Positions 1 through 45,676 of a stretch of DNA of 45,676 nt are shown here, piece after piece; positions within the stretch are counted from its first letter, which is position 1; the number at the start of each line of letters is the position of its first letter. The stretch covers positions 1 through 45,676 of the IMG/VR virus record IMGVR_UViG_3300033064_002947. One strand, given 5' to 3'. The notes beneath the pieces were generated by a model. The model saw nothing but the letters and a program-made list of their open reading frames with translations. It searched no databases and had not been told where the DNA came from. This stretch comes from a virus. Both the position numbers and the translations under genes were made by a program.

Positions 1-1
1 C

Positions 2-235
2 GGCTCGTTCGCCCGCGGCCTAGCCTGCGACGGTGATGTGTTCCTAGTCGGCTGCTCCGAGAGCCTGCCGCGCGACCAGAGATTCGATGGCGGCTCTCGG
101 GTCCTGGTGGTGAGCGACGAATTCGAGATCATGGACAAGATAGAATTGAAGGATACGGGCCAGATACGCGACGTCCGGCTGCTGGAAGGCGACCGGGCGC
201 ACAACGGGATTCCGTTCCCGGGGAAGGCACCATGA
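2..235 (+). CDS. C-terminal fragment of a beta-propeller-like protein
   Basis: The frame is open from the left edge, so this is the last 77 residues of a longer protein. The visible part has strand-turn-strand text: ARGL, VFLVGCSES, RVLVVSDEF, then IRDVRLLEGD near the end. That pattern resembles the last blades of propeller proteins of the TIGR03032/DUF4915 type, but the assignment rests on these short motifs only. The stop overlaps the ATG of the next gene by 4 bases, so it belongs to the same operon as the glycan-type genes that follow. Confidence 0.5.
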   Translation, partial: GSFARGLACDGDVFLVGCSESLPRDQRFDGGSRVLVVSDEFEIMDKIELKDTGQIRDVRLLEGDRAHNGIPFPGKAP

Positions 236-798
236 ACATCGGCTACCTTGGATTACTTATCGAAGCGGCGGTAACGAGGGACCCACCGCCGGAACTGGCG
301 GAGATCTGCGACTATTACAGGCCGTACTACCACCTGATCTATTTGCTGGCTCAGCGCATAGATGGCCTGTTCGTGGAGGTCGGGGTCGAGAAGGGGCGCG
401 GGTGCGGTTCGGCGCTGCTGGGCGGGATGAAGGCCGTTGGCGTGGACCACACCCGCAACGCAGAGAAAATAGGCGAGCTGGAAACCAAGTTCGATGGCTT
501 CACATTCCTGGAGCAGGACTCGCTCCCGGTCCCCAGCTGGTTCACGGAGGACAAGAGGATCGCGGTTCTTCACATTGACACCGAGCACAGCTACTCCCAG
601 GCTAGGGAGGAATTCAAGGGCTACGCCCCGTTCCTGGAAGAGGGAGCCGTTATCCTATTCGACGATCTTCACGCGCAGAACGACGGGGTCGGCAAGTTCT
701 TCTGGAAGCTGCCATACCCCAAGATACAGGATGATAGGCTTCATGAATGTGGTTATGGCGCATTGATATACCATAAAGGGGAAGCGATTCCAGAATGA
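232..798 (+). CDS. Class I SAM-dependent methyltransferase (Methyltransf_24-like)
   Basis: A 188-residue protein with the small class I methyltransferase fold. Motif I is FVEVGVEKGRG (about residues 46-56), followed by the acidic strand VGVDHTRN and a later VLHIDTEHSYSQ and ILFDDLHAQ. The HIDTxHSY and DD(L/I)H pattern is typical of Methyltransf_24 enzymes found in polysaccharide clusters, which methylate sugars. It starts in the ATGA overlap of the previous gene and ends in an ATGA overlap with the next methyltransferase. The likely substrate is a glycan intermediate; the exact acceptor cannot be read. Confidence 0.75.
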   Translation: MNIGYLGLLIEAAVTRDPPPELAEICDYYRPYYHLIYLLAQRIDGLFVEVGVEKGRGCGSALLGGMKAVGVDHTRNAEKIGELETKFDGFTFLEQDSLPVPSWFTEDKRIAVLHIDTEHSYSQAREEFKGYAPFLEEGAVILFDDLHAQNDGVGKFFWKLPYPKIQDDRLHECGYGALIYHKGEAIPE

Positions 799-1370
799 TC
801 AAATTGTCGCCAGAGACATTTCAAAGATTGGAGAAGAAGGCGCTGCGGATGGCGCCGTATCCGGATCCCCGGTTCCCGCCGAGCCCGTACTACAGATTCC
901 TGCGCGTACTGGCCGCAGAGATGGAGCCGAGCCTGTCCGTGGAATTGGGCGTCTGCGGGGGCGGGGCATCGTTCCACTTGGCGATAGGCTGGACAGGCGG
1001 GACCGTGGTCGGGGTCGAGCACGCCATCGGGAGCCCTCACGAGCAGGCGAACTGGAAATTCATGGACGAGAACTGCGACAATTTCGAGTTTTGGAGGGGA
1101 GATTCCGTCACATCCGCACCGGACATTTTCAACAAGTTCGGGAAAGTGGGCATCTTGTTCATAGACACGATACATACGTACCGGCGTACCATCGATGAGT
1201 TCGAGGCGTGGCGCCCCTATCTCGCTGAGGATGCCGTCGTTTGCCTTGACGACTTGCACAGGATGGAGATGGGCGGCTTGTGGAAGTGGATGCCCGGGAA
1301 CAAGCTGCGATTGGATGACCTGCATCCAGGGGGCGACGAGGGCGGATTCGGGGTGGTATGGAAACCATAG
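795..1370 (+). CDS. Class I SAM-dependent methyltransferase, second copy
   Basis: This 191-residue protein shares the architecture of its upstream neighbour: SVELGVCGGG as motif I (about residues 50-59), VVGVEHAIG, GILFIDTIHTYR and VCLDDLHRM. The two genes are adjacent paralogues at low identity, so the duplication is old. The start ATG lies in a 4-base overlap with the previous stop. A sugar O-methyltransferase role in the same pathway is inferred from context. Confidence 0.75.
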   Translation: MIKLSPETFQRLEKKALRMAPYPDPRFPPSPYYRFLRVLAAEMEPSLSVELGVCGGGASFHLAIGWTGGTVVGVEHAIGSPHEQANWKFMDENCDNFEFWRGDSVTSAPDIFNKFGKVGILFIDTIHTYRRTIDEFEAWRPYLAEDAVVCLDDLHRMEMGGLWKWMPGNKLRLDDLHPGGDEGGFGVVWKP

Positions 1371-2068
1371 TCATCGGGACGAAGGAGTATGCGTGGGCCG
1401 TGGCGATCTTCACCCGCTTATTCAAACGCCATTGGGGCGGGAAGCTGGTATGGTATGGCGACCGGACGGACGAGGTGCCGGACGGCGTGGAGTTCAGGCC
1501 GTGCCCCGTCTATCCTGAGATCTGGCCCTGGGAGCACTGGTTCGGTCAGGGACTCATTTCCATCATGGACGACCTGGAGAATGACGTATTCGCCCTGTTC
1601 CTGCCAGACCACTGGCTGTGCGAGAAAGTTGACCTGAAGGCAGTCGGCAAGCTATCGCGGCACGTCACCGAGTCGGGCAAAATACTGCGCTGCGGGTTGA
1701 CTCAGGGAATGTGTACGGAATCCCGCGGCGAGAAGAGCGGGCGGGTCGGGGGCATGGACCTGATGGCGATCCCCAGAAACGACCCAGGCTGCTCGCTGTT
1801 CGTCACATTCGCCCCGGCGCTGTGGGACAGGCGGATCTTCAGGCGGGTACCGGACCCGTTCTGGGACCTGTGGAAGGTGGAGGTACTGGGATCGAGGCGG
1901 GTCGCGGACTGGGACGTGGCGGCGGTCGACGCAGTGCCGGGCCCGGTCAAGAGATGTCACGGCATCCGCCACGGGGAAGGGAAAACGGCGTGCCTGGAAG
2001 GGTTGTCGGCGGAGGATGCGGAAATGGTCAAGGCAATGCTGCCGGGGGGCTGGTCGTGGAGGTCCTGA
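1358..2068 (+). CDS. Uncharacterised glycan-cassette protein
   Basis: A 236-residue protein overlapping the preceding methyltransferase by 13 bases and the following acyltransferase by 13. It begins with a beta-strand (TIVIGTKEYAWAV) like the first Rossmann strand of glycosyltransferases, and has an acidic MDDLENDVF stretch near residue 70. I do not recognise a family with certainty. Position between methyltransferases and a sugar acyltransferase suggests a glycosyltransferase or related sugar-handling enzyme, but no catalytic motif is conclusive. Confidence 0.6.
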   Translation: METIVIGTKEYAWAVAIFTRLFKRHWGGKLVWYGDRTDEVPDGVEFRPCPVYPEIWPWEHWFGQGLISIMDDLENDVFALFLPDHWLCEKVDLKAVGKLSRHVTESGKILRCGLTQGMCTESRGEKSGRVGGMDLMAIPRNDPGCSLFVTFAPALWDRRIFRRVPDPFWDLWKVEVLGSRRVADWDVAAVDAVPGPVKRCHGIRHGEGKTACLEGLSAEDAEMVKAMLPGGWSWRS

Positions 2069-2637
2069 TCCTTGGCGCGGGCACGTTCGCAGAGACAGTC
2101 AGCGAGTGGTGCCGGGCCTGCGGCATCCAGGTGGTCGGCTTCGTGGTGGACGTCGGTCCGAAGCCGGACACATTGGCGGGTCTGCCGGTTTGGTGGGCGG
2201 GTGCTGTGCCCCCGCGGTTCTACGCGGGAGGCATCTTCAGCCCAAAGCGCGAAGGATTGGTGGCGAAGCTCAATGGATATCGGTTCGTCAAAGTGATGCA
2301 CCCCGATGCAAGCGTGGCGCAGACGGCGGGAATCGATGTCGGCACGGTCGTCGGTCCAGGCGCGGTGGTGGACCGCCGGGCGCATTTGGAGAAGCATGTC
2401 GTGGTCAACCGGGGCTGTCTGATCGGGCATCACGTCCATATCAGGGAATTCGCTACACTCGGCCCCGGCGCGAACCTGGCAGGCAACGTAGAGGTGGGTC
2501 GGGGGGCGCTCATCGGCATGGGCGCGTGTGTGCTGCCCGGTCTGTCGATAGGGGCAGGGGCAATCGTCGGGGTGGGCTCCGTGGTTGTGAGGGATGTCCC
2601 GCCTGGGACAACGGTGATGGGGGTACCAGCATCATGA
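2056..2637 (+). CDS. NeuD-like sugar O-acyltransferase (left-handed beta-helix)
   Basis: Starting from GTG 2056, which follows a GGGGGG-type ribosome site, the protein has 193 residues. The N-terminal VEVLILGAGTFAE is the nucleotide-sugar-binding Rossmann strand of NeuD/PglD proteins. The second half has hexapeptide repeats (VGPGAVVDRR, ATLGPGANLAG, IGMGACVLPG, IVGVGSVV) ending in a DVPPGTTVMGVPA turn. Such enzymes acetylate amino or hydroxyl groups on sugars such as sialic acid or bacillosamine. The open frame extends further upstream, but homology starts at this GTG. Confidence 0.85.
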   Translation: MEVLILGAGTFAETVSEWCRACGIQVVGFVVDVGPKPDTLAGLPVWWAGAVPPRFYAGGIFSPKREGLVAKLNGYRFVKVMHPDASVAQTAGIDVGTVVGPGAVVDRRAHLEKHVVVNRGCLIGHHVHIREFATLGPGANLAGNVEVGRGALIGMGACVLPGLSIGAGAIVGVGSVVVRDVPPGTTVMGVPAS

Positions 2638-2978
2638 TCGACTGCAAGAACGGCACATTGCTGGAAGCGTATAAGACAGACGATTTTCAACTGACTGTCA
2701 GAACGATCCTTCCCGGAATGAAGGCCGGTGGGCACCGGCACCCGAAGACGAACGAATCGTGGGTAGTAGTCCGGGGCGAGGCGGTGGTCCGGGCGGAAGA
2801 GCCAAACGGCGAGCGCGAGAAGTTCCTGGTCAGCGGGGACAGGCCGCTGATGTTCGGTGTCCCGGCGGGGACGGGCCACGAGATCGAGAACGTCGGGGAA
2901 GGGGAAGTCGTGCTGGTATTCTGGAGCGACCGGTCCTGGGATCCTGGCGACGTGGAGCCGTGGTCATGGCAGGAATGA
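2634..2978 (+). CDS. Cupin-domain protein
   Basis: A 114-residue single-domain cupin. The metal-binding first motif reads G-HRHPKTNESW (His34, His36, Glu41) followed by VVRGEAVV. The second motif is FGVPAGTGHEIEN. Small cupins in glycan loci are commonly sugar-phosphate isomerases or epimerase-like enzymes; this one could also be a glucose-6-phosphate-isomerase-type or mannose-isomerase-type cupin. The ATG overlaps the acyltransferase stop (ATGA), which fixes the start. Confidence 0.8.
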   Translation: MIDCKNGTLLEAYKTDDFQLTVRTILPGMKAGGHRHPKTNESWVVVRGEAVVRAEEPNGEREKFLVSGDRPLMFGVPAGTGHEIENVGEGEVVLVFWSDRSWDPGDVEPWSWQE

Positions 2979-3011
2979 TTTGATACCGCCTCTCAACAGG
3001 AGATATGGCAA

Positions 3012-4763
3012 TTGGACCTGAGCATCGTTTCCGGCACGTACAACAGGCTGCAATACCTGATGAACATGGTCGAGTCGGCCCGGCGACCACTGCGGAAGGT
3101 GGAGGGCATCGAGTACGAATTCGTGCTGGTGGACGGCGGGTCGATGGACGGCACGATCGGATGGTGCCAGAACCAGCCCGACGTCAGGCTGATCGAGCAT
3201 GGCACGCTCAAGGGTGCTGTCAAGGCGTTCAATGACGGGGCCTTCGCCGCGAGCGGCGATTACGTGATCCTCGCGAACGACGATATCGAATTCGTCGAGG
3301 ATTCGGTGCTGAGGGCGCTCGTCTTCATCCGCCAGAGGCCCGAATGCGGAATCGGCTGCTTCTACCAGGACCGCGGCGGCAAGGGCTGGCACGTGGAGAA
3401 TATGCCGATCGTGAGGGACGGACGGCAAGCATATGCACCTTACGGTCAGGTCTGCATCATCCCGAAGTGGCTCGGCGACCGCGTCGGCTGGTGGGGCGAT
3501 TACTTGCACACCTACGGTGGGGACAACGAATTGTCGTCCCAGGTATATGAGACCGGGTACAAGGTCATTCCAATAGAGGGCTGCAAAATCCACGACAACG
3601 AACCGAATGACGGCCTGCGCAAGATCAACAACATCTCTGGCGCCCACGACCCACGGGCGGTGCGGGGTCACCATCCCGACTCGTGGGCCTGGGGCAAGCG
3701 GTGGCGGGATGAGGCGAGGAACTTGGTCGGGCCGCGCATCCGGGACGACTTGCTCTGGGAGCCGCAGACGGCCCGCGAGGAACGGTTCCTGTATCTCCCG
3801 ATCTTCGAGACCGGCTGGCCAGTGCAAAAGGAGCAGAAAAGGGGATTGAGGGAGGCACTGGCCCTCCGGGGCACGATCAAGGAGATAGACTATATCGGGA
3901 TCGCCGCTGCAGACGGCAAGGAGAAACTGCTGGAGGAGCTGGCAGAATGGGCCGTGAAGATCCAGCCGACGGTATGCCTTTTCCAGCTCCACGGCGCGGA
4001 CCCGCTGGGTCCGGCGGATGTGGAGTACCTCCGCAAGGTGATTCCGGACGCTACGTTCGTGAATTGGAACGGCGACTATTGGCCAGACAACCTGCTGACA
4101 GAGCAAGGGATGGCGCTGGCGAGGGCATTCGATTATCAATTGATTGTCAACCGGGCCGTGCTGGAAGAGTACGTCAGGATGGGGGTGAAGGCGGCGTACT
4201 GGCAGATCGGCTGGGAGCCGGATGGCGTCGGGCACGATCCCATGGACCGGTGCGAGGTGGCGTTCCTGGCGAACGGGTACTCCAAGGAGCGGCAGCGGCT
4301 GGTGAAGGATTTGCGGGGGCTGGGGCTGGATTTCCACCTGTGGGGCAAGGGCTGGTCCGACGGCTGGGCGCGGGGCGAATGCCTGTACGATTTCGAGCAG
4401 GCATGTCGCGTATACCGGGGCGCGAAGATCAGCCTGGGTGACAGCCAGTGGCCAGATTCTGGATTCGTGTCCAACCGAGTGTTCCAGGCGCTGGCCGCCG
4501 GGGGGAGCGCGCTGGCGCACCAGCGGTTCCGTGGCATGGAAGATCTAGGTCTCGTGGACGGCGAGACGGTCATCGCCTGGCACTCGTTCGGCGACCTCGC
4601 AGAACGGCTGCGGCATTACCTGTCGCACGAGGAGGACAGGGCGAGGATCGCGAGCGCCGGGGAGCAGCTCGCATTGGAACGCCATTCATTCGACCGCAGA
4701 GTGGAGGAATTGTTCGACATCATCGGCCAACCGAAGGTCGGTTGGCAGGATGGCTGGAGATGA
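3012..4763 (+). CDS. Two-domain glycosyltransferase: GT2 plus CgeB-like GT
   Basis: A 583-residue protein started at TTG 3012, 9 bases after AGGAG; no in-frame ATG precedes the conserved LSIVSGTYNR. Residues 1-240 are a GT-A family 2 domain with VDGGSMDGT (about 40-48) and the nucleotide-sugar/metal motif ANDD (88-91). Residues 300-583 form a GT-B-like domain with GWEPDGV, a FVSNRVFQALAAGG motif and a final rhamnan/CgeB-type helix (YLSHEEDRARIASAG). One polypeptide could therefore add two sugars in succession. It is separated from the cupin by 33 bases. Confidence 0.85.
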   Translation: MDLSIVSGTYNRLQYLMNMVESARRPLRKVEGIEYEFVLVDGGSMDGTIGWCQNQPDVRLIEHGTLKGAVKAFNDGAFAASGDYVILANDDIEFVEDSVLRALVFIRQRPECGIGCFYQDRGGKGWHVENMPIVRDGRQAYAPYGQVCIIPKWLGDRVGWWGDYLHTYGGDNELSSQVYETGYKVIPIEGCKIHDNEPNDGLRKINNISGAHDPRAVRGHHPDSWAWGKRWRDEARNLVGPRIRDDLLWEPQTAREERFLYLPIFETGWPVQKEQKRGLREALALRGTIKEIDYIGIAAADGKEKLLEELAEWAVKIQPTVCLFQLHGADPLGPADVEYLRKVIPDATFVNWNGDYWPDNLLTEQGMALARAFDYQLIVNRAVLEEYVRMGVKAAYWQIGWEPDGVGHDPMDRCEVAFLANGYSKERQRLVKDLRGLGLDFHLWGKGWSDGWARGECLYDFEQACRVYRGAKISLGDSQWPDSGFVSNRVFQALAAGGSALAHQRFRGMEDLGLVDGETVIAWHSFGDLAERLRHYLSHEEDRARIASAGEQLALERHSFDRRVEELFDIIGQPKVGWQDGWR

Positions 4764-4797
4764 CAATCTGTTCGTATTGTGCTAAAGTGGAGGTACT

Positions 4798-6165
4798 ATG
4801 CCCGAGGTAAGTGTTTTGACGGCGGTCTATGCTGATACGCCGGACAAAGTAGCCTGGCTACATGAGTCGGTTGGGTCCGTGCTGGAGCAGGATTTCAAGG
4901 ATGTCGAGATCATCGTCGTGGACGACTGCTCGCCGCTGAAGCTGGGGGAATTGGACGCCCGCGTAGTGCGAACGACCAGGCAGCAGGGACCGGCTGCGGC
5001 GCGGAATACTGCCGTCGCTCTGGCGCAGTCGGACGCGCTGCTGGCGCTGGATTCTGACGATCTACTGTCCGACCCCGGCGCGCTGTCGGCGATGTTCGAG
5101 GTGTGGGCGGCGAACCCAGACCGAGTGGTGTACGGCGATCTCCAGCAGTACAACCTGGTCGACGGCGCATTCCAGCGGCAAAAGGTGGTCAAGTTCCCGC
5201 ACTATACGTTCAGGCAATCGCTGAACCCGACGGGGCTGATTCCCGTGACGGCGCTCCATTCGAGGGAATGCCACGTCGCCGCGGGCGGCTGGAAGCCAGA
5301 ACTGGAAGCCGGGTTGGAGGACGTGGAATACTGGATCGCCGCGGGCGCGGCGGGTCATTGCGGTCTCAAGCTGGACCGCGTAGTACTGATATACCGCAGG
5401 CACGGGGCCAGCAGGACTACGAACATGCGACGGCAGCGGCTGGAAGGGATCGCCCGCGGCAAGATACGCGAGATACATGTAGATTTGTATGAGGGGAGGT
5501 ATCCGATGGGATGTTGCGGGGAAAGCGCGGCGGTGGGCAGGAGCGGCCCCATCGACGGGCAGCGATATGTGCCCGGTCCGACGTCGCTAGTGGCATTCAG
5601 GGAAGACGAGAAGGTATGGGTCAAATACAATGCCAAGCGCACCGGCGCATTCGGCATGGTCGGCCCCGCGACCCGGTACACCTACATGGTAGAAGGAACA
5701 GGCCACGTGTTCGAAGTTCACGTGAACGACGTCCAACTGTTCCGCAGGAGCGGGCGGGGGCAGGATTTTTCAGTGGGTGTCGCCCCGCCAGAACCCGAGC
5801 CAGAATCGGTAGTGAAGGAAGTGCGGGAATTCCAGGCCGCGCCGCCGGTGATGGCGGAGATTGAGCAGCTAGACGAGATCTCCGCGGCCGAGCATGGAGT
5901 AGAGTTGCCGGAGAAGCCAGAAGAAATCAAATTGCCGGAAGAGACGCCGGAAGAGATTGAAGAGATCCGATTGCCGGAAGCCCAACCGAAGAGGGAAATC
6001 GACCTGGCCTCGCTGGGACTGACGGACGCCGTCCACCGGGCTCTCCACGGCTGGACAGTCGAGCGGCTGGCGGGCGCGACGGTAAGCGACCTGACGCCCA
6101 TCCGGGGCATCGGCATCGTGACGGCAGCGAGGGTCATCGATGGGGCGAAGAATGCTCTTGCCTGA
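4798..6165 (+). CDS. GT2 glycosyltransferase with C-terminal virion-like and HhH segments
   Basis: A 455-residue protein. Residues 1-215 are a family 2 glycosyltransferase with SVLTAVYAD, VDDCS (41-45) and the DSDD metal motif (85-88). About residues 255-320 form a short beta-rich domain (VWVKYNAKRTG, GPATRYTYMV, FEVHVNDVQLF) that resembles small repeats in phage head proteins. An acidic Pro/Glu linker follows (residues 325-405). The last 50 residues contain a helix-hairpin-helix (LTPIRGIGIVTAARV). A transferase joined to non-enzymatic binding modules is unusual. The ATG follows GGAGG with good spacing. Confidence 0.8.
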   Translation: MPEVSVLTAVYADTPDKVAWLHESVGSVLEQDFKDVEIIVVDDCSPLKLGELDARVVRTTRQQGPAAARNTAVALAQSDALLALDSDDLLSDPGALSAMFEVWAANPDRVVYGDLQQYNLVDGAFQRQKVVKFPHYTFRQSLNPTGLIPVTALHSRECHVAAGGWKPELEAGLEDVEYWIAAGAAGHCGLKLDRVVLIYRRHGASRTTNMRRQRLEGIARGKIREIHVDLYEGRYPMGCCGESAAVGRSGPIDGQRYVPGPTSLVAFREDEKVWVKYNAKRTGAFGMVGPATRYTYMVEGTGHVFEVHVNDVQLFRRSGRGQDFSVGVAPPEPEPESVVKEVREFQAAPPVMAEIEQLDEISAAEHGVELPEKPEEIKLPEETPEEIEEIRLPEAQPKREIDLASLGLTDAVHRALHGWTVERLAGATVSDLTPIRGIGIVTAARVIDGAKNALA

Positions 6166-6484
6166 TGCCCTGCTCGTCGCGCTGTCCGCATTCACCATCG
6201 TCTGGGCGCTGTCCTTCTGGTATAGGACGGACTGGCTCCGGGAACGGCTCGGTGTGTATTTCGTCCATGATACCGACGGGGAGAGGCTGGATCGGGATGA
6301 CGGCGGCGGCTTGGGCGGCTGGTTCAATTGCCCGCAGTGCATGGCGATATTGGGTGTGTTTGCGGCGGGTTTGCTGTGGCTCTTTTTCAAGGACGCGCTT
6401 GTCCCGCTTGCGGGGCTGGGAATCGTCCTTTTGCTGGTGAGGTGGTATGAGGGCACGAGAGTGAAGGCGAGGTGGTGGGTTTGA
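6140..6484 (+). CDS. Small membrane protein, DUF1360-like
   Basis: Up to 114 residues. It has an N-terminal membrane segment (ALLVALSAFTIVWALSFWY), a cytoplasmic or external loop, a FNCPQCM cysteine pair and two further hydrophobic helices. The C-x-x-C entering a membrane helix recalls DUF1360 proteins, common in Gram-positive bacteria and their phages, whose function is unknown. It overlaps the previous gene by 26 bases; ATG 6152 is an equally possible start. Confidence 0.65.
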   Translation: MGRRMLLPDALLVALSAFTIVWALSFWYRTDWLRERLGVYFVHDTDGERLDRDDGGGLGGWFNCPQCMAILGVFAAGLLWLFFKDALVPLAGLGIVLLLVRWYEGTRVKARWWV

Positions 6485-7986
6485 ACATTCAGAGAATAGG
6501 CAATCGCATACTCACGATTGGCAACCTGGGTGCGGTGCAGGCAGTGCAACTGGGAATGGCCGTGCGTTTCTACGTTGAGAAGGTCAGCGGATACAGCCCT
6601 ATAGCATACTGGACTATGAACGAGGCGTCTGGAGCGGTGGCGGAATGCGAAATCAATGTTTTGCAGAACGGCGCCTACCACGCCGTGACCCTGGGCCAGA
6701 CCGGCATAGGCGATGGCCACACCTCCACGCTCTTCGACGGCTCTACTTCCTGGCTGGACATCTACTCCACCACCTTCCGCGACGCCTTCAACGGCGCCGA
6801 GGGTAGCTTCATGATCTGGTGCAAGGTCAGCGCAGCCGGGGTCTGGGCAGACGCAGCACAACGGGCGCTCTGCCGTTTCGAGTACAACGGCGCCAACTAT
6901 GTCCGTGTCGAAAAGGGTACGACCGCCAACCGCCTCCAGTACCGCTTCAAGGCCGGAAATGTCAGCGAGATCGGCGTCGACACCATCTCAGACACGACCT
7001 GGATCTGCCTTCTCTTCACCTGGTCCAAGGCTGCCGAGGCCGTCATCCTCTACATCAACGGCGTCCAGCAGGATACCGACGTCACCCTGGGTGTTTGGGC
7101 CGGTGTTCTTGGCGCGACTACCACGCTGATAGGAGCTTACACGCAAGTTCCGGCGGAAGTGTGGAGCGGCTACCTGGCCCATGCCGCAGTCTGGGCGGCA
7201 GCGCTGGACAAGTGGGCTGCACTGGATCTCTACCGCTTCCTCACCACCGACCCCAAGACAAACGTTGCTGCTGCCGACAGCGGCGCAAACGCGTTGCACG
7301 GCACCTACGTCTCAACCTACCTCAATCACGGCGGCGAGGGATGCGCCTACTTCGATAAGACCCTGCCCAGCTACGTCGTCTTGCCCCATGCCACGATCCA
7401 GCCGCTATGGAATCCGGACGAGTCCATGACGTTTTTCCGCTACAAGTCCGAGGCCGACAACTGGACGGACGCAGCCGACTCCAAGCAACTCACCTTCCGC
7501 CACGAGCCCAGCGGTCCCAGCTACATCATCGCTGAAACCGGCGACGCACGGCAAAGGTGGTACTGGAGTGGGCAAGGCGTTCTGGATTCTGTTGAGAAAA
7601 CCACGTTCTCACCTACCACATGGCAGACCTGGGGACAGTATGTCAGCGTCGCCAACGACGAGCTCCGCGCCTACCTGAACGGGGCGCAAGAAGGCGCCAC
7701 CCAAGCGACCCTCACCGCCTGGCTTGCTGGCCTTGCCCTCCAGAACGCCGCCATCGGCTCCAATTGCATCGACTCTGGATCTGGCCCGGTCTACGGCGCG
7801 AATCCCTGGTGGGGCTACCTCAAGGACTGCATCATCACCCTCTCCGGCGCAAACGTCACCGGCCCCGACGCCAAAGCCGCCGCCATCCACGCCAGCCTGG
7901 CGGCTGGCACCCTGACCGCCGCCAACCTCAACACGCACTTCGGTGCGGGAAAGTGGGCCTGGTGGAAATTAGACGAAACGGCTTGA
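6481..7986 (+). CDS. LamG/concanavalin-like lectin protein, probable virion adhesin
   Basis: About 501 residues with two concanavalin-A/LamG-like jelly-roll units. The first has AYWTMNEASG, STLFDGSTSWLDI and FTWSKAAEAVILYINGVQ (roughly residues 25-240). The second runs from about residue 250 to the end and finishes with AWWKLDETA. These domains bind carbohydrates or cell-surface ligands. TTG 6481, 8 bases after GAGG, is preferred over GTG 6472/6475, which are too close. Codons ending in C (GCC, ACC, AAC, ATC) are much more frequent than in neighbouring genes, suggesting separate origin. A receptor-binding or decoration role is inferred. Confidence 0.75.
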   Translation: MNIQRIGNRILTIGNLGAVQAVQLGMAVRFYVEKVSGYSPIAYWTMNEASGAVAECEINVLQNGAYHAVTLGQTGIGDGHTSTLFDGSTSWLDIYSTTFRDAFNGAEGSFMIWCKVSAAGVWADAAQRALCRFEYNGANYVRVEKGTTANRLQYRFKAGNVSEIGVDTISDTTWICLLFTWSKAAEAVILYINGVQQDTDVTLGVWAGVLGATTTLIGAYTQVPAEVWSGYLAHAAVWAAALDKWAALDLYRFLTTDPKTNVAAADSGANALHGTYVSTYLNHGGEGCAYFDKTLPSYVVLPHATIQPLWNPDESMTFFRYKSEADNWTDAADSKQLTFRHEPSGPSYIIAETGDARQRWYWSGQGVLDSVEKTTFSPTTWQTWGQYVSVANDELRAYLNGAQEGATQATLTAWLAGLALQNAAIGSNCIDSGSGPVYGANPWWGYLKDCIITLSGANVTGPDAKAAAIHASLAAGTLTAANLNTHFGAGKWAWWKLDETA

Positions 7987-7995
7987 GGTGATTTT

Positions 7996-8889
7996 ATGAG
8001 TACGCAAGTTCCGCCAAAAAGGGGAGAAGCATATAGCCTTGAAGTATGTCTCGTGTCTCAGGCGTCGCCAGACATATTCCAAACGACGGTCACGCTCGCG
8101 GCTGGAGACGTGGTAGTCTACCAGGACGGCGTACTGGACGGCAATATCGACACCTTGCCGACGGAGATCGGGGCCAGTGGCGTATTAGTGGTCACCCTGA
8201 GCGCCGCCGAGATGACCGCAGATCGAGTGGCGGTGAAGTTCAGTGACGTCGCGGGTGCGGAATGGCAAGACTTGCTGGTGAACATTCATACCGTTACCAC
8301 CAGCCAGATAGATGATCTTGCAACCGCGACGGCGCTGGCAACAGCTCAAACAGATCTAGATACTCCAGACCAATATAAGGCTGACGTCACCAATCTGGAT
8401 GTTGCAGTTAGCTCACGAGCCGTGGCTGGGGATACCATGACATTGGTCGATGACGCGATTACAGCAGCAAAATATGATGAAAGCACAGCATTCCCGCTTG
8501 TGGCAACGGATGGTGGTGCGACGCAGGTTGCGCGTGTTGGTGCAGACGGCGACACATTAGAGACGCTGAGTGATCAGCTCGATGATGTAGATGCAGACGT
8601 GTGGACTTACGTCACCCGTACCCTGACCGCGTTCGGCGCGGGCGCTGTGGAATTCACCTACATGGTCACGAACATCCTGACTGGCGTCCCGATAGAAGGC
8701 GTGACGATCTGGATCACGACCGACTCCGGGGGCGCGAACGTGGTGTGGGCGGGCTCAACCGATGCATTCGGGACAGCGAGAGACGCGAATAACGACAAGC
8801 CGTTATTGGATGCCGGGACATATTACGTGTGGAAGCAAAGGGCTGGATTCACCGATGACCAGAACCCTGATACGGAGGTGGTGGCCTGA
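7996..8889 (+). CDS. Fibre-like structural protein with C-terminal Ig-like fold
   Basis: A 297-residue protein. The first 95 residues look like a beta-sandwich (VVVYQDGVLDGNI, LVVTLSAAEMTADRV), typical of tail-fibre N-terminal domains. Residues 100-205 are low-complexity Asp/Thr/Ala helices. The end (IEGVTIWITTDSGG, DAGTYYVWKQRAGF) looks like a carboxypeptidase-regulatory or Ig-like domain. Such layouts occur in phage fibre and head-decoration proteins. Its TGA overlaps the ATG of the connector gene, so the two are co-translated. Confidence 0.6.
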   Translation: MSTQVPPKRGEAYSLEVCLVSQASPDIFQTTVTLAAGDVVVYQDGVLDGNIDTLPTEIGASGVLVVTLSAAEMTADRVAVKFSDVAGAEWQDLLVNIHTVTTSQIDDLATATALATAQTDLDTPDQYKADVTNLDVAVSSRAVAGDTMTLVDDAITAAKYDESTAFPLVATDGGATQVARVGADGDTLETLSDQLDDVDADVWTYVTRTLTAFGAGAVEFTYMVTNILTGVPIEGVTIWITTDSGGANVVWAGSTDAFGTARDANNDKPLLDAGTYYVWKQRAGFTDDQNPDTEVVA

Positions 8890-10136
8890 TGGCAACTGGT
8901 ACGATGACGCCCGTCACGGGCGGAGGGGTATCGCTTTCGGGGGAGGGACCGGGCCTTCCGCCGACCCTGCTCCCGCCGCAGCGATACGCGGCGATTATGA
9001 ACATCAATATTTCGCACTTCCAGCAGCTCGCTGGCGTCAAGGCCCCGCTCGTCGCTGGATGCGATGATATATGGGACCAGGGCGACCGCGAGATGCTGGT
9101 GTGGGCTATGCAGCAGGCGGAAGAATTGATCGCGAATGAGCTCAGATTCTGGCCTGTGCCTGCATTCGTCACTGACGAGGAGATACCGTTTGGGCTACGT
9201 GGGGTGAGGCCCGACTGGCAGAACGCGGAAGCGACGACGAAATGGGGACGGGTCATAGCCTACGGGACGGAGAAGCTCACGCTGATCCAGGCGGGCGCGG
9301 TGGTCCAGTATTCCGATGACGACGATGATCCGCTGGGGCGGGAAGAGAAAGCCACTATCGGCACCGCGCTTTACGCGGATCTCACGGCATGTGCCAATGA
9401 ATGCGAAGTCGTGGTGTTCTTTCGCGTGGCGGACGGCGCGGTAGACGCGGCGGACCCTATGTTCGAGATCAGACCCTTGCGGGTGGACATTGATGGCAGC
9501 ACGATGCACATCACGGGCGAATCGTCGCTGTTCATCAATCCCACTCTGTGGACGTTGCGGAGGCAGGAATGCGCGGGCACGGACGAGCCGAACGCATGGC
9601 GATGGGATTGGGACGTGTCGAGGCTGGTGGCGCAAGTGGATGTTTATTGCCGGACGGTCGACACGCAGACGCCGGTCACGGTCAAATGGGACGGTGTTTG
9701 TACCTGTACTTCCCCGTGTTCACATTATACCCAACTAGCGTGCGCATACGTGACGGACTGGAAGCACGGCTTTTTCGCCCCGAGGCTCGCGACGTGGAAC
9801 GGGACGACGCACATAGACGCGTATGCAGACTATACTGGCGTTCCGGAATCATTGGTGGTAAACTACAGATCGGGATATCCGCTGGGACCGCACTGCAGAA
9901 TGGATTCGCTGCTGGAGCGGGCCATCGTGAAGCTGACCAACGTCTTGCTGACGGCTCCGCCGTGTGGATACTGCGACATCGCAGAACGCCTGTGGAAAGC
10001 CGATAGGGCGGACATTGATCCGCTCACGCCAGAAGCGGCCTCGATGCCGTGGGCGATGTACCAGCAGGGGGCGCTGGAGGCGTGGAGGATCATCAAGAGG
10101 CTCAAGATGGGCCAGGGCGGGAAGCTCGGTCGGTGA
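8889..10136 (+). CDS. Probable head-tail connector or adaptor protein
   Basis: A 415-residue protein with no strong family match by eye. It sits directly before the gp10-like and tail-tube genes, where siphoviruses encode head-tail connectors. Residues 40-80 (VWAMQQAEELIANELRFWP) resemble the helical start of gp6-like connectors, which begin with a helix after a short linker. The central part is Cys-rich (CTCTSPCSHYTQ near residue 277), unusual for a connector. The C-terminus is helical. Function is inferred from order and length. Confidence 0.55.
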   Translation: MATGTMTPVTGGGVSLSGEGPGLPPTLLPPQRYAAIMNINISHFQQLAGVKAPLVAGCDDIWDQGDREMLVWAMQQAEELIANELRFWPVPAFVTDEEIPFGLRGVRPDWQNAEATTKWGRVIAYGTEKLTLIQAGAVVQYSDDDDDPLGREEKATIGTALYADLTACANECEVVVFFRVADGAVDAADPMFEIRPLRVDIDGSTMHITGESSLFINPTLWTLRRQECAGTDEPNAWRWDWDVSRLVAQVDVYCRTVDTQTPVTVKWDGVCTCTSPCSHYTQLACAYVTDWKHGFFAPRLATWNGTTHIDAYADYTGVPESLVVNYRSGYPLGPHCRMDSLLERAIVKLTNVLLTAPPCGYCDIAERLWKADRADIDPLTPEAASMPWAMYQQGALEAWRIIKRLKMGQGGKLGR

Positions 10137-10140
10137 CGAC

Positions 10141-10692
10141 ATGCCAAAATTTCTCCTGAGAGACGTGCGGAGCGGCAAGCGGCGGGCCGCGATCGCGAAC
10201 CTGCGTAGTATCTCACGCAAGGAAATCGAGAGGGCGATGGACAAGGGCGTCAAGCCCGCTGCGGTCAAATCGCACGAGAAGATCGTGCAGGACTGGGAAA
10301 GCGACGTCGGCTTTGCTGCGAAGAAGTACGTCAGGGCGACGTCAATCACGATATACGTGTACCCTACGGGCAAGGACAAGCTGATATGGACTTATGTGGA
10401 CCAGCCTACGAAACCACATCTCATTCCAAAGACCCCGAAGAGCGGGTCCTGGCTTTATTTCAAGTGGGGCGGCAAAGGGAGCTACGTCCCCAAGACGATG
10501 GCGCGGCCAGCGAGGACCGTCGTCGGGGGCGGGTTCGTCAAGGGCGGGAAGCCCGTGGCATTCAAGCGGGTAAACCACCCAGGGTCGGAGGGCCGATTTT
10601 TCTCGGAGGCGATAGCGAAGGACATCCAACCGGACTTTAGGCGTTTGATAGAAAACGCCTTCCGCAACATATCGCGGAAGGTGCAGGAGTAG
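10141..10692 (+). CDS. HK97 gp10-like head-tail joining protein
   Basis: A 183-residue protein from ATG 10141. The final third contains the hallmark of gp10-like proteins: a loop rich in Gly/Pro (PKTMARPARTVVGGG), then VNHPGSEGRFFSEAI and a terminal helix. In lambda/HK97-like phages this protein closes the head-tail joint beneath the connector. Neighbours on both sides agree with this role. The frame is open further upstream, inside the previous gene, but only the part from 10141 is expected to be translated. Confidence 0.75.
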   Translation: MPKFLLRDVRSGKRRAAIANLRSISRKEIERAMDKGVKPAAVKSHEKIVQDWESDVGFAAKKYVRATSITIYVYPTGKDKLIWTYVDQPTKPHLIPKTPKSGSWLYFKWGGKGSYVPKTMARPARTVVGGGFVKGGKPVAFKRVNHPGSEGRFFSEAIAKDIQPDFRRLIENAFRNISRKVQE

Positions 10693-10702
10693 GAGGTTTT
10701 CA

Positions 10703-12211
10703 ATGGCAGACGAAATCCTGGCACTCAAGGGCCATGGAAACGTCGACGTCCAGGTCGGGGGACCGGGCAATAGTTGGGCCTATCTCAGCGCCTGCGCGGC
10801 CCTCTCAGGTCCGACCGTGCCGAGGGGCGGCACGGAGGTGCGCTGGTGCCAAGACCCGCAGAGGTCTGGCGGGTTCCGCATCTCGAGCAAGATCCGCACC
10901 GCCCCGGACCAGGTGACGGGCGACCTGATGACGAAACTGGGCAAGATCGACTACCTGGACGGGATGGAATGCCCGTTCGGGCTGAGGGCGAGGTTCTCCA
11001 AGTGTGCTGAAAGGGAGGACCCGTCGAACTACGACCCGCTCATGCTGTCGTACTGCGACGTGGATCTCCAGGAGCACAGCTACGACGACCTGGCGATCAC
11101 GGACCCCGGCAACGAGGATGAGATTCTCATCACGGCTCCGTGGGCGGCGGCGCATGAATACCGGATCAAGAAGCTGAACGGGAGCCGCATCGGGGCTTCC
11201 ACGACCAACCTGGGCGACCAGCCCATCAACGACATAGAATACTGCGACTCGTTCGACTGCGGGGGCGACTGCGGATCGCGGTCCACCCCATGTCGGACCT
11301 TCTGGGGCGTCACGGACGTCGATGTCACGCCCTACGCTTCCCCGAACCTGATCAAGGGCGTCCTGAACCTGACGACGCTCGCGATCACCTACACGCTCAC
11401 CCCCGTGCTCGGATTCAACAACAACCTGGAAGGCGTGGAATGCGCTGGTTCGCGGCTGGTGGTGTCATCCAACGGCGACTCCGCCATCGGGTACAACGAC
11501 AACGACGGCGATCAGGACGAGTGGAACGTGGTCGTCCTCACCTACGCGCCCGCGGCGAACCCTAATGCGTTGTTCGCGAGGACCGCGCGGGAGCTGTGGG
11601 TCGCGGCGGCGACGGGCCGGGTGTACAAGTCTTCGGACGGTGGCTCGACTTACACCGCGGTGCACGACGGGGACCTCACCACAGAGAACTTGGTAGCGGT
11701 GTGGGCCTACGACTCCGAACTGGTCTACGCGGTCGGGGAAGACGGGACGATCTTGCGGTCCCAGGACGGCGGGGAGACCTGGACGGACCTGACCGAGACG
11801 TCGACCACCGGGGCGAACCTGCTCGTAGTGGTCGTGCCCCCTGGCAGACCGAAGGAAGTCTTCATCGGGACCAATGCGGGCCAGATCTTCAAATCCACGG
11901 ATGAGGGAGATAACTGGTCCTCATACAGCTTCACGGGCGATGGCGTCGGCTCTGTGGATGACATAGCATTCTGCGGCCCGTGCGCAGGGGAGACCATGTT
12001 CATCTTGCACAACGATGCCGGGCCGCGGGGCCGGGTGCTGCGCGACTTGTCGGGCGGTGCGGGCGGCGCGGACGTGGAGATCGTGTTCGGGTACACCGAC
12101 ATCGTGAAGGCCGGGGTGCAGTTGAACGCACTGGCGTGCTGCGACCCGAACGAGGTACTGGCTGCAGGCGAACTGTCCGGCGCGTATCCAATCCTGATCA
12201 AGGCGCACTAG
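10703..12211 (+). CDS. Major tail protein candidate fused to BNR/Ycf48-like repeats
   Basis: A 502-residue protein with a very strong ribosome site (AGGAGG, 8 bases before ATG). By position, between the gp10-like gene and the tail chaperones, this should be the tail-tube protein. Residues 1-165 could be the tube domain. From residue 250 on, the sequence changes to beta-propeller repeats with Asp-box motifs: KSSDGGSTY, RSQDGGETW and KSTDEGDNW. These are BNR/Ycf48-type repeats found in sialidases and adhesins. If assembled as the tube, each ring would display propellers along the tail. Confidence 0.65.
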   Translation: MADEILALKGHGNVDVQVGGPGNSWAYLSACAALSGPTVPRGGTEVRWCQDPQRSGGFRISSKIRTAPDQVTGDLMTKLGKIDYLDGMECPFGLRARFSKCAEREDPSNYDPLMLSYCDVDLQEHSYDDLAITDPGNEDEILITAPWAAAHEYRIKKLNGSRIGASTTNLGDQPINDIEYCDSFDCGGDCGSRSTPCRTFWGVTDVDVTPYASPNLIKGVLNLTTLAITYTLTPVLGFNNNLEGVECAGSRLVVSSNGDSAIGYNDNDGDQDEWNVVVLTYAPAANPNALFARTARELWVAAATGRVYKSSDGGSTYTAVHDGDLTTENLVAVWAYDSELVYAVGEDGTILRSQDGGETWTDLTETSTTGANLLVVVVPPGRPKEVFIGTNAGQIFKSTDEGDNWSSYSFTGDGVGSVDDIAFCGPCAGETMFILHNDAGPRGRVLRDLSGGAGGADVEIVFGYTDIVKAGVQLNALACCDPNEVLAAGELSGAYPILIKAH

Positions 12212-12220
12212 GAGGTAATG

Positions 12221-12799
12221 ATGGCTAGGGAGCCAGCTTTCGAAGAAATCCTTTGCGAGAGCAGCGGGGTGACGGTGATCGTCAGTCCGTTCCCCGCTGA
12301 TCTCTGGAATAGCTTGCAGGCGAGGGCCGAGAGGGACAATCCCGATCCAGCGCCGCCCCAAAAGATCATCAAGGTCGTGGACGGCACGGAAGAGGTGGAT
12401 GACCTCTCGGACCCCGCCTATCAGGAAGAGTTGGGCGCGGCGCGGTTGGCGCGTAGTGCATTCATCGGCGAGTGCGTCTTGGACATCTGCGTCCAGATCA
12501 AGGACCCGGAAACGTGGGAAGGCAAGGTGGAACGGCTCGCGCGCTACACCGATATGTCGGACGATCCGGAAGACAGGCGGCTAGTATTCCTGCGCCAGTA
12601 CGCGCTCAGAACGGCGGACGACTTTGAGCGGGCAATTGAATCGGCATACCTCCAGATGATGGTCACGGACAAGGAGGTGGCTGCCAGGATCCGTTCCTTT
12701 CGACGTGAAATGGCACGGGCAGCGAGTGATGTCCCTGTCGCATCCGGCTCTGATGAGGAGGAGCGGGTGGACGTACAACCAGAGATTCCAGGAGATTGA
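12221..12799 (+). CDS. Tail assembly chaperone (lambda gpG-like position)
   Basis: A 192-residue acidic, helical protein immediately upstream of the tape measure gene. This is where siphoviruses encode the chaperone that coats the tape measure protein during tail assembly. ATG 12221 is chosen over ATG 12218 because the TAGGAGG site is 5 bases upstream. A second reading frame overlaps its last part and continues to the tape measure start, as in G/GT systems. No specific family motif was recognised. Confidence 0.65.
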   Translation: MAREPAFEEILCESSGVTVIVSPFPADLWNSLQARAERDNPDPAPPQKIIKVVDGTEEVDDLSDPAYQEELGAARLARSAFIGECVLDICVQIKDPETWEGKVERLARYTDMSDDPEDRRLVFLRQYALRTADDFERAIESAYLQMMVTDKEVAARIRSFRREMARAASDVPVASGSDEEERVDVQPEIPGD

Positions 12800-12947
12800 C
12801 GCCGCTCAGCGATGGGGATGCCCGACACCCGGCGCATTCTACGCGATGGACAAAGACGAGAGAATTGATGTGCTGGCTTGGCACGAGATCAGGTGGAGGA
12901 TCGACGCGGTGAACGCGCATGAAGCCGCCAGGCCGAGGAGACGATAG
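12753..12947 (+). CDS. Tail chaperone T-like frame, possible frameshift product
   Basis: This frame is +1 relative to the upstream chaperone, is open from 12660, and stops one base before the tape measure ATG. From ATG 12753 it gives 64 residues beginning MRRSGWTYNQRFQEIDAA and including AMDKDERIDVLAWHEIRWR. No clear ribosome site precedes ATG 12753, so production as a fusion by a programmed +1 or -2 frameshift between 12660 and 12799 is likely. No canonical slippery heptamer was identified, so independent translation is not excluded. Confidence 0.55.
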   Translation: MRRSGWTYNQRFQEIDAAQRWGCPTPGAFYAMDKDERIDVLAWHEIRWRIDAVNAHEAARPRRR

Positions 12948-15900
12948 ATGGCGCTGCCCAAGGTAGGTATGCTTGCCATGGTTGAGGGCATGTCCCAGTA
13001 CATGCGCGACGTCGGTATAATGGAAAAGTCGTACCTGTCCCTGGAGAAGGGCGCACAATCGCTGGAAAAGAAGACCGAGGCCCTGGGCAAGAAGTGGGAT
13101 GCAGTCGGCAAGACATTCTCCAAAGCAGGCACGATCATGCTCGGGGCTGGAGGGGCGGCTGCGGCTGGCATACTCGCGCTCGCGACGTCCGCCGGGACGA
13201 TCCCAGGCATCACCCGGGCGTTCGAGATGATGTCGAAGGAATCGGGCTTGTCTCTGGAGCAGCTCCGCAAGGCGTCTATGGGCACCGTGTCTGACCTGGA
13301 ACTGATGAGATTGTCCAACGTTGCGCTCACCGGCGCTGGCGAGCAGCTGGGCGTGGAGTTCGGCCAGAATTTGCCGAAGCTCTTGAACATCGCGCAGGCT
13401 GCCGCCAGGGCGACTGGCCAAAGCTCGGAATTCATGTTCCAGTCCCTCGTCACCGGCATCAAGAGAACCTCCCCGATGCTGATTGACAACACCGGCCTCC
13501 AGCTCAAGCTGGGCGAGGCGAACAAGGCGCTGGCCGACCAGCTCGGGGTCACCACCGAGCAACTGAGCGGCGAGCAGAAGCAGATCGCGATCTTCAACGC
13601 CACACTCCAGGCAGGGCAGAAGATGGTGGACCAGTTCGGGGGCGGCCAGACGACCGCCGCGGAACAGACCCAGGCATTTACCACCAGGCTCAAGAACCTC
13701 AAGGACGAGCTCTCGGTGGAACTGCTGCCCGCGTTCACGACGGCGATGGACGTCGTGGGGAAGGCCGTCGGCAAGTTCGCGGACCTGGCGATCCCGCTCA
13801 AGACAACCATCGCGCATTTTGCCGTGCTCGGGACAGGAGTGCTACTCGTGGGCGGCATAGTGGCGAAGTTGGTTGGGTTCGTCGGCCCCGCTATCGTCAT
13901 CGTGGGGAAATTGGGGACGGTCGCAATAAGTACCGCGCAGACACTGGCGCTGATGGCGATGGAAGCCGGGAGCTTGGGGGCAGCGCTCAGGGCGCTCGCA
14001 GTGACAGCTGGGCCGTTGGTATTGGCAGGGGCACTTGTCGCGGCTATAGTTGCGATCCATCAGATGGAAGAGGCGCATAAGAAGGAAGCGGCGGCGATAG
14101 TTGAGGCGTCCGATACCTACGATCATTATATCTCACGGATGCGGGGTGCGAAGCTGGAGTCATATGCACTATCAGAGAGCTTATATGAGCAGGTGAAGGC
14201 GATACAAGCAACGGGCCAGGCGATAGATGTAGCCGGGCTCCAGGATGCGCTCGCGGATCTGGAAGACGCCTTTGCTGGCGCGCGGGCGCGGGGTGGCTCA
14301 CTAAACCTCAGGGAGCTGATCGACGGCATGGGCGAACTAGAACTGATGGTCGCCGCCGATGTGCAACAAATGCAACAGCTCGGAAAGTCGATGGGGATGA
14401 CGTCGACGGTCGCGCTCAAGTTTGCTCAGAATGTATCGGAATTGGCGATCGCTGAGCGTAATCAGCGCACGGAGGCAGAAGAAGTCCTGCGCATTGAAAC
14501 CCAACGGGTGCAGATTTATCAACGATTGTCCCAAGCCACCAAGCAGCTAGCGACTGATGAACAAGACCTCGCCGGGAACACCGAAATCGTCGCCAAGATG
14601 GCTGCGGACGTCACGAAGAAATTCCAGGACCTCGCGCACAAAGCGGGACTAACCACCAAGGAATTCAAAGAACTCAAGGATGAGACTGGCTATACCAATG
14701 AAGAAGTCGTCGCGATGGGCCAGGACCTGGAGATCACTGCCAAAGAATTCGACGATCTGGCGGCGGAGACCGGGTACAGCCGGGAGCAATTGGAATACTG
14801 GCATCAAGAACTGGGGCAAGGAGAAACATTCCTCCGCAGCTACATTAAGGGCCTCGATGACGCGCAGGCGCAGATGGTTGCCCTGTCTGGCACCATCGCC
14901 GGGGGGATAGGGGACCTCCGGGACCTGAATGACGAAGTGAGAGGCATCGGCAAGGACTACAGGAGGGCGATGGGCGGCATCAGCGCTGGCATCGGCACGG
15001 AGATAGACAAGATCAACGAGAAGTACGACGAGATGCACCCGGACCCGACCACGGTGCAGGAACGGCTAGGCATGGACGCTGACGCCTGGGACGAGTATGC
15101 GCTGCGCTTGGATGCCACGCTGGACGGCGTGACGACCGGCCAGGAGCAAGGATGGGTCGACTCGATGGCGGCGATGACCGTGAATTCCGACGAGTACCGC
15201 CAACGGGAAGGCGAGGCGCAGGACGCCTGGCTTGCCCGTCTGCGCGGTTCCTTCTATGAAATGGGACTGCCCCCGGAATTCTATGACACGGAATCCGGGA
15301 AGTACCAGGCACATCTCGCCGAGATAGACGCGCTGAGGCAGGGAGAGATACAGAAGCAGAGGGATGCTGCAGCGGCCTCGGCAGCGATTGAGCAGCAGAA
15401 ACGGGACGCGGCATTGGCGGCGGCGCAGCAGAAAAAGGAGGATCTCGTCTTGGCGACGTCGCTCCAGATGGCGGAGGAGCTGGGCCTGCTCCAGACCTGG
15501 GCGAACGACACGATGGGCGTGATGGCCCCGGCGTTCGATTCTGCGGACGAAGTCCTGCAGCACTTGGAGGCGGGCACCCTGGAACTGACGCCGGAGCTGG
15601 AGGCATTAGTCGGTGCAATGCAGACCGGACTATTGGGGACATTGGAGAGCACCGGCGTGGCAGCGGAGGAGACGGCGGGCAAGCTGTCCGACCTGTTCAC
15701 GGAATCGGAAGATCAGGCCGCAGGCATGCTCACGGATTTCGAGGCCATACAGACGGCGGCGGAGAATGCGACCGCAGCGATGGGCGATTTCACCAAGCCG
15801 CCAGAAGAGGAGAAGACGTTCCTCGACTACATCATGGAACAGCTCCTTCCATTCGAGGAAGGCGTCGGTACGACGATGGACAACGTCGGGATCAAGGCCG

Positions 15901-16634
15901 GGGAGACGACGGACAGTGTCAAGTATGGCTGGCTGGACGAGGCAGAGGGGGCGCTGCCGCTGATACAGCAAGGGCTCGCGAACATAGAGCTTGGCGCGGT
16001 GGACACCACTTTCCCCAATATCGAGACCGCCGGGAAGACCGCCGCGGCCAACGTCAAGACCGCGTGGACCAACTTCATCACGGCGATGATCAAGCCTGAT
16101 GAGGGCCAGTTCGATAAACTCCAAAAAGATTGGATTGACACCGTGGCCGCGATGGAAACGAAGTTCATCAATTCGATCAAGGCGATGAAGAAGAAGATGA
16201 ATGCGCTCGTGGAAGAAATCCGGGCCGCGATCCGGGCCTGCCGGACGCTTGGGCAGATGGAGTGCGGTGTCGGCGGGGGAGGCGGTGGCGAAGAATCAAC
16301 CTTGCCACTAGGGTGGGAATGGTACAACGACGAGCAGGGCCGCAGACTATCCAGGCCGATAGGCTCTCTGCAACCCGGCGGCATGGCCTGGGCCGGGCAT
16401 ACCTATCTCACTGGCGAACGGGGGCCCGAACTGTTCACGCCGGGGATCAGCGGAAGGGTGCATCCCGCTGACGTGACGGTGCCCGCGCTGGCAGTAACGG
16501 GGCTGGGAAACGTCACGACGCGAAGCAATAGCAGGACCATAAACAACGAACTCAATCTAACCGTGCGGACCATGGCCCCGGCATCGACCGTCATGCACGA
16601 TTTCGAGATGATGCGCGCGCTGGTGGGAGGATAG
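12948..16634 (+). CDS. Tape measure protein
   Basis: The longest gene in the window, 1228 residues, in the canonical place after the chaperones. It has an N-terminal coiled coil, a membrane-like segment (residues 60-83, TIMLGAGGAAAAGIL), the conserved tape-measure helix pair FEMMSKESGLS (from 92) and GTVSDLELM (from 112), and two hydrophobic segments near residues 287-315 and 340-365. Long charged helices and a Gly-rich linker near residue 1107 follow. Length sets tail length; by the usual 0.15 nm per residue rule this predicts a tail of about 180 nm, as inference only. Confidence 0.9.
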   Translation: MALPKVGMLAMVEGMSQYMRDVGIMEKSYLSLEKGAQSLEKKTEALGKKWDAVGKTFSKAGTIMLGAGGAAAAGILALATSAGTIPGITRAFEMMSKESGLSLEQLRKASMGTVSDLELMRLSNVALTGAGEQLGVEFGQNLPKLLNIAQAAARATGQSSEFMFQSLVTGIKRTSPMLIDNTGLQLKLGEANKALADQLGVTTEQLSGEQKQIAIFNATLQAGQKMVDQFGGGQTTAAEQTQAFTTRLKNLKDELSVELLPAFTTAMDVVGKAVGKFADLAIPLKTTIAHFAVLGTGVLLVGGIVAKLVGFVGPAIVIVGKLGTVAISTAQTLALMAMEAGSLGAALRALAVTAGPLVLAGALVAAIVAIHQMEEAHKKEAAAIVEASDTYDHYISRMRGAKLESYALSESLYEQVKAIQATGQAIDVAGLQDALADLEDAFAGARARGGSLNLRELIDGMGELELMVAADVQQMQQLGKSMGMTSTVALKFAQNVSELAIAERNQRTEAEEVLRIETQRVQIYQRLSQATKQLATDEQDLAGNTEIVAKMAADVTKKFQDLAHKAGLTTKEFKELKDETGYTNEEVVAMGQDLEITAKEFDDLAAETGYSREQLEYWHQELGQGETFLRSYIKGLDDAQAQMVALSGTIAGGIGDLRDLNDEVRGIGKDYRRAMGGISAGIGTEIDKINEKYDEMHPDPTTVQERLGMDADAWDEYALRLDATLDGVTTGQEQGWVDSMAAMTVNSDEYRQREGEAQDAWLARLRGSFYEMGLPPEFYDTESGKYQAHLAEIDALRQGEIQKQRDAAAASAAIEQQKRDAALAAAQQKKEDLVLATSLQMAEELGLLQTWANDTMGVMAPAFDSADEVLQHLEAGTLELTPELEALVGAMQTGLLGTLESTGVAAEETAGKLSDLFTESEDQAAGMLTDFEAIQTAAENATAAMGDFTKPPEEEKTFLDYIMEQLLPFEEGVGTTMDNVGIKAGETTDSVKYGWLDEAEGALPLIQQGLANIELGAVDTTFPNIETAGKTAAANVKTAWTNFITAMIKPDEGQFDKLQKDWIDTVAAMETKFINSIKAMKKKMNALVEEIRAAIRACRTLGQMECGVGGGGGGEESTLPLGWEWYNDEQGRRLSRPIGSLQPGGMAWAGHTYLTGERGPELFTPGISGRVHPADVTVPALAVTGLGNVTTRSNSRTINNELNLTVRTMAPASTVMHDFEMMRALVGG

Positions 16635-16636
16635 AA

Positions 16637-19609
16637 ATGGTCGATTGCGCACACCATTGGAAAATAATACGCCCTGAATCGACACAGAACATGGTCAAGA
16701 ATCCAAGCGCCGAGGAGTCAGAAATCGTCGGTGTCGAACTGCTGGACAATCCCGGATTCGAGACGGCGGGTGGCGGCGGGGTGGACATCTGGGCGGACTG
16801 GATCGAGAGTGCCAGTGACGGCGCGCTGGCCAACGAGGTAGGCAGCGTTCACAGTGGCAGCGACGCGGCTAAGATCACGGCGGGGTTGAGCGTGAATACC
16901 CTCGTCTACCAGGACGTCACGGTTACTGCCGGTAAAATGTACCGTTTCCTGGTCTGGACCAGGGGCGACGCCACCTATGCAGGGCAGTACGTCATCTACG
17001 ACCAGACCGGCGGGGCCGACATTATTGGGCTGAGTTCGACGGGCGTCACCGCTGCGACCTACGCCGAGGTGGACGTGGCATTCATCGCGCCGGTGGGCTG
17101 CGTCACTGTCCGAATATACCTGTGGTGCCCCAGCACCAACACGGGCGTGGCGTATTTTGACGACGTGAGCGTCAAAGAAGTAAATGCTGGCGAGTTGAAC
17201 CTGGACGACGATGTGCTGAGCCGCAGCACGACATACAGCAAGTGGGGGCTGTACTCGTGGCGGATGCAAACGGACGGGAGCGACGAGGGGGCCATGTTCG
17301 CCCTGGAGATATTATCCAATGCCGACCACTACGTCACGATGGCAGTTCGGGGCAAACTGCCGCCGTCCTGGGTATGGCTCTTGGGTAACCATTACCGCAC
17401 GCCGATTCTCTTGGAATCGCTGAACAAATATTGGAATCTTTACGGATCGCCGTTCCCGGCAGCGGAAGCGAACGGATCCATGGTCCTGTATATCCAGCAG
17501 AGGGCCGCGGGGTCCGGGGATTTTTACCTGGATGGACTTCAAGTGGAAGCCAAAAGCGGGTATAACACCACATTTTGTGACGGCGACCAGCAGGGGTGCA
17601 CCTGGCTCGGGGCGGAGCATGACAGCGCCTCGGAACGGAGTGCGCAAAGCCGCGCGGGCGGCAAGGTCGTGGATCTGTATGAAGAATATAACTTTGTGGT
17701 GGAGACAGTTGTCGGTGCCGGGGCCGTTCCGGTAAACCTGCGCGTGGCGGAGTATGCGCTTCTCCCAGGGGGCGAGCTGAGCGCGGCGAAGGATATGCCG
17801 CGCACATTTTCGTTGGTAGGTACTATCGTCGGGACGAGCCAAGCGAAGGTCCATGCCATGCAACAGGCGCTGATCCAGGAATTGGGCGCGAACACCTATG
17901 TGAAAGACAGCGCGGGCTACCAGCCGGTACGTATCAGATATACCGGGTCCGCCGTGCAGAAGGAGATCGCGGCGCACTACGACGCCGGGCTGGAAGGCGA
18001 ACTGGAAGTGCACTACGGCCCCTACAAGCTCCAAACCGCGCAGGATGTATGGGAGAAGACCAAGCAATGGAATGTCGCGGTGCCGGTCCGGTTCCTGGCC
18101 CCTGACCCATTCTGGTATGAGATCGGGGACAGCTCGGCGCTGCTGGACAGCAATGACAGTGCTACGTTGCGCTATGTAGCAGGCCGCCTGAGAAGCACGG
18201 GTCAGTGGGATACGTTGGGGGTGACTTCCAATCCGCTCGTGGGGCTTACTTATCCCTCTGCCTTTTGCCACGCATCGGACAATACGGTGTATGCTGTCGG
18301 GACTTTCTGTAATTTCAATGGCATCGTGGGAGCGGACTACATTGCCCGGTATATTGTGATGAGCGAGACCTGGGAAATTGTCGGGGCTGCAGCCGATGTG
18401 GGCCTACGGGCACGAAACGTCATCGAAGGGCCGGATGGCTGTATCTATATTTGTGGAACTTTCGTGAACGTGGCGGGTATTGCCGCCGCCGACTATGTCG
18501 CGAAATGGAACCCATTAACTAAGGCCTGGTCAGCGCTCGGTACGCCCGGCGCAGGCGCTACGGTCACGTCGATTTACAATATGGCATTCGATTCCGGCGG
18601 CAATCTGTATGTTATTGGGGATTTCGTCAACTTGGCTGGGGTTGCCGCGTGCGATTACATTGCCAAATGGGACGGGGCGTTATGGACGGCTGTCGGCGTG
18701 CCTTCCGTGACCGCAAGCTTCCCGGAAGCAATTGTTATAGACAGCGAAGATACGATCTATATCGGGGGGGGATTTCAGAACTTTGCCGGGGTTGCCGACG
18801 CGGACTACTTCGCCAAATGGGACGGAGCGTGGGGTGCGGTCAGCGCGACGGTTCCCGACAACCCCGTATATGCCCTGTCGATTGGGCCAGACGATAGAAT
18901 TTACGTATTCGGGAATTTTACGAACTTGGGACCCACTGAAAGGTGTGCGATTTGGAACGGCTCTGGCTACGAAGGAATGGGGGGGAGTGCAGATAACACT
19001 ATTGTACAGTCCGCCTTAGCGCCGGACGGATCGATATACGTTGCGGGCTATTTCAAAGCCATGGGTGATCGGCCTCTGGCAGAGCTGCTTGGCGTATGGA
19101 CGGGCGCGTGGGGGTTCTCAGATGTAAGGTTCCCCGCCGGGACAACGCTTAGCAAAGCAATAGGCGTGGGTACGGCCGACCCGGTAGTTCCTTCGTTGCA
19201 TGACATTTTTGTGTCATTCAATAGGAGCGGTACAGGTCATTTTGGGGGCAAGGTAACGATAATCAATGATGGCACGAGTCTGAATTATCCTGTTCTTTAT
19301 GTGAAGCGTGAAGGTGGCACGTCGGCCCAATTACTAACGCTGAGGAACGAGACAACGGGGAAAAGGCTATTTTTCGATTACGAACTACTGGACGGTGAAA
19401 CGCTGAAAGTGGACCTGCGGCCGAAGGAGCGCTCAATTGTCTCCGACTTCTTTGGGCCGCGTCCGGCCGCTATTCTAGCCTACAGCGATTTCGGCAGTTT
19501 CACTTTGCATCCGGGTAACAATCACATTACCTGCTTCGTACATGAAGCCGATTCCCCTACGGTGACGGCGTGGTTAGAATATCAAATAACATATAAGAGT
19601 ATGGACTAA
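16637..19609 (+). CDS. Distal tail-like protein with carbohydrate-binding and propeller insertions
   Basis: A 990-residue protein after the tape measure. Residues 30-175 look like a CBM4/9-type carbohydrate-binding module (NPGFETAGGG, YFDDVSVKEV). Residues 350-500 resemble the siphovirus distal-tail domain. Residues 520-830 hold about six propeller-type repeats with the pattern GDF-N-AGV-A-YIAKWDG-W (for example VIGDFVNLAGVAACDYIAKW). The end has LRNETTGKRLFFD and ELLDGETLKVDL, characteristic of the C-terminal half of siphovirus tail component proteins. The insertions would decorate the tail tip and could bind glycans. Confidence 0.75.
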   Translation: MVDCAHHWKIIRPESTQNMVKNPSAEESEIVGVELLDNPGFETAGGGGVDIWADWIESASDGALANEVGSVHSGSDAAKITAGLSVNTLVYQDVTVTAGKMYRFLVWTRGDATYAGQYVIYDQTGGADIIGLSSTGVTAATYAEVDVAFIAPVGCVTVRIYLWCPSTNTGVAYFDDVSVKEVNAGELNLDDDVLSRSTTYSKWGLYSWRMQTDGSDEGAMFALEILSNADHYVTMAVRGKLPPSWVWLLGNHYRTPILLESLNKYWNLYGSPFPAAEANGSMVLYIQQRAAGSGDFYLDGLQVEAKSGYNTTFCDGDQQGCTWLGAEHDSASERSAQSRAGGKVVDLYEEYNFVVETVVGAGAVPVNLRVAEYALLPGGELSAAKDMPRTFSLVGTIVGTSQAKVHAMQQALIQELGANTYVKDSAGYQPVRIRYTGSAVQKEIAAHYDAGLEGELEVHYGPYKLQTAQDVWEKTKQWNVAVPVRFLAPDPFWYEIGDSSALLDSNDSATLRYVAGRLRSTGQWDTLGVTSNPLVGLTYPSAFCHASDNTVYAVGTFCNFNGIVGADYIARYIVMSETWEIVGAAADVGLRARNVIEGPDGCIYICGTFVNVAGIAAADYVAKWNPLTKAWSALGTPGAGATVTSIYNMAFDSGGNLYVIGDFVNLAGVAACDYIAKWDGALWTAVGVPSVTASFPEAIVIDSEDTIYIGGGFQNFAGVADADYFAKWDGAWGAVSATVPDNPVYALSIGPDDRIYVFGNFTNLGPTERCAIWNGSGYEGMGGSADNTIVQSALAPDGSIYVAGYFKAMGDRPLAELLGVWTGAWGFSDVRFPAGTTLSKAIGVGTADPVVPSLHDIFVSFNRSGTGHFGGKVTIINDGTSLNYPVLYVKREGGTSAQLLTLRNETTGKRLFFDYELLDGETLKVDLRPKERSIVSDFFGPRPAAILAYSDFGSFTLHPGNNHITCFVHEADSPTVTAWLEYQITYKSMD

Positions 19610-19614
19610 GTACG

Positions 19615-20736
19615 ATGGCTGGCACTTATGAGTTGTGGTTGACTACCGACAAGGGTGTGCGTATTCAGGAGCTTGACACAACGGGCGGGTTTAGTGCGGC
19701 GCGAATAGTAAATAAGATTGCTCCGCTTGAATTGATTTTGCCGCGCACATTCGACACCAATATGATACGACCGGACAGAATGATTCAGGTATGGAGGGCA
19801 CCGGAAGGTGAAAGATTAGGTTTTTGGCAAGCGTACTTTATTCGCAAGTGGCGGTTCGAGACGAAGGGTAGCGAGGAGAGATTCAAAGTTTGGGGCAGGT
19901 GCCCAAATGACTTGCTACGAAGGCGCATTGTCGCCTATTATGCGGAAGAAAGCGAGTCCGCCATGATTGATGAAGCGGACGACATGATGAAGGCAATAGT
20001 TACGGACTCTATAATAGATGGAACCGCCCCAGCACCAGACGCAGGGACACGAATATGGAATGACTTGAGCATCGCCCCGGATATGTCGGATGGACCCGTG
20101 CTGGAACAGAGCTTTGCCTGGAAGCAGCTTCTCACAACGTCCGGGGCTGGGGTGATAGCTGACATTGCCAGGGCTGCGCAAGGGGCGGGCACAGAAGTCT
20201 TTTTTGCCGTGATACCCGCGACTGTAGGAACGACCAGTATCACCTTTCAATTTGTCACCGCAACGGGACAACCGGGCATGGATGTGAGCGACCGGGTAGT
20301 GTTTGACCAGGAGCGGGGCAATCTGGAAAATCCGTACCTGGAGTTTGACTATACCAATGAGATCAATTATGTCTATGCCGGGGGGCAAGGCGACCTAGAC
20401 GAGCGGAATATCCAGCAAGTATCCGATACGACCCGTTACAACGCTAGCCAATGGAATCGCTGCGAAGGATTCGCGAATGCCCGGAGCCAGGCTGAAGATA
20501 ATGAAGTGCGGGAAGCGGGCCGGGTGAAACTCAACAAGGGGCGGCCCGTACGTCGGTTTGTGGGCGTGCCGTTGGACACGATTGGTACGCGATTCGGGCG
20601 CGACTGGGATTTCGGTTACAAGGTCAGGGTGCGGTATCGGGGACAGGAATTCGACGCCATCGTGCGTTCGGTGGTGCTGAAGATGGACGATAACGGCGAG
20701 GAAACGATCACTGCCAAACTGGAGTATGAAGATTGA
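19615..20736 (+). CDS. Tail hub protein, ReqiPepy6 Gp37-like
   Basis: A 373-residue protein that starts with a strand pattern (YELWLTTDKGVRIQELDTTGG) and then AARIVNKIAPLELILPRTFD, typical of Siphovirus ReqiPepy6 Gp37-like tail proteins. Later features are LLRRRIVAYY, a central DFTNEINYVYAGGQG-like segment and a terminal IVRSVVLKMDDNGEET. Such proteins form the tail-tip hub directly below the distal tail ring. Five bases separate it from the preceding gene. The downstream gene starts inside its stop. Confidence 0.75.
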   Translation: MAGTYELWLTTDKGVRIQELDTTGGFSAARIVNKIAPLELILPRTFDTNMIRPDRMIQVWRAPEGERLGFWQAYFIRKWRFETKGSEERFKVWGRCPNDLLRRRIVAYYAEESESAMIDEADDMMKAIVTDSIIDGTAPAPDAGTRIWNDLSIAPDMSDGPVLEQSFAWKQLLTTSGAGVIADIARAAQGAGTEVFFAVIPATVGTTSITFQFVTATGQPGMDVSDRVVFDQERGNLENPYLEFDYTNEINYVYAGGQGDLDERNIQQVSDTTRYNASQWNRCEGFANARSQAEDNEVREAGRVKLNKGRPVRRFVGVPLDTIGTRFGRDWDFGYKVRVRYRGQEFDAIVRSVVLKMDDNGEETITAKLEYED

Positions 20737-21155
20737 GCGAGGAACTGATCGGGGAGATGATCGCGCACATCGCGGCACTGGAGCGGCGGTTAGACGACTT
20801 GGATCTTCCGGCACAGGCATATCACTACCAGCCGATTACCATCGTCAAGGGTTGGGACCCCGCCAGCAACAAGGCGTCGCAGACACTGAATCTCCAGGCT
20901 GCACCATGGAGCCTGCCTGCAGGCATTAAGGCGGTGGCGGTGTATTTGGCCTACACAGCGGCCAACAACGGCGACAACGGCCAGCTTGAGAAATCCAGCG
21001 GGAATGGCACGGCCGTCTTCGCCATTTGTCCTGATGCCGCTGAGTACGGATCTGGCTCGGGCATCGTGAACTGTGATGCTAACGGTGACATCTATTTCAC
21101 CACCAATCAAGCCACGAATACGGTATATCTATTCATTCATGGGTACTTCATCTGA
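20733..21155 (+). CDS. Small tail-tip or fibre protein
   Basis: A 140-residue protein if started at TTG 20733 (overlapping the previous TGA); ATG 20757 is an alternative. It begins with a short coiled coil (IGEMIAHIAALERRLDDL) followed by a beta-rich domain (AVAVYLAYTAANNG, VYLFIHGYFI). A trimerising coil plus small beta domain is common in minor tail-tip and fibre proteins. No family recognised. Confidence 0.6.
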   Translation: MSEELIGEMIAHIAALERRLDDLDLPAQAYHYQPITIVKGWDPASNKASQTLNLQAAPWSLPAGIKAVAVYLAYTAANNGDNGQLEKSSGNGTAVFAICPDAAEYGSGSGIVNCDANGDIYFTTNQATNTVYLFIHGYFI

Positions 21156-21165
21156 GGGAAGAAAT

Positions 21166-22644
21166 ATGTACAGACTGATAGGAGGGCACACGAATCACAC
21201 CTTCGGCGGCATACCGGAACTGGTGGCTTCCTGGCAACCGCCGGTGTGGCTGGTGATGGACCCCAGCCCTGAATGGAAGTGGGTAGCGCAAGCGTGCCCC
21301 AGGACGGTGTTCATCTGGCGCGTTTTCAATGCGGACCAACCGGACTTCAACCAGCCGCTGGACCCAATCGCGGCGGCTAGGGCGCACGTCGCCCAGGTTC
21401 TCCCTTGGGCGGGAAACGTGTTTGGCGGCAAATGGAAGGGCGTCAACGAGCCGGTGATCGCGTCCAGGGGGGCCATGAGACGGTTCGCTGAGTTCGAGGC
21501 AGAGCGGGTGCGGCTCTTGGCGGCCCATGGCCTCCAGGCCGTCGTGGGCGGGTTCGCCGTCGGCAACCCGCCGGACCTGTCCTGGTGGCGGGAATTCGAG
21601 CCAGCGCTGAAGACGGCGGGCGAGCACGGCGGCGTATTGGGCCTGCACCAATACTGGTGGGAGACGCCCAAAGACCATAGGTTCGTGGACCCCGACTGGA
21701 CCTCGCTGCGACACCGCAAGGTGTACGACGGCGAACCGTCGCACGGATGGGAAGGATTGCAGAACCGGCTTCCCCTGGTCATGATGGAGGGCGGTGCGGA
21801 CTGTGGCGTGTGGGAAGAGGGGGTCGTAGAGGGCTGGAATAGGATCAGGAATCCGGAGCAGTATAAAGCCGACCTGAATGAGTTTAGCCTGGAAATACAG
21901 AAAGATACTTACGTCTTGGGCGTCTGCGTGTTCTGTTGCGGCAATTCGTCTTTTCTCTGGACGGGCTATGACATCTGGCCACAGATGGCGCGGGAAATCG
22001 CTGAAAAGGCGGTGCCGCTGTACCGAAAGTTCCAACCACCGCCGGAGAAATGGGCGCGGGGCATCGACGTGTCGAGCAACCAGAAGACGATCAAGTGGGC
22101 GCAGGTAGCGAAGGTGGGCTACTCGTTCGCGTTCATCCGGGCCTCGGCGGGCCTGTGGAAGGACCCACAGTACGACCGCAACTACAAGCTGGCGAGAAAG
22201 CGGGGCCTCCTGGTCGGTAGCTACCACTACCAGCGCCGGGACCAGAACCCGAGAGAGCAGGCCCGGTTTTTCGTGTCCGTGGCGGGGAAGCCGGACATTT
22301 TCAACGCGAATGACATAGAGCATCTCCGAGGAGAATGCCCCTCCAGGGCACAGGTGATGGCATTCCACGACGAGGCGGGCGAAATGGACTATTACACCAG
22401 CGCGTGGCAATGGGACTCCAAATGCAAGATCGGCCCCGCGCCGTGGGTTGGGAAGTTGTGGGTGGCGGACTGGGCACCGAGGCGCTTCGGCGATCCGCGC
22501 TTGCCGTCCGACTGGGACAGATGGGAGTTCCAGCAGTACACCAGCCGGGGCAAGGTGCCTGGCATAATCGGCAACGTGGACCTTGACATTTTCAACGGCA
22601 CCGCGGCGGAGCTGCGGGCCAAATACGGGGGAACAGCAAAATGA
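21166..22644 (+). CDS. Endolysin: GH-A-like barrel fused to GH25 lysozyme
   Basis: A 492-residue protein from ATG 21166. Residues 285-492 are a GH25 (Chalaropsis-type) muramidase: GIDVSSNQ with Asp301, FAFIRASAG, the acidic NDIEHL (Asp383, Glu385), LWVADWA, and VDLDIFNG at the end. It should cleave the MurNAc-GlcNAc bond in peptidoglycan. Residues 1-280 look like a TIM barrel with WKGVNEP (Glu95) and LVMMEGG (Glu208), the spacing of acid/base and nucleophile in clan GH-A. No signal peptide is visible, so export needs a holin or it is virion-borne. Confidence 0.85.
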   Translation: MYRLIGGHTNHTFGGIPELVASWQPPVWLVMDPSPEWKWVAQACPRTVFIWRVFNADQPDFNQPLDPIAAARAHVAQVLPWAGNVFGGKWKGVNEPVIASRGAMRRFAEFEAERVRLLAAHGLQAVVGGFAVGNPPDLSWWREFEPALKTAGEHGGVLGLHQYWWETPKDHRFVDPDWTSLRHRKVYDGEPSHGWEGLQNRLPLVMMEGGADCGVWEEGVVEGWNRIRNPEQYKADLNEFSLEIQKDTYVLGVCVFCCGNSSFLWTGYDIWPQMAREIAEKAVPLYRKFQPPPEKWARGIDVSSNQKTIKWAQVAKVGYSFAFIRASAGLWKDPQYDRNYKLARKRGLLVGSYHYQRRDQNPREQARFFVSVAGKPDIFNANDIEHLRGECPSRAQVMAFHDEAGEMDYYTSAWQWDSKCKIGPAPWVGKLWVADWAPRRFGDPRLPSDWDRWEFQQYTSRGKVPGIIGNVDLDIFNGTAAELRAKYGGTAK

Positions 22645-22687
22645 TAACGGTTGACCAAGCAGCACAAGATTACGGCATTACGGTTGA
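22641..22687 (+). repeat. Direct repeat copy 1
   Basis: Matches 23176-23222 at 39 of 47 positions, including 17 identical bases in a row (GCACAAGATTACGGCAT). It covers the start codon and first 15 codons of two genes. Confidence 0.8.
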
Positions 22688-22751
22688 GCGCATTCCCGAT
22701 GCGTACTCACAAGGAGCTGATGAACACCTACTGCCCCGGCAACCTGGATAG
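22641..22751 (+). pseudogene. Truncated duplicate of the start of the FN3 tail gene
   Basis: A 36-codon frame whose ATG overlaps the endolysin stop (ATGA). Its first 15 codons match the first 15 of the gene at 23176 (AAQDYGITVE in both), but the frame then diverges and stops. It looks like the 5-prime end of a tail gene left behind after duplication or insertion of the 22752-23175 segment. A short functional peptide is not excluded. Confidence 0.6.
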
Positions 22752-22786
22752 CTAGTGGTGGAATGAGATCATGGAGGGATGAAAGG

Positions 22787-22999
22787 ATGAGGATCGAGAC
22801 TGTTACTTTCGATGAGTTATCCAAAGAACTGTGCGAATATGAGAGCAAGCATGGTGTTTCTTGCGTAGGGCTATTTGCTCAGTATATGCAGGGCACGCTA
22901 GATCACGGTGAGGGCCATGATGATCTAATCGGGGTATTTATGCTATATCTAGGCACCTCTGAAATATGCAAGTTTGTGCATCCGAGACTGGAGGGGTGA
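22787..22999 (+). CDS. Small hypothetical protein (70 aa)
   Basis: Starts at ATG 22787, preceded by GGAGGGATGAAAGG. It begins MRIETVTFDELSKEL and is acidic and helical, with FAQYMQGTLDHG and a hydrophobic end. Not recognised. It lies in the segment between the two direct-repeat copies and is followed one base later by another small gene. Confidence 0.6.
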   Translation: MRIETVTFDELSKELCEYESKHGVSCVGLFAQYMQGTLDHGEGHDDLIGVFMLYLGTSEICKFVHPRLEG

Positions 23000-23000
23000 A

Positions 23001-23189
23001 ATGAGAACAGCGATGGTTCGTTTGAAAAGCGTCGCTTCACGATGTGACATCAAGATTGTCGTCAGGGGTACAAAGGAATTTGCGGTTAGAACCAAACTCG
23101 CTGAATGGGTGTTTCGGTTTGGAGCGTGGCTAATGTGGATGGGTTGTGAAGTATCATTTGAAGGGAAGGGGCAACGTGATAACGATTAA
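23001..23189 (+). CDS. Small hypothetical protein (62 aa)
   Basis: Starts at ATG 23001 after GGAGGGGTGA. The sequence is basic with one hydrophobic stretch (WVFRFGAWLMWMGCEVSF) that could be a single membrane helix. It overlaps the start of the downstream tail gene by 14 bases. Function unknown; being between repeat copies suggests it arrived with an inserted segment. Confidence 0.55.
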   Translation: MRTAMVRLKSVASRCDIKIVVRGTKEFAVRTKLAEWVFRFGAWLMWMGCEVSFEGKGQRDND

Positions 23190-23222
23190 GCGGGCGGCAC
23201 AAGATTACGGCATCACGGTTGA
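23176..23222 (+). repeat. Direct repeat copy 2
   Basis: Intact copy of the repeat at 22641-22687; forms the start of the FN3 tail gene. Confidence 0.8.
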
Positions 23223-24678
23223 ACATGCAGAAAACGCAGCATTCACCATCAAGTATTTCGAGCTGACTGCGGAGAGTACGGCTTGTATACTGTGGTTCTG
23301 CATCCTCAATAAGCAGAACCAGGGCATTCCAGGTGTGCGCCTTATGACTACAAATGGCGGCGAGATTTTGACCGATCCGTCAAAACCTGACGGGTATACA
23401 GACGTGGGGATGGGTGGCGACTCTGCGTATTTCCCCAAGGAGGGGCAGAGTGGGCCGCATAGCGCATGGGTTCATGGAGCTACGAGTGACATAGTTCATG
23501 GTCTGGGGTGGGACGGATCAACGGACCACCAGAGCTTAATCACAATTTGGGAAGGAGAAGGAGGGGTAGAAATGCCATATGAGCTGATAGGTTTTGGCGA
23601 CCTGAATTTGCATGAACACTTCCGCAACGCAGGGGTAACGATCTACGATGACCAGAAGTACGGGGTGGTTGAGTTGTGGGCCAGAAGCGGCGAGGATAAG
23701 CCATTTCCGTTTGAGGTGACGGTACGTAAGAAAGACGGTAGTCCCGCTGTCGGCAAGGTGCTCAAACTCAAGCGCGACGGTGGGGAAAGTGGCGCGTGGG
23801 ACTACGAGACAGATGCGCAGGGCTGCGCGATCATTCACATGGACGACACTTTCAAATATGCGGTGCCTGGCGACACGCATTACAGCATCCAAGTCGGCAT
23901 GGGTGATGGTGGCTCAGACGTTGTAGCCTTCGGCTGGGTGGCGAAGCAACGCCGCTGGTTCGACGTGGTGTTCCAGGCGAGGGGCGCGGTGGAACTACCG
24001 GGCAAACCGCAGATCGAAGTCGTGGACACTGCCAGCACGAGCGTAATGCTGGACATCGAGTGTGAGGGCGCCGACATGATCAGCTACACGATCGATACCC
24101 CCGACTACCACGACGACGGGGAATGGACAGACCCGCCGATGATGCTGAGCGGATTGCAACCCGCCACCACCTACCATCTCAAAGTATGGGGCAGCAACAC
24201 AGCGGGTGACGGTCCTGATAAAGAGTTCGATTTCACGACGCTTGAGGAGCAAGGTGATGTTCCGCCTCCCGTCGAGAACCTCAGACTCATTTCTAAATAT
24301 AATATATCGCTGGGGATAGGATGGGACGCCTCACCGAGCGCGGGCGGGTACTTTATCATGGGGCCGCATGGCGAGCTGGAGACGACCGCCTTGGAATACA
24401 AGGCGGGGGGATTGGAACCGGGAACCGCATATCACTTCTCCGTGTCAGCAGGAAACGAGCATGGCTGGTCCGAACCGACGATGCTGATCGCGACGACCCT
24501 GATCTCGGAGATGGGTTGTGAAGAGGCCCTAATCAGGATCGAGGCCAAGCTGGATCACCTGGCGGGAGTCCAGGCGGAGGGATTCGACGTCCTCTACGCC
24601 AAGATGAGCGTTGCTATTGAAGAGCTGACGAAGGTCGTGGCGGAGCTAAAGCGCATCGAAGGATGCGTATGCGAATAG
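23176..24678 (+). CDS. FN3-containing tail or fibre protein
   Basis: A 500-residue protein from GTG 23176. Residues 1-130 have beta-sandwich character (VRLMTTNGGEILT, DGYTDVGMGGDSAYF). Residues 165-275 look like a carbohydrate-active accessory domain (GKVLKLKRDGGES, TDAQGCAII). Two fibronectin type III domains follow at about 275-360 and 365-450 (LQPATTYHLKVWGSNTAGDG; LEPGTAYHFSVSAGNEHGW). The final 50 residues form a coiled coil (IEAKLDHLAGVQAEG, VAELKRIEG). This is consistent with a surface-exposed, possibly trimeric virion protein that weakly binds cells. Confidence 0.65.
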   Translation: MITIKRAAQDYGITVEHAENAAFTIKYFELTAESTACILWFCILNKQNQGIPGVRLMTTNGGEILTDPSKPDGYTDVGMGGDSAYFPKEGQSGPHSAWVHGATSDIVHGLGWDGSTDHQSLITIWEGEGGVEMPYELIGFGDLNLHEHFRNAGVTIYDDQKYGVVELWARSGEDKPFPFEVTVRKKDGSPAVGKVLKLKRDGGESGAWDYETDAQGCAIIHMDDTFKYAVPGDTHYSIQVGMGDGGSDVVAFGWVAKQRRWFDVVFQARGAVELPGKPQIEVVDTASTSVMLDIECEGADMISYTIDTPDYHDDGEWTDPPMMLSGLQPATTYHLKVWGSNTAGDGPDKEFDFTTLEEQGDVPPPVENLRLISKYNISLGIGWDASPSAGGYFIMGPHGELETTALEYKAGGLEPGTAYHFSVSAGNEHGWSEPTMLIATTLISEMGCEEALIRIEAKLDHLAGVQAEGFDVLYAKMSVAIEELTKVVAELKRIEGCVCE

Positions 24679-24681
24679 AGG

Positions 24682-25260
24682 CTAATGCCGGACGGGCTTT
24701 GATAAAGCCTGTTCTAGTGATTGCCCGTGGAACATGCGCACTCTCACAGTATTGGGATTGAGTCCTCGTTCGCGGGCCATTTCAGCAACGGAACCAATTA
24801 CTTGCCTGCTGTTTTGGACTTGCTGGGAACGGGTGGCCCATCTGATGTTACCTGGTTCATAGTTGCCGTCATTGTCGATACGGTCTATACTATGGGAAGC
24901 TGATGGTCGTGGACCAATATGATCATAGAATGCCATGAATGAATCCTGCCACTCTTGGCATACTTGTATTCCACGCCCGCCATAGCCAGGATAGGTTTTA
25001 GAAATGGGATTCAGGCAACGTTGTTTGACGCTTTGCCAAGATTTATATTCTGGTGTTCCAGACATGCCGTGGATAACAGTTTGTTCACCGAGGAGCCGAC
25101 TGTGTTCACGGCGATAACAACCACATGAGGATTTCGCGCCGCGAAGGAGCCAATCCTTCCTGGCCTCAGTTTCTTGGCCGCAGTCACATAAGCAAAGATA
25201 GTAACACGGTCGCACAGCGCTAGCGACCACTACCAACCTGCCGAACCGTCTGTCTATCAT
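24682..25260 (-). CDS. HNH homing endonuclease
   Basis: A 192-residue protein started at ATG 25260, just after GGAGGGTGCT. It has an N-terminal zinc ribbon (CLCDCG, CGC), the phage-specific YKSWQSVKQRC helix, then the nuclease core SIDRIDNDGNYEPGNIRWA, and a C-terminal DNA-binding helix repeat (MARERGLNPNTVRVRM). This layout is that of free-standing phage HNH endonucleases that spread by cutting alleles lacking them. It lies opposite to its neighbours between two late genes and has its own promoter. It shares architecture with the gene at 27263. Confidence 0.9.
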   Translation of the reverse strand: MIDRRFGRLVVVASAVRPCYYLCLCDCGQETEARKDWLLRGAKSSCGCYRREHSRLLGEQTVIHGMSGTPEYKSWQSVKQRCLNPISKTYPGYGGRGIQVCQEWQDSFMAFYDHIGPRPSASHSIDRIDNDGNYEPGNIRWATRSQQVQNSRQVIGSVAEMARERGLNPNTVRVRMFHGQSLEQALSKPVRH

Positions 25261-25281
25261 AGCACCCTCCTTGCAACGGAT

Positions 25282-25310
25282 AAGATAACATAGAATGGGA
25301 GAATTGTCAA
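25282..25310 (-). promoter_or_regulatory. Sigma70-like promoter for the HNH gene
   Basis: On the minus strand TTGACA (25310-25305), a 17-base spacer, then TATCTT (25287-25282). It points at the HNH start about 20 bases further on. The -35 is perfect; the -10 matches 4 of 6. Confidence 0.6.
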
Positions 25311-26552
25311 ATGACTGATAGATTATATCCGAAGGGCGCAAAACCACCCTGGGCTCACACGGACCGGGGCGTGCACCTGCTCCCAGCGGCATATCACGGG
25401 ACTTGGATGAAGCGGGCGAGCTACTGGATCGAACTGTTGGTCTCGATGCACATGAGCTGGGTTGTAATCATCACGGATGGGGACAGCGTGCACGAGCGGT
25501 GCCAGACAGACGCATACGGAATGATCTCACCACTAGAGCTGCTACTAAACCACCAAATCACGCCCATTGTAAGGGACGGAACGGATCTGTTCCCCAACCC
25601 GTTCACGAATATGGAGTGTGTGTCCAGGGCAGCAGCTCTTTATCAATCCTATGACATGAAGCCAATGTGGCTCTATGCCAATGAGCCATTCGATTCTAGG
25701 GAATACGACGAACGATGGCTCAAGAACCATCCCATGCCCGACGCCAATGATCCAGAAGACTTTGCGTTCGTGATGGACAAATGTCAGGAAAGGGCCTCGC
25801 GGGTCATCGAGAACGGCGGGATAGCTGGATTCCCGGATGGACCTTGCTATCCGCAAAACCCGTTCGATCACCTGGACAAGAATCAATGGGAGGCCGGGCA
25901 GTGCGTCTACGCTGCCCATAATTATGGGAAGGGGCGTCCGGTAGATTACCCCTACGACTCGGTGACACGGATGGGAACGCCACTGACCGAACAGGAATAC
26001 CGGAACGCCCTGGATGACTTCTGGAATGATCCCAAGTTCCGGGATTATAAGCTGGAGGCGATTAACGCGAAAAGAGCGGAATGGAAACAGCCTGGACTGA
26101 CCGCTATCCAGGATGATACTTGCTGGCGCGGCTGGGAGAAGACATTATGGTATGCTGAGCAGGCTGAATTTCCAGTCCCTCCTCTCATACTTACTGAAGG
26201 TGGTTGGTGCCCGAGGGACAGAGCCGGGACGGGACCGAACACCGACATCCGCTGGCCAAACACCACACCGAAGATGGTCGGCAAGAAGATGCTGGAAATG
26301 TTCGGCGAAGGGCCGTTTATCGCTCAATGCCCTTGGATCTTGGCAGACGATGCGATGGTCCCAGGCGGATACGTCGGTTGGCCCTACGACGCATGGGTCG
26401 GTTGGGCATACTCAGACGTGATTGACCAGGATACCGGGGAGCCCTACGGGCCAGAGAAACCAGTCGTCTGGATGCTACAGGAACAGGATTGCCCCTGGAC
26501 CAATGTCATCCAATCCTTCGAGAGAATACTTGACGCCTGGTCGATGTTGTGA
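25311..26552 (+). CDS. Glycoside hydrolase-like TIM-barrel protein
   Basis: A 413-residue protein resembling the N-terminal barrel of the endolysin in motif layout. YANEP (Glu125) would be the acid/base and LILTEGGWCP (Glu296) the nucleophile of a GH-A-like enzyme. VVIITDGDS and ITPIVRDG look like barrel strands. It has no signal peptide or cell-wall-binding repeat. It could be a second peptidoglycan or capsule hydrolase or a non-catalytic barrel. The gene ends the late region, 64 bases before the hairpin terminator. Confidence 0.65.
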   Translation: MTDRLYPKGAKPPWAHTDRGVHLLPAAYHGTWMKRASYWIELLVSMHMSWVVIITDGDSVHERCQTDAYGMISPLELLLNHQITPIVRDGTDLFPNPFTNMECVSRAAALYQSYDMKPMWLYANEPFDSREYDERWLKNHPMPDANDPEDFAFVMDKCQERASRVIENGGIAGFPDGPCYPQNPFDHLDKNQWEAGQCVYAAHNYGKGRPVDYPYDSVTRMGTPLTEQEYRNALDDFWNDPKFRDYKLEAINAKRAEWKQPGLTAIQDDTCWRGWEKTLWYAEQAEFPVPPLILTEGGWCPRDRAGTGPNTDIRWPNTTPKMVGKKMLEMFGEGPFIAQCPWILADDAMVPGGYVGWPYDAWVGWAYSDVIDQDTGEPYGPEKPVVWMLQEQDCPWTNVIQSFERILDAWSML

Positions 26553-26558
26553 TATAAT
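26530..26558 (+). promoter_or_regulatory. Sigma70-like promoter at the end of the late operon
   Basis: TTGACG (26530-26535), exactly 17 bases, TATAAT (26553-26558). The -35 lies in the last codons of the barrel gene and the -10 just after its stop. No open frame follows; a hairpin terminator is about 60 bases downstream. Confidence 0.55.
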
Positions 26559-26564
26559 ATTGAC

Positions 26565-26648
26565 ACTCCTTTCTCCCGTAGGGGCGCGCACGGGCGAGAA
26601 TCGCGCCCAAAAAGTAAAGACCTCGGACTGAAATCCGAGGTCTTTGCC
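26565..26648 (+). ncRNA. Putative small non-coding RNA (about 80 nt)
   Basis: The segment between a near-consensus promoter and an intrinsic terminator contains no start codon with a ribosome site. It has one hairpin with a perfect 7-bp GC stem (GGGCGCG 26582-26588 with CGCGCCC 26602-26608), then AAAAAG and the terminator stem. Alternatively it is only the 3-prime untranslated end of the late mRNA. Transcription from its own promoter is inferred. Confidence 0.4.
26616..26645. terminator. Bidirectional intrinsic terminator between convergent operons
   Basis: A perfect 12-bp stem (AAAGACCTCGGA 26616-26627 with TCCGAGGTCTTT 26634-26645) and a 6-base loop. A-run and T-run flank it on both strands, so it can stop rightward late and leftward early transcription. 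It sits exactly at the strand switch. Confidence 0.9.
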
Positions 26649-26654
26649 TTTACT

Positions 26655-26927
26655 TCACCAGGTTATATCCACAACGCTTGTGGTCACATCCTGCTCTTTA
26701 AGTAGTGCGCGCAATCGCACAACACATTTATCGCACAGATCACTTACCCCCCAGCCCGTTTTATTCCCACCGTCGGGATACGATGACCCCGTGGTAAATT
26801 CCAGACGAAAGTTTCGTTCATTATAGCCACGCGGACTTTCCATTGACACTCCGCACCAATCACAAGTAATAGAGACAAGCTTCTCAACTACACGAGTGAT
26901 GGTTTCTTCTTTGTACTTACAGGTCAT
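26655..26927 (-). CDS. Small zinc-binding protein
   Basis: A 90-residue protein from ATG 26927, which has AAAGGAGG six bases upstream; longer starts lie on the far side of a hairpin and are less likely. It has two cysteine pairs (CDWCG near residue 24 and CDKC near residue 65), a treble-clef-like arrangement. It is the last gene of the leftward operon, ending just before the terminator. Function unknown. Confidence 0.7.
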   Translation of the reverse strand: MTCKYKEETITRVVEKLVSITCDWCGVSMESPRGYNERNFRLEFTTGSSYPDGGNKTGWGVSDLCDKCVVRLRALLKEQDVTTSVVDITW

Positions 26928-26946
26928 CTTTTTCCTCCTTTGTTGA

Positions 26947-26973
26947 AGGCCCCAGGCCATTGACCTGGGGCCT
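26947..26973. other. 10-bp perfect stem-loop
   Basis: AGGCCCCAGG (26947-26956) pairs with CCTGGGGCCT (26964-26973) around a 7-base loop. On the leftward transcript it ends about 10 bases before the AGGAGG site of the zinc-binding protein. It lacks a U-run, so it may be an RNA processing or stability element rather than a terminator. Confidence 0.6.
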
Positions 26974-27008
26974 CCCCTACCATCTGTGAGAACGCTCAAA
27001 CACTCCTT

Positions 27009-27101
27009 TCAGGCATCCTTCAGGACGAGAAGGACAAGCCCAATTCAGACCGCCGCGCTGACCACGACGATCTCCAGAAGGTTGAGGATGTCAGCGTACA
27101 C
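27009..27101 (-). pseudogene. Small membrane peptide split by an in-frame TGA
   Basis: From GTG 27101 the frame reads MYADILNLLEIVVVSAAV, then TGA, then IGLVLLVLKDA and a second TGA. The hydrophobic pattern continues cleanly across the first TGA, as if it replaced a Trp codon. It overlaps another weak frame (27020-27202), so which is translated is uncertain. Confidence 0.3.
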
Positions 27102-27202
27102 CGGCTCTGGATTGCGCCTGGCTTGTAATCTATCCCTAGTACCCAGGCAATCTCCCTTTTTGCCAGCGCCAATATCACCATTCGCTGCTGGTCAGTTATC
27201 AT
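27020..27202 (-). CDS. Possible small protein (60 aa)
   Basis: Starts at ATG 27202 (or 27205) immediately after GGGAGGGG, overlapping the end of the 24-residue gene. The first half (ITDQQRMVILALAKREIAW) looks protein-like with a helix; the second half is Ser/Arg-rich and less convincing. Function unknown. Confidence 0.4.
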   Translation of the reverse strand: MITDQQRMVILALAKREIAWVLGIDYKPGAIQSRCTLTSSTFWRSSWSARRSELGLSFSS

Positions 27203-27266
27203 CATCCCCTCCCAGATATTCCAGAATCACGTCCCATGCCGCATCGCAGCCGTAGCAGCTATTCAT
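27192..27266 (-). CDS. Micro-protein (24 aa)
   Basis: ATG 27266 lies in an ATGA overlap with the stop of the HNH gene, with GAGGG 8 bases upstream. The peptide begins MNSCYGCDAAWDVILEYL and ends GGDDDN; its C-x-x-C could bind a metal. Tight overlap at both ends supports translation. Confidence 0.45.
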   Translation of the reverse strand: MNSCYGCDAAWDVILEYLGGDDDN

Positions 27267-27877
27267 GATACGCCCTCAGTTAGCGCCCTTTCCACTGACC
27301 AGCCTCGATGCAATCTGTGCCATAGGGTGCTGTATTTCATTGCCAGTCCTTCTGCCCACTCAGCGATAGATTTTGTCTGCCCTGCATACGTCAGCAAGGC
27401 GTTATTGCTTTTGTTATGGCCCTGTTCACACCGCGTCGCCCAACGACAGTTTTCTTTGCAGTAGCTCCCATCATTGTCGATACGATCAAGGCTGTATTCT
27501 AACGTAGGCCGTTCACCCATATCTGCGAAAAATCCCTCAAATGATAGCCAGCTTTTCGACACGGTTATTCCTCGCCCCCCATAGCGATCATAAGCGGGGT
27601 TGCTGGGATTCATCGTGCGGCCCTTCATGCTGCACCAACTATTATATTCCGGCGTGCCATGCCCTCCGTGGGTAGTTGCATTGTCAGTGGCTACCTCAAC
27701 TTTCAGACAGCCGCATGAACGCGTATGACCACTCTTCAGATGGTCAGTGCGTACTTCTGTCTCTTCCCCGCAATCGCACCGACATCTCCAAATGCGTTCC
27801 CCTTTTTTAGTCTTCCCCACATCCTCAATCCCTGCTAGCCTGCCGAATCGCTTCCCTGCCAAATCCAGCCTACTCAT
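27263..27877 (-). CDS. HNH homing endonuclease
   Basis: A 204-residue relative of the gene at 24682. It has the same zinc ribbon (CRCDCG, SCGC), YNSWCSMKGR helix, nuclease core (SLDRIDNDGSY, CRWATR) and a C-terminal helix-turn-helix-like repeat (SIAEWAEGLAMKYSTLWHR). ATG 27877 follows AGGAGGTAACG. Unlike the other HEGs it is read with its neighbours and is coupled to them by short overlaps, so it probably has no promoter of its own. Confidence 0.9.
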   Translation of the reverse strand: MSRLDLAGKRFGRLAGIEDVGKTKKGERIWRCRCDCGEETEVRTDHLKSGHTRSCGCLKVEVATDNATTHGGHGTPEYNSWCSMKGRTMNPSNPAYDRYGGRGITVSKSWLSFEGFFADMGERPTLEYSLDRIDNDGSYCKENCRWATRCEQGHNKSNNALLTYAGQTKSIAEWAEGLAMKYSTLWHRLHRGWSVERALTEGVS

Positions 27878-28175
27878 CGTTACCTCCTGTCGCTCCTATT
27901 TCGCACAGCGCCTCATCAACTGAGTGCCATATGTTTACCTTGGCCGCCGCGCCAAACCGTTCATGCCATCGTTTCTCATCAGGCGTTAGTTCCCATCGTG
28001 AAGGCGGCTTGCTTCCATCCTTGATTTCTGCCACGTACCAGCATCCCCTGAACGCAACCAGTGCGTCAGGACATCCCCTCCCAATCATATGAAGCGGTTG
28101 TACCTTCGCGCCCACCGCCCTCAGGGCCTTGACAATAGCAGGTTGGTTAGCGTCAACTCTAGCAGCTTGCCTCAT
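27870..28175 (-). CDS. VRR-NUC-type PD-(D/E)XK nuclease
   Basis: A 101-residue nuclease from ATG 28175 (GAGAGG upstream). It starts with the conserved RVDANQPAIVKALRAVGA and has the active site GCPDALV (Asp37) and VAEIKDG (Glu50, Lys52). Such small phage nucleases are Holliday-junction-resolvase-like and act in recombination or packaging-related DNA repair. The frame is open upstream to ATG 28253, coupled by ATGA to the previous gene. In a different frame the 28176-28250 stretch reads as a hydrophobic peptide ending in TAATG. Confidence 0.8.
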   Translation of the reverse strand: MRQAARVDANQPAIVKALRAVGAKVQPLHMIGRGCPDALVAFRGCWYVAEIKDGSKPPSRWELTPDEKRWHERFGAAAKVNIWHSVDEALCEIGATGGNDE

Positions 28176-28249
28176 TATTTGCCTCTCGCCCAAAGAACAA
28201 TGATCATCACCACCACGCACAGCAGCGCAGTGGTAGCGGTCAGACGCGG

Positions 28250-28546
28250 TCATTGGCGGTCTACCTCAGTTGCGTGATGTTCAGCAACAATGTCCGTTTC
28301 GAGAGTAAACTGTTTTGGGTTATTGTAATCCGGGACAGGTAAGGCTTGGACTACGATGACCTCATAGGCGGCTACCTTGTAATCATAGTCGGCAAAGACC
28401 TCGTCGGCCCACCGTTCGGCAGCTTCTTTTGCGTCACGGGCATAGATGCGTCGGCCTTCGGTGCCATGCTCATACTCCTCACGTTCTCTCCATTGGTCTT
28501 CGTCCCAGACATACCACATGGTCTCATTTTCATTCAATCTGTCCAC
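28250..28546 (-). CDS. Hypothetical acidic protein (98 aa)
   Basis: GTG 28546 is chosen because GGGGAGG lies 7 bases upstream; the frame is open further without a good site. The protein begins MDRLNENETMWYVWDEDQW and contains DAKEAAERWADEVFADYDYKVA, which recalls small phage proteins with a DxxAAxxWA helix. Function unknown. Confidence 0.6.
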   Translation of the reverse strand: MDRLNENETMWYVWDEDQWREREEYEHGTEGRRIYARDAKEAAERWADEVFADYDYKVAAYEVIVVQALPVPDYNNPKQFTLETDIVAEHHATEVDRQ

Positions 28547-28598
28547 GAATCGCCTCCCCGTCGACACGTTTTCGGGACGTGTCCAGCGCGTCGACGCG

Positions 28599-28944
28599 TC
28601 AGTGCGGGGCATCGTTGGCCTCACTGATGGCGGCTTGCGCTATCTCTATCATTTCTTCACACTCATAACAAGCGGCAGAGGTACAGAATGGGGCATCAGT
28701 CGTGCCTGTCTCATGCTCTGCAATTTGCTGGAGTGCTGCCCGTAGTGGTTCCCACCGCTCCCGCTGCGGTGGCGGCTCTCTGTGCCCATCTTGCACCCTC
28801 GTGCCAACCTTGAATGGCCAGCACGAATGCCTTTTCGGGCATTTCGTAGCCGAACTCAGCACACATAATCCGCATTGTAGCTGCCCATCCCTTCGATGCG
28901 GCTTCTGCTCCCCACAAGACAAGCGGGTATTTTCCCTCACTCAT
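28599..28944 (-). pseudogene. Frameshifted member of the small tandem family
   Basis: The first part (from ATG 28944, MSEGKYPLVLWG...) ends out of frame at 28711; the remainder (ERWEPLRAALQQIAEH... to 28599) continues in another frame. At the junction near 28765, its DNA lacks 5 bases that the paralogue at 28937-29302 has (ACAGCAGAGCGGGAGCGG in the paralogue). A single 5-base loss explains the split. Sequencing error or recoding are less likely alternatives. Confidence 0.6.
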
Positions 28945-29302
28945 CGTCGGCCTTCCTATTCTTCCGATAAGCCTCCCATTCTTCATCACAGGAGAAGTCT
29001 AGCCTGCCTGGTTCAGCAGTTATATCGTCGGCCTCCTTGATGGTCTTGATAACATACTGGGCAGAGTAAATAGCGCCCTGCCATTCGTCCGGACTCCGAC
29101 TTGCACTTTTGGATACCCCACTATGCAGCCAAACAAGCCACTGTAGCGCATCCAGGCACGGCCGCCACCGCTCCCGCTCTGCTGTGGTGGCAATCTCTAG
29201 CCCGCCCGCGAATGCTATTCGCGCTGCTTTCATTTCTGGTTCATTCCAGAGCACATAGTCAGAGCGCTGGTCATTCAACCAGTCTTGAAATGCCTCACTC
29301 AT
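28937..29302 (-). CDS. Small tandem-family protein (121 aa)
   Basis: From ATG 29302, preceded by AAGGAGG. Begins MSEAFQDWLNDQRSDYV and carries the shared AERERWRPCLDALQWL helix found in its neighbours. Ends in KADDE, whose codons overlap the start of the next family member. Phage proteins with this A-E-R-x-R-W/I helix are common but uncharacterised. Confidence 0.65.
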   Translation of the reverse strand: MSEAFQDWLNDQRSDYVLWNEPEMKAARIAFAGGLEIATTAERERWRPCLDALQWLVWLHSGVSKSASRSPDEWQGAIYSAQYVIKTIKEADDITAEPGRLDFSCDEEWEAYRKNRKADDE

Positions 29303-29564
29303 CGTCGGCCTCCTTAATGACATCAGCCGCCAGGCGCTTCCATTCTTCAACAATTTCTTGAACTATATCTGGGTCAATGTGTTCCCATTCTTGCCCCAAA
29401 CCTCGCCTACCCGTCAGGTCGCTGATGATGGCCTGGACAATTGCTGGCACTTTGGCGATTATACGATCCCGCTCCGCTGCGGCGGTTTGTTTTGCACCAT
29501 CCTTCCAACCGTCCTGATACCCACGATCGTATTCGTTGTTGAGTGGTCCACCATCAAATGTCAT
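29295..29564 (-). CDS. Small tandem-family protein (89 aa)
   Basis: From ATG 29564 after GGGAGA; its ATG overlaps the stop of the DUF5131 gene. Contains DRGYQDGWKDGAKQ and AAAERDRIIAKVPAIV, related to the helix in the next two genes, and ends in KEADDE with the start of the next gene embedded. Function unknown. Confidence 0.65.
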   Translation of the reverse strand: MTFDGGPLNNEYDRGYQDGWKDGAKQTAAAERDRIIAKVPAIVQAIISDLTGRRGLGQEWEHIDPDIVQEIVEEWKRLAADVIKEADDE

Positions 29565-30436
29565 CGTTGGTCTCCCTGCCTCTGCTGCTCTACGTCCGGA
29601 TACTCCCTCACCTGCAGCACTGGATCCCACTCGGCGGGGTCGTGGCTCACTTTGCCGTTGACCTCGATTTGCTTCACGAACACGGGCACACCAGCGGCAT
29701 CGCCCTGGCTTACCAGGTCAATGGCCCATTCCAATTCCATCGGGCGGCGGTTGGGGCCGGATTCGCAGCCTATGATGATCCAATCGAGCCCTCGCTTTTC
29801 AGCGGCCTCAATGTTTTCCCATTGCTCTGTATCACAACAATCGCAATACGTACTTGTATGCTGCCAGTCATGGCAATCAGGACACCGCCATTGAGCTATG
29901 AATTGCTCAATCTCTATCGGTCCAATCATCGGCTCCATGCTCACGAATCGCACGGCAGCGGGTGTGCGCAGTAGCTCAGGCAGCATCCGGTCGGCGTCGG
30001 CCTGGGTGCTGACGCTGACGCCGAACTGAATGTGCTCAGGCCACCAGAGACGTGCCCCGCGTCGCCTTACATCATAGTCCAGATACTCAAGTATCCGCCG
30101 TGGGCGCTTCGTCAATATTTGATACGTATGCTGGTTGGCGATTCGCATGTGGGTGATGACCCGATCCACGAACCCAAGCGGCACATCCTCATGGAACAGA
30201 TCACCCATCGAACATACGAACACCCGGCACGGTTTCTTCCACCCCAACGGCTGGTTCAGCCTGTCAGGGTGGAGCTTCACCTCGAAGTGGTTGGGGGGTG
30301 ATTTACGATCCCACTGTTTCCAGAAACGGCGGCATAGAGTTTCAGCATAGCAGTGAGTACATCCAGTGGCAATCTTTGTACAGCCCGTTACAGGATTCCA
30401 GGTTTTTTCGGCCCATTCTATTTTTGTTGTTCCCAT
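29561..30436 (-). CDS. Phage Gp37/Gp68 family protein (DUF5131)
   Basis: A 291-residue protein from ATG 30436 (AAGGAG upstream). It begins MGTTKIEWAEKTWNPVTGC, followed by the cysteine cluster C19-x6-C26-x2-C29. Later motifs VFVCSMGDLFHE, LTKRPRRI, FVSMEPMIGP and IIIGCESGPN are hallmarks of this family, which resembles radical-SAM barrels but whose reaction is unknown. Two extra Cys pairs (CPDCHDW, CDCCD) form an inserted zinc knuckle. A truncated relative lies upstream at 31036. Confidence 0.85.
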   Translation of the reverse strand: MGTTKIEWAEKTWNPVTGCTKIATGCTHCYAETLCRRFWKQWDRKSPPNHFEVKLHPDRLNQPLGWKKPCRVFVCSMGDLFHEDVPLGFVDRVITHMRIANQHTYQILTKRPRRILEYLDYDVRRRGARLWWPEHIQFGVSVSTQADADRMLPELLRTPAAVRFVSMEPMIGPIEIEQFIAQWRCPDCHDWQHTSTYCDCCDTEQWENIEAAEKRGLDWIIIGCESGPNRRPMELEWAIDLVSQGDAAGVPVFVKQIEVNGKVSHDPAEWDPVLQVREYPDVEQQRQGDQR

Positions 30437-30450
30437 TCGGTCTCCTTGAC

Positions 30451-30479
30451 TTGACAAGTCTGTGTTAATGTAGTATCAT
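30451..30479 (+). promoter_or_regulatory. Sigma70-like promoter for the LAGLIDADG gene
   Basis: TTGACA (30451-30456), 17 bases, TATCAT (30474-30479), pointing right. The endonuclease ATG is 30 bases further on. The -35 is perfect and the -10 matches 5 of 6. Confidence 0.7.
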
Positions 30480-30508
30480 ATCATCCATCATCGTGGGGGT
30501 AAAATATC

Positions 30509-31069
30509 ATGTATGGCAAGACAGGATTTAAAACTAAGCAGGATTATGACAGAGCGTGCTATCAGCGCAAAAAGGCAATACGAAATGCCGAAAAGCCACC
30601 AGATCCCATTACGTTGTTGACTGATATTGAGCTTGCATATATCGCAGGTCTTGTAGATGGTGAGGGCTCTATCCATGCTACGAGAAAAGAAACCAAAGGG
30701 ACATATTATCCTTTTCTGTGTATTACAATGACTCATCAAGGAGTGGTCGAATGGCTTGCTGAAAAAGTTGGCAATAAGGCTGTTTATGTTGCAGCGCCAG
30801 AACGTCACAAACTTGCTCGTAAGCCAGCATATAGCTTTAGGCTGCAAGGTAGACGCGCCAAGCTTCTTTGCCAAGGATTGATGCCCTATCTTAAAGTTAA
30901 ATACTACCATGCTAATATACTTCTCCGTTGGCCTTGTGATGTCAGAATTGGGCCTGGTATCACAATAGATCAAACAGGCATTATTCCTATCCGAGAGAAT
31001 TTGGCAGCAGAATTGCGGAAACTAAATGGTTATCGTTATAATAAACGCCTTGGCTTACCAGAGAAATGA
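30509..31069 (+). CDS. LAGLIDADG homing endonuclease (single motif)
   Basis: A 186-residue protein read against the surrounding operon. It has one LAGLIDADG motif (AYIAGLVDGEGS, residues 43-54), so it should act as a homodimer. Downstream features YPFLCITMTHQGVVEWLAE and YYHANILLRWP fit the family. It interrupts a second DUF5131 gene whose first 36 codons remain to its right. GGGGGT lies upstream of the ATG and a near-consensus promoter precedes it. Confidence 0.9.
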   Translation: MYGKTGFKTKQDYDRACYQRKKAIRNAEKPPDPITLLTDIELAYIAGLVDGEGSIHATRKETKGTYYPFLCITMTHQGVVEWLAEKVGNKAVYVAAPERHKLARKPAYSFRLQGRRAKLLCQGLMPYLKVKYYHANILLRWPCDVRIGPGITIDQTGIIPIRENLAAELRKLNGYRYNKRLGLPEK

Positions 31070-31179
31070 TCTACCATCGCCAGGTGCCAGCAATTCGCGC
31101 AACCTGCCCCGACTGGCGTGCAGCGCATGGCGATGGGATTCCAGCTCAGGTCAAGGTAAGATATTTTGGTCTTGTTCAC
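31036..31179 (-). pseudogene. DUF5131 gene truncated by the LAGLIDADG insertion
   Basis: GTG 31179 overlaps the previous stop and follows GGAGGTG. The 47-codon frame gives the DUF5131 N-terminus, SYLDLSWNPIAMRC and the cluster C-x6-C-x2-C (CTPVGAGCANC), then runs into the endonuclease gene after about 36 codons and stops. The rest of the gene is missing; the intact DUF5131 gene beyond the endonuclease is a different subtype. No protein function is expected from the stub. Confidence 0.75.
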
Positions 31180-31364
31180 TGACACACCTCCACTGCCAGC
31201 GCCCGACACCGCGCCTGGCATTTCTCACTGCAGAACCACGTCGCGGCCTCGACATCCACGCAGTTGCGGTACACGGTGCTTATGCAGGTCCCTTCCGTTT
31301 GGCTCGGCTCGTAGCAACTGCAGACCAGGAGAAGGATCAAGAGCAGGATTATCAATCTGTACAT
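31176..31364 (-). CDS. Small lipoprotein
   Basis: 62 residues from ATG 31364 after GGAGGA. A hydrophobic signal (LIILLLILLLVCSC) ends in a lipobox-like LLVC/VCSC, so Cys17 or Cys19 could be lipid-modified. The mature part has six cysteines (CISTVYRNC, WFCSEKCQARC). Phage lipoproteins of this size include superinfection-exclusion proteins and Rz1-like lysis proteins. No specific family is evident. Confidence 0.65.
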   Translation of the reverse strand: MYRLIILLLILLLVCSCYEPSQTEGTCISTVYRNCVDVEAATWFCSEKCQARCRALAVEVCQ

Positions 31365-31579
31365 AGTACATTCCTCCAATCCCCTATCATCAATACATTC
31401 TTAGCTTCAAACTCCAATTGCTGACGAAATTGCCTAATGTATGATTCGACATCATCCCTGGATAAGAGCACAAGTTGTTCATTTTCCAAATAGCAATTGT
31501 GGCACTGTAGCCTAGCAATTTGTAGTGCTAGATCAAAAATCTTTTGCTTGGCACATTCTATCTCTGTCATCGTCCGCAT
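31352..31579 (-). CDS. Hypothetical protein (75 aa)
   Basis: ATG 31579 follows GGAGGG. Begins MRTMTEIECAKQKIFDL; mostly helical with a C-x-x-C (CHNC) and a coiled-coil segment (YIRQFRQQLEFEAKN). Function unknown. It overlaps the lipoprotein start by 13 bases. Confidence 0.6.
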   Translation of the reverse strand: MRTMTEIECAKQKIFDLALQIARLQCHNCYLENEQLVLLSRDDVESYIRQFRQQLEFEAKNVLMIGDWRNVLCTD

Positions 31580-31602
31580 GCGTTATCCCTCCAGCACAGC
31601 AC

Positions 31603-31686
31603 TCAAGGAATGAAGTTGTAAGGTGGGCTGTCCGGTTTGGTCACGTACTCGGGTTGATCATTGACCGAATATCCTACTAGGGACAT
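31603..31686 (-). CDS. Possible micro-protein (27 aa)
   Basis: Starts at ATG 31686 inside the end of the next micro-frame. The peptide begins MSLVGYSVNDQPEYV and ends with NFIP. No strong ribosome site; overlap suggests coupling. The same DNA can fold into the pseudoknot-like structure listed separately, so coding is uncertain. Confidence 0.3.
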   Translation of the reverse strand: MSLVGYSVNDQPEYVTKPDSPPYNFIP

Positions 31687-31705
31687 TTAACCCGATGGAC
31701 CCACC
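31622..31705. ncRNA. Compact pseudoknot-like RNA candidate
   Basis: Three helices fit together. Outer: GGTGGG (31622-31627) with CCCACC (31700-31705), extended by TCC (31631-31633) with GGA (31697-31699). Second: TTTGGTCA (31636-31643) with TGACCGAA (31662-31669). Third: TCGGGTT (31649-31655) with AACCCGA (31689-31695). The second and third interlock as an H-type pseudoknot closed by the outer stem. One pair is G-U on the plus strand but A-C on the minus strand, favouring the plus strand. Identity unknown. Confidence 0.4.
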
Positions 31706-31745
31706 CTACTGCCGCCCTGCCGTCGAGCCACTGTATCTCAGGCAT
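31677..31745 (-). CDS. Possible micro-protein (22 aa)
   Basis: ATG 31745 opens a frame starting MPEIQWLDGRAAVGW whose stop overlaps the ATG of the following micro-frame. No clear ribosome site. The preceding stretch 31746-31853 has nothing else I can support. Confidence 0.3.
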   Translation of the reverse strand: MPEIQWLDGRAAVGWVHRVKCP

Positions 31746-31853
31746 TGCGTGGCCCAGTGATGAGGGTTCCTAGCAAAGCTCCTGGTCTCTAGTTTGGATA
31801 CCACTTGCCTCTCATCGCGCCATATTATTTGTCACGAACAGGGCAGCTTCTTT

Positions 31854-32066
31854 TCAATCAAATCTAGCGTTTGTGAAATCACAATTGGTCAGTTTTGCAT
31901 TCTTCAGATTGGCACCACGCAGGTCCGCATTGACAAAAGATGAACCCGTAAAATCTCCATTCTCCAAGACGGCCTCTCTCATGTCAGCCTGGTCAAAACA
32001 GGCATTATGATACACAACACCCTTCAAGTTGATCCTTCTCATATCTGCGCTAACAAAATTAATCAC
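31854..32066 (-). CDS. Pentapeptide-repeat protein
   Basis: 70 residues from GTG 32066 (AAGGAG 8 bases upstream). It consists of A(D/N)LxX repeats: SADMRRINL, DQADMREAVL, NADLRGANL, NAKLTNCDF. These fold into a right-handed four-sided beta-helix that can mimic DNA; longer ones inhibit gyrase. At 70 residues it forms about three coils, short for a gyrase inhibitor. A TTGCAA double site lies just upstream. Confidence 0.8.
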   Translation of the reverse strand: MINFVSADMRRINLKGVVYHNACFDQADMREAVLENGDFTGSSFVNADLRGANLKNAKLTNCDFTNARFD

Positions 32067-32081
32067 TTTTCATTCTCCTTT

Positions 32082-32095
32082 TTGCAAATTTGCAA
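32082..32095. promoter_or_regulatory. TTGCAA tandem site 1
   Basis: Two TTGCAA hexamers 2 bases apart, in the gap before the pentapeptide gene. Shares GGCAAACTTGCAA on the minus strand with site 2. Possible operator. Confidence 0.35.
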
Positions 32096-32109
32096 GTTTG
32101 CCCTCAGCC

Positions 32110-32301
32110 TCATTTCCCTGAACTGCCGTTGCGCTTGAAATATACGTTGATCCGATCCCCGGCCTCGAATGCGGCAGTCACCAATTCCCAGCCGGTCCCC
32201 ACGCGTTTCTGGGCGATATGGACCGCCATCTCCTTCGTGACTCGTTCACCGCGCACACATATGCGGCGATTGATTCTGTCCATTACCACCTGGGCATTCA
32301 T
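32110..32301 (-). CDS. Small basic protein (63 aa)
   Basis: ATG 32301 overlaps the previous stop (ATGA) and follows GGAGG. Begins MNAQVVMDRINRRICVRGE and has a beta pattern with VGTGWELVTAAFEAGDRINVYF. Function unknown; net positive charge allows nucleic-acid binding. Confidence 0.55.
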   Translation of the reverse strand: MNAQVVMDRINRRICVRGERVTKEMAVHIAQKRVGTGWELVTAAFEAGDRINVYFKRNGSSGK

Positions 32302-32711
32302 TTAACTATATCCTCCACCGGGAGCCGAAATAGCACCTTTACAGGCACTGGTCCGACACCGTAAAAGCCCCTTCGCTTCGCTTCTCGCGCTGACACTTCG
32401 ACGGCACGGCCCGCCGCGATCCTATCCTGGTAATGGGCCTCTTGGGCGCAATCGACTGACAAATACGGCCCCTCGGGTCCTTCGCCCCAGTCAAGCCATA
32501 TAACCCGGCCCAGGTCGCCTGCCCGATTGAGCGCCACGGCCCCGAACCCTTCCACATTGAGGTCGCGATTCTCCGCCACCTCCCGCATCAGGCCCGGCGC
32601 GTAGTACGTCGCTTTTCCCGCCAGATCGCTCGGTGTCGGTATGGTCCAATCTGCGGACGCAGATCCAAAAGACAAGAGCAAGGCCAACCAGGACGACTGG
32701 AGCGCGTTCAT
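32298..32711 (-). CDS. Secreted double-psi-barrel-like protein
   Basis: 137 residues with an N-terminal signal peptide (SSWLALLLSFGSASA, cleavage near residue 20). The mature part has ATYYAPGLM, GFGAVALNRAGDLG, YLSVDCAQEAHYQDR and a terminal GVGPVPVKVLF, resembling RlpA/expansin-like double-psi barrels, which bind or open cell-wall polymers. The catalytic Asp of RlpA cannot be assigned with confidence. It is the only clearly exported enzyme-like protein of this operon and could act on the envelope. Confidence 0.6.
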   Translation of the reverse strand: MNALQSSWLALLLSFGSASADWTIPTPSDLAGKATYYAPGLMREVAENRDLNVEGFGAVALNRAGDLGRVIWLDWGEGPEGPYLSVDCAQEAHYQDRIAAGRAVEVSAREAKRRGFYGVGPVPVKVLFRLPVEDIVK

Positions 32712-32797
32712 CTGCGCCTCAATCTTTCGACGACGACATGCCCATACAGACCCACGGCTAGGATTATCAATAGGGTGACGATCACTCCATCAAGCAT
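32708..32797 (-). CDS. Micro membrane protein (29 aa)
   Basis: ATG 32797 follows GGAGG by 8 bases and the stop overlaps the ATG of the secreted protein. One membrane helix (GVIVTLLIILAVGLYGHVVV) followed by a basic tail (ERLRRR), an N-out or N-in single-pass topology. Could partner the downstream secreted protein. Confidence 0.55.
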   Translation of the reverse strand: MLDGVIVTLLIILAVGLYGHVVVERLRRR

Positions 32798-33081
32798 TCT
32801 TTTAACCTCCGCTTCTGCCACTTGCCTTTTAGCTCCTTGACGAACCAGAACGTCACCCAACCCTCAAAGTCAGACGGGGTACCTTCCGGGATCTCCACCA
32901 ACCCCTCAACCTCCCCGATGCGAATCTTGCATTCCGTACCGCGCCTGGCCAACAGCCTTGCCTTCTGCCCGTGCCAGACGTGCCCGGCGCATTCCACCCG
33001 ACGACCGCCTGGACCTTTCTTCCAGACGTTGATGCGCGGGCAAACCAGATCCGGCCCGTCGTAGCCGTCGAGCGTGATCAT
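32782..33081 (-). CDS. Hypothetical protein (99 aa)
   Basis: ATG 33081 lies in an ATGA overlap with the previous stop; GTG 33096 is an alternative. Begins MITLDGYDGPDLVCPRINVW and ends with a basic WQKRRLKECLME. A mixed beta protein with one VEIPEGTPSDFEGWV segment. Not recognised. Confidence 0.6.
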   Translation of the reverse strand: MITLDGYDGPDLVCPRINVWKKGPGGRRVECAGHVWHGQKARLLARRGTECKIRIGEVEGLVEIPEGTPSDFEGWVTFWFVKELKGKWQKRRLKECLME

Positions 33082-33287
33082 TTCTTGCGTTTCCACGTCG
33101 GGGCGGGATTCAATCGCCTCGCTGTCACTTCTCCCTTGCCCCGCGCCTGGGAGATTAGCTCCACCTTGGCGTCGGGATAGATCATCTGGAGCGCCCTGAT
33201 CCAGTCCCTGTGGTTCCTCAGCGATGCGATGGTAAGCGGCTGTTTCATCTCGCCCAATTCTCCAATCTTCAGTTCGTATGTAGGCAT
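33078..33287 (-). CDS. Small basic hypothetical protein (69 aa)
   Basis: ATG 33287 follows AAGGAG. Begins MPTYELKIGELGEMKQPL; helix RNHRDWIRALQMIYP then strands and a basic end (TWKRKK). Looks like a small alpha/beta fold; function unknown. Confidence 0.6.
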   Translation of the reverse strand: MPTYELKIGELGEMKQPLTIASLRNHRDWIRALQMIYPDAKVELISQARGKGEVTARRLNPAPTWKRKK

Positions 33288-33308
33288 GTTTCCACTCCTT
33301 TTAGGAAT

Positions 33309-33824
33309 TCATTGCAGAATCGCGCCTTGCTTTTCTGCATACTTGCGCTGTCCGTCCGTCAAATTGGCCCAGCGCAGATTAGCCTGATTCAGGTCGGCAC
33401 AGCTCAGGTCGGCACAGTTCAGGTTGGCCCAGCGCAGGTCAGCACGGTTCAAATTAGCCCTGTGTAGGTTGGCCTCATATAGGTCTGCCCCATACAGATT
33501 TGCCCCATACAGATTTGCTCTGTGCAGATCAGCCCCGCGCAGGTCAGCTCCGCGCAGGTCGGCCCTGCGTAAGTTAGCCCCATATAGGTTGACCCCACGT
33601 AAATTGGCAGAAATCCGCGCTGGCAATATCCCGACATCAATTGCCCACCCGATGTATTTGCGCAGAAACTCATCACGCAGAATATGCTCCCATGTAGCGT
33701 CTCGCTGTTCCACCGCTCCCCATAGCCCCGAAACGTCAAGGCCATCAGGAAACCGTTGCGTGAATTCTGCCACGACATCGCAACGCGGCGCAAAGTGTTT
33801 CAAGATCTTCTCAGTGATTATCAT
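33309..33824 (-). CDS. Pentapeptide-repeat protein with N-terminal helical domain
   Basis: 171 residues from ATG 33824 (AGGAGG upstream, ATGA overlap with previous gene). Residues 1-75 are helical (TEKILKHFAPRCDVVAEFT). Residues 76-155 are about 16 pentapeptide units (ANLRGVNLYGANLRRADL, ADLHRANLYGANL). The DNA is correspondingly repetitive. Proteins of this kind can mimic DNA or act as scaffolds; a link to gyrase is not established here. Confidence 0.85.
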   Translation of the reverse strand: MIITEKILKHFAPRCDVVAEFTQRFPDGLDVSGLWGAVEQRDATWEHILRDEFLRKYIGWAIDVGILPARISANLRGVNLYGANLRRADLRGADLRGADLHRANLYGANLYGADLYEANLHRANLNRADLRWANLNCADLSCADLNQANLRWANLTDGQRKYAEKQGAILQ

Positions 33825-34258
33825 CGACAATCCTCCTTTTTCCATTCTTTGACAATACCTTGTCCTTGCACATCATTCCAGAGTTCGGCAACGCGCCAGT
33901 GCAAATTATCAGGTGTTTCCCCGTTCTTGCAACTTGTAAGTCGACCTTCAATTGGTTTCATGTCTAGGATATGTAGTTCGCATAGATTATCATCGGTCAG
34001 AAACGTACATGGGCCAAAAGGCCAAAACGGAGCATTCTCCCCTTCATACCCTATAATCGCAGGTGAAAGAAGCTCAATATCGCCACCATCAAATCCATCA
34101 CTGGCCCAATAATCATACATAAGCCTACTGCCAAGACCTGCATGGATAATAGCGCGAGCTTCATCTGGTGTAGGCCAACAAGGTCGTTCTTCGCATTTCT
34201 TTTGGCAGATTTTACAGGAGCAAGCTGACCATTCTAATTCTAGGATATTTCTGCTCAT
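33821..34258 (-). CDS. Cys-rich protein, possibly YkgJ-like metal-chelating
   Basis: 145 residues from ATG 34258. The start CSCKICQKKCEERPC has closely spaced cysteines, and two more clusters follow (FGPCTFLTDDNLCELH and TSCKNG). C-x-x-C...C-x-F-L-x(5)-C-x-(I/L)-H is the pattern of YkgJ-type zinc/iron-chelating proteins. The role in phage is unknown. Confidence 0.65.
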   Translation of the reverse strand: MSRNILELEWSACSCKICQKKCEERPCWPTPDEARAIIHAGLGSRLMYDYWASDGFDGGDIELLSPAIIGYEGENAPFWPFGPCTFLTDDNLCELHILDMKPIEGRLTSCKNGETPDNLHWRVAELWNDVQGQGIVKEWKKEDCR

Positions 34259-34455
34259 CGGCAATCTTCCTCTGCCGAGCTCGTAGAATGGTGAATCTCC
34301 ATGCTCCAATGAACTTCGGGCTCTACGATATCCCTCACCGCCGTATGAAGCAAGTCATCGAGGACAAAGCCTGCACAGTATCGAGCGCAAAGAACGACGC
34401 GGAAATTATCCTTATCTTGGACAACCACAGCGAGAGGGTCAAGTCGGCTAGTCAT
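34255..34455 (-). CDS. Hypothetical protein (66 aa)
   Basis: ATG 34455 follows GAGGG and overlaps the previous gene; its stop overlaps the next ATG. Begins MTSRLDPLAVVVQDKDNFR, with two Cys (LCARYCAG). Beta-rich, not recognised. Confidence 0.55.
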   Translation of the reverse strand: MTSRLDPLAVVVQDKDNFRVVLCARYCAGFVLDDLLHTAVRDIVEPEVHWSMEIHHSTSSAEEDCR

Positions 34456-34672
34456 TCGCGCCCTCTTCCTGCAATCGCTCCAAGGTTGCCTGGTGGGCAA
34501 ATATGGCTGCCATATTAAGGCATCTTGCCCAATCCTCATCGCTCAATATCCCGCCAAATTCATCGAACAGGGACAATGTTTCTGATTGTTCTATTAGATC
34601 ACACTGCCAAGCAGGGTATTTGTAGTCAAGCTCCTCGAAGGTCGCCACTTTCTTGTACAGTTCGGGGTTCAT
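34448..34672 (-). CDS. Small acidic hypothetical protein (74 aa)
   Basis: ATG 34672 is in a TAATGA junction with the SWIM gene stop, with GGAGG upstream. Begins MNPELYKKVATFEELDYKY; helical throughout, ends in LERLQEEGAND. Function unknown. Confidence 0.6.
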   Translation of the reverse strand: MNPELYKKVATFEELDYKYPAWQCDLIEQSETLSLFDEFGGILSDEDWARCLNMAAIFAHQATLERLQEEGAND

Positions 34673-35145
34673 TACGCCCTCCTCGCGGGCACTCGTGCCT
34701 GGAACCCATCTCTGGTGAAGTAGACATCGAACAGACCCGGTTTCCACTTGTCCCGCTTCGCCTTGACCAGCCTGCCGCCATCGGGTACGTAGGAGCTGGC
34801 CCATCTGGAAGCCAGGGTCACCCAGAACGGTGTCCCGCGAGCTTCCAGCGTCACGACTTTTCGCCGCTGCTTTCGGGCGTCCTCTTCGGAAGTCCAAACC
34901 TGGATGACGTCAAAGCCCTCCCGTTGCGCCAGGCTCTTGACCACCGCGGTCACATGGCGGCAGAGGGTGGGCTTTCTTCGCCTGAGAGGAGTTCCAGCGG
35001 GGCATGTGCAATAAAATATCCCGCCGTTGCGCGTTACCCAATAGGACGGGCGAATGCGGCCTTCGACCTTCCAGGTGTTCTCCTTGCTCTCCAGGATGGT
35101 CGGCGGATCTAACTGAGCCTGTTTGATGACCTTGGATGTCTTCAT
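34672..35145 (-). CDS. SWIM zinc-finger protein
   Basis: 157 residues from ATG 35145 (GGAGGTGGGG upstream). It contains the SWIM signature CTC (Cys46, Cys48) with CRH (Cys62, His64): YCTCPAG...TLCRHVTAV. SWIM domains bind DNA or proteins. The rest has WTSEEDARKQRRKVVTLE and a basic C-terminus. It is the first gene after a perfect promoter, so it may be an early product. Confidence 0.8.
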   Translation of the reverse strand: MKTSKVIKQAQLDPPTILESKENTWKVEGRIRPSYWVTRNGGIFYCTCPAGTPLRRRKPTLCRHVTAVVKSLAQREGFDVIQVWTSEEDARKQRRKVVTLEARGTPFWVTLASRWASSYVPDGGRLVKAKRDKWKPGLFDVYFTRDGFQARVPARRA

Positions 35146-35163
35146 TTCCCCACCTCCAAGGAT

Positions 35164-35192
35164 ATTATACCATACTTTCCGGCATTTGTCAA
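35164..35192 (-). promoter_or_regulatory. Consensus sigma70 promoter
   Basis: On the minus strand TTGACA (35192-35187), 17 bases, TATAAT (35169-35164), also preceded by TGG as an extended -10. Every element is consensus. It is 25 bases upstream of the SWIM gene and should drive the leftward block 35145-26655. Confidence 0.85.
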
Positions 35193-35218
35193 GCGTTTTC
35201 TGAAAAGTCATCGAAACT

Positions 35219-35692
35219 TTAACATTGGCCGCTCTCAATCATCTCCGGAAGGAGGCAGCGGTCCGCGGTGAGGCAGTCCGGTTCGGCGTGCCAGCCGGGG
35301 CAGTTCGGGGGACAGCGGTCGATATTGAGTCGCACGTAGACGCGGGCAATGGCATCAGAAATGAGCTTGTTCTTGCTCTTTCCGCGCGGAATCCCGCCCG
35401 CTTTTATCAATCTGGTCCTGAACGTATCGGCGGACATTCCAGCAGCCTCGGCGGCGCGGGGGAGGGAGCCGTGCTTTCGGTAAAACGCCTTGATCTCGTC
35501 GGGGGCGTATTCGGGGACTTTGCGGAGCTCTTGCTTATAGCGGATCACGCTCTGCCAGGATACGCGCCACCTGTTCTCGTCGCGGACGGCGTCCAGAACG
35601 CCTTTCCTACAGAGCGACTGGACGGTAGAGCGCCTGATGCCCGCTATCTCAGCAGCCTCTTTGGTGTCGATCCAATGATCATCCAATGTCAT
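35219..35692 (-). CDS. HTH regulator (excisionase/MerR-like N-terminus)
   Basis: 157 residues from ATG 35692 (AAAGGA upstream). Residues 8-55 form a winged helix of the excisionase/HTH_17 type: DTKEAAEIAGIRRSTVQSL, VLDAVRDENRWRVS. A second helix-turn-helix-like segment is at 80-100 (LPRAAEAAGMSADTFRTRL). The C-terminus has six Cys (CPPNCPGW, CLTADRC) and may bind zinc. It could regulate the promoter directly downstream of its stop, or the TTGCAA sites upstream of its start. Confidence 0.75.
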   Translation of the reverse strand: MTLDDHWIDTKEAAEIAGIRRSTVQSLCRKGVLDAVRDENRWRVSWQSVIRYKQELRKVPEYAPDEIKAFYRKHGSLPRAAEAAGMSADTFRTRLIKAGGIPRGKSKNKLISDAIARVYVRLNIDRCPPNCPGWHAEPDCLTADRCLLPEMIESGQC

Positions 35693-35795
35693 TGGGATTC
35701 CTTTCCCGTGACTGGTATTTAGGTTCTTCACCTCGACCAACAAATTCACGCTGACGTGGATGGTTAACTTCTTGCAATAATTGCAAGTTTGCCAT
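35679..35795 (-). CDS. Possible small protein (38 aa) overlapping the HTH gene start
   Basis: ATG 35795 begins MANLQLLQEVNHPRQ; the stop lies 13 bases inside the HTH gene. The ribosome site is weak. The frame is continuous with the nuclease-like remnant upstream (HRWGPDLLVGL), so it may be only its tail. Confidence 0.3.
   Translation of the reverse strand: MANLQLLQEVNHPRQREFVGRGEEPKYQSRERNPNDIG
35772..35786. promoter_or_regulatory. TTGCAA tandem site 2
   Basis: Two TTGCAA hexamers 3 bases apart, upstream of the HTH gene. Shares 13 bases with site 1. Confidence 0.35.
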
Positions 35796-35911
35796 GTCGA
35801 AATCGCCTGCCAGCGTCAAGCCAACCAGGAGATCCGGGCCCCACCGATGGAACACCGTCAGTGTCCCTTGATGACCCTGGATTGGTTGGCGTCGACCTTG
35901 GCATACTTCAC
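35796..35911 (-). pseudogene. Remnant of a VRR-NUC nuclease gene
   Basis: Just after the Dam-like gene, GTG 35911 gives KVDANQSRVIKGH and stops; the next frame continues with FHRWGPDLLVGL. KVDANQ and PDLLVG are the two conserved pieces of the VRR-NUC family, as in the intact gene at 27870 (VDANQPAIVK; PDALVA), but the linking helix is lost and the frame is broken. Presented as a decayed gene. Confidence 0.45.
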
Positions 35912-36384
35912 AATGCTTTCCCGTCTTGCCCTATAGCAGATAACTTTCTCTGATTATTGCCCTGTCGAAATACTAGGATCGCCGACGGAAACGGCGCTGG
36001 ACCGCTGCCGCTGAACCGAAGCCTCCCTTTCACCAACCTGATCTCGCTGGCCCGCATGGCATAGTCATGCCACCAACGAACATCGGTTCTTGCGGCAAGC
36101 AGCATGACGACTATACTTCCCTTCTGCGCTTCCTCGTAGCCCTTGCGGACGAACGCATAGGTCAATTTCCAGTCCTTTGTGTACGGCGGATTACACCAGA
36201 TGATCCCGTCCCAGGGCTGGAGCAGGGCATTATCCTCCTTGGTCCAGAACCGTTCGCATTTGGCGTTCTCTGCGGATGCGGCGGCGTCCAGGTCAAAGCT
36301 GAACTCGCGATCCAATTCATCAAAGAAGTCCTGCGGGGTCTCCCACTCACTGCGGGCGGAGGAGAATAGAACCTTGTCAACCAC
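35908..36384 (-). CDS. Dam-like DNA N6-adenine methyltransferase
   Basis: 158 residues from GTG 36384, overlapping the previous gene by 8 bases. It begins with SARSEWETPQDFFDELDREF and FDLDAAASAENAKC, typical of phage Dam-type proteins, and has the catalytic motif NPPY (WCNPPYTKDW). FPSAILVFR at the end is the last strand. These enzymes protect phage DNA from host restriction. The family is normally 140-190 residues, so the gene is complete. Confidence 0.85.
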   Translation of the reverse strand: MVDKVLFSSARSEWETPQDFFDELDREFSFDLDAAASAENAKCERFWTKEDNALLQPWDGIIWCNPPYTKDWKLTYAFVRKGYEEAQKGSIVVMLLAARTDVRWWHDYAMRASEIRLVKGRLRFSGSGPAPFPSAILVFRQGNNQRKLSAIGQDGKAL

Positions 36385-38512
36385 GCTTCACATCCACGAA
36401 CATTGGAGCGTCGCCCTCGATGCGTTCGCGGCCCATCTCGCAGTAGTCGGCTGAAAGGTCAATCAGAATCGCGTCGCGGCCTAGCCGGTCAGCGACGAGG
36501 CCCACGGTGCCAGCGCCGGAGAAAGGATCAAGGCATGTGGCGGGAACGGGAGTCAGCTCTGGTGCGATTATGATGCCCTCGGACATTGCCATCGTCCCCT
36601 TGAGTACCGAGCGGTCTAACTTATTCTGGCAATCGCAGGTGGGACGCCAGCCGGTTGTGGTCTTTTCATAGCTACCAAATCCATCTGCATTTGTCATGCC
36701 TATGCCTGACAAATCTGTCATTCCGTGCATCTTCTGCCCATATTCTGGGCAAAACGGCTTGCCACCGCGTAGGGTTTTGAAGTCTCCCTTCTCCACCACC
36801 CTGACCCAAGGAGCCAAACATGTAGGGCATACGCCGCGCTCAGAAGTCCCGGCGCGAATCATCGGCTCGACGAGGGCGGGAGGAAAAGTTGCGAAGTGGG
36901 CGTCGGGGAAGGGCGACGTGAGGATGGTCCAGACGGTTCGTTTATTGCGGCCTGCGGGGTTGCCCCATTCGCGGTCGGGGTCTTGGGCCGGGTCTGTCGC
37001 GGCCCTAGCGCCAATCCGTCTTTGCGTCTTGTTTCCTGGGGCATGACGCGGCCCATCAAACTTTTCCCTCACCGCATCCGCGTCGTAGAAATATCTCGCG
37101 CTCTTGGACATCAAGAAAACATATTCGTGACTTCGCGTCGGCCTGTCGGTCACGCTCTCGGGCATACAGTTCGGCTTCGCCCAGATGATGTCGCTTCTCA
37201 GCCACCACCCGTCAGCCTGGAGCGCGAAGGCGACGCGCCAGGGTATCCCGCACAGGTCTTTGGGTTTGAGCGCGTTTGTCCTGCATCGCCCATCAGGTAT
37301 GCGGCGCGGTGCTTTTGGATCGGCGTGATTGTCTGCCTGTGGTGTACTCGCGTAGCTATCCCCCAAGTTCAGCCACAGCGTCCCATCGTCCCGCAGGACT
37401 CGTTTCACTTCGCGCATCACCTCGACCAGGTGCTCGACGAACAGCTCGGGCGTCGGTTCGAGGCCGAGGCTGGACTTGACTGCACCGCACTTTTGACATA
37501 TATTAGTAGCAGAGGATTGATCATGCCAGTTACCTTGATTTGCACAAGTTGCGGATGTAGTTTTCAAGTCGGGCCGTCCCAAGTCGCTAGGCGTCGGACT
37601 TGCTCCCCCGCCTGCCGTGATACCAGAATTGAAGTTGCTTGTGAATTTTGCGGAAAGTCTCTCCTCCGCCCCAATTGGCATCGCAGAATGTCTAATCACC
37701 ATTTCTGTACCACTGCTTGCAGTTCTGCCTTCAGGAGAACCTACCGCTTGGGTGCTCACCAAATCAATTTTTCCCTCTTTGATGAGTGGACTGACACAGC
37801 AGCCTATCTGTTTGGATTGCTCTGTGCCGACGGTCACATTTGTGATAATGGGCAGGTCGGATTCGTCAGCGCAGATGAGTCTTTGACTGTCTTTGTCCGC
37901 GATTCCCTTGCCCCTCAAAGCCCGATCAGAACTGAGACGACGAAGGCTGGTACCATCGTGTTCCGTTGGAACATCTGGTCGATGCGACTTATTGATTTGC
38001 TTCAGTCCTTCGGACTTACTCCCCGCAAAAGTCTGACCCTGCAATGGCCTCACATCCCCGATGGCGCCATCTACGGTTTCATCCGAGGATATCTCGATGG
38101 CGACGGGCATATTGATAAGGTTGCCAGAATCAGTTTTGCCACTGCTAGTCGATGTTTTGCCGACGGGCTTTGTGATACCCTGAATAATCTTGGGCATCGC
38201 ACTAGTATTTACAATGGTACTAGGGTCTTCTCTGTTACAGTCGGTATCCCCGGTAGCCGTTCGCTTGGATTGCAGTTGTATGCCTCCGGTTTTTGTCTCA
38301 CCAGAAAACGGGACAGGTTCTTCATGTATGCACGTCTCTGAACCCCAAGGCACCCATTCGTGTTGGCAGTTTTCATCCCCGCCCCACACCAGCGGGGGCG
38401 TACCATATGAACGCAACCCCCAATATGGAGGAGAAGTCACACAACAGTGAACAGACTCGGCGGGTAGCTCTCGCAGCTTCACGCGGCAATCACCCTGAAT
38501 GATGCGAATCAC
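36377..38512 (-). CDS. DNA N4-cytosine/N6-adenine methyltransferase carrying an in-frame antisense insertion
   Basis: The frame is open for 711 codons from GTG 38512. Residues 1-57 hold the catalytic TSPPYWG (26-32) and 331-711 hold CQKCGAV, LGLEPTPELF, TLWLNLGDSYAS and the SAM motif DPFSGAG (662-668). This is a beta-class methyltransferase of the kind with D/N/S-PPY before FxGxG. Residues 58-330 are exactly the antisense translation of a LAGLIDADG gene and are Ser/Thr-rich without similarity to the enzyme. Removing them leaves a normal 438-residue enzyme. Activity with the insert is uncertain. Confidence 0.85.
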   Translation of the reverse strand: MIRIIQGDCRVKLRELPAESVHCCVTSPPYWGLRSYGTPPLVWGGDENCQHEWVPWGSETCIHEEPVPFSGETKTGGIQLQSKRTATGDTDCNREDPSTIVNTSAMPKIIQGITKPVGKTSTSSGKTDSGNLINMPVAIEISSDETVDGAIGDVRPLQGQTFAGSKSEGLKQINKSHRPDVPTEHDGTSLRRLSSDRALRGKGIADKDSQRLICADESDLPIITNVTVGTEQSKQIGCCVSPLIKEGKIDLVSTQAVGSPEGRTASSGTEMVIRHSAMPIGAEERLSAKFTSNFNSGITAGGGASPTPSDLGRPDLKTTSATCANQGNWHDQSSATNICQKCGAVKSSLGLEPTPELFVEHLVEVMREVKRVLRDDGTLWLNLGDSYASTPQADNHADPKAPRRIPDGRCRTNALKPKDLCGIPWRVAFALQADGWWLRSDIIWAKPNCMPESVTDRPTRSHEYVFLMSKSARYFYDADAVREKFDGPRHAPGNKTQRRIGARAATDPAQDPDREWGNPAGRNKRTVWTILTSPFPDAHFATFPPALVEPMIRAGTSERGVCPTCLAPWVRVVEKGDFKTLRGGKPFCPEYGQKMHGMTDLSGIGMTNADGFGSYEKTTTGWRPTCDCQNKLDRSVLKGTMAMSEGIIIAPELTPVPATCLDPFSGAGTVGLVADRLGRDAILIDLSADYCEMGRERIEGDAPMFVDVKRG
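37476..37504 (+). promoter_or_regulatory. Sigma70-like promoter for the nested LAGLIDADG gene
   Basis: TTGACT (37476-37481), 17 bases, TATATT (37499-37504); the start codon is at 37523 with AGAGG at 37511-37515. The site lies within methyltransferase coding sequence, so it may predate the insertion. Confidence 0.5.
37523..38341 (+). CDS. LAGLIDADG homing endonuclease nested antisense in a methyltransferase gene
   Basis: 272 residues from ATG 37523. It has an N-terminal pair of zinc fingers (C7/C10/C27/C31 and C40/C43/C62/C66), then two LAGLIDADG motifs, AYLFGLLCADGH (94-105) and FIRGYLDGDGHI (185-196), so it can act as a monomer. The stop codon TGA lies exactly where methyltransferase homology resumes. 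Codons are in antisense register with the methyltransferase, and no TTA, CTA or TCA is used among about 25 Leu and 23 Ser, keeping the other strand open. Confidence 0.9.
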   Translation: MPVTLICTSCGCSFQVGPSQVARRRTCSPACRDTRIEVACEFCGKSLLRPNWHRRMSNHHFCTTACSSAFRRTYRLGAHQINFSLFDEWTDTAAYLFGLLCADGHICDNGQVGFVSADESLTVFVRDSLAPQSPIRTETTKAGTIVFRWNIWSMRLIDLLQSFGLTPRKSLTLQWPHIPDGAIYGFIRGYLDGDGHIDKVARISFATASRCFADGLCDTLNNLGHRTSIYNGTRVFSVTVGIPGSRSLGLQLYASGFCLTRKRDRFFMYARL

Positions 38513-38844
38513 CGCACCGGCCCCTTCGAATCCATCTCCTTGCGCCTCTTCTTGACGGCCTTGGATGGCTCCAGTTTTCCGTTCCCATACCTCAATTGCT
38601 GGACTTCCCTGCGCCTCCGGGCGAGCGTAGAGAAGCCAGGTATCTCCTTCGACACGCCGTCAAGATAGCGCTGCAGATCCGAGTCCAGTTCGTAGGGTGA
38701 ATTGTAGAATAACATCCACACTATGAATGCCAGGGCCGCATCGCTGTCCCTCGTGCCGGGGTACCGCTCCATGACCCACTCCACTTGTTCTTTGTAGTCC
38801 AGGTACGGAGGCCCTCTCACTTCGCCGAATAGGTCAGCCTGCAT
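38509..38844 (-). CDS. Hypothetical protein (111 aa)
   Basis: ATG 38844 follows AGGAAAGG. Begins MQADLFGEVRGPPYLDYKE; helical, with SDAALAFIVWMLFYNSPYEL and a basic C-terminus (KAVKKRRKEMDSKG). The D-A-ALAF pattern recalls small phage proteins of unknown role next to methyltransferases. Its stop overlaps the methyltransferase GTG. Confidence 0.65.
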   Translation of the reverse strand: MQADLFGEVRGPPYLDYKEQVEWVMERYPGTRDSDAALAFIVWMLFYNSPYELDSDLQRYLDGVSKEIPGFSTLARRRREVQQLRYGNGKLEPSKAVKKRRKEMDSKGPVR

Positions 38845-38845
38845 G

Positions 38846-39088
38846 TTATTTGCCTTTCCTCTGGCGGCGTATAGTGTAAGCACCGTATCCTTTTCCAGAT
38901 TTGAAGATAGGATTCCCGTTCTCCACTACATCAGCCCTTACCCGATGGTCATCATCTTCCGACCATGGCCAAATAATGATGCCGTTCTCAAGCTCTATCG
39001 CTTCCAAGATGAAGTATTCATCGTAAGATATCTTGGTGATGCGTTGCCCCACCATCTTTTCCATTATTGCTCTGTCAGGCGTTTTCAT
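38846..39088 (-). CDS. Hypothetical protein (80 aa)
   Basis: ATG 39088 after AAAGGAAAG. Begins MKTPDRAIMEKMVGQRI, then beta strands (EYFILEAIELENGIIIWPW) and a Gly/Lys-rich end. Resembles small phage proteins with an I-x-L-x-N-G core; function unknown. Confidence 0.6.
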   Translation of the reverse strand: MKTPDRAIMEKMVGQRITKISYDEYFILEAIELENGIIIWPWSEDDDHRVRADVVENGNPIFKSGKGYGAYTIRRQRKGK

Positions 39089-39125
39089 GAATTAACTTTC
39101 CTTTCTTCATTGTCACCGCTTTCAG

Positions 39126-39356
39126 TCAGTCCCGGCAATTCCGCGGCTCTGGCTCGCACACGACCTTCCCGGTCCAATACAGGTCGTCAGGAAAGTCGAA
39201 ATTCACCCACCTGACCGCCGCCAATTTCGCGGCCTCCTCCGTTTCGGCCATGACTTGGCGCTCCCTGAACTCGACGGTTTTGTAGTTCTGCACGAGACAT
39301 TCACTGCACGTGACGGGGCCGGTCGCGGTTCCTGTGATTATATAGACGTTAGCCAT
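39126..39356 (-). CDS. Small Cys-containing protein (76 aa)
   Basis: ATG 39356 after GGGGG. Begins MANVYIITGTATGPVTCSEC and ends CEPEPRNCRD; TETEEAAKLAAVRW-like helix. Two C-pairs suggest a metal or a disulphide. Function unknown. Confidence 0.55.
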   Translation of the reverse strand: MANVYIITGTATGPVTCSECLVQNYKTVEFRERQVMAETEEAAKLAAVRWVNFDFPDDLYWTGKVVCEPEPRNCRD

Positions 39357-39696
39357 AAAAGTCCCCCTCAGCTTGTATGAAGAAAGCGGGTAGGCCCGGC
39401 TTGACCTTGAACGGCAGACCGTCGATCCATTCTCGTACATCGTCTGGCGTGAAGCCCATTGTCCATTTCTGAAGCGCGCAAAGATAGTTTAGGTCGGGAG
39501 CTTCGCCCATTTCAATATGGTCAGCAGGGCAAACTAGGGAAATGTTGCACTTATCCCAAAGCAGCTCCTCGTACCGCTTTATGCGACGGACGAACAGGTG
39601 ATGCAAAGTATCATGGATCGATACTGGCTGCCTGCAGGCTGGGCAAAATCGCTGGTGCTCAACAAGCCATTCGCGCAGCTCCATTCTGGCGTTCAT
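39349..39696 (-). CDS. HNH-type nuclease-like protein
   Basis: 115 residues from ATG 39696 in an ATGA overlap. Contains CPAC, then IHDTLHHLFVRR (His-His as the nuclease first element), KCNISLVCPADH (Asn and His as the others), giving H-N-H with a zinc-binding Cys set. Phage small HNH proteins of about 110-120 residues near packaging or early genes nick DNA; whether this one is structural or homing-related is unclear. Confidence 0.7.
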   Translation of the reverse strand: MNARMELREWLVEHQRFCPACRQPVSIHDTLHHLFVRRIKRYEELLWDKCNISLVCPADHIEMGEAPDLNYLCALQKWTMGFTPDDVREWIDGLPFKVKPGLPAFFIQAEGDFYG

Positions 39697-39932
39697 CCCA
39701 GCATCTCGTCCCAGGCTTCACACAGTTCTTGAACAGCCAGGGCTAGTTCTATTCCTTGGATTCCATCATCTTTCGTCCATGCTTGATATACAGTTTCTAC
39801 CAGGCGGGGCAGTTCGTCGTCGAAGAATGGGCTATGCACGCGGAGCTTGACCTCTTCCGGTTCCAAAAGTGCGTCGAATTGGTCTATCTCGTCTTGTAAT
39901 TGGGCATGATTCAGATCATCGGGGTATGTCAT
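39693..39932 (-). CDS. Small acidic protein (79 aa)
   Basis: ATG 39932; begins MTYPDDLNHAQLQDEIDQF. Strongly acidic and helical, ending in QELCEAWDEMLG, whose last codons overlap the next ATG. A DNA-mimic-like charge is noted but no family matched. Confidence 0.6.
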   Translation of the reverse strand: MTYPDDLNHAQLQDEIDQFDALLEPEEVKLRVHSPFFDDELPRLVETVYQAWTKDDGIQGIELALAVQELCEAWDEMLG

Positions 39933-39933
39933 C

Positions 39934-40158
39934 TCAATTCAGGCACACCATGATCGCCATATTCATCGTCGGCGTCTCCTTTAGCGGGACCAGCACCATC
40001 GCGGCTCGCCTCCCATCCGTCTGCATCCGAAAGATCATCTTCTCCTTCGCCATTTCGTCCCATAAAGGTTTCATCCCGGAGATCATTTCCTTCAGCTTCC
40101 CAAGAGAACGTATAGCGTGTTCTCTCTGGTCCTTCTCGTACTTTTTCGACTGCTCCAC
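39934..40158 (-). CDS. Hypothetical protein (74 aa)
   Basis: GTG 40158 lies 5 bases after GGAGGTGG. Begins MEQSKKYEKDQREHAIRSLG and later has MIFRMQTDGRRAAMVLVPL, a helix-then-strand pattern that looks real. A second frame (39929-40204, GTG start, also with GGAGGTGG) covers the same DNA but its C-terminal part is hydrophilic and less plausible. I favour the 40158 frame. Confidence 0.55.
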   Translation of the reverse strand: MEQSKKYEKDQREHAIRSLGKLKEMISGMKPLWDEMAKEKMIFRMQTDGRRAAMVLVPLKETPTMNMAIMVCLN

Positions 40159-40193
40159 AGTCCACCTCCATTCCGTTTTTCAATCTGACTGTT

Positions 40194-40604
40194 TTACCGT
40201 CCACGCCGCCACCTCCAATATGTCATCGGATGTATGGTAGCATAGAATATATCCTGCACTGGAAGCCTCGCCCGCCACCAATAGTACCGCGCCAGCATCC
40301 CGGCCCAATGCCGAAATTCTTGCTTGGCGTCCGCCAGTAGCTTATCAGCCCTGCGTGGCATTGGTGGGACTGTGACTTGGATATTGGTACAGGTGTCTGT
40401 GTAGATCTTGCCGTCTTTCCCGCCGTGGTCAAGACAGATGGTATAAGCACCTCGGTGATATCTATCTTCATCATATATGTCCACCCCGCATGGCCAGGGG
40501 CCCTCCAAGAGCTTTCCGCAAAGCGAGCACCGTCGCCAGCCCTCAAAATAGAATCGGTTTTCCCAGCCCAACGAACCATGAATTGCAGTATCTTTATAGC
40601 TCAT
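40194..40604 (-). CDS. Hypothetical zinc-site protein (136 aa)
   Basis: ATG 40604 follows GGAGGATAG. Begins MSYKDTAIHGSLGWENRFYF; C-x-x-C at CSLCG near residue 27 and a second Cys/His set (CGVDIYDEDRYHRG). The C-terminus is aromatic and basic (YYWWRARLPVQD, YWRWRRGR). Function unknown. Confidence 0.6.
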   Translation of the reverse strand: MSYKDTAIHGSLGWENRFYFEGWRRCSLCGKLLEGPWPCGVDIYDEDRYHRGAYTICLDHGGKDGKIYTDTCTNIQVTVPPMPRRADKLLADAKQEFRHWAGMLARYYWWRARLPVQDIFYATIHPMTYWRWRRGR

Positions 40605-40606
40605 TT

Positions 40607-41341
40607 CTATCCTCCCCATGCCGTCGCGCCGGTCAGCTCCACGGCCTGATCTATCAACCAGGCCCTCCACGCCTTGCCCGCCAGCGTCCTCGCCCTGGGG
40701 AACACGACGATGGTGTCCAGCTGGCCCACGTCGCCATCGGGCCATACGACGATCCGGCAATTGTCATCCGATTCCACCAGGGACGCACTGATGCCCGGTC
40801 TCTCGCCTCCGCCCTGTCTCTCCTCCAAGGTCAGGCCCGCCATCGCCAGCACGGTCGTTTCGTCCTCGCCAGACAGAGATGCGAACACGGCGATGTTATC
40901 CAGCAGGAATGACTTAGCCTCAGCCCTCAACGCGGGGATTTTCAATGCCATTTCCACTTTGTTGAGGGCGGCGCCGGGATCACTGGACAGCAGGCCGTCG
41001 ACCACCTGTCTCCACAGGGCGACGTCGAGAACTTCGCCTTTGTCTTCCAATGCCTTCTGCATCTTCCCAGCCACCAGGTACATCGCAGTCCTGGATCTCA
41101 ATTCCAGGATGCGCGGGTCCCTTTCCGCGGCTTCTGCGACCAGGATTAGGTTGTATGCAGTGCGTTGGGACCAATGGAATTCGTCCCGGAGCCATCGGAG
41201 CCAGTCCCGGTCCGCCTTGAGCAGCTTCCGCGCTTCCCGGAGCCGGTACCCGATCTCGACCACGTTTTCCGTGGCCCTCGCGACGAGCTGGTGGATCTCC
41301 TCAGCGAGAAGATTGACGCGGGCCGTGTTGATGCGAATCAT
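40607..41341 (-). CDS. DUF3102-like phage protein
   Basis: 244 residues from ATG 41341 in an ATGA overlap. Residues 10-65 match the DUF3102 pattern: LVARATENVVEIGYRLREA, LKADRDWLRWLRDEFHWSQRTAYNLI. This helical domain is found in phage and plasmid proteins related to ParB/KorB-type or antirepressor proteins. The rest includes VESDDNCRIVVWPDGD and WRAWLIDQAVEL. A role in regulation or segregation-like DNA binding is inferred. Confidence 0.75.
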   Translation of the reverse strand: MIRINTARVNLLAEEIHQLVARATENVVEIGYRLREARKLLKADRDWLRWLRDEFHWSQRTAYNLILVAEAAERDPRILELRSRTAMYLVAGKMQKALEDKGEVLDVALWRQVVDGLLSSDPGAALNKVEMALKIPALRAEAKSFLLDNIAVFASLSGEDETTVLAMAGLTLEERQGGGERPGISASLVESDDNCRIVVWPDGDVGQLDTIVVFPRARTLAGKAWRAWLIDQAVELTGATAWGG

Positions 41342-41595
41342 TCTCCGCACTTTTCCAAGACATCGGTCGCCTTGTCGAGAATCTTGGCGATTGCCTCCTT
41401 GTGCTTTTCGTAGAAGGCATCCGCCGCTTTCTGCCCGTCGAGGTGAATCACGCCAACGGGCCTTGTTCCGTCAGGCGGTCTATCTGAAATGTAGTTCACG
41501 CCAGTCACGTAATCGCCTTTGTCGATGGAACAGAAGCAGAATATCCCCTCTCCGGCGTCCATGGTGCCGTCTATGACGTATTCAGTCCAACTCAT
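41338..41595 (-). CDS. Hypothetical protein (85 aa)
   Basis: ATG 41595 overlaps the end of the frameshifted zinc-site gene. Begins MSWTEYVIDGTMDAGEGIF and ends with a helix (AIAKILDKATDVLEKCGE). A small alpha/beta domain; function unknown. Confidence 0.6.
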   Translation of the reverse strand: MSWTEYVIDGTMDAGEGIFCFCSIDKGDYVTGVNYISDRPPDGTRPVGVIHLDGQKAADAFYEKHKEAIAKILDKATDVLEKCGE

Positions 41596-41753
41596 CGTCA
41601 GCCTCTTTTCCCCCGTGCAAGGGGCAATCCTCAGTCACCCAAAACACCGGCCCGTCGTCTGGATATTCCTGCACCGTGCGCATTGTCGAGAATCGGACAG
41701 GTGCAGCCACGATCTATCGCCTCATCGCTGCCCGGATTCGGAACGTCATCCAT
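41582..41753 (-). pseudogene. Frameshifted C-x-CP...CPLHG small zinc protein
   Basis: Frame A from ATG 41753 (GGGGG upstream) reads MDDVPNPGSDEAIDRGC and CTCPILDNAHG, then loses sense and stops at 41631. Frame B from ATG 41683 continues with QEYPDDGPVFWVTEDC and CPLHG, ending at 41582. Together they give the common phage micro-protein with NPGSDEA, CxCPxLDN and FWxTExCPLHG. A single base difference or a +1 frameshift near CACGGT links them. The broken gene may be dead or recoded. Confidence 0.65.
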
Positions 41754-41770
41754 CGCTGACCCCCTTTTGT

Positions 41771-41785
41771 TTGCAAACTTTGCAA
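41771..41785. promoter_or_regulatory. TTGCAA tandem site 3
   Basis: Two TTGCAA hexamers 3 bases apart, between the DnaC-like gene and the CxCP gene. Confidence 0.3.
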
Positions 41786-41794
41786 CAATCATCG

Positions 41795-42625
41795 TCAAAA
41801 CACCTTCTCCTCTACTACCCTTTCCTTGAGCAGTGGCCTCACGTCCCCGCCACCAGCTTCAATGACCCAGAAGTGGGTCATTCTTGAGTACAGCCAGCCC
41901 AGGCTATCGGGCCAGTCATCTCCACCCGGCTCCACATTGCTCGCCAGGACCGTGACGGCCTGGAAGTCACATGCTAGGTCGTAGCGGTGGTCCAGGAGCT
42001 GCCGATACTTCTCCTCAGCCCACGGTGTCTGCTGGTAGGCATCCACCTCGTCGATCAGCAGTGCATAGCAATCAGACCACTGAGTAAAAGCGTTCGAGAA
42101 CCCCAACCCGCTCGGGCCGTAGGACTCCCGCAGGTGCTGCAGTAATCCCGCCGTGGTGCAATAGACCGCAGCCTTGCGCTGCTCCAGGAAATGGTTGGCG
42201 ATGCAGGCAAGGAGGAAAGTCTTTGACGTTCCGTAGCTGCCCCATAACGTCAGCCAACCATAGCCAAGATCCACCATCTGCCGGGCGGCGTCGTACTGGG
42301 CCCTCCGATCCACGTCGTCCAAATAGTCCTGGAACCGCGCATGCCGCAGCCAGGACGTGAGCCCGCTGGCGTCCCGGAGATACTTGGTCAGGTCGCCATT
42401 CTTGCACACGCACGGGAACAGTTTGCCGAACGCCTTGTGTTGGATGGAAACGTCTTCACGGAATACCCCAAGCCCAAGGCAGGCGGGACAGATGTCATCC
42501 CTTCGGGCCTGGGCCAGCGCGTGTTTCTTCCACTCCGGGGGCTCGTCGGATCTTGGAATGCTGAGCTGCAATGGCCCTGGCGACGGAAGGCGATGCTTGC
42601 TCGTGCTTGATCCTACTAGGGGCAT
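41795..42625 (-). CDS. DnaC-like helicase loader (AAA+ ATPase)
   Basis: 276 residues from ATG 42625 with AGAGGAGTG upstream. A zinc-type knuckle (C46/C49 and C72/C74) precedes the AAA+ core: Walker A GSYGTSKT (129-136), Walker B LLIDEVD (189-195), and sensor-like VTVLASNVEP. Such proteins load the replicative helicase at the origin. The Walker A Ser/Lys/Thr are intact. The first 131 bases overlap the end of the initiator gene in another frame. Confidence 0.85.
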   Translation of the reverse strand: MPLVGSSTSKHRLPSPGPLQLSIPRSDEPPEWKKHALAQARRDDICPACLGLGVFREDVSIQHKAFGKLFPCVCKNGDLTKYLRDASGLTSWLRHARFQDYLDDVDRRAQYDAARQMVDLGYGWLTLWGSYGTSKTFLLACIANHFLEQRKAAVYCTTAGLLQHLRESYGPSGLGFSNAFTQWSDCYALLIDEVDAYQQTPWAEEKYRQLLDHRYDLACDFQAVTVLASNVEPGGDDWPDSLGWLYSRMTHFWVIEAGGGDVRPLLKERVVEEKVF

Positions 42626-43445
42626 TACGTTTCACTCCTCTCACGTGGGGTATCTCCCCGATATTATACCACTTTTCCAGCATATATTTTACATTTCCTT
42701 TATACCAGCCAAGGCCGACATAAGCACGAACAACCTCTCTCCAACGGTCTAAGTCTGTGACTTCAGCCAGGTCAGGCCACCAGGATTTGGGCGGGAAGAG
42801 TTCTGTCACTTCACGGTAGACGTCCACGGCTGGCGGGCGCGGGGGCTTGGCGTCAATGCGGGGCTTCGGAACTGCTTGTTCCAGAACCTCGGAGTCTGTA
42901 ACGGGGACGGTGGGTTCAGAAATCTCAATCGGACAAGAATCTTGTGCCGGCGCGCTAGCGCCAAGGGTTTTATTCTTAACCTTATTATCCTTACCTTGTT
43001 CTTCTTTAGGTAACGGTTTTGATACATTAACCGTATCTTCTGAGATACATTCAGTTGTATCATTTATGATACGAATGGTTGTATCATTCTGTTTAGCAAG
43101 TTCAACCAACCCGAGTTCAACCAACCGTGGGATTTGATTCACGTCCTCGATATAGGTCATTGACGAGGTGCCGAGCCTCCTGACCCTGGTGATGTATCCA
43201 AGTCTTACCAGCTCTGTGGTGTGGCGCGAGACGGTAACCCTTTTTTTCTTGCGGTCGCTTGCTAATCTCTCGGTGCCAGGAAAGCACTCACCTTTTTGTT
43301 GTGCATATTTGAGATAGATGGCGTAGGTTCTGTATGCCCCATCACTGAGGTCAGGGTCCAGTGCGATTACATGGCTCAACTGAGCAAACCCAACTTTTTG
43401 TACGGGGTTGCGGTAAACGATGCTTTCCAATGATTCTTCTGTCAT
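42495..43445 (-). CDS. Winged-helix replication initiator
   Basis: 316 residues from ATG 43445. Residues 20-100 form a winged helix: ALDPDLSDGAYRTYAIYL, CFPGTERLASDRKK, VSRHTTELVRLGYITRVRR, typical of HTH_36 in phage initiators. After a variable linker (residues 120-210, Thr/Pro-rich) comes a DnaD-like C-terminal helical part (VYREVTELFPPKSWW, GNVKYMLEKWYN). It would bind the origin and recruit the loader gene that follows. The AP2-HNH gene stop overlaps its start by 4 bases. Confidence 0.75.
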   Translation of the reverse strand: MTEESLESIVYRNPVQKVGFAQLSHVIALDPDLSDGAYRTYAIYLKYAQQKGECFPGTERLASDRKKKRVTVSRHTTELVRLGYITRVRRLGTSSMTYIEDVNQIPRLVELGLVELAKQNDTTIRIINDTTECISEDTVNVSKPLPKEEQGKDNKVKNKTLGASAPAQDSCPIEISEPTVPVTDSEVLEQAVPKPRIDAKPPRPPAVDVYREVTELFPPKSWWPDLAEVTDLDRWREVVRAYVGLGWYKGNVKYMLEKWYNIGEIPHVRGVKRNAPSRIKHEQASPSVARAIAAQHSKIRRAPGVEETRAGPGPKG

Positions 43446-43936
43446 GGTCTTTTTTCCTGTGGGAAGTTTAGCGTGGCGAACTCACCGTGCAATTCAAGGG
43501 CTGCGGCGTCGTAGGCATGGGCGGCTTGTTCAAGGTCGTCGAAGTAGCCCTGATGAAGTTGTTTCCCATCGACAACGATATGTGCACGCCATTTTCTGCA
43601 CCCTTTGTGAAAGCTCGCGCCCATGTAGCCGGACGTATTTCTTTTGTATCGGTGGCTATTTCTCGCGTTCTCTTTGCGGCTGCACTCCCGGAGGTTCTCA
43701 CGGCGATTATCAAGGCTGTTCCCGTTGACGTGATCAGTCAGTATGTCCTTAGCAGGGTCGAGAATCAACCTATGCATGAATAGTTGCGTCCTCTTCCCCT
43801 TGAGCCATACGTTCCGTTTTGCGTATCCGGTTTTCCCTGTACGGGAATAATACCATCCCCATTGACTCAACCACTCGTGATCCTCATTGTCCACGATGGC
43901 GAACTTGCCTTGGGTCAGTGGTATCTTCTTGTTCAT
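43442..43936 (-). CDS. AP2-HNH homing endonuclease
   Basis: 164 residues from ATG 43936 (GGAGGG 5 bases upstream). Residues 50-95 are an HNH nuclease core (MHRLIL, DHVNGNSLDNRRENLREC). Residues 103-160 form an AP2 DNA-binding domain (GYMGASFHKGCRKWRAHIVV, AAHAYDAAALELHGEFA). Such genes are mobile in phages and bind specific recognition sites. It is read with its neighbours and preceded by a structured leader. Confidence 0.9.
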   Translation of the reverse strand: MNKKIPLTQGKFAIVDNEDHEWLSQWGWYYSRTGKTGYAKRNVWLKGKRTQLFMHRLILDPAKDILTDHVNGNSLDNRRENLRECSRKENARNSHRYKRNTSGYMGASFHKGCRKWRAHIVVDGKQLHQGYFDDLEQAAHAYDAAALELHGEFATLNFPQEKRP

Positions 43937-44084
43937 AGTTCCCTCCAATACAAAAGGACTGCTTCTCTTGCCCGGCTCCGTAGCCCTGTAGCGATCGCCC
44001 ACAAGCTGGCGAGAGATACGGGGCCGGACAAGAACAGCAGTCCTGCCGCTTGTGATTTCCCTCGCTACAGGGATATTCTAGGTT
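43937..44084 (-). ncRNA. Structured leader with interleaved inverted repeats
   Basis: Two alternative helices share one segment. The first pairs CCCTGTAGCGA (44072-44062 on minus) and CACAAGC (44054-44048) with GCTTGTG (44006-44000) and TCGCTACAGGG (43994-43984). The second pairs the 21-base segment 44043-44023, which lies in the loop of the first, with 43976-43956 (18 of 21 bases match), followed by UUUU. They cannot both form fully, because the 4-base linker cannot span a 21-bp helix. The layout is that of an antiterminator/terminator switch. Ribosome site GGAGGG and ATG follow. Confidence 0.55.
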
Positions 44085-44090
44085 GCCCAT

Positions 44091-44119
44091 ATTCTACTAC
44101 ACATCGCCAGCATTGTCAA
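44091..44119 (-). promoter_or_regulatory. Sigma70-like promoter for the replication block
   Basis: Minus strand TTGACA (44119-44114), 17 bases, TAGAAT (44096-44091). A start about 7 bases on gives a leader of about 147 bases before the AP2-HNH gene. Confidence 0.75.
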
Positions 44120-44134
44120 ATCCTGCATGTCAGT

Positions 44135-44200
44135 TCACCACCAGCCGAATACTCTTCCTGCCGCGTAGGGCGGCTGCTCAGGGAGTATGGGAGTGCTCAT
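44135..44200 (-). CDS. Possible micro-protein (21 aa)
   Basis: ATG 44200 overlaps the stop of the tape-measure-like gene (ATGA); the frame begins MSTPILPEQPPYAAG and ends FGWW. No independent ribosome site. Coupling is the only support. Confidence 0.35.
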   Translation of the reverse strand: MSTPILPEQPPYAAGRVFGWW

Positions 44201-44469
44201 TCAGTCTCCATCAATGCTAAATATTCCCAATTGGGCGGCACGATCTTTTGTAGCACCAATAGTTCTGGCACGTTGACCAATGCCACTATTTCTTCTAATG
44301 TGGATGCTAGCCCCGTCCCTACGAGCTTGTACCCGATTCTCATGAGGTCAATATCTGACACCGTGCCGCCTGTTGCCTCCCGCAGACTGCCCAACAAAGC
44401 ATAACTGTCTATGCCAGTGCTTTTTGCTAGCATCTCAAAGGCGATTGCGACCTGCTCAAGCTTTATCAT
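44197..44469 (-). CDS. Small protein resembling a tape-measure segment
   Basis: 90 residues from ATG 44469, which overlaps the previous stop. Residues 10-44 (AFEMLAKSTG..., GGTVSDIDLMR) match residues 91-121 of this phage's own tape measure protein (AFEMMSKESG..., GTVSDLELMR), with a 4-residue insertion. The conserved helix-turn-helix of tape measure proteins appears here as a free-standing, early-orientation gene. It may bind tail chaperone or tail-tip partners. Function is unknown; a decoy or exclusion role is speculation. Confidence 0.65.
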   Translation of the reverse strand: MIKLEQVAIAFEMLAKSTGIDSYALLGSLREATGGTVSDIDLMRIGYKLVGTGLASTLEEIVALVNVPELLVLQKIVPPNWEYLALMETE

Positions 44470-44618
44470 TCAATCTTCACCAAATCTATCACCATGCTGA
44501 AATTATCAAAGATTCTTGGCGACCCTCGCCCTAGATAAGTGTGCATCGTCGGCTTCAGCCCCGCAAAAAGCCCAACCCCAACTACCACCAGTTTGCAGAA
44601 TTTACGCCGAGACAGCAT
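44466..44618 (-). CDS. Small protein with a twin-arginine-like signal (50 aa)
   Basis: ATG 44618 with AAAGGA 6 bases upstream (ATG 44621 is an alternative). It starts MLSRRKFCKLVVVGVGLFAG. S-R-R-x-F-x-K followed by a hydrophobic stretch fits the Tat signal consensus. The remaining 28 residues are short and its stop overlaps the ATG of the tape-measure-like gene. A membrane-anchored or exported peptide is inferred. Confidence 0.55.
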   Translation of the reverse strand: MLSRRKFCKLVVVGVGLFAGLKPTMHTYLGRGSPRIFDNFSMVIDLVKIE

Positions 44619-44640
44619 CATATATCCTTTTCAGATTGCC

Positions 44641-44826
44641 CTACCACCAGCCCAAGCAGCGGCCCGCCAAGATGATACCTGCCGCTGATTTAATCAATTC
44701 TAGTATATAGCTCCAGGCCGTACATCTGATCTCGTTACGGCCTATCAGGAAAGGCCCGCCAAATATGTCTAGCGCCGCCGTCAATAGAATACAACTTGCG
44801 GAACTCAATATTATCCAGTCTGGCAT
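44641..44826 (-). CDS. Small two-helix membrane protein (61 aa)
   Basis: ATG 44826 with AAAGGAG 7 bases upstream. Helices at residues 3-20 (DWIILSSASCILLTAALDIF) and about 38-60 (YILELIKSAAGIILAG). Size and topology are compatible with a holin or membrane regulator; no charged holin-type start is clear. It is not next to the endolysin, so a holin role is unproven. Confidence 0.6.
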   Translation of the reverse strand: MPDWIILSSASCILLTAALDIFGGPFLIGRNEIRCTAWSYILELIKSAAGIILAGRCLGWW

Positions 44827-44843
44827 TTTACACTCCTTTCGGA

Positions 44844-45011
44844 TTACTTCTGGTCTATTGTTGTGTCCCAGCATTCCCTGTGCGCCGGACGATCATCCAT
44901 GTACGGATTAACATATACGGCACCACTGTCGAGGTCTTCCCAGGTGATAGGCTCTCCGCAGATGACGCAAGGCTCACCAATTAAGCATGAGAAATCACGG
45001 TGCAAAATCAT
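44844..45011 (-). CDS. Small zinc-site protein (55 aa)
   Basis: ATG 45011 with AAGGA 3 bases upstream. It begins MILHRDFSCLIGEPC and has C-x-x-C (CVIC) then RPAHREC, a pattern of C2HC zinc sites in small phage proteins. Protein-like throughout; function unknown. Confidence 0.55.
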   Translation of the reverse strand: MILHRDFSCLIGEPCVICGEPITWEDLDSGAVYVNPYMDDRPAHRECWDTTIDQK

Positions 45012-45048
45012 AGTCCTTGCCGAGGATATTGATCGTGTCGGGTTTCAT
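44995..45048 (-). CDS. Micro-frame (17 aa)
   Basis: ATG 45048 overlaps the C5-methyltransferase stop; it reads MKPDTINILGKDYDFAP and stops within the next gene. Possibly only a translational-coupling leader. Confidence 0.3.
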   Translation of the reverse strand: MKPDTINILGKDYDFAP

Positions 45049-45676
45049 GCGTACTCTACCTCCATGATTCGCTCTCCGATCCACTGTGTTACGTCTGGAA
45101 CTACGGCATTCCCTAACGCTCTCAGCTTCGCTACCCTGTCAGGTACTCCGGTGGCAACCCGTCTAATTCCGGGTTCTGGTAGCCATCCAGATCCAGCCAG
45201 TCTAGGGGGAAGCCCATCAGCCAAGCTGTCCAGGCGGGAGAGAGCTGTCCCCCGACCACTGACGGATCGTTCTTCTTCAGCGCCGTTTCCAAGTTGGGAT
45301 AGCGGTTCGGGTCGGCCTCTTTGGTTATCGTTGCCGCCATTGCTGAATTGGAGCGCGGCGTCGGCCACATCTTGACCGCCTTGCTCAGGGCTACATAGGC
45401 ATCCGCGCTGTTGTGCTGCTGGCGCTCTTCTGCTCTCGGCGTAGGCCACATCTTCTGCATCAGCGTTAACAGCGCAACGCTCCGCGCCTTCGGGTTCATC
45501 CCTGCCCCTTGTGCGTGATGGTCCCTTGTGTTCGGCGAGGGCCACAACGAAGATCCGTTCCCGTCTGTGCGGGGCATCGAAGGCGCAAGCTGGAAGATTA
45601 AGCGTCGTGCAGGAGTAGCCTTCACCTTCCAGGTCAGATAGCACCGTGTCGATATAGGTGGTGACGATTCCAAGCA
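45045..45676 (-). CDS. dcm: C5-cytosine DNA methyltransferase (C-terminal part)
   Basis: Open from the right edge, giving the last 209 residues. It has GYSCTTLNLPACAFDAPHRR with the family motif (A)PHRRERIFVVA and, at the end, RVAKLRALGNAVVPDV, the conserved motif X helix of C5 methyltransferases. The enzyme core and catalytic PC motif would be to the right. The intervening region is the variable target-recognition part. It protects phage DNA. The symbol is a family label, not proof of Dcm specificity. Confidence 0.8.
   Translation of the reverse strand, partial: LGIVTTYIDTVLSDLEGEGYSCTTLNLPACAFDAPHRRERIFVVALAEHKGPSRTRGRDEPEGAERCAVNADAEDVAYAESRRAPAAQQRGCLCSPEQGGQDVADAALQFSNGGNDNQRGRPEPLSQLGNGAEEERSVSGRGTALSRLDSLADGLPPRLAGSGWLPEPGIRRVATGVPDRVAKLRALGNAVVPDVTQWIGERIMEVEYA
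45131..45676 (-). other. Second long reading frame over the C5 methyltransferase
   Basis: Another frame on the same strand is open from the right edge to 45131. It contains TWKVKATPARRLIFQLAPSM, WPTP twice, and GGQLSPAWTAWLMGFPLDW, strings that I also know from proteins annotated as phage methylases. Motif content makes the 45045 frame the true C5 enzyme; this frame may be an annotated shadow or a real overlapping product. Confidence 0.4.

Follow-up and report, generated by a model that had tools for sequence, protein, structure and literature searches.

A phage leader with crossed long-range helices, possibly a transcription attenuator before replication genes

The virus record IMGVR_UViG_3300033064_002947 (45,676 bases, analyzed over its whole length and referred to here as the window) carries on its minus strand, before the replication genes, a leader of about 148 nt in which two long folds exclude each other. 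The structure is real, direction-specific and well placed, and it probably acts as an on/off switch of a general type already known. Its best single explanation, which we put forward tentatively, is a transcription attenuator before the phage replication operon, preferred over a DNA element or a processing site mainly because a direction-specific T-rich tail is aligned with the promoter.

Locus and gene order

The leader lies between a 90-aa open reading frame (44469-44197), to which no function is assigned, and an AP2-HNH endonuclease gene (43936-43442). The elements that frame it are as follows.

44119-44091, minus strand: sigma-70-like promoter, TTGACA (44119-44114), 17-nt spacer, TAGAAT (44096-44091); a pattern match with 11 of 12 consensus positions
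43946-43941, minus strand: GGAGGG ribosome site of the HNH gene
43936-43442, minus strand: AP2-HNH endonuclease, 164 aa, with a stop codon that overlaps the start of the following gene (ATGA)
43445-42495, minus strand: HTH replication-initiator-like protein, 316 aa
42625-41795, minus strand: DnaC-like helicase loader, 276 aa, resembling Chloroflexota loaders

A near-consensus promoter followed by a leader, an AP2-HNH gene and replication genes had been described in a first-pass annotation of the same DNA, and both the promoter, in its place and on its strand, and the gene order are borne out here. From the promoter position, transcription would be expected to start near 44084; the promoter lies 16 nt upstream of the first arm of the leader, and a consensus scan from the leader to the loader gene returned no better promoter in between. 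Two candidate reading frames within the region were rejected. A 68-codon frame from 44090, considered as a leader peptide, begins before the expected transcript start, and GTG 44002, in frame with the HNH gene, was discarded as its start codon because an AP2-HNH relative (L002) begins at the equivalent of 43936.

Crossed arms of the leader

Six arms follow one another on the minus strand in the order A B C B' A' C', so that A/A' and B/B' nest while C/C' crosses both.

44075-44062, minus strand: arm A, TATCCCTGTAGCGA, 5' strand of the early-forming fold
44054-44048, minus strand: arm B, CACAAGC
44044-44012, minus strand: arm C, 5' strand of the long terminator-like hairpin, lying in the loop of the A/B fold
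44006-44000, minus strand: arm B', GCTTGTG
43994-43981, minus strand: arm A', TCGCTACAGGGCTA, whose last 7 bases are the first 7 of C'
43987-43955, minus strand: arm C', 3' strand of the long hairpin
43954-43947, minus strand: T-rich tail TTTGTATT, directly 3' of the C/C' stem

The arms of A/A' are 14 nt long and 93% complementary, with an uninterrupted 11-bp core (44072-44062 with 43994-43984), and B/B' (44054-44048 with 44006-44000) adds 7 bp, which agrees with the stem of 11 and 7 bp noticed earlier. The longer helix, C/C', is formed by arms of 33 nt, of which 30 positions pair (27 Watson-Crick, or 82%, and 3 G-U) and three are single mismatches, and it closes a loop of 24 nt. The complementarity between this loop segment of the A/B fold and the sequence before UUUU had been recognized in the first-pass annotation and is real, while its length had been underestimated at 21 bases. 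Arms A' and C' overlap at 43987-43981 (AGGGCTA), and the partner of this stretch is either TATCCCT, in A, or TATCTCT, at the end of C. Because these seven bases are shared, the A and C folds compete in part for one set of bases and otherwise through topology. The statement that such interleaved arms cannot form one pseudoknot likewise holds for C/C' at full length; a partial pseudoknot through only the 9-bp end helix AGGACTGCT/AGCAGTCCT would be compatible with the geometry.

Strength of the arms against chance

Scored as a single helix, C/C' reaches 56, a value attained by none of 2000 dinucleotide shuffles, whose maximum was 37. With C held fixed, a helix of the grade of A/A' crossing it arose in 4 of 20,000 mononucleotide shuffles, and a nested inner helix of the grade of B/B' in 314 of 20,000. 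Minimum free energy z-scores of the leader are -4.15 over 171 nt and -4.53 over 148 nt, and in GC-corrected folding energy it ranks first of the 9110 segments of 130 nt on both strands of the window, by a narrow margin (-3.97 SD, against -3.93 and -3.85 for 26581-26710 and 26941-27070). In the last of these segments, the third strongest fold of the window, the minus strand has a strong hairpin, GGCCCCAGG/CCTGGGGCC, that closely precedes a ribosome site and a small gene.

Crossing by itself is less telling. When only perfect stems of at least 7 bp were counted, the leader, with crossing stems of 11 and 9 bp, was the best of the window, and one of five Markov sequences gave 9 and 9 bp, so that a crossing of perfect stems is not remarkable on its own. 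Scoring restricted to fully disjoint arms, which leaves out A since A overlaps C', yielded values as high as that of the leader in 229 of 2000 shuffles. Because both of these scorings gave weak results, the statistical strength lies in C/C' together with A given C, and not in the crossing as such: C/C' alone is beyond chance, and an A helix crossing it is improbable.

This joint improbability of the arms bears on the reading that they are sequence debris without present function, such as an old inverted duplication, which is very improbable even though the leader is an orphan sequence and C/C' carries 3 mismatches and 3 G-U pairs, since a simple inverted duplication yields nested rather than crossed arms.

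Competing folds and folding order

The C fold is the predicted minimum-energy state of the 171-nt segment, at -70.3 kcal/mol against -54.8 kcal/mol with A/A' forced, and the two exclusive long folds read from the sequence earlier are supported by these predictions. When successively longer prefixes are folded, the A fold is at the minimum for 3' ends from 43985 to 43975, the C fold replaces it once 43970 is reached, and the barrier from the A fold to the C fold along nested paths is estimated at 32-42 kcal/mol, pseudoknotted intermediates being excluded from the estimate. The minus strand is predicted to fold only modestly more stably than the plus strand (-68.2 against -62.4).

A crude heuristic that folds the growing RNA step by step, along nested paths, did not form C/C' at any of the barriers used (5, 7, 9, or 12 kcal/mol). 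A/A' formed only at 12 kcal/mol, and at 5-9 kcal/mol hairpins of the B/B' type formed first and trapped the RNA. Since the heuristic never reached the C fold, the default state in this model might always be read-through, and the terminator, if it is one, may be inactive unless assisted, or may be slow-acting.

The T-rich tail and the attenuator reading

Directly after the C/C' stem, on the promoter strand, the tail TTTGTATT holds 6 T in 8 positions; 8-mers with at least 6 T make up 0.13% of the minus strand, and the opposite strand has 2 T of 8 after the same hairpin. A terminator-like end, in support of the first-pass annotation, is therefore present on the strand of the promoter only. Of the features by which an attenuator is recognized, a hairpin with a T-rich tract behind it in the direction of transcription is found in the leader (with the tract at 6 T of 8), and an alternative fold that excludes the terminator-like hairpin is predicted.

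From the sequence, its arms, their predicted energies and the strand-specific tail, we infer a course of transcription that would end in termination or read-through. Transcription would begin near 44084, and by the time the RNA reached 43984, first B/B' and then A/A' would be complete, with C held in their loop. C' would be completed 29 nt after A/A'. If C then paired with C', a hairpin of about 30 bp would stand before the T-rich tract and polymerase would stop ahead of the HNH and replication genes, while persistence of the A/B fold would allow read-through into the downstream genes. Candidates for the factor that would decide between the folds are a phage protein, an antisense RNA, and the speed of the polymerase.

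Intrinsic-terminator attenuators share with the leader a promoter-proximal position, a terminator-like hairpin with a T-rich tract, and an alternative fold that excludes it. They differ in that in them an antiterminator strand takes up most of the terminator's 5' arm, which the alternative fold of the leader instead loops out, and in that the leader, with a stem of about 30 bp, comes with no known ligand, leader peptide or protein. Against the attenuator stand the length of the 30-bp stem and 24-nt loop, far greater than in usual intrinsic terminators, and a T tract that is short and interrupted; a terminator scan with a loop limit of 8 did not list the C/C' hairpin.

Alternative functions of the hairpin

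Rather unlikely, though the strongest of the alternatives, is a hairpin for processing or translation, in which C/C' would be an RNase III-type site or would control how ribosomes reach the HNH gene and, by way of the ATGA overlap, the initiator gene, the A/B fold being the uncut or closed state. The predicted duplex of at least 22 pairs, with three single mismatches, places C/C' above the 22-nt minimum target size for RNase III quoted in PMC5371410. There is also a resemblance to phage homing endonucleases: for I-TevI, segB, mobE and seg43(25), the excerpted account describes a stable hairpin beside the ribosome site of the endonuclease, as in the leader (PMC2988022). Most of these hairpins, as that account has it, cover the ribosome site, which that of the leader does not clearly do; here it resembles the case of Aeromonas phage 25, where a very stable hairpin is predicted directly upstream of, and not over, the ribosome site of the homing endonuclease gene seg43(25) (PMC2988022). 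The leader also has a second, crossing fold, which receives no mention for the homing-endonuclease hairpins in the part of the source consulted (PMC2988022). Such a hairpin would leave the T-rich tail superfluous, and accessibility of the ribosome site is predicted to be limited in both folds. Because the site is partly paired in either of them, a purely translational switch is not favored, and no clear translational switch emerges. Moreover, if the hairpin were a family trait of the endonuclease, relatives should share it, and it is absent from all ten AP2-HNH relatives compared, whose lowest upstream z-score is -2.86 against -4.53 in the leader.

Less probable still is a self-targeting RNA of the P4 or IsrK kind, in which the leader or a processed piece of it would act in trans on later copies, through C:C' or A:A', and stop or allow expression of the replication genes. 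According to the consulted portion of PMC4825925, pairing of the P4 CI RNA with seqA and seqC blocks replication-gene expression by premature termination, and Gifsy-1 IsrK has two alternative folds with about 30 nt paired. The leader shares with these systems its place before phage genes, its long self-complementary segments and its alternative folds, and a leader with self-complementary segments before replication genes follows the same logic as P4 (as far as that portion of PMC4825925 describes it). It differs from them in that its arms are crossed, it has no Rfam match, and an RNA acting in trans is only putative. No Rfam C4-type or other phage RNA matched even at E up to 10, there is no sign of a separate small RNA, and no integrase occurs among the proteins scanned (a subset of the open reading frames of a record that may be a fragment), lysogeny being unproven. 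None of the published parallels (seg43(25), P4, IsrK) matches the leader in sequence.

It is also improbable that the region is a DNA element, whether a replication origin, a repressor operator or an endonuclease target, whose inverted repeats merely look foldable. Such an element would be well situated beside initiator, loader and endonuclease genes. An array of iterons is, however, absent: 36000-45676 has two weak tandem rows, and 41700-45676 no more than scattered repeats of 2-3 copies. There is no skew switch at the locus. The arms lie directly downstream of a promoter with the T-rich tail on the promoter strand only, and a crossed order of arms is unnecessary for a DNA site.

Relatives of the leader

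Searches of the IMG/VR, phage, plasmid, and genome collections gave no homologous leader, and no description of this leader type was found in Rfam or in the literature searched. At gathering score, Rfam gave no match anywhere in the window; with E up to 10, the region 43900-44130 drew 18 matches, none of which reached gathering score, to models of microRNAs and small nucleolar RNAs. No family of the P4 CI, C4 or IsrK type matched among those in Rfam 15, and the possible riboswitch of the first-pass annotation, for which comparison with Rfam was the proposed check, corresponds to no curated family. No relatives of the record as a whole were drawn in the comparison.

Protein scans of IMG/VR with the initiator, the loader, the tape measure protein and the DUF3102 protein gave no relative, while the AP2-HNH protein gave two, both without the leader. 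Together with eight chosen from 2436 phage records, these two IMG/VR loci (two of two) make up the ten AP2-HNH relatives (L002, L003, L083-L090), none of which has such a leader or hairpin in the 148 nt upstream. Their upstream z-scores run from 1.14 to -2.86, as against -4.53 in the leader, and several of these AP2-HNH genes overlap the gene before them or almost abut it. Because all ten lack it, the leader is not an element of the AP2-HNH family. Absence of the repeats beside conserved genes had been named earlier as an observation that would tell against a switch, and it is seen only in the HNH family, where it holds for 10 of 10 relatives examined; a close relative of the replication genes was not found in the collections searched.

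Pattern scans of IMG/VR returned no match for A..A' and none for the ends of C..C'. The pattern B'..A' gave 13 stretches there and a pattern scan of the genome collection gave 11, and in none of these 24 did a downstream crossing helix come near the score in the window (at most 26 against 53). A genome protein scan with the loader and a plasmid DNA search found nothing. In phage DNA, the leader matched two records over 22 nt at E 7, and the longer query 43400-44700 matched one record, inside the HNH gene. A class-wide DNA search with E up to 1 gave matches in 242 of 396 genomes, the best at 5.2e-4 and all short among the matches listed. Six of eight fetched loci contained a 20-nt seed, all six within long open frames, and they were set aside as coding coincidence; in four of the six the seed encodes AIAHKLA in similar proteins that look helicase-like by eye.

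Host and attenuator-like leaders elsewhere

A hint of the host comes from the helicase loader, which matched 281 of 298 genomes of the class of the metagenome-assembled genome (MAG) 'Chloroflexi bacterium isolate UBA11865', down to E 3.4e-31, and only weakly those of a control class, that of a Clostridia MAG (46 of 148 genomes, best E 3.0e-9). The matching frames in the Chloroflexi class are mostly 450-550 aa long. As the loader matches that class far more than the control, a Chloroflexota-like host and a host-derived loader are suggested by sequence likeness; the Chloroflexi MAG was reached through a chance pattern match, and the survey covered the phyla of these two classes only. Relatives of the DUF3102 protein occur in 6 of 301 genomes, and the initiator-like protein matches 4 of 301.

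One genome from the phylum of the Chloroflexi MAG (G503) has two genes related to the initiator, with 40-41% identity over the HTH part, and these are the two loci inspected closely among the initiator relatives. The leaders upstream of these initiator-like genes (L060 and L064, on G503:C30) are 82% identical, share an identical block of 26 nt and have no Rfam match; in both, an alternative helix takes up the 5' arm of a terminator hairpin that is strong in L060 (-22.7 kcal/mol) and weak in L064 (-9.0 kcal/mol). Of 41 genomes of the class, 1 has the block, and minimum energies along five initiator-relative loci were not informative. The G503 leaders look like an undescribed attenuator of replication genes. 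They resemble the phage leader in having a terminator hairpin and an overlapping alternative pairing before a replication-like gene, and differ from it in that their pairings overlap in the classical manner whereas its arms are crossed, with no sequence similarity seen. Leaders of attenuator-like appearance before initiator-like genes thus seem to occur elsewhere, which would support the attenuator by analogy, not by homology.

Other features of the record

The phage seems rich in endonuclease genes. An N6/N4 DNA methylase gene (36377-38512, minus strand) contains an extra in-frame stretch of about 273-310 codons, at about 37523-38341, and the strand opposite this insertion codes for a LAGLIDADG homing endonuclease of 272 aa (PF14528, E 2.4e-11; with motifs at 37805 and 38078), hidden antisense inside a methylase frame that is still open. 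The open reading frames 24682-25392 (minus strand), 27263-27877 (minus strand) and 30509-31069 (plus strand) are HNH- or LAGLIDADG-like by eye, with no Pfam match at E 0.01. A further promoter-like sequence, of the extended sigma-70 type, at 35192-35164 (minus strand) matches at all 12 of 12 positions and leaves almost no leader before a gene start near 35143.

Implications

A more far-reaching version of the attenuator, and a long shot in our estimate, is a kinetic switch of crossed helices (A B C B' A' C') that would time or gate the phage replication operon, according to whether the first fold is overtaken by a terminator 15 kcal/mol more stable, possibly through a self-derived RNA acting in trans; it would be an RNA class absent from Rfam, and its phage would infect hosts of a phylum about which little is known. 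At present the leader is one orphan sequence. If the leader works as proposed, it would represent an unclassified RNA decision point before phage DNA replication, built on folding order and not on any ligand so far recognized, and the control of replication genes by RNA, for which P4 is the precedent, would extend to a phage without relatives in the collections searched.

Follow-up and report, generated by a model that had tools for sequence, protein, structure and literature searches.

We analyzed a 45,676-nucleotide stretch of viral DNA (the window), which carries on its minus strand a string of three small genes for a membrane protein, a peptide and a mini-protein, the last of which resembles part of the tape measure protein (TMP) that the phage itself encodes. 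TMPs are long proteins that determine the length of the tail and lead the DNA into the cell. The features considered below are:

12948-16634, plus strand: the phage's own TMP, 1228 aa, matching phrog_1533 and phrog_3779 (tail length tape measure protein)
13185-13529, plus strand: the TMP domain matched by the mini-protein, with a second half that resembles peptide residues 28-48
43442-43936, minus strand: HNH/AP2 homing-type endonuclease, the next gene downstream of the mini-protein
44091-44119, minus strand: weak promoter-like site (11/12 consensus bases) immediately downstream of the mini-protein gene
44197-44469, minus strand: mini-protein, 90 aa (90 codons), with a domain match at residues 3-68 followed by an unrelated C-terminal tail
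44466-44621, minus strand: peptide, 51 aa, with SRRKFCK, the hydrophobic stretch LVVVGVGLFAGL, and residues 28-48 that resemble the TMP segment LGRxSPxILDN
44641-44826, minus strand: membrane protein, 61 aa from the ATG behind a Shine-Dalgarno-like AAAGGAG, with two hydrophobic stretches
44844-45011, minus strand: cysteine-containing small protein, 55 aa, the next gene upstream, with a weak Prok-RING match below the cut-off
45045-45644, minus strand: C-terminal part of a C-5 cytosine DNA methylase, near the record end

On this strand the genes are translated in the order methylase part, 55-aa protein, membrane protein, peptide, mini-protein. The three ORFs are as given in the preliminary description of this locus, with a peptide of 51 aa (50 aa if its second ATG is used) and an ATGA at 44466-44469 in which the mini-protein start overlaps the peptide stop. 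As that description also noted, a twin-arginine-like motif, a two-helix membrane protein and a TMP-like mini-protein occur in one gene string, and the mini-protein gene is far from the TMP gene and on the opposite strand (44197-44469, minus, versus 12948-16634, plus). A full TMP is a long protein encoded among tail genes; the mini-protein has 90 aa and is encoded far from them on the other strand.

The codon-use score of the mini-protein (0.162 per codon) was coding-like and higher than that of every other frame at this position, as judged against 503 wrong-frame chunks of which 95% scored below 0.045 and the highest reached 0.203. An overlapping plus-strand ORF that is longer than the mini-protein scored -0.214, and the scores of the peptide (0.045) and the membrane protein (0.044) were not separated from wrong frames. 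Judging from neighbors that encode an HTH_36 protein and methylases, the trio is predicted to sit among early genes. The promoter-like site, read from 44119 to 44091, faces the genes for the HNH/AP2 endonuclease and the HTH_36 protein and suggests that these following genes form a separate transcription unit, although one such site in the region is no excess over chance (mean of 1.8 in shuffles). The HNH/AP2 endonuclease has relatives in 2,431 phage records, all below 60% identity. No family match and no relatives in viral contigs were found for the membrane protein, and a search of the whole window for RNA families found no known family.

When the mini-protein was compared with the rest of the record by tblastn, the phage's own TMP was the sole other match at E values up to 10 (E = 1.8e-6). 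The Smith-Waterman score of the two proteins was 83, the best of 1,000 mini-protein shuffles reaching 68, and both results bear out the earlier remark that the proteins share a core. The domain lies at about residues 78-193 of the own TMP. A profile of 29 TMP domains that excluded the mini-protein recovered it with an E value of 4.5e-15 among 1,402 six-frame ORFs, a value that is flattered because 28 of the 29 TMPs had been gathered with the mini-protein or alignment A1 as queries, partly through the pattern GTVSD[IL][DE]LM; the match to the own TMP is unaffected by this selection. Against TMP profiles, the mini-protein scored 52-57 bits over residues 3-68, a match of about 64 residues and three predicted helices, so the likeness extends well past the single short helix to which it might have been confined. 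The mini-protein retains the conserved core GTVSD-x-(D/E)-LM with its flanking helices, as well as all eight invariant columns of the TMP-only alignment A3 (partly owing to the search pattern). Its start codon falls right at the domain edge, and it lacks the second half of the domain (TGQS, GRxSxxILDNLG).

Structure prediction for the mini-protein alone, one of the checks proposed at the outset, gave three helices at residues 4-17, 22-33 and 39-52 (AlphaFold2, mean pLDDT 80), at positions like those in the corresponding segment of the own TMP (5-20, 24-31 and 37-48). When viral models were searched with Foldseek, a named TMP came out on top (probability 1.00, with an rmsd of 1.2 across 63 columns and E = 0.086), a result that is not independent because the AlphaFold2 models were built on TMP alignments. 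Neither sequence nor fold gave a credible match among solved structures. The N-terminal regions of TMPs (PHROG 3779, 32115) likewise contain a three-helix domain with the motif F...L..LR.AT.GTVSD.(D/E)LM, and these analyses confirm that the mini-protein is a stand-alone copy of this conserved domain, which is widespread in TMPs.

Searching viral contigs with the mini-protein identified 14 loci, and an alignment-based search identified 35 loci that include those 14; the alignment search of genome contigs added 6 loci. All loci found were in longer ORFs of 224-1590 aa, the two shortest being cut by contig ends, whereas the mini-protein has 90 aa and is devoid of the GRxSxxILDN half. The F, GTVSD and LM positions are kept in 30/30 rows of alignment A2. 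Among the TMP segments of A3, 25/29 match phrog_32115, 11/29 match phrog_3779 (the tail length tape measure family) and 0/29 match Pfam at E values up to 0.01. Each viral record with such a TMP has one domain match (28/28), and among six sister-phage records, three have a single TMP domain match and no second copy. Matches occurred in 2/80 prokaryote genomes of the phylum to which the Latescibacterota match belongs and in 5/395 of the phylum of the Sphingobacterium match, all in ORFs of 609-1551 aa. Across the domain-carrying ORFs compared (n = 49, some of them near-copies), the mini-protein alone is shorter than 200 aa.

No stand-alone relative of the mini-protein, in any state, was found among the viral contigs, prokaryote genomes and phage and plasmid records searched; the viral-contig searches cover only records with the GTVSD core or with a tail gene of the sister type, and a diverged stand-alone family may escape them. 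Phage and plasmid records gave nothing credible (one match at E = 7 and otherwise none), a pattern search with the own TMP had no match in viral contigs, and megablast of window positions 20000-44999 matched no phage genome. Two sister records, of 99.9 and 52.7 kb, have tail genes in common with this phage (58% in one minor tail protein) but nothing of the operon, and looking for the same operon in other phages, as had been suggested, turned up no relatives of the gene set. We found no description of a stand-alone TMP domain gene in the literature. As no stand-alone relative came to light in the collections searched, there is no conservation or selection signal for the mini-protein. The preliminary description had allowed for a fragment with decayed relatives: no stand-alone relatives, decayed or intact, were found in these collections.

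The mini-protein had been taken to imitate the phage's own tail, but it is nearer to the TMPs of other phages. In pairwise comparisons it scored 115 with each of the TMPs at loci L017 and L018 and 108 with that at L019, and the own TMP came twelfth (score 85) in a ranking that counts near-copies and the mini-protein as well. Identical fragments were omitted from both trees that we built. In the first, from which two loci were left out by name, the mini-protein grouped with L017 and L018 (89/88); in the second, which has 83 columns and long branches and lacks any fragment without the anchor motif, as well as fifteen loci left out by name (the named omissions being near-duplicates and very long branches), it grouped with L017 (89/88). 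In the trees the own TMP grouped with L037 and with L054, a TMP from a sister phage, and forcing it together with the mini-protein cost 11.4 log units (AU p = 0.027). Because foreign TMPs are closer to the mini-protein than the own TMP is, and in view of this AU value, we conclude with moderate confidence that it was probably captured from another phage lineage and is not a recent self-copy; no timing is implied. A recent duplication of the own TMP was considered and rejected, since DNA identity is limited to a 30-base stretch over the core and the tree disfavors it.

Tat substrates carry an SRRxFLK-type motif followed by a hydrophobic stretch. The peptide has a Tat-type motif of this kind, SRRKFCK, followed by its hydrophobic stretch (mean hydropathy 2.63 over 12 residues), and the pattern [ST]RRxFxK that it contains is absent from all 3,197 ORFs with 60 aa or more in the compared DNA. 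Curated Tat signal models in Pfam and NCBIfam, by which short signals are easily missed, gave no peptide match up to E = 1, and no relatives of the peptide were found in viral contigs.

Peptide residues 28-48, TYLGRGSPRIFDNFSMVIDLV, align to a TMP segment of the type TGLGRKSPLILDNLG. In TMPs, this LGRxSPxILDN segment directly follows the stretch kept in the mini-protein, which itself is without it. The tests of this likeness, picked after the match had been seen, gave mixed results. A six-frame scan with the A3 profile placed the peptide third, after the TMP and the mini-protein, at 5.9 bits, a score reached by 0/5,000 shuffles and not significant among 1,402 window ORFs (E = 1.4). With a block-only profile, 17/5,000 shuffles reached the peptide score and four window ORFs besides the TMP scored higher, and in pairwise comparisons with TMP ORFs 1/200 shuffles reached it. 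A wider TMP profile, made after four TMPs that lack the anchor motif had been set aside and 44 fragments collapsed to 37 distinct ones, gave the peptide 7.3 bits, a score reached by 0/10,000 shuffles and 0/1,972 control ORFs (best 5.3); the peptide region with stops read through scored 4.1 bits. In pairwise comparison the peptide matched a sister-phage TMP (L052/L054) best, with 10/18 residues identical. These scores, modest as they are, suggest that peptide residues 28-48 may correspond to the TMP segment that follows the part in the mini-protein. If so, the two overlapping genes would carry between them both halves of one TMP domain with their order swapped, and the second half would come after a Tat-like membrane anchor. 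A hydrophobic stretch precedes the domain in 14/35 TMPs at a fixed cut-off and is most pronounced in L018 and L017, to which the mini-protein is most closely related. The membrane protein scored -4.0 bits against the wider profile, showing no TMP likeness, and the 55-aa protein gave no match; the idea of a linked set gains new support from the weak likeness of the peptide.

Since a stand-alone copy of an interaction domain lies next to membrane-type peptides, a competitor role is the simplest one, and we propose, with a probability of roughly 0.35, that a captured TMP domain has been kept as a decoy or poison of the entry or assembly of competing phages. The N-terminal three-helix domain would have come from a different phage lineage and would persist as a small gene, coupled in translation, beside two membrane-type peptides. 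Its product could compete for whatever the TMP domain binds, be it further TMP subunits, the tip of the tail or a partner in the membrane while DNA enters, and so disturb TMP-dependent DNA entry, or tail assembly, of competing phages. The function, membrane link and target of the mini-protein are in this respect what we infer, and superinfection exclusion by a TMP mimic appears plausible. The decoy reading is favored by the homology over about 64 residues, the conserved columns, the start at the domain edge, the coding-like frame and the ATGA overlap, together with the affinity to foreign TMPs, the predicted helices, the TMP-like segment of the peptide and the standing of TMPs as known or proposed targets of entry blocks, both by exclusion proteins and by the defense nuclease SNIPE. 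It is weakened by the lack of stand-alone relatives, the missing second half of the domain, the absence of TMP likeness in the membrane protein and a tree built on 83 columns with long branches, and also by the finding that no exclusion or defense family in Pfam, PHROGs, NCBIfam or PADLOC matched the trio above noise (best PADLOC E = 0.013).

To our knowledge, HK97 gp15, TP-J34 Ltp and Tuc2009 Sie2009 are not built from a TMP domain, unlike the mini-protein. These three superinfection exclusion proteins act on entry that depends on the TMP, which is their proposed target (PMC10883804), and are small, phage-encoded and membrane-linked, as is proposed for the trio from its genes. An elaborated form of the decoy reading, in which the Tat-anchored peptide would display LGRxSPxIxDN, the mini-protein would supply the GTVSD half, and this split and swapped domain would jam the TMP of rivals during DNA entry, seems improbable to us.

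The principal alternative is that illegitimate recombination placed pieces of a foreign TMP gene in the early region, perhaps with the HNH/AP2 endonuclease as a possible carrier, and that the resulting fragment stays open by chance, either without function or with a shifted one. We regard this as just as probable as the decoy reading, at less than even odds. The incomplete domain and the absence of relatives fit it, the next gene is of a common homing endonuclease type, and an HNH gene inserted next to the TMP gene has been described in cluster O mycobacteriophages (PMC4351075). The likeness to two neighboring TMP segments in swapped order also resembles a rearrangement, yet plain decay of a single copy would not account for that order. 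Every fully conserved residue is retained, the start lies at the domain edge and codon use is coding-like, all of which argue against a chance remnant, as does a scan of positions 43900-44900 around the ORFs, in any frame and with stops read through, which found no further TMP remnants.

Two other explanations are less likely than the decoy and fragment readings. The mini-protein might bind the own TMP or its chaperone and delay assembly, and it does share its domain with the own TMP while being encoded away from the tail genes; we consider this unlikely, as it is closer to the TMPs of other phages, three of the six sister records have a TMP domain match and no second copy, and the membrane-type neighbors would be left unexplained. 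What SNIPE, a membrane-bound bacterial defense nuclease with DUF4041, has in common with the trio is a link to the N-terminal region of siphovirus TMPs in a membrane setting (PMC13190303), whereas the trio has no nuclease-like family match. That the mini-protein occupies such host sensors of incoming TMPs is very unlikely: SNIPE contacts TMPs and its escape mutations fall at residues 100-150 of the Bas14 TMP (PMC13190303), and the domain of the own TMP lies at about residues 78-193, but a decoy made after entry would come late for the first genome.

TMPs are emerging as a hub of DNA entry and as a target of exclusion proteins and membrane defenses. A gene that encodes little more than a TMP domain would be a compact tool to find the binding partners of that domain and, if the decoy reading is true, would show phages using parts of one another's tails as weapons.

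Elsewhere in the window, no relatives of the HTH_36 protein were detectable in the sister records G507 and G508 or in viral contigs, and none were found in viral contigs for the 276-aa protein at 41795-42625. In the tail region, the matches shared by the two sister records (L057-L064; 99.9 and 52.7 kb) have the same scores. Upstream of the tail genes, the plus-strand ORFs at 3012-4763 and 4798-6165 have weak matches to glycosyltransferase-type PHROGs. Among the minus-strand genes are a 178-aa pentapeptide repeat protein (33309-33845) and a DUF5131 protein (29561-30457, E = 1.1e-72), which is also present in G507 at 32% identity. Finally, the two halves of the 504-aa protein at 6472-7986 (plus strand) both match a 247-aa sister-phage protein, the first at 40% and the second at 26%, and this protein probably arose by internal duplication.
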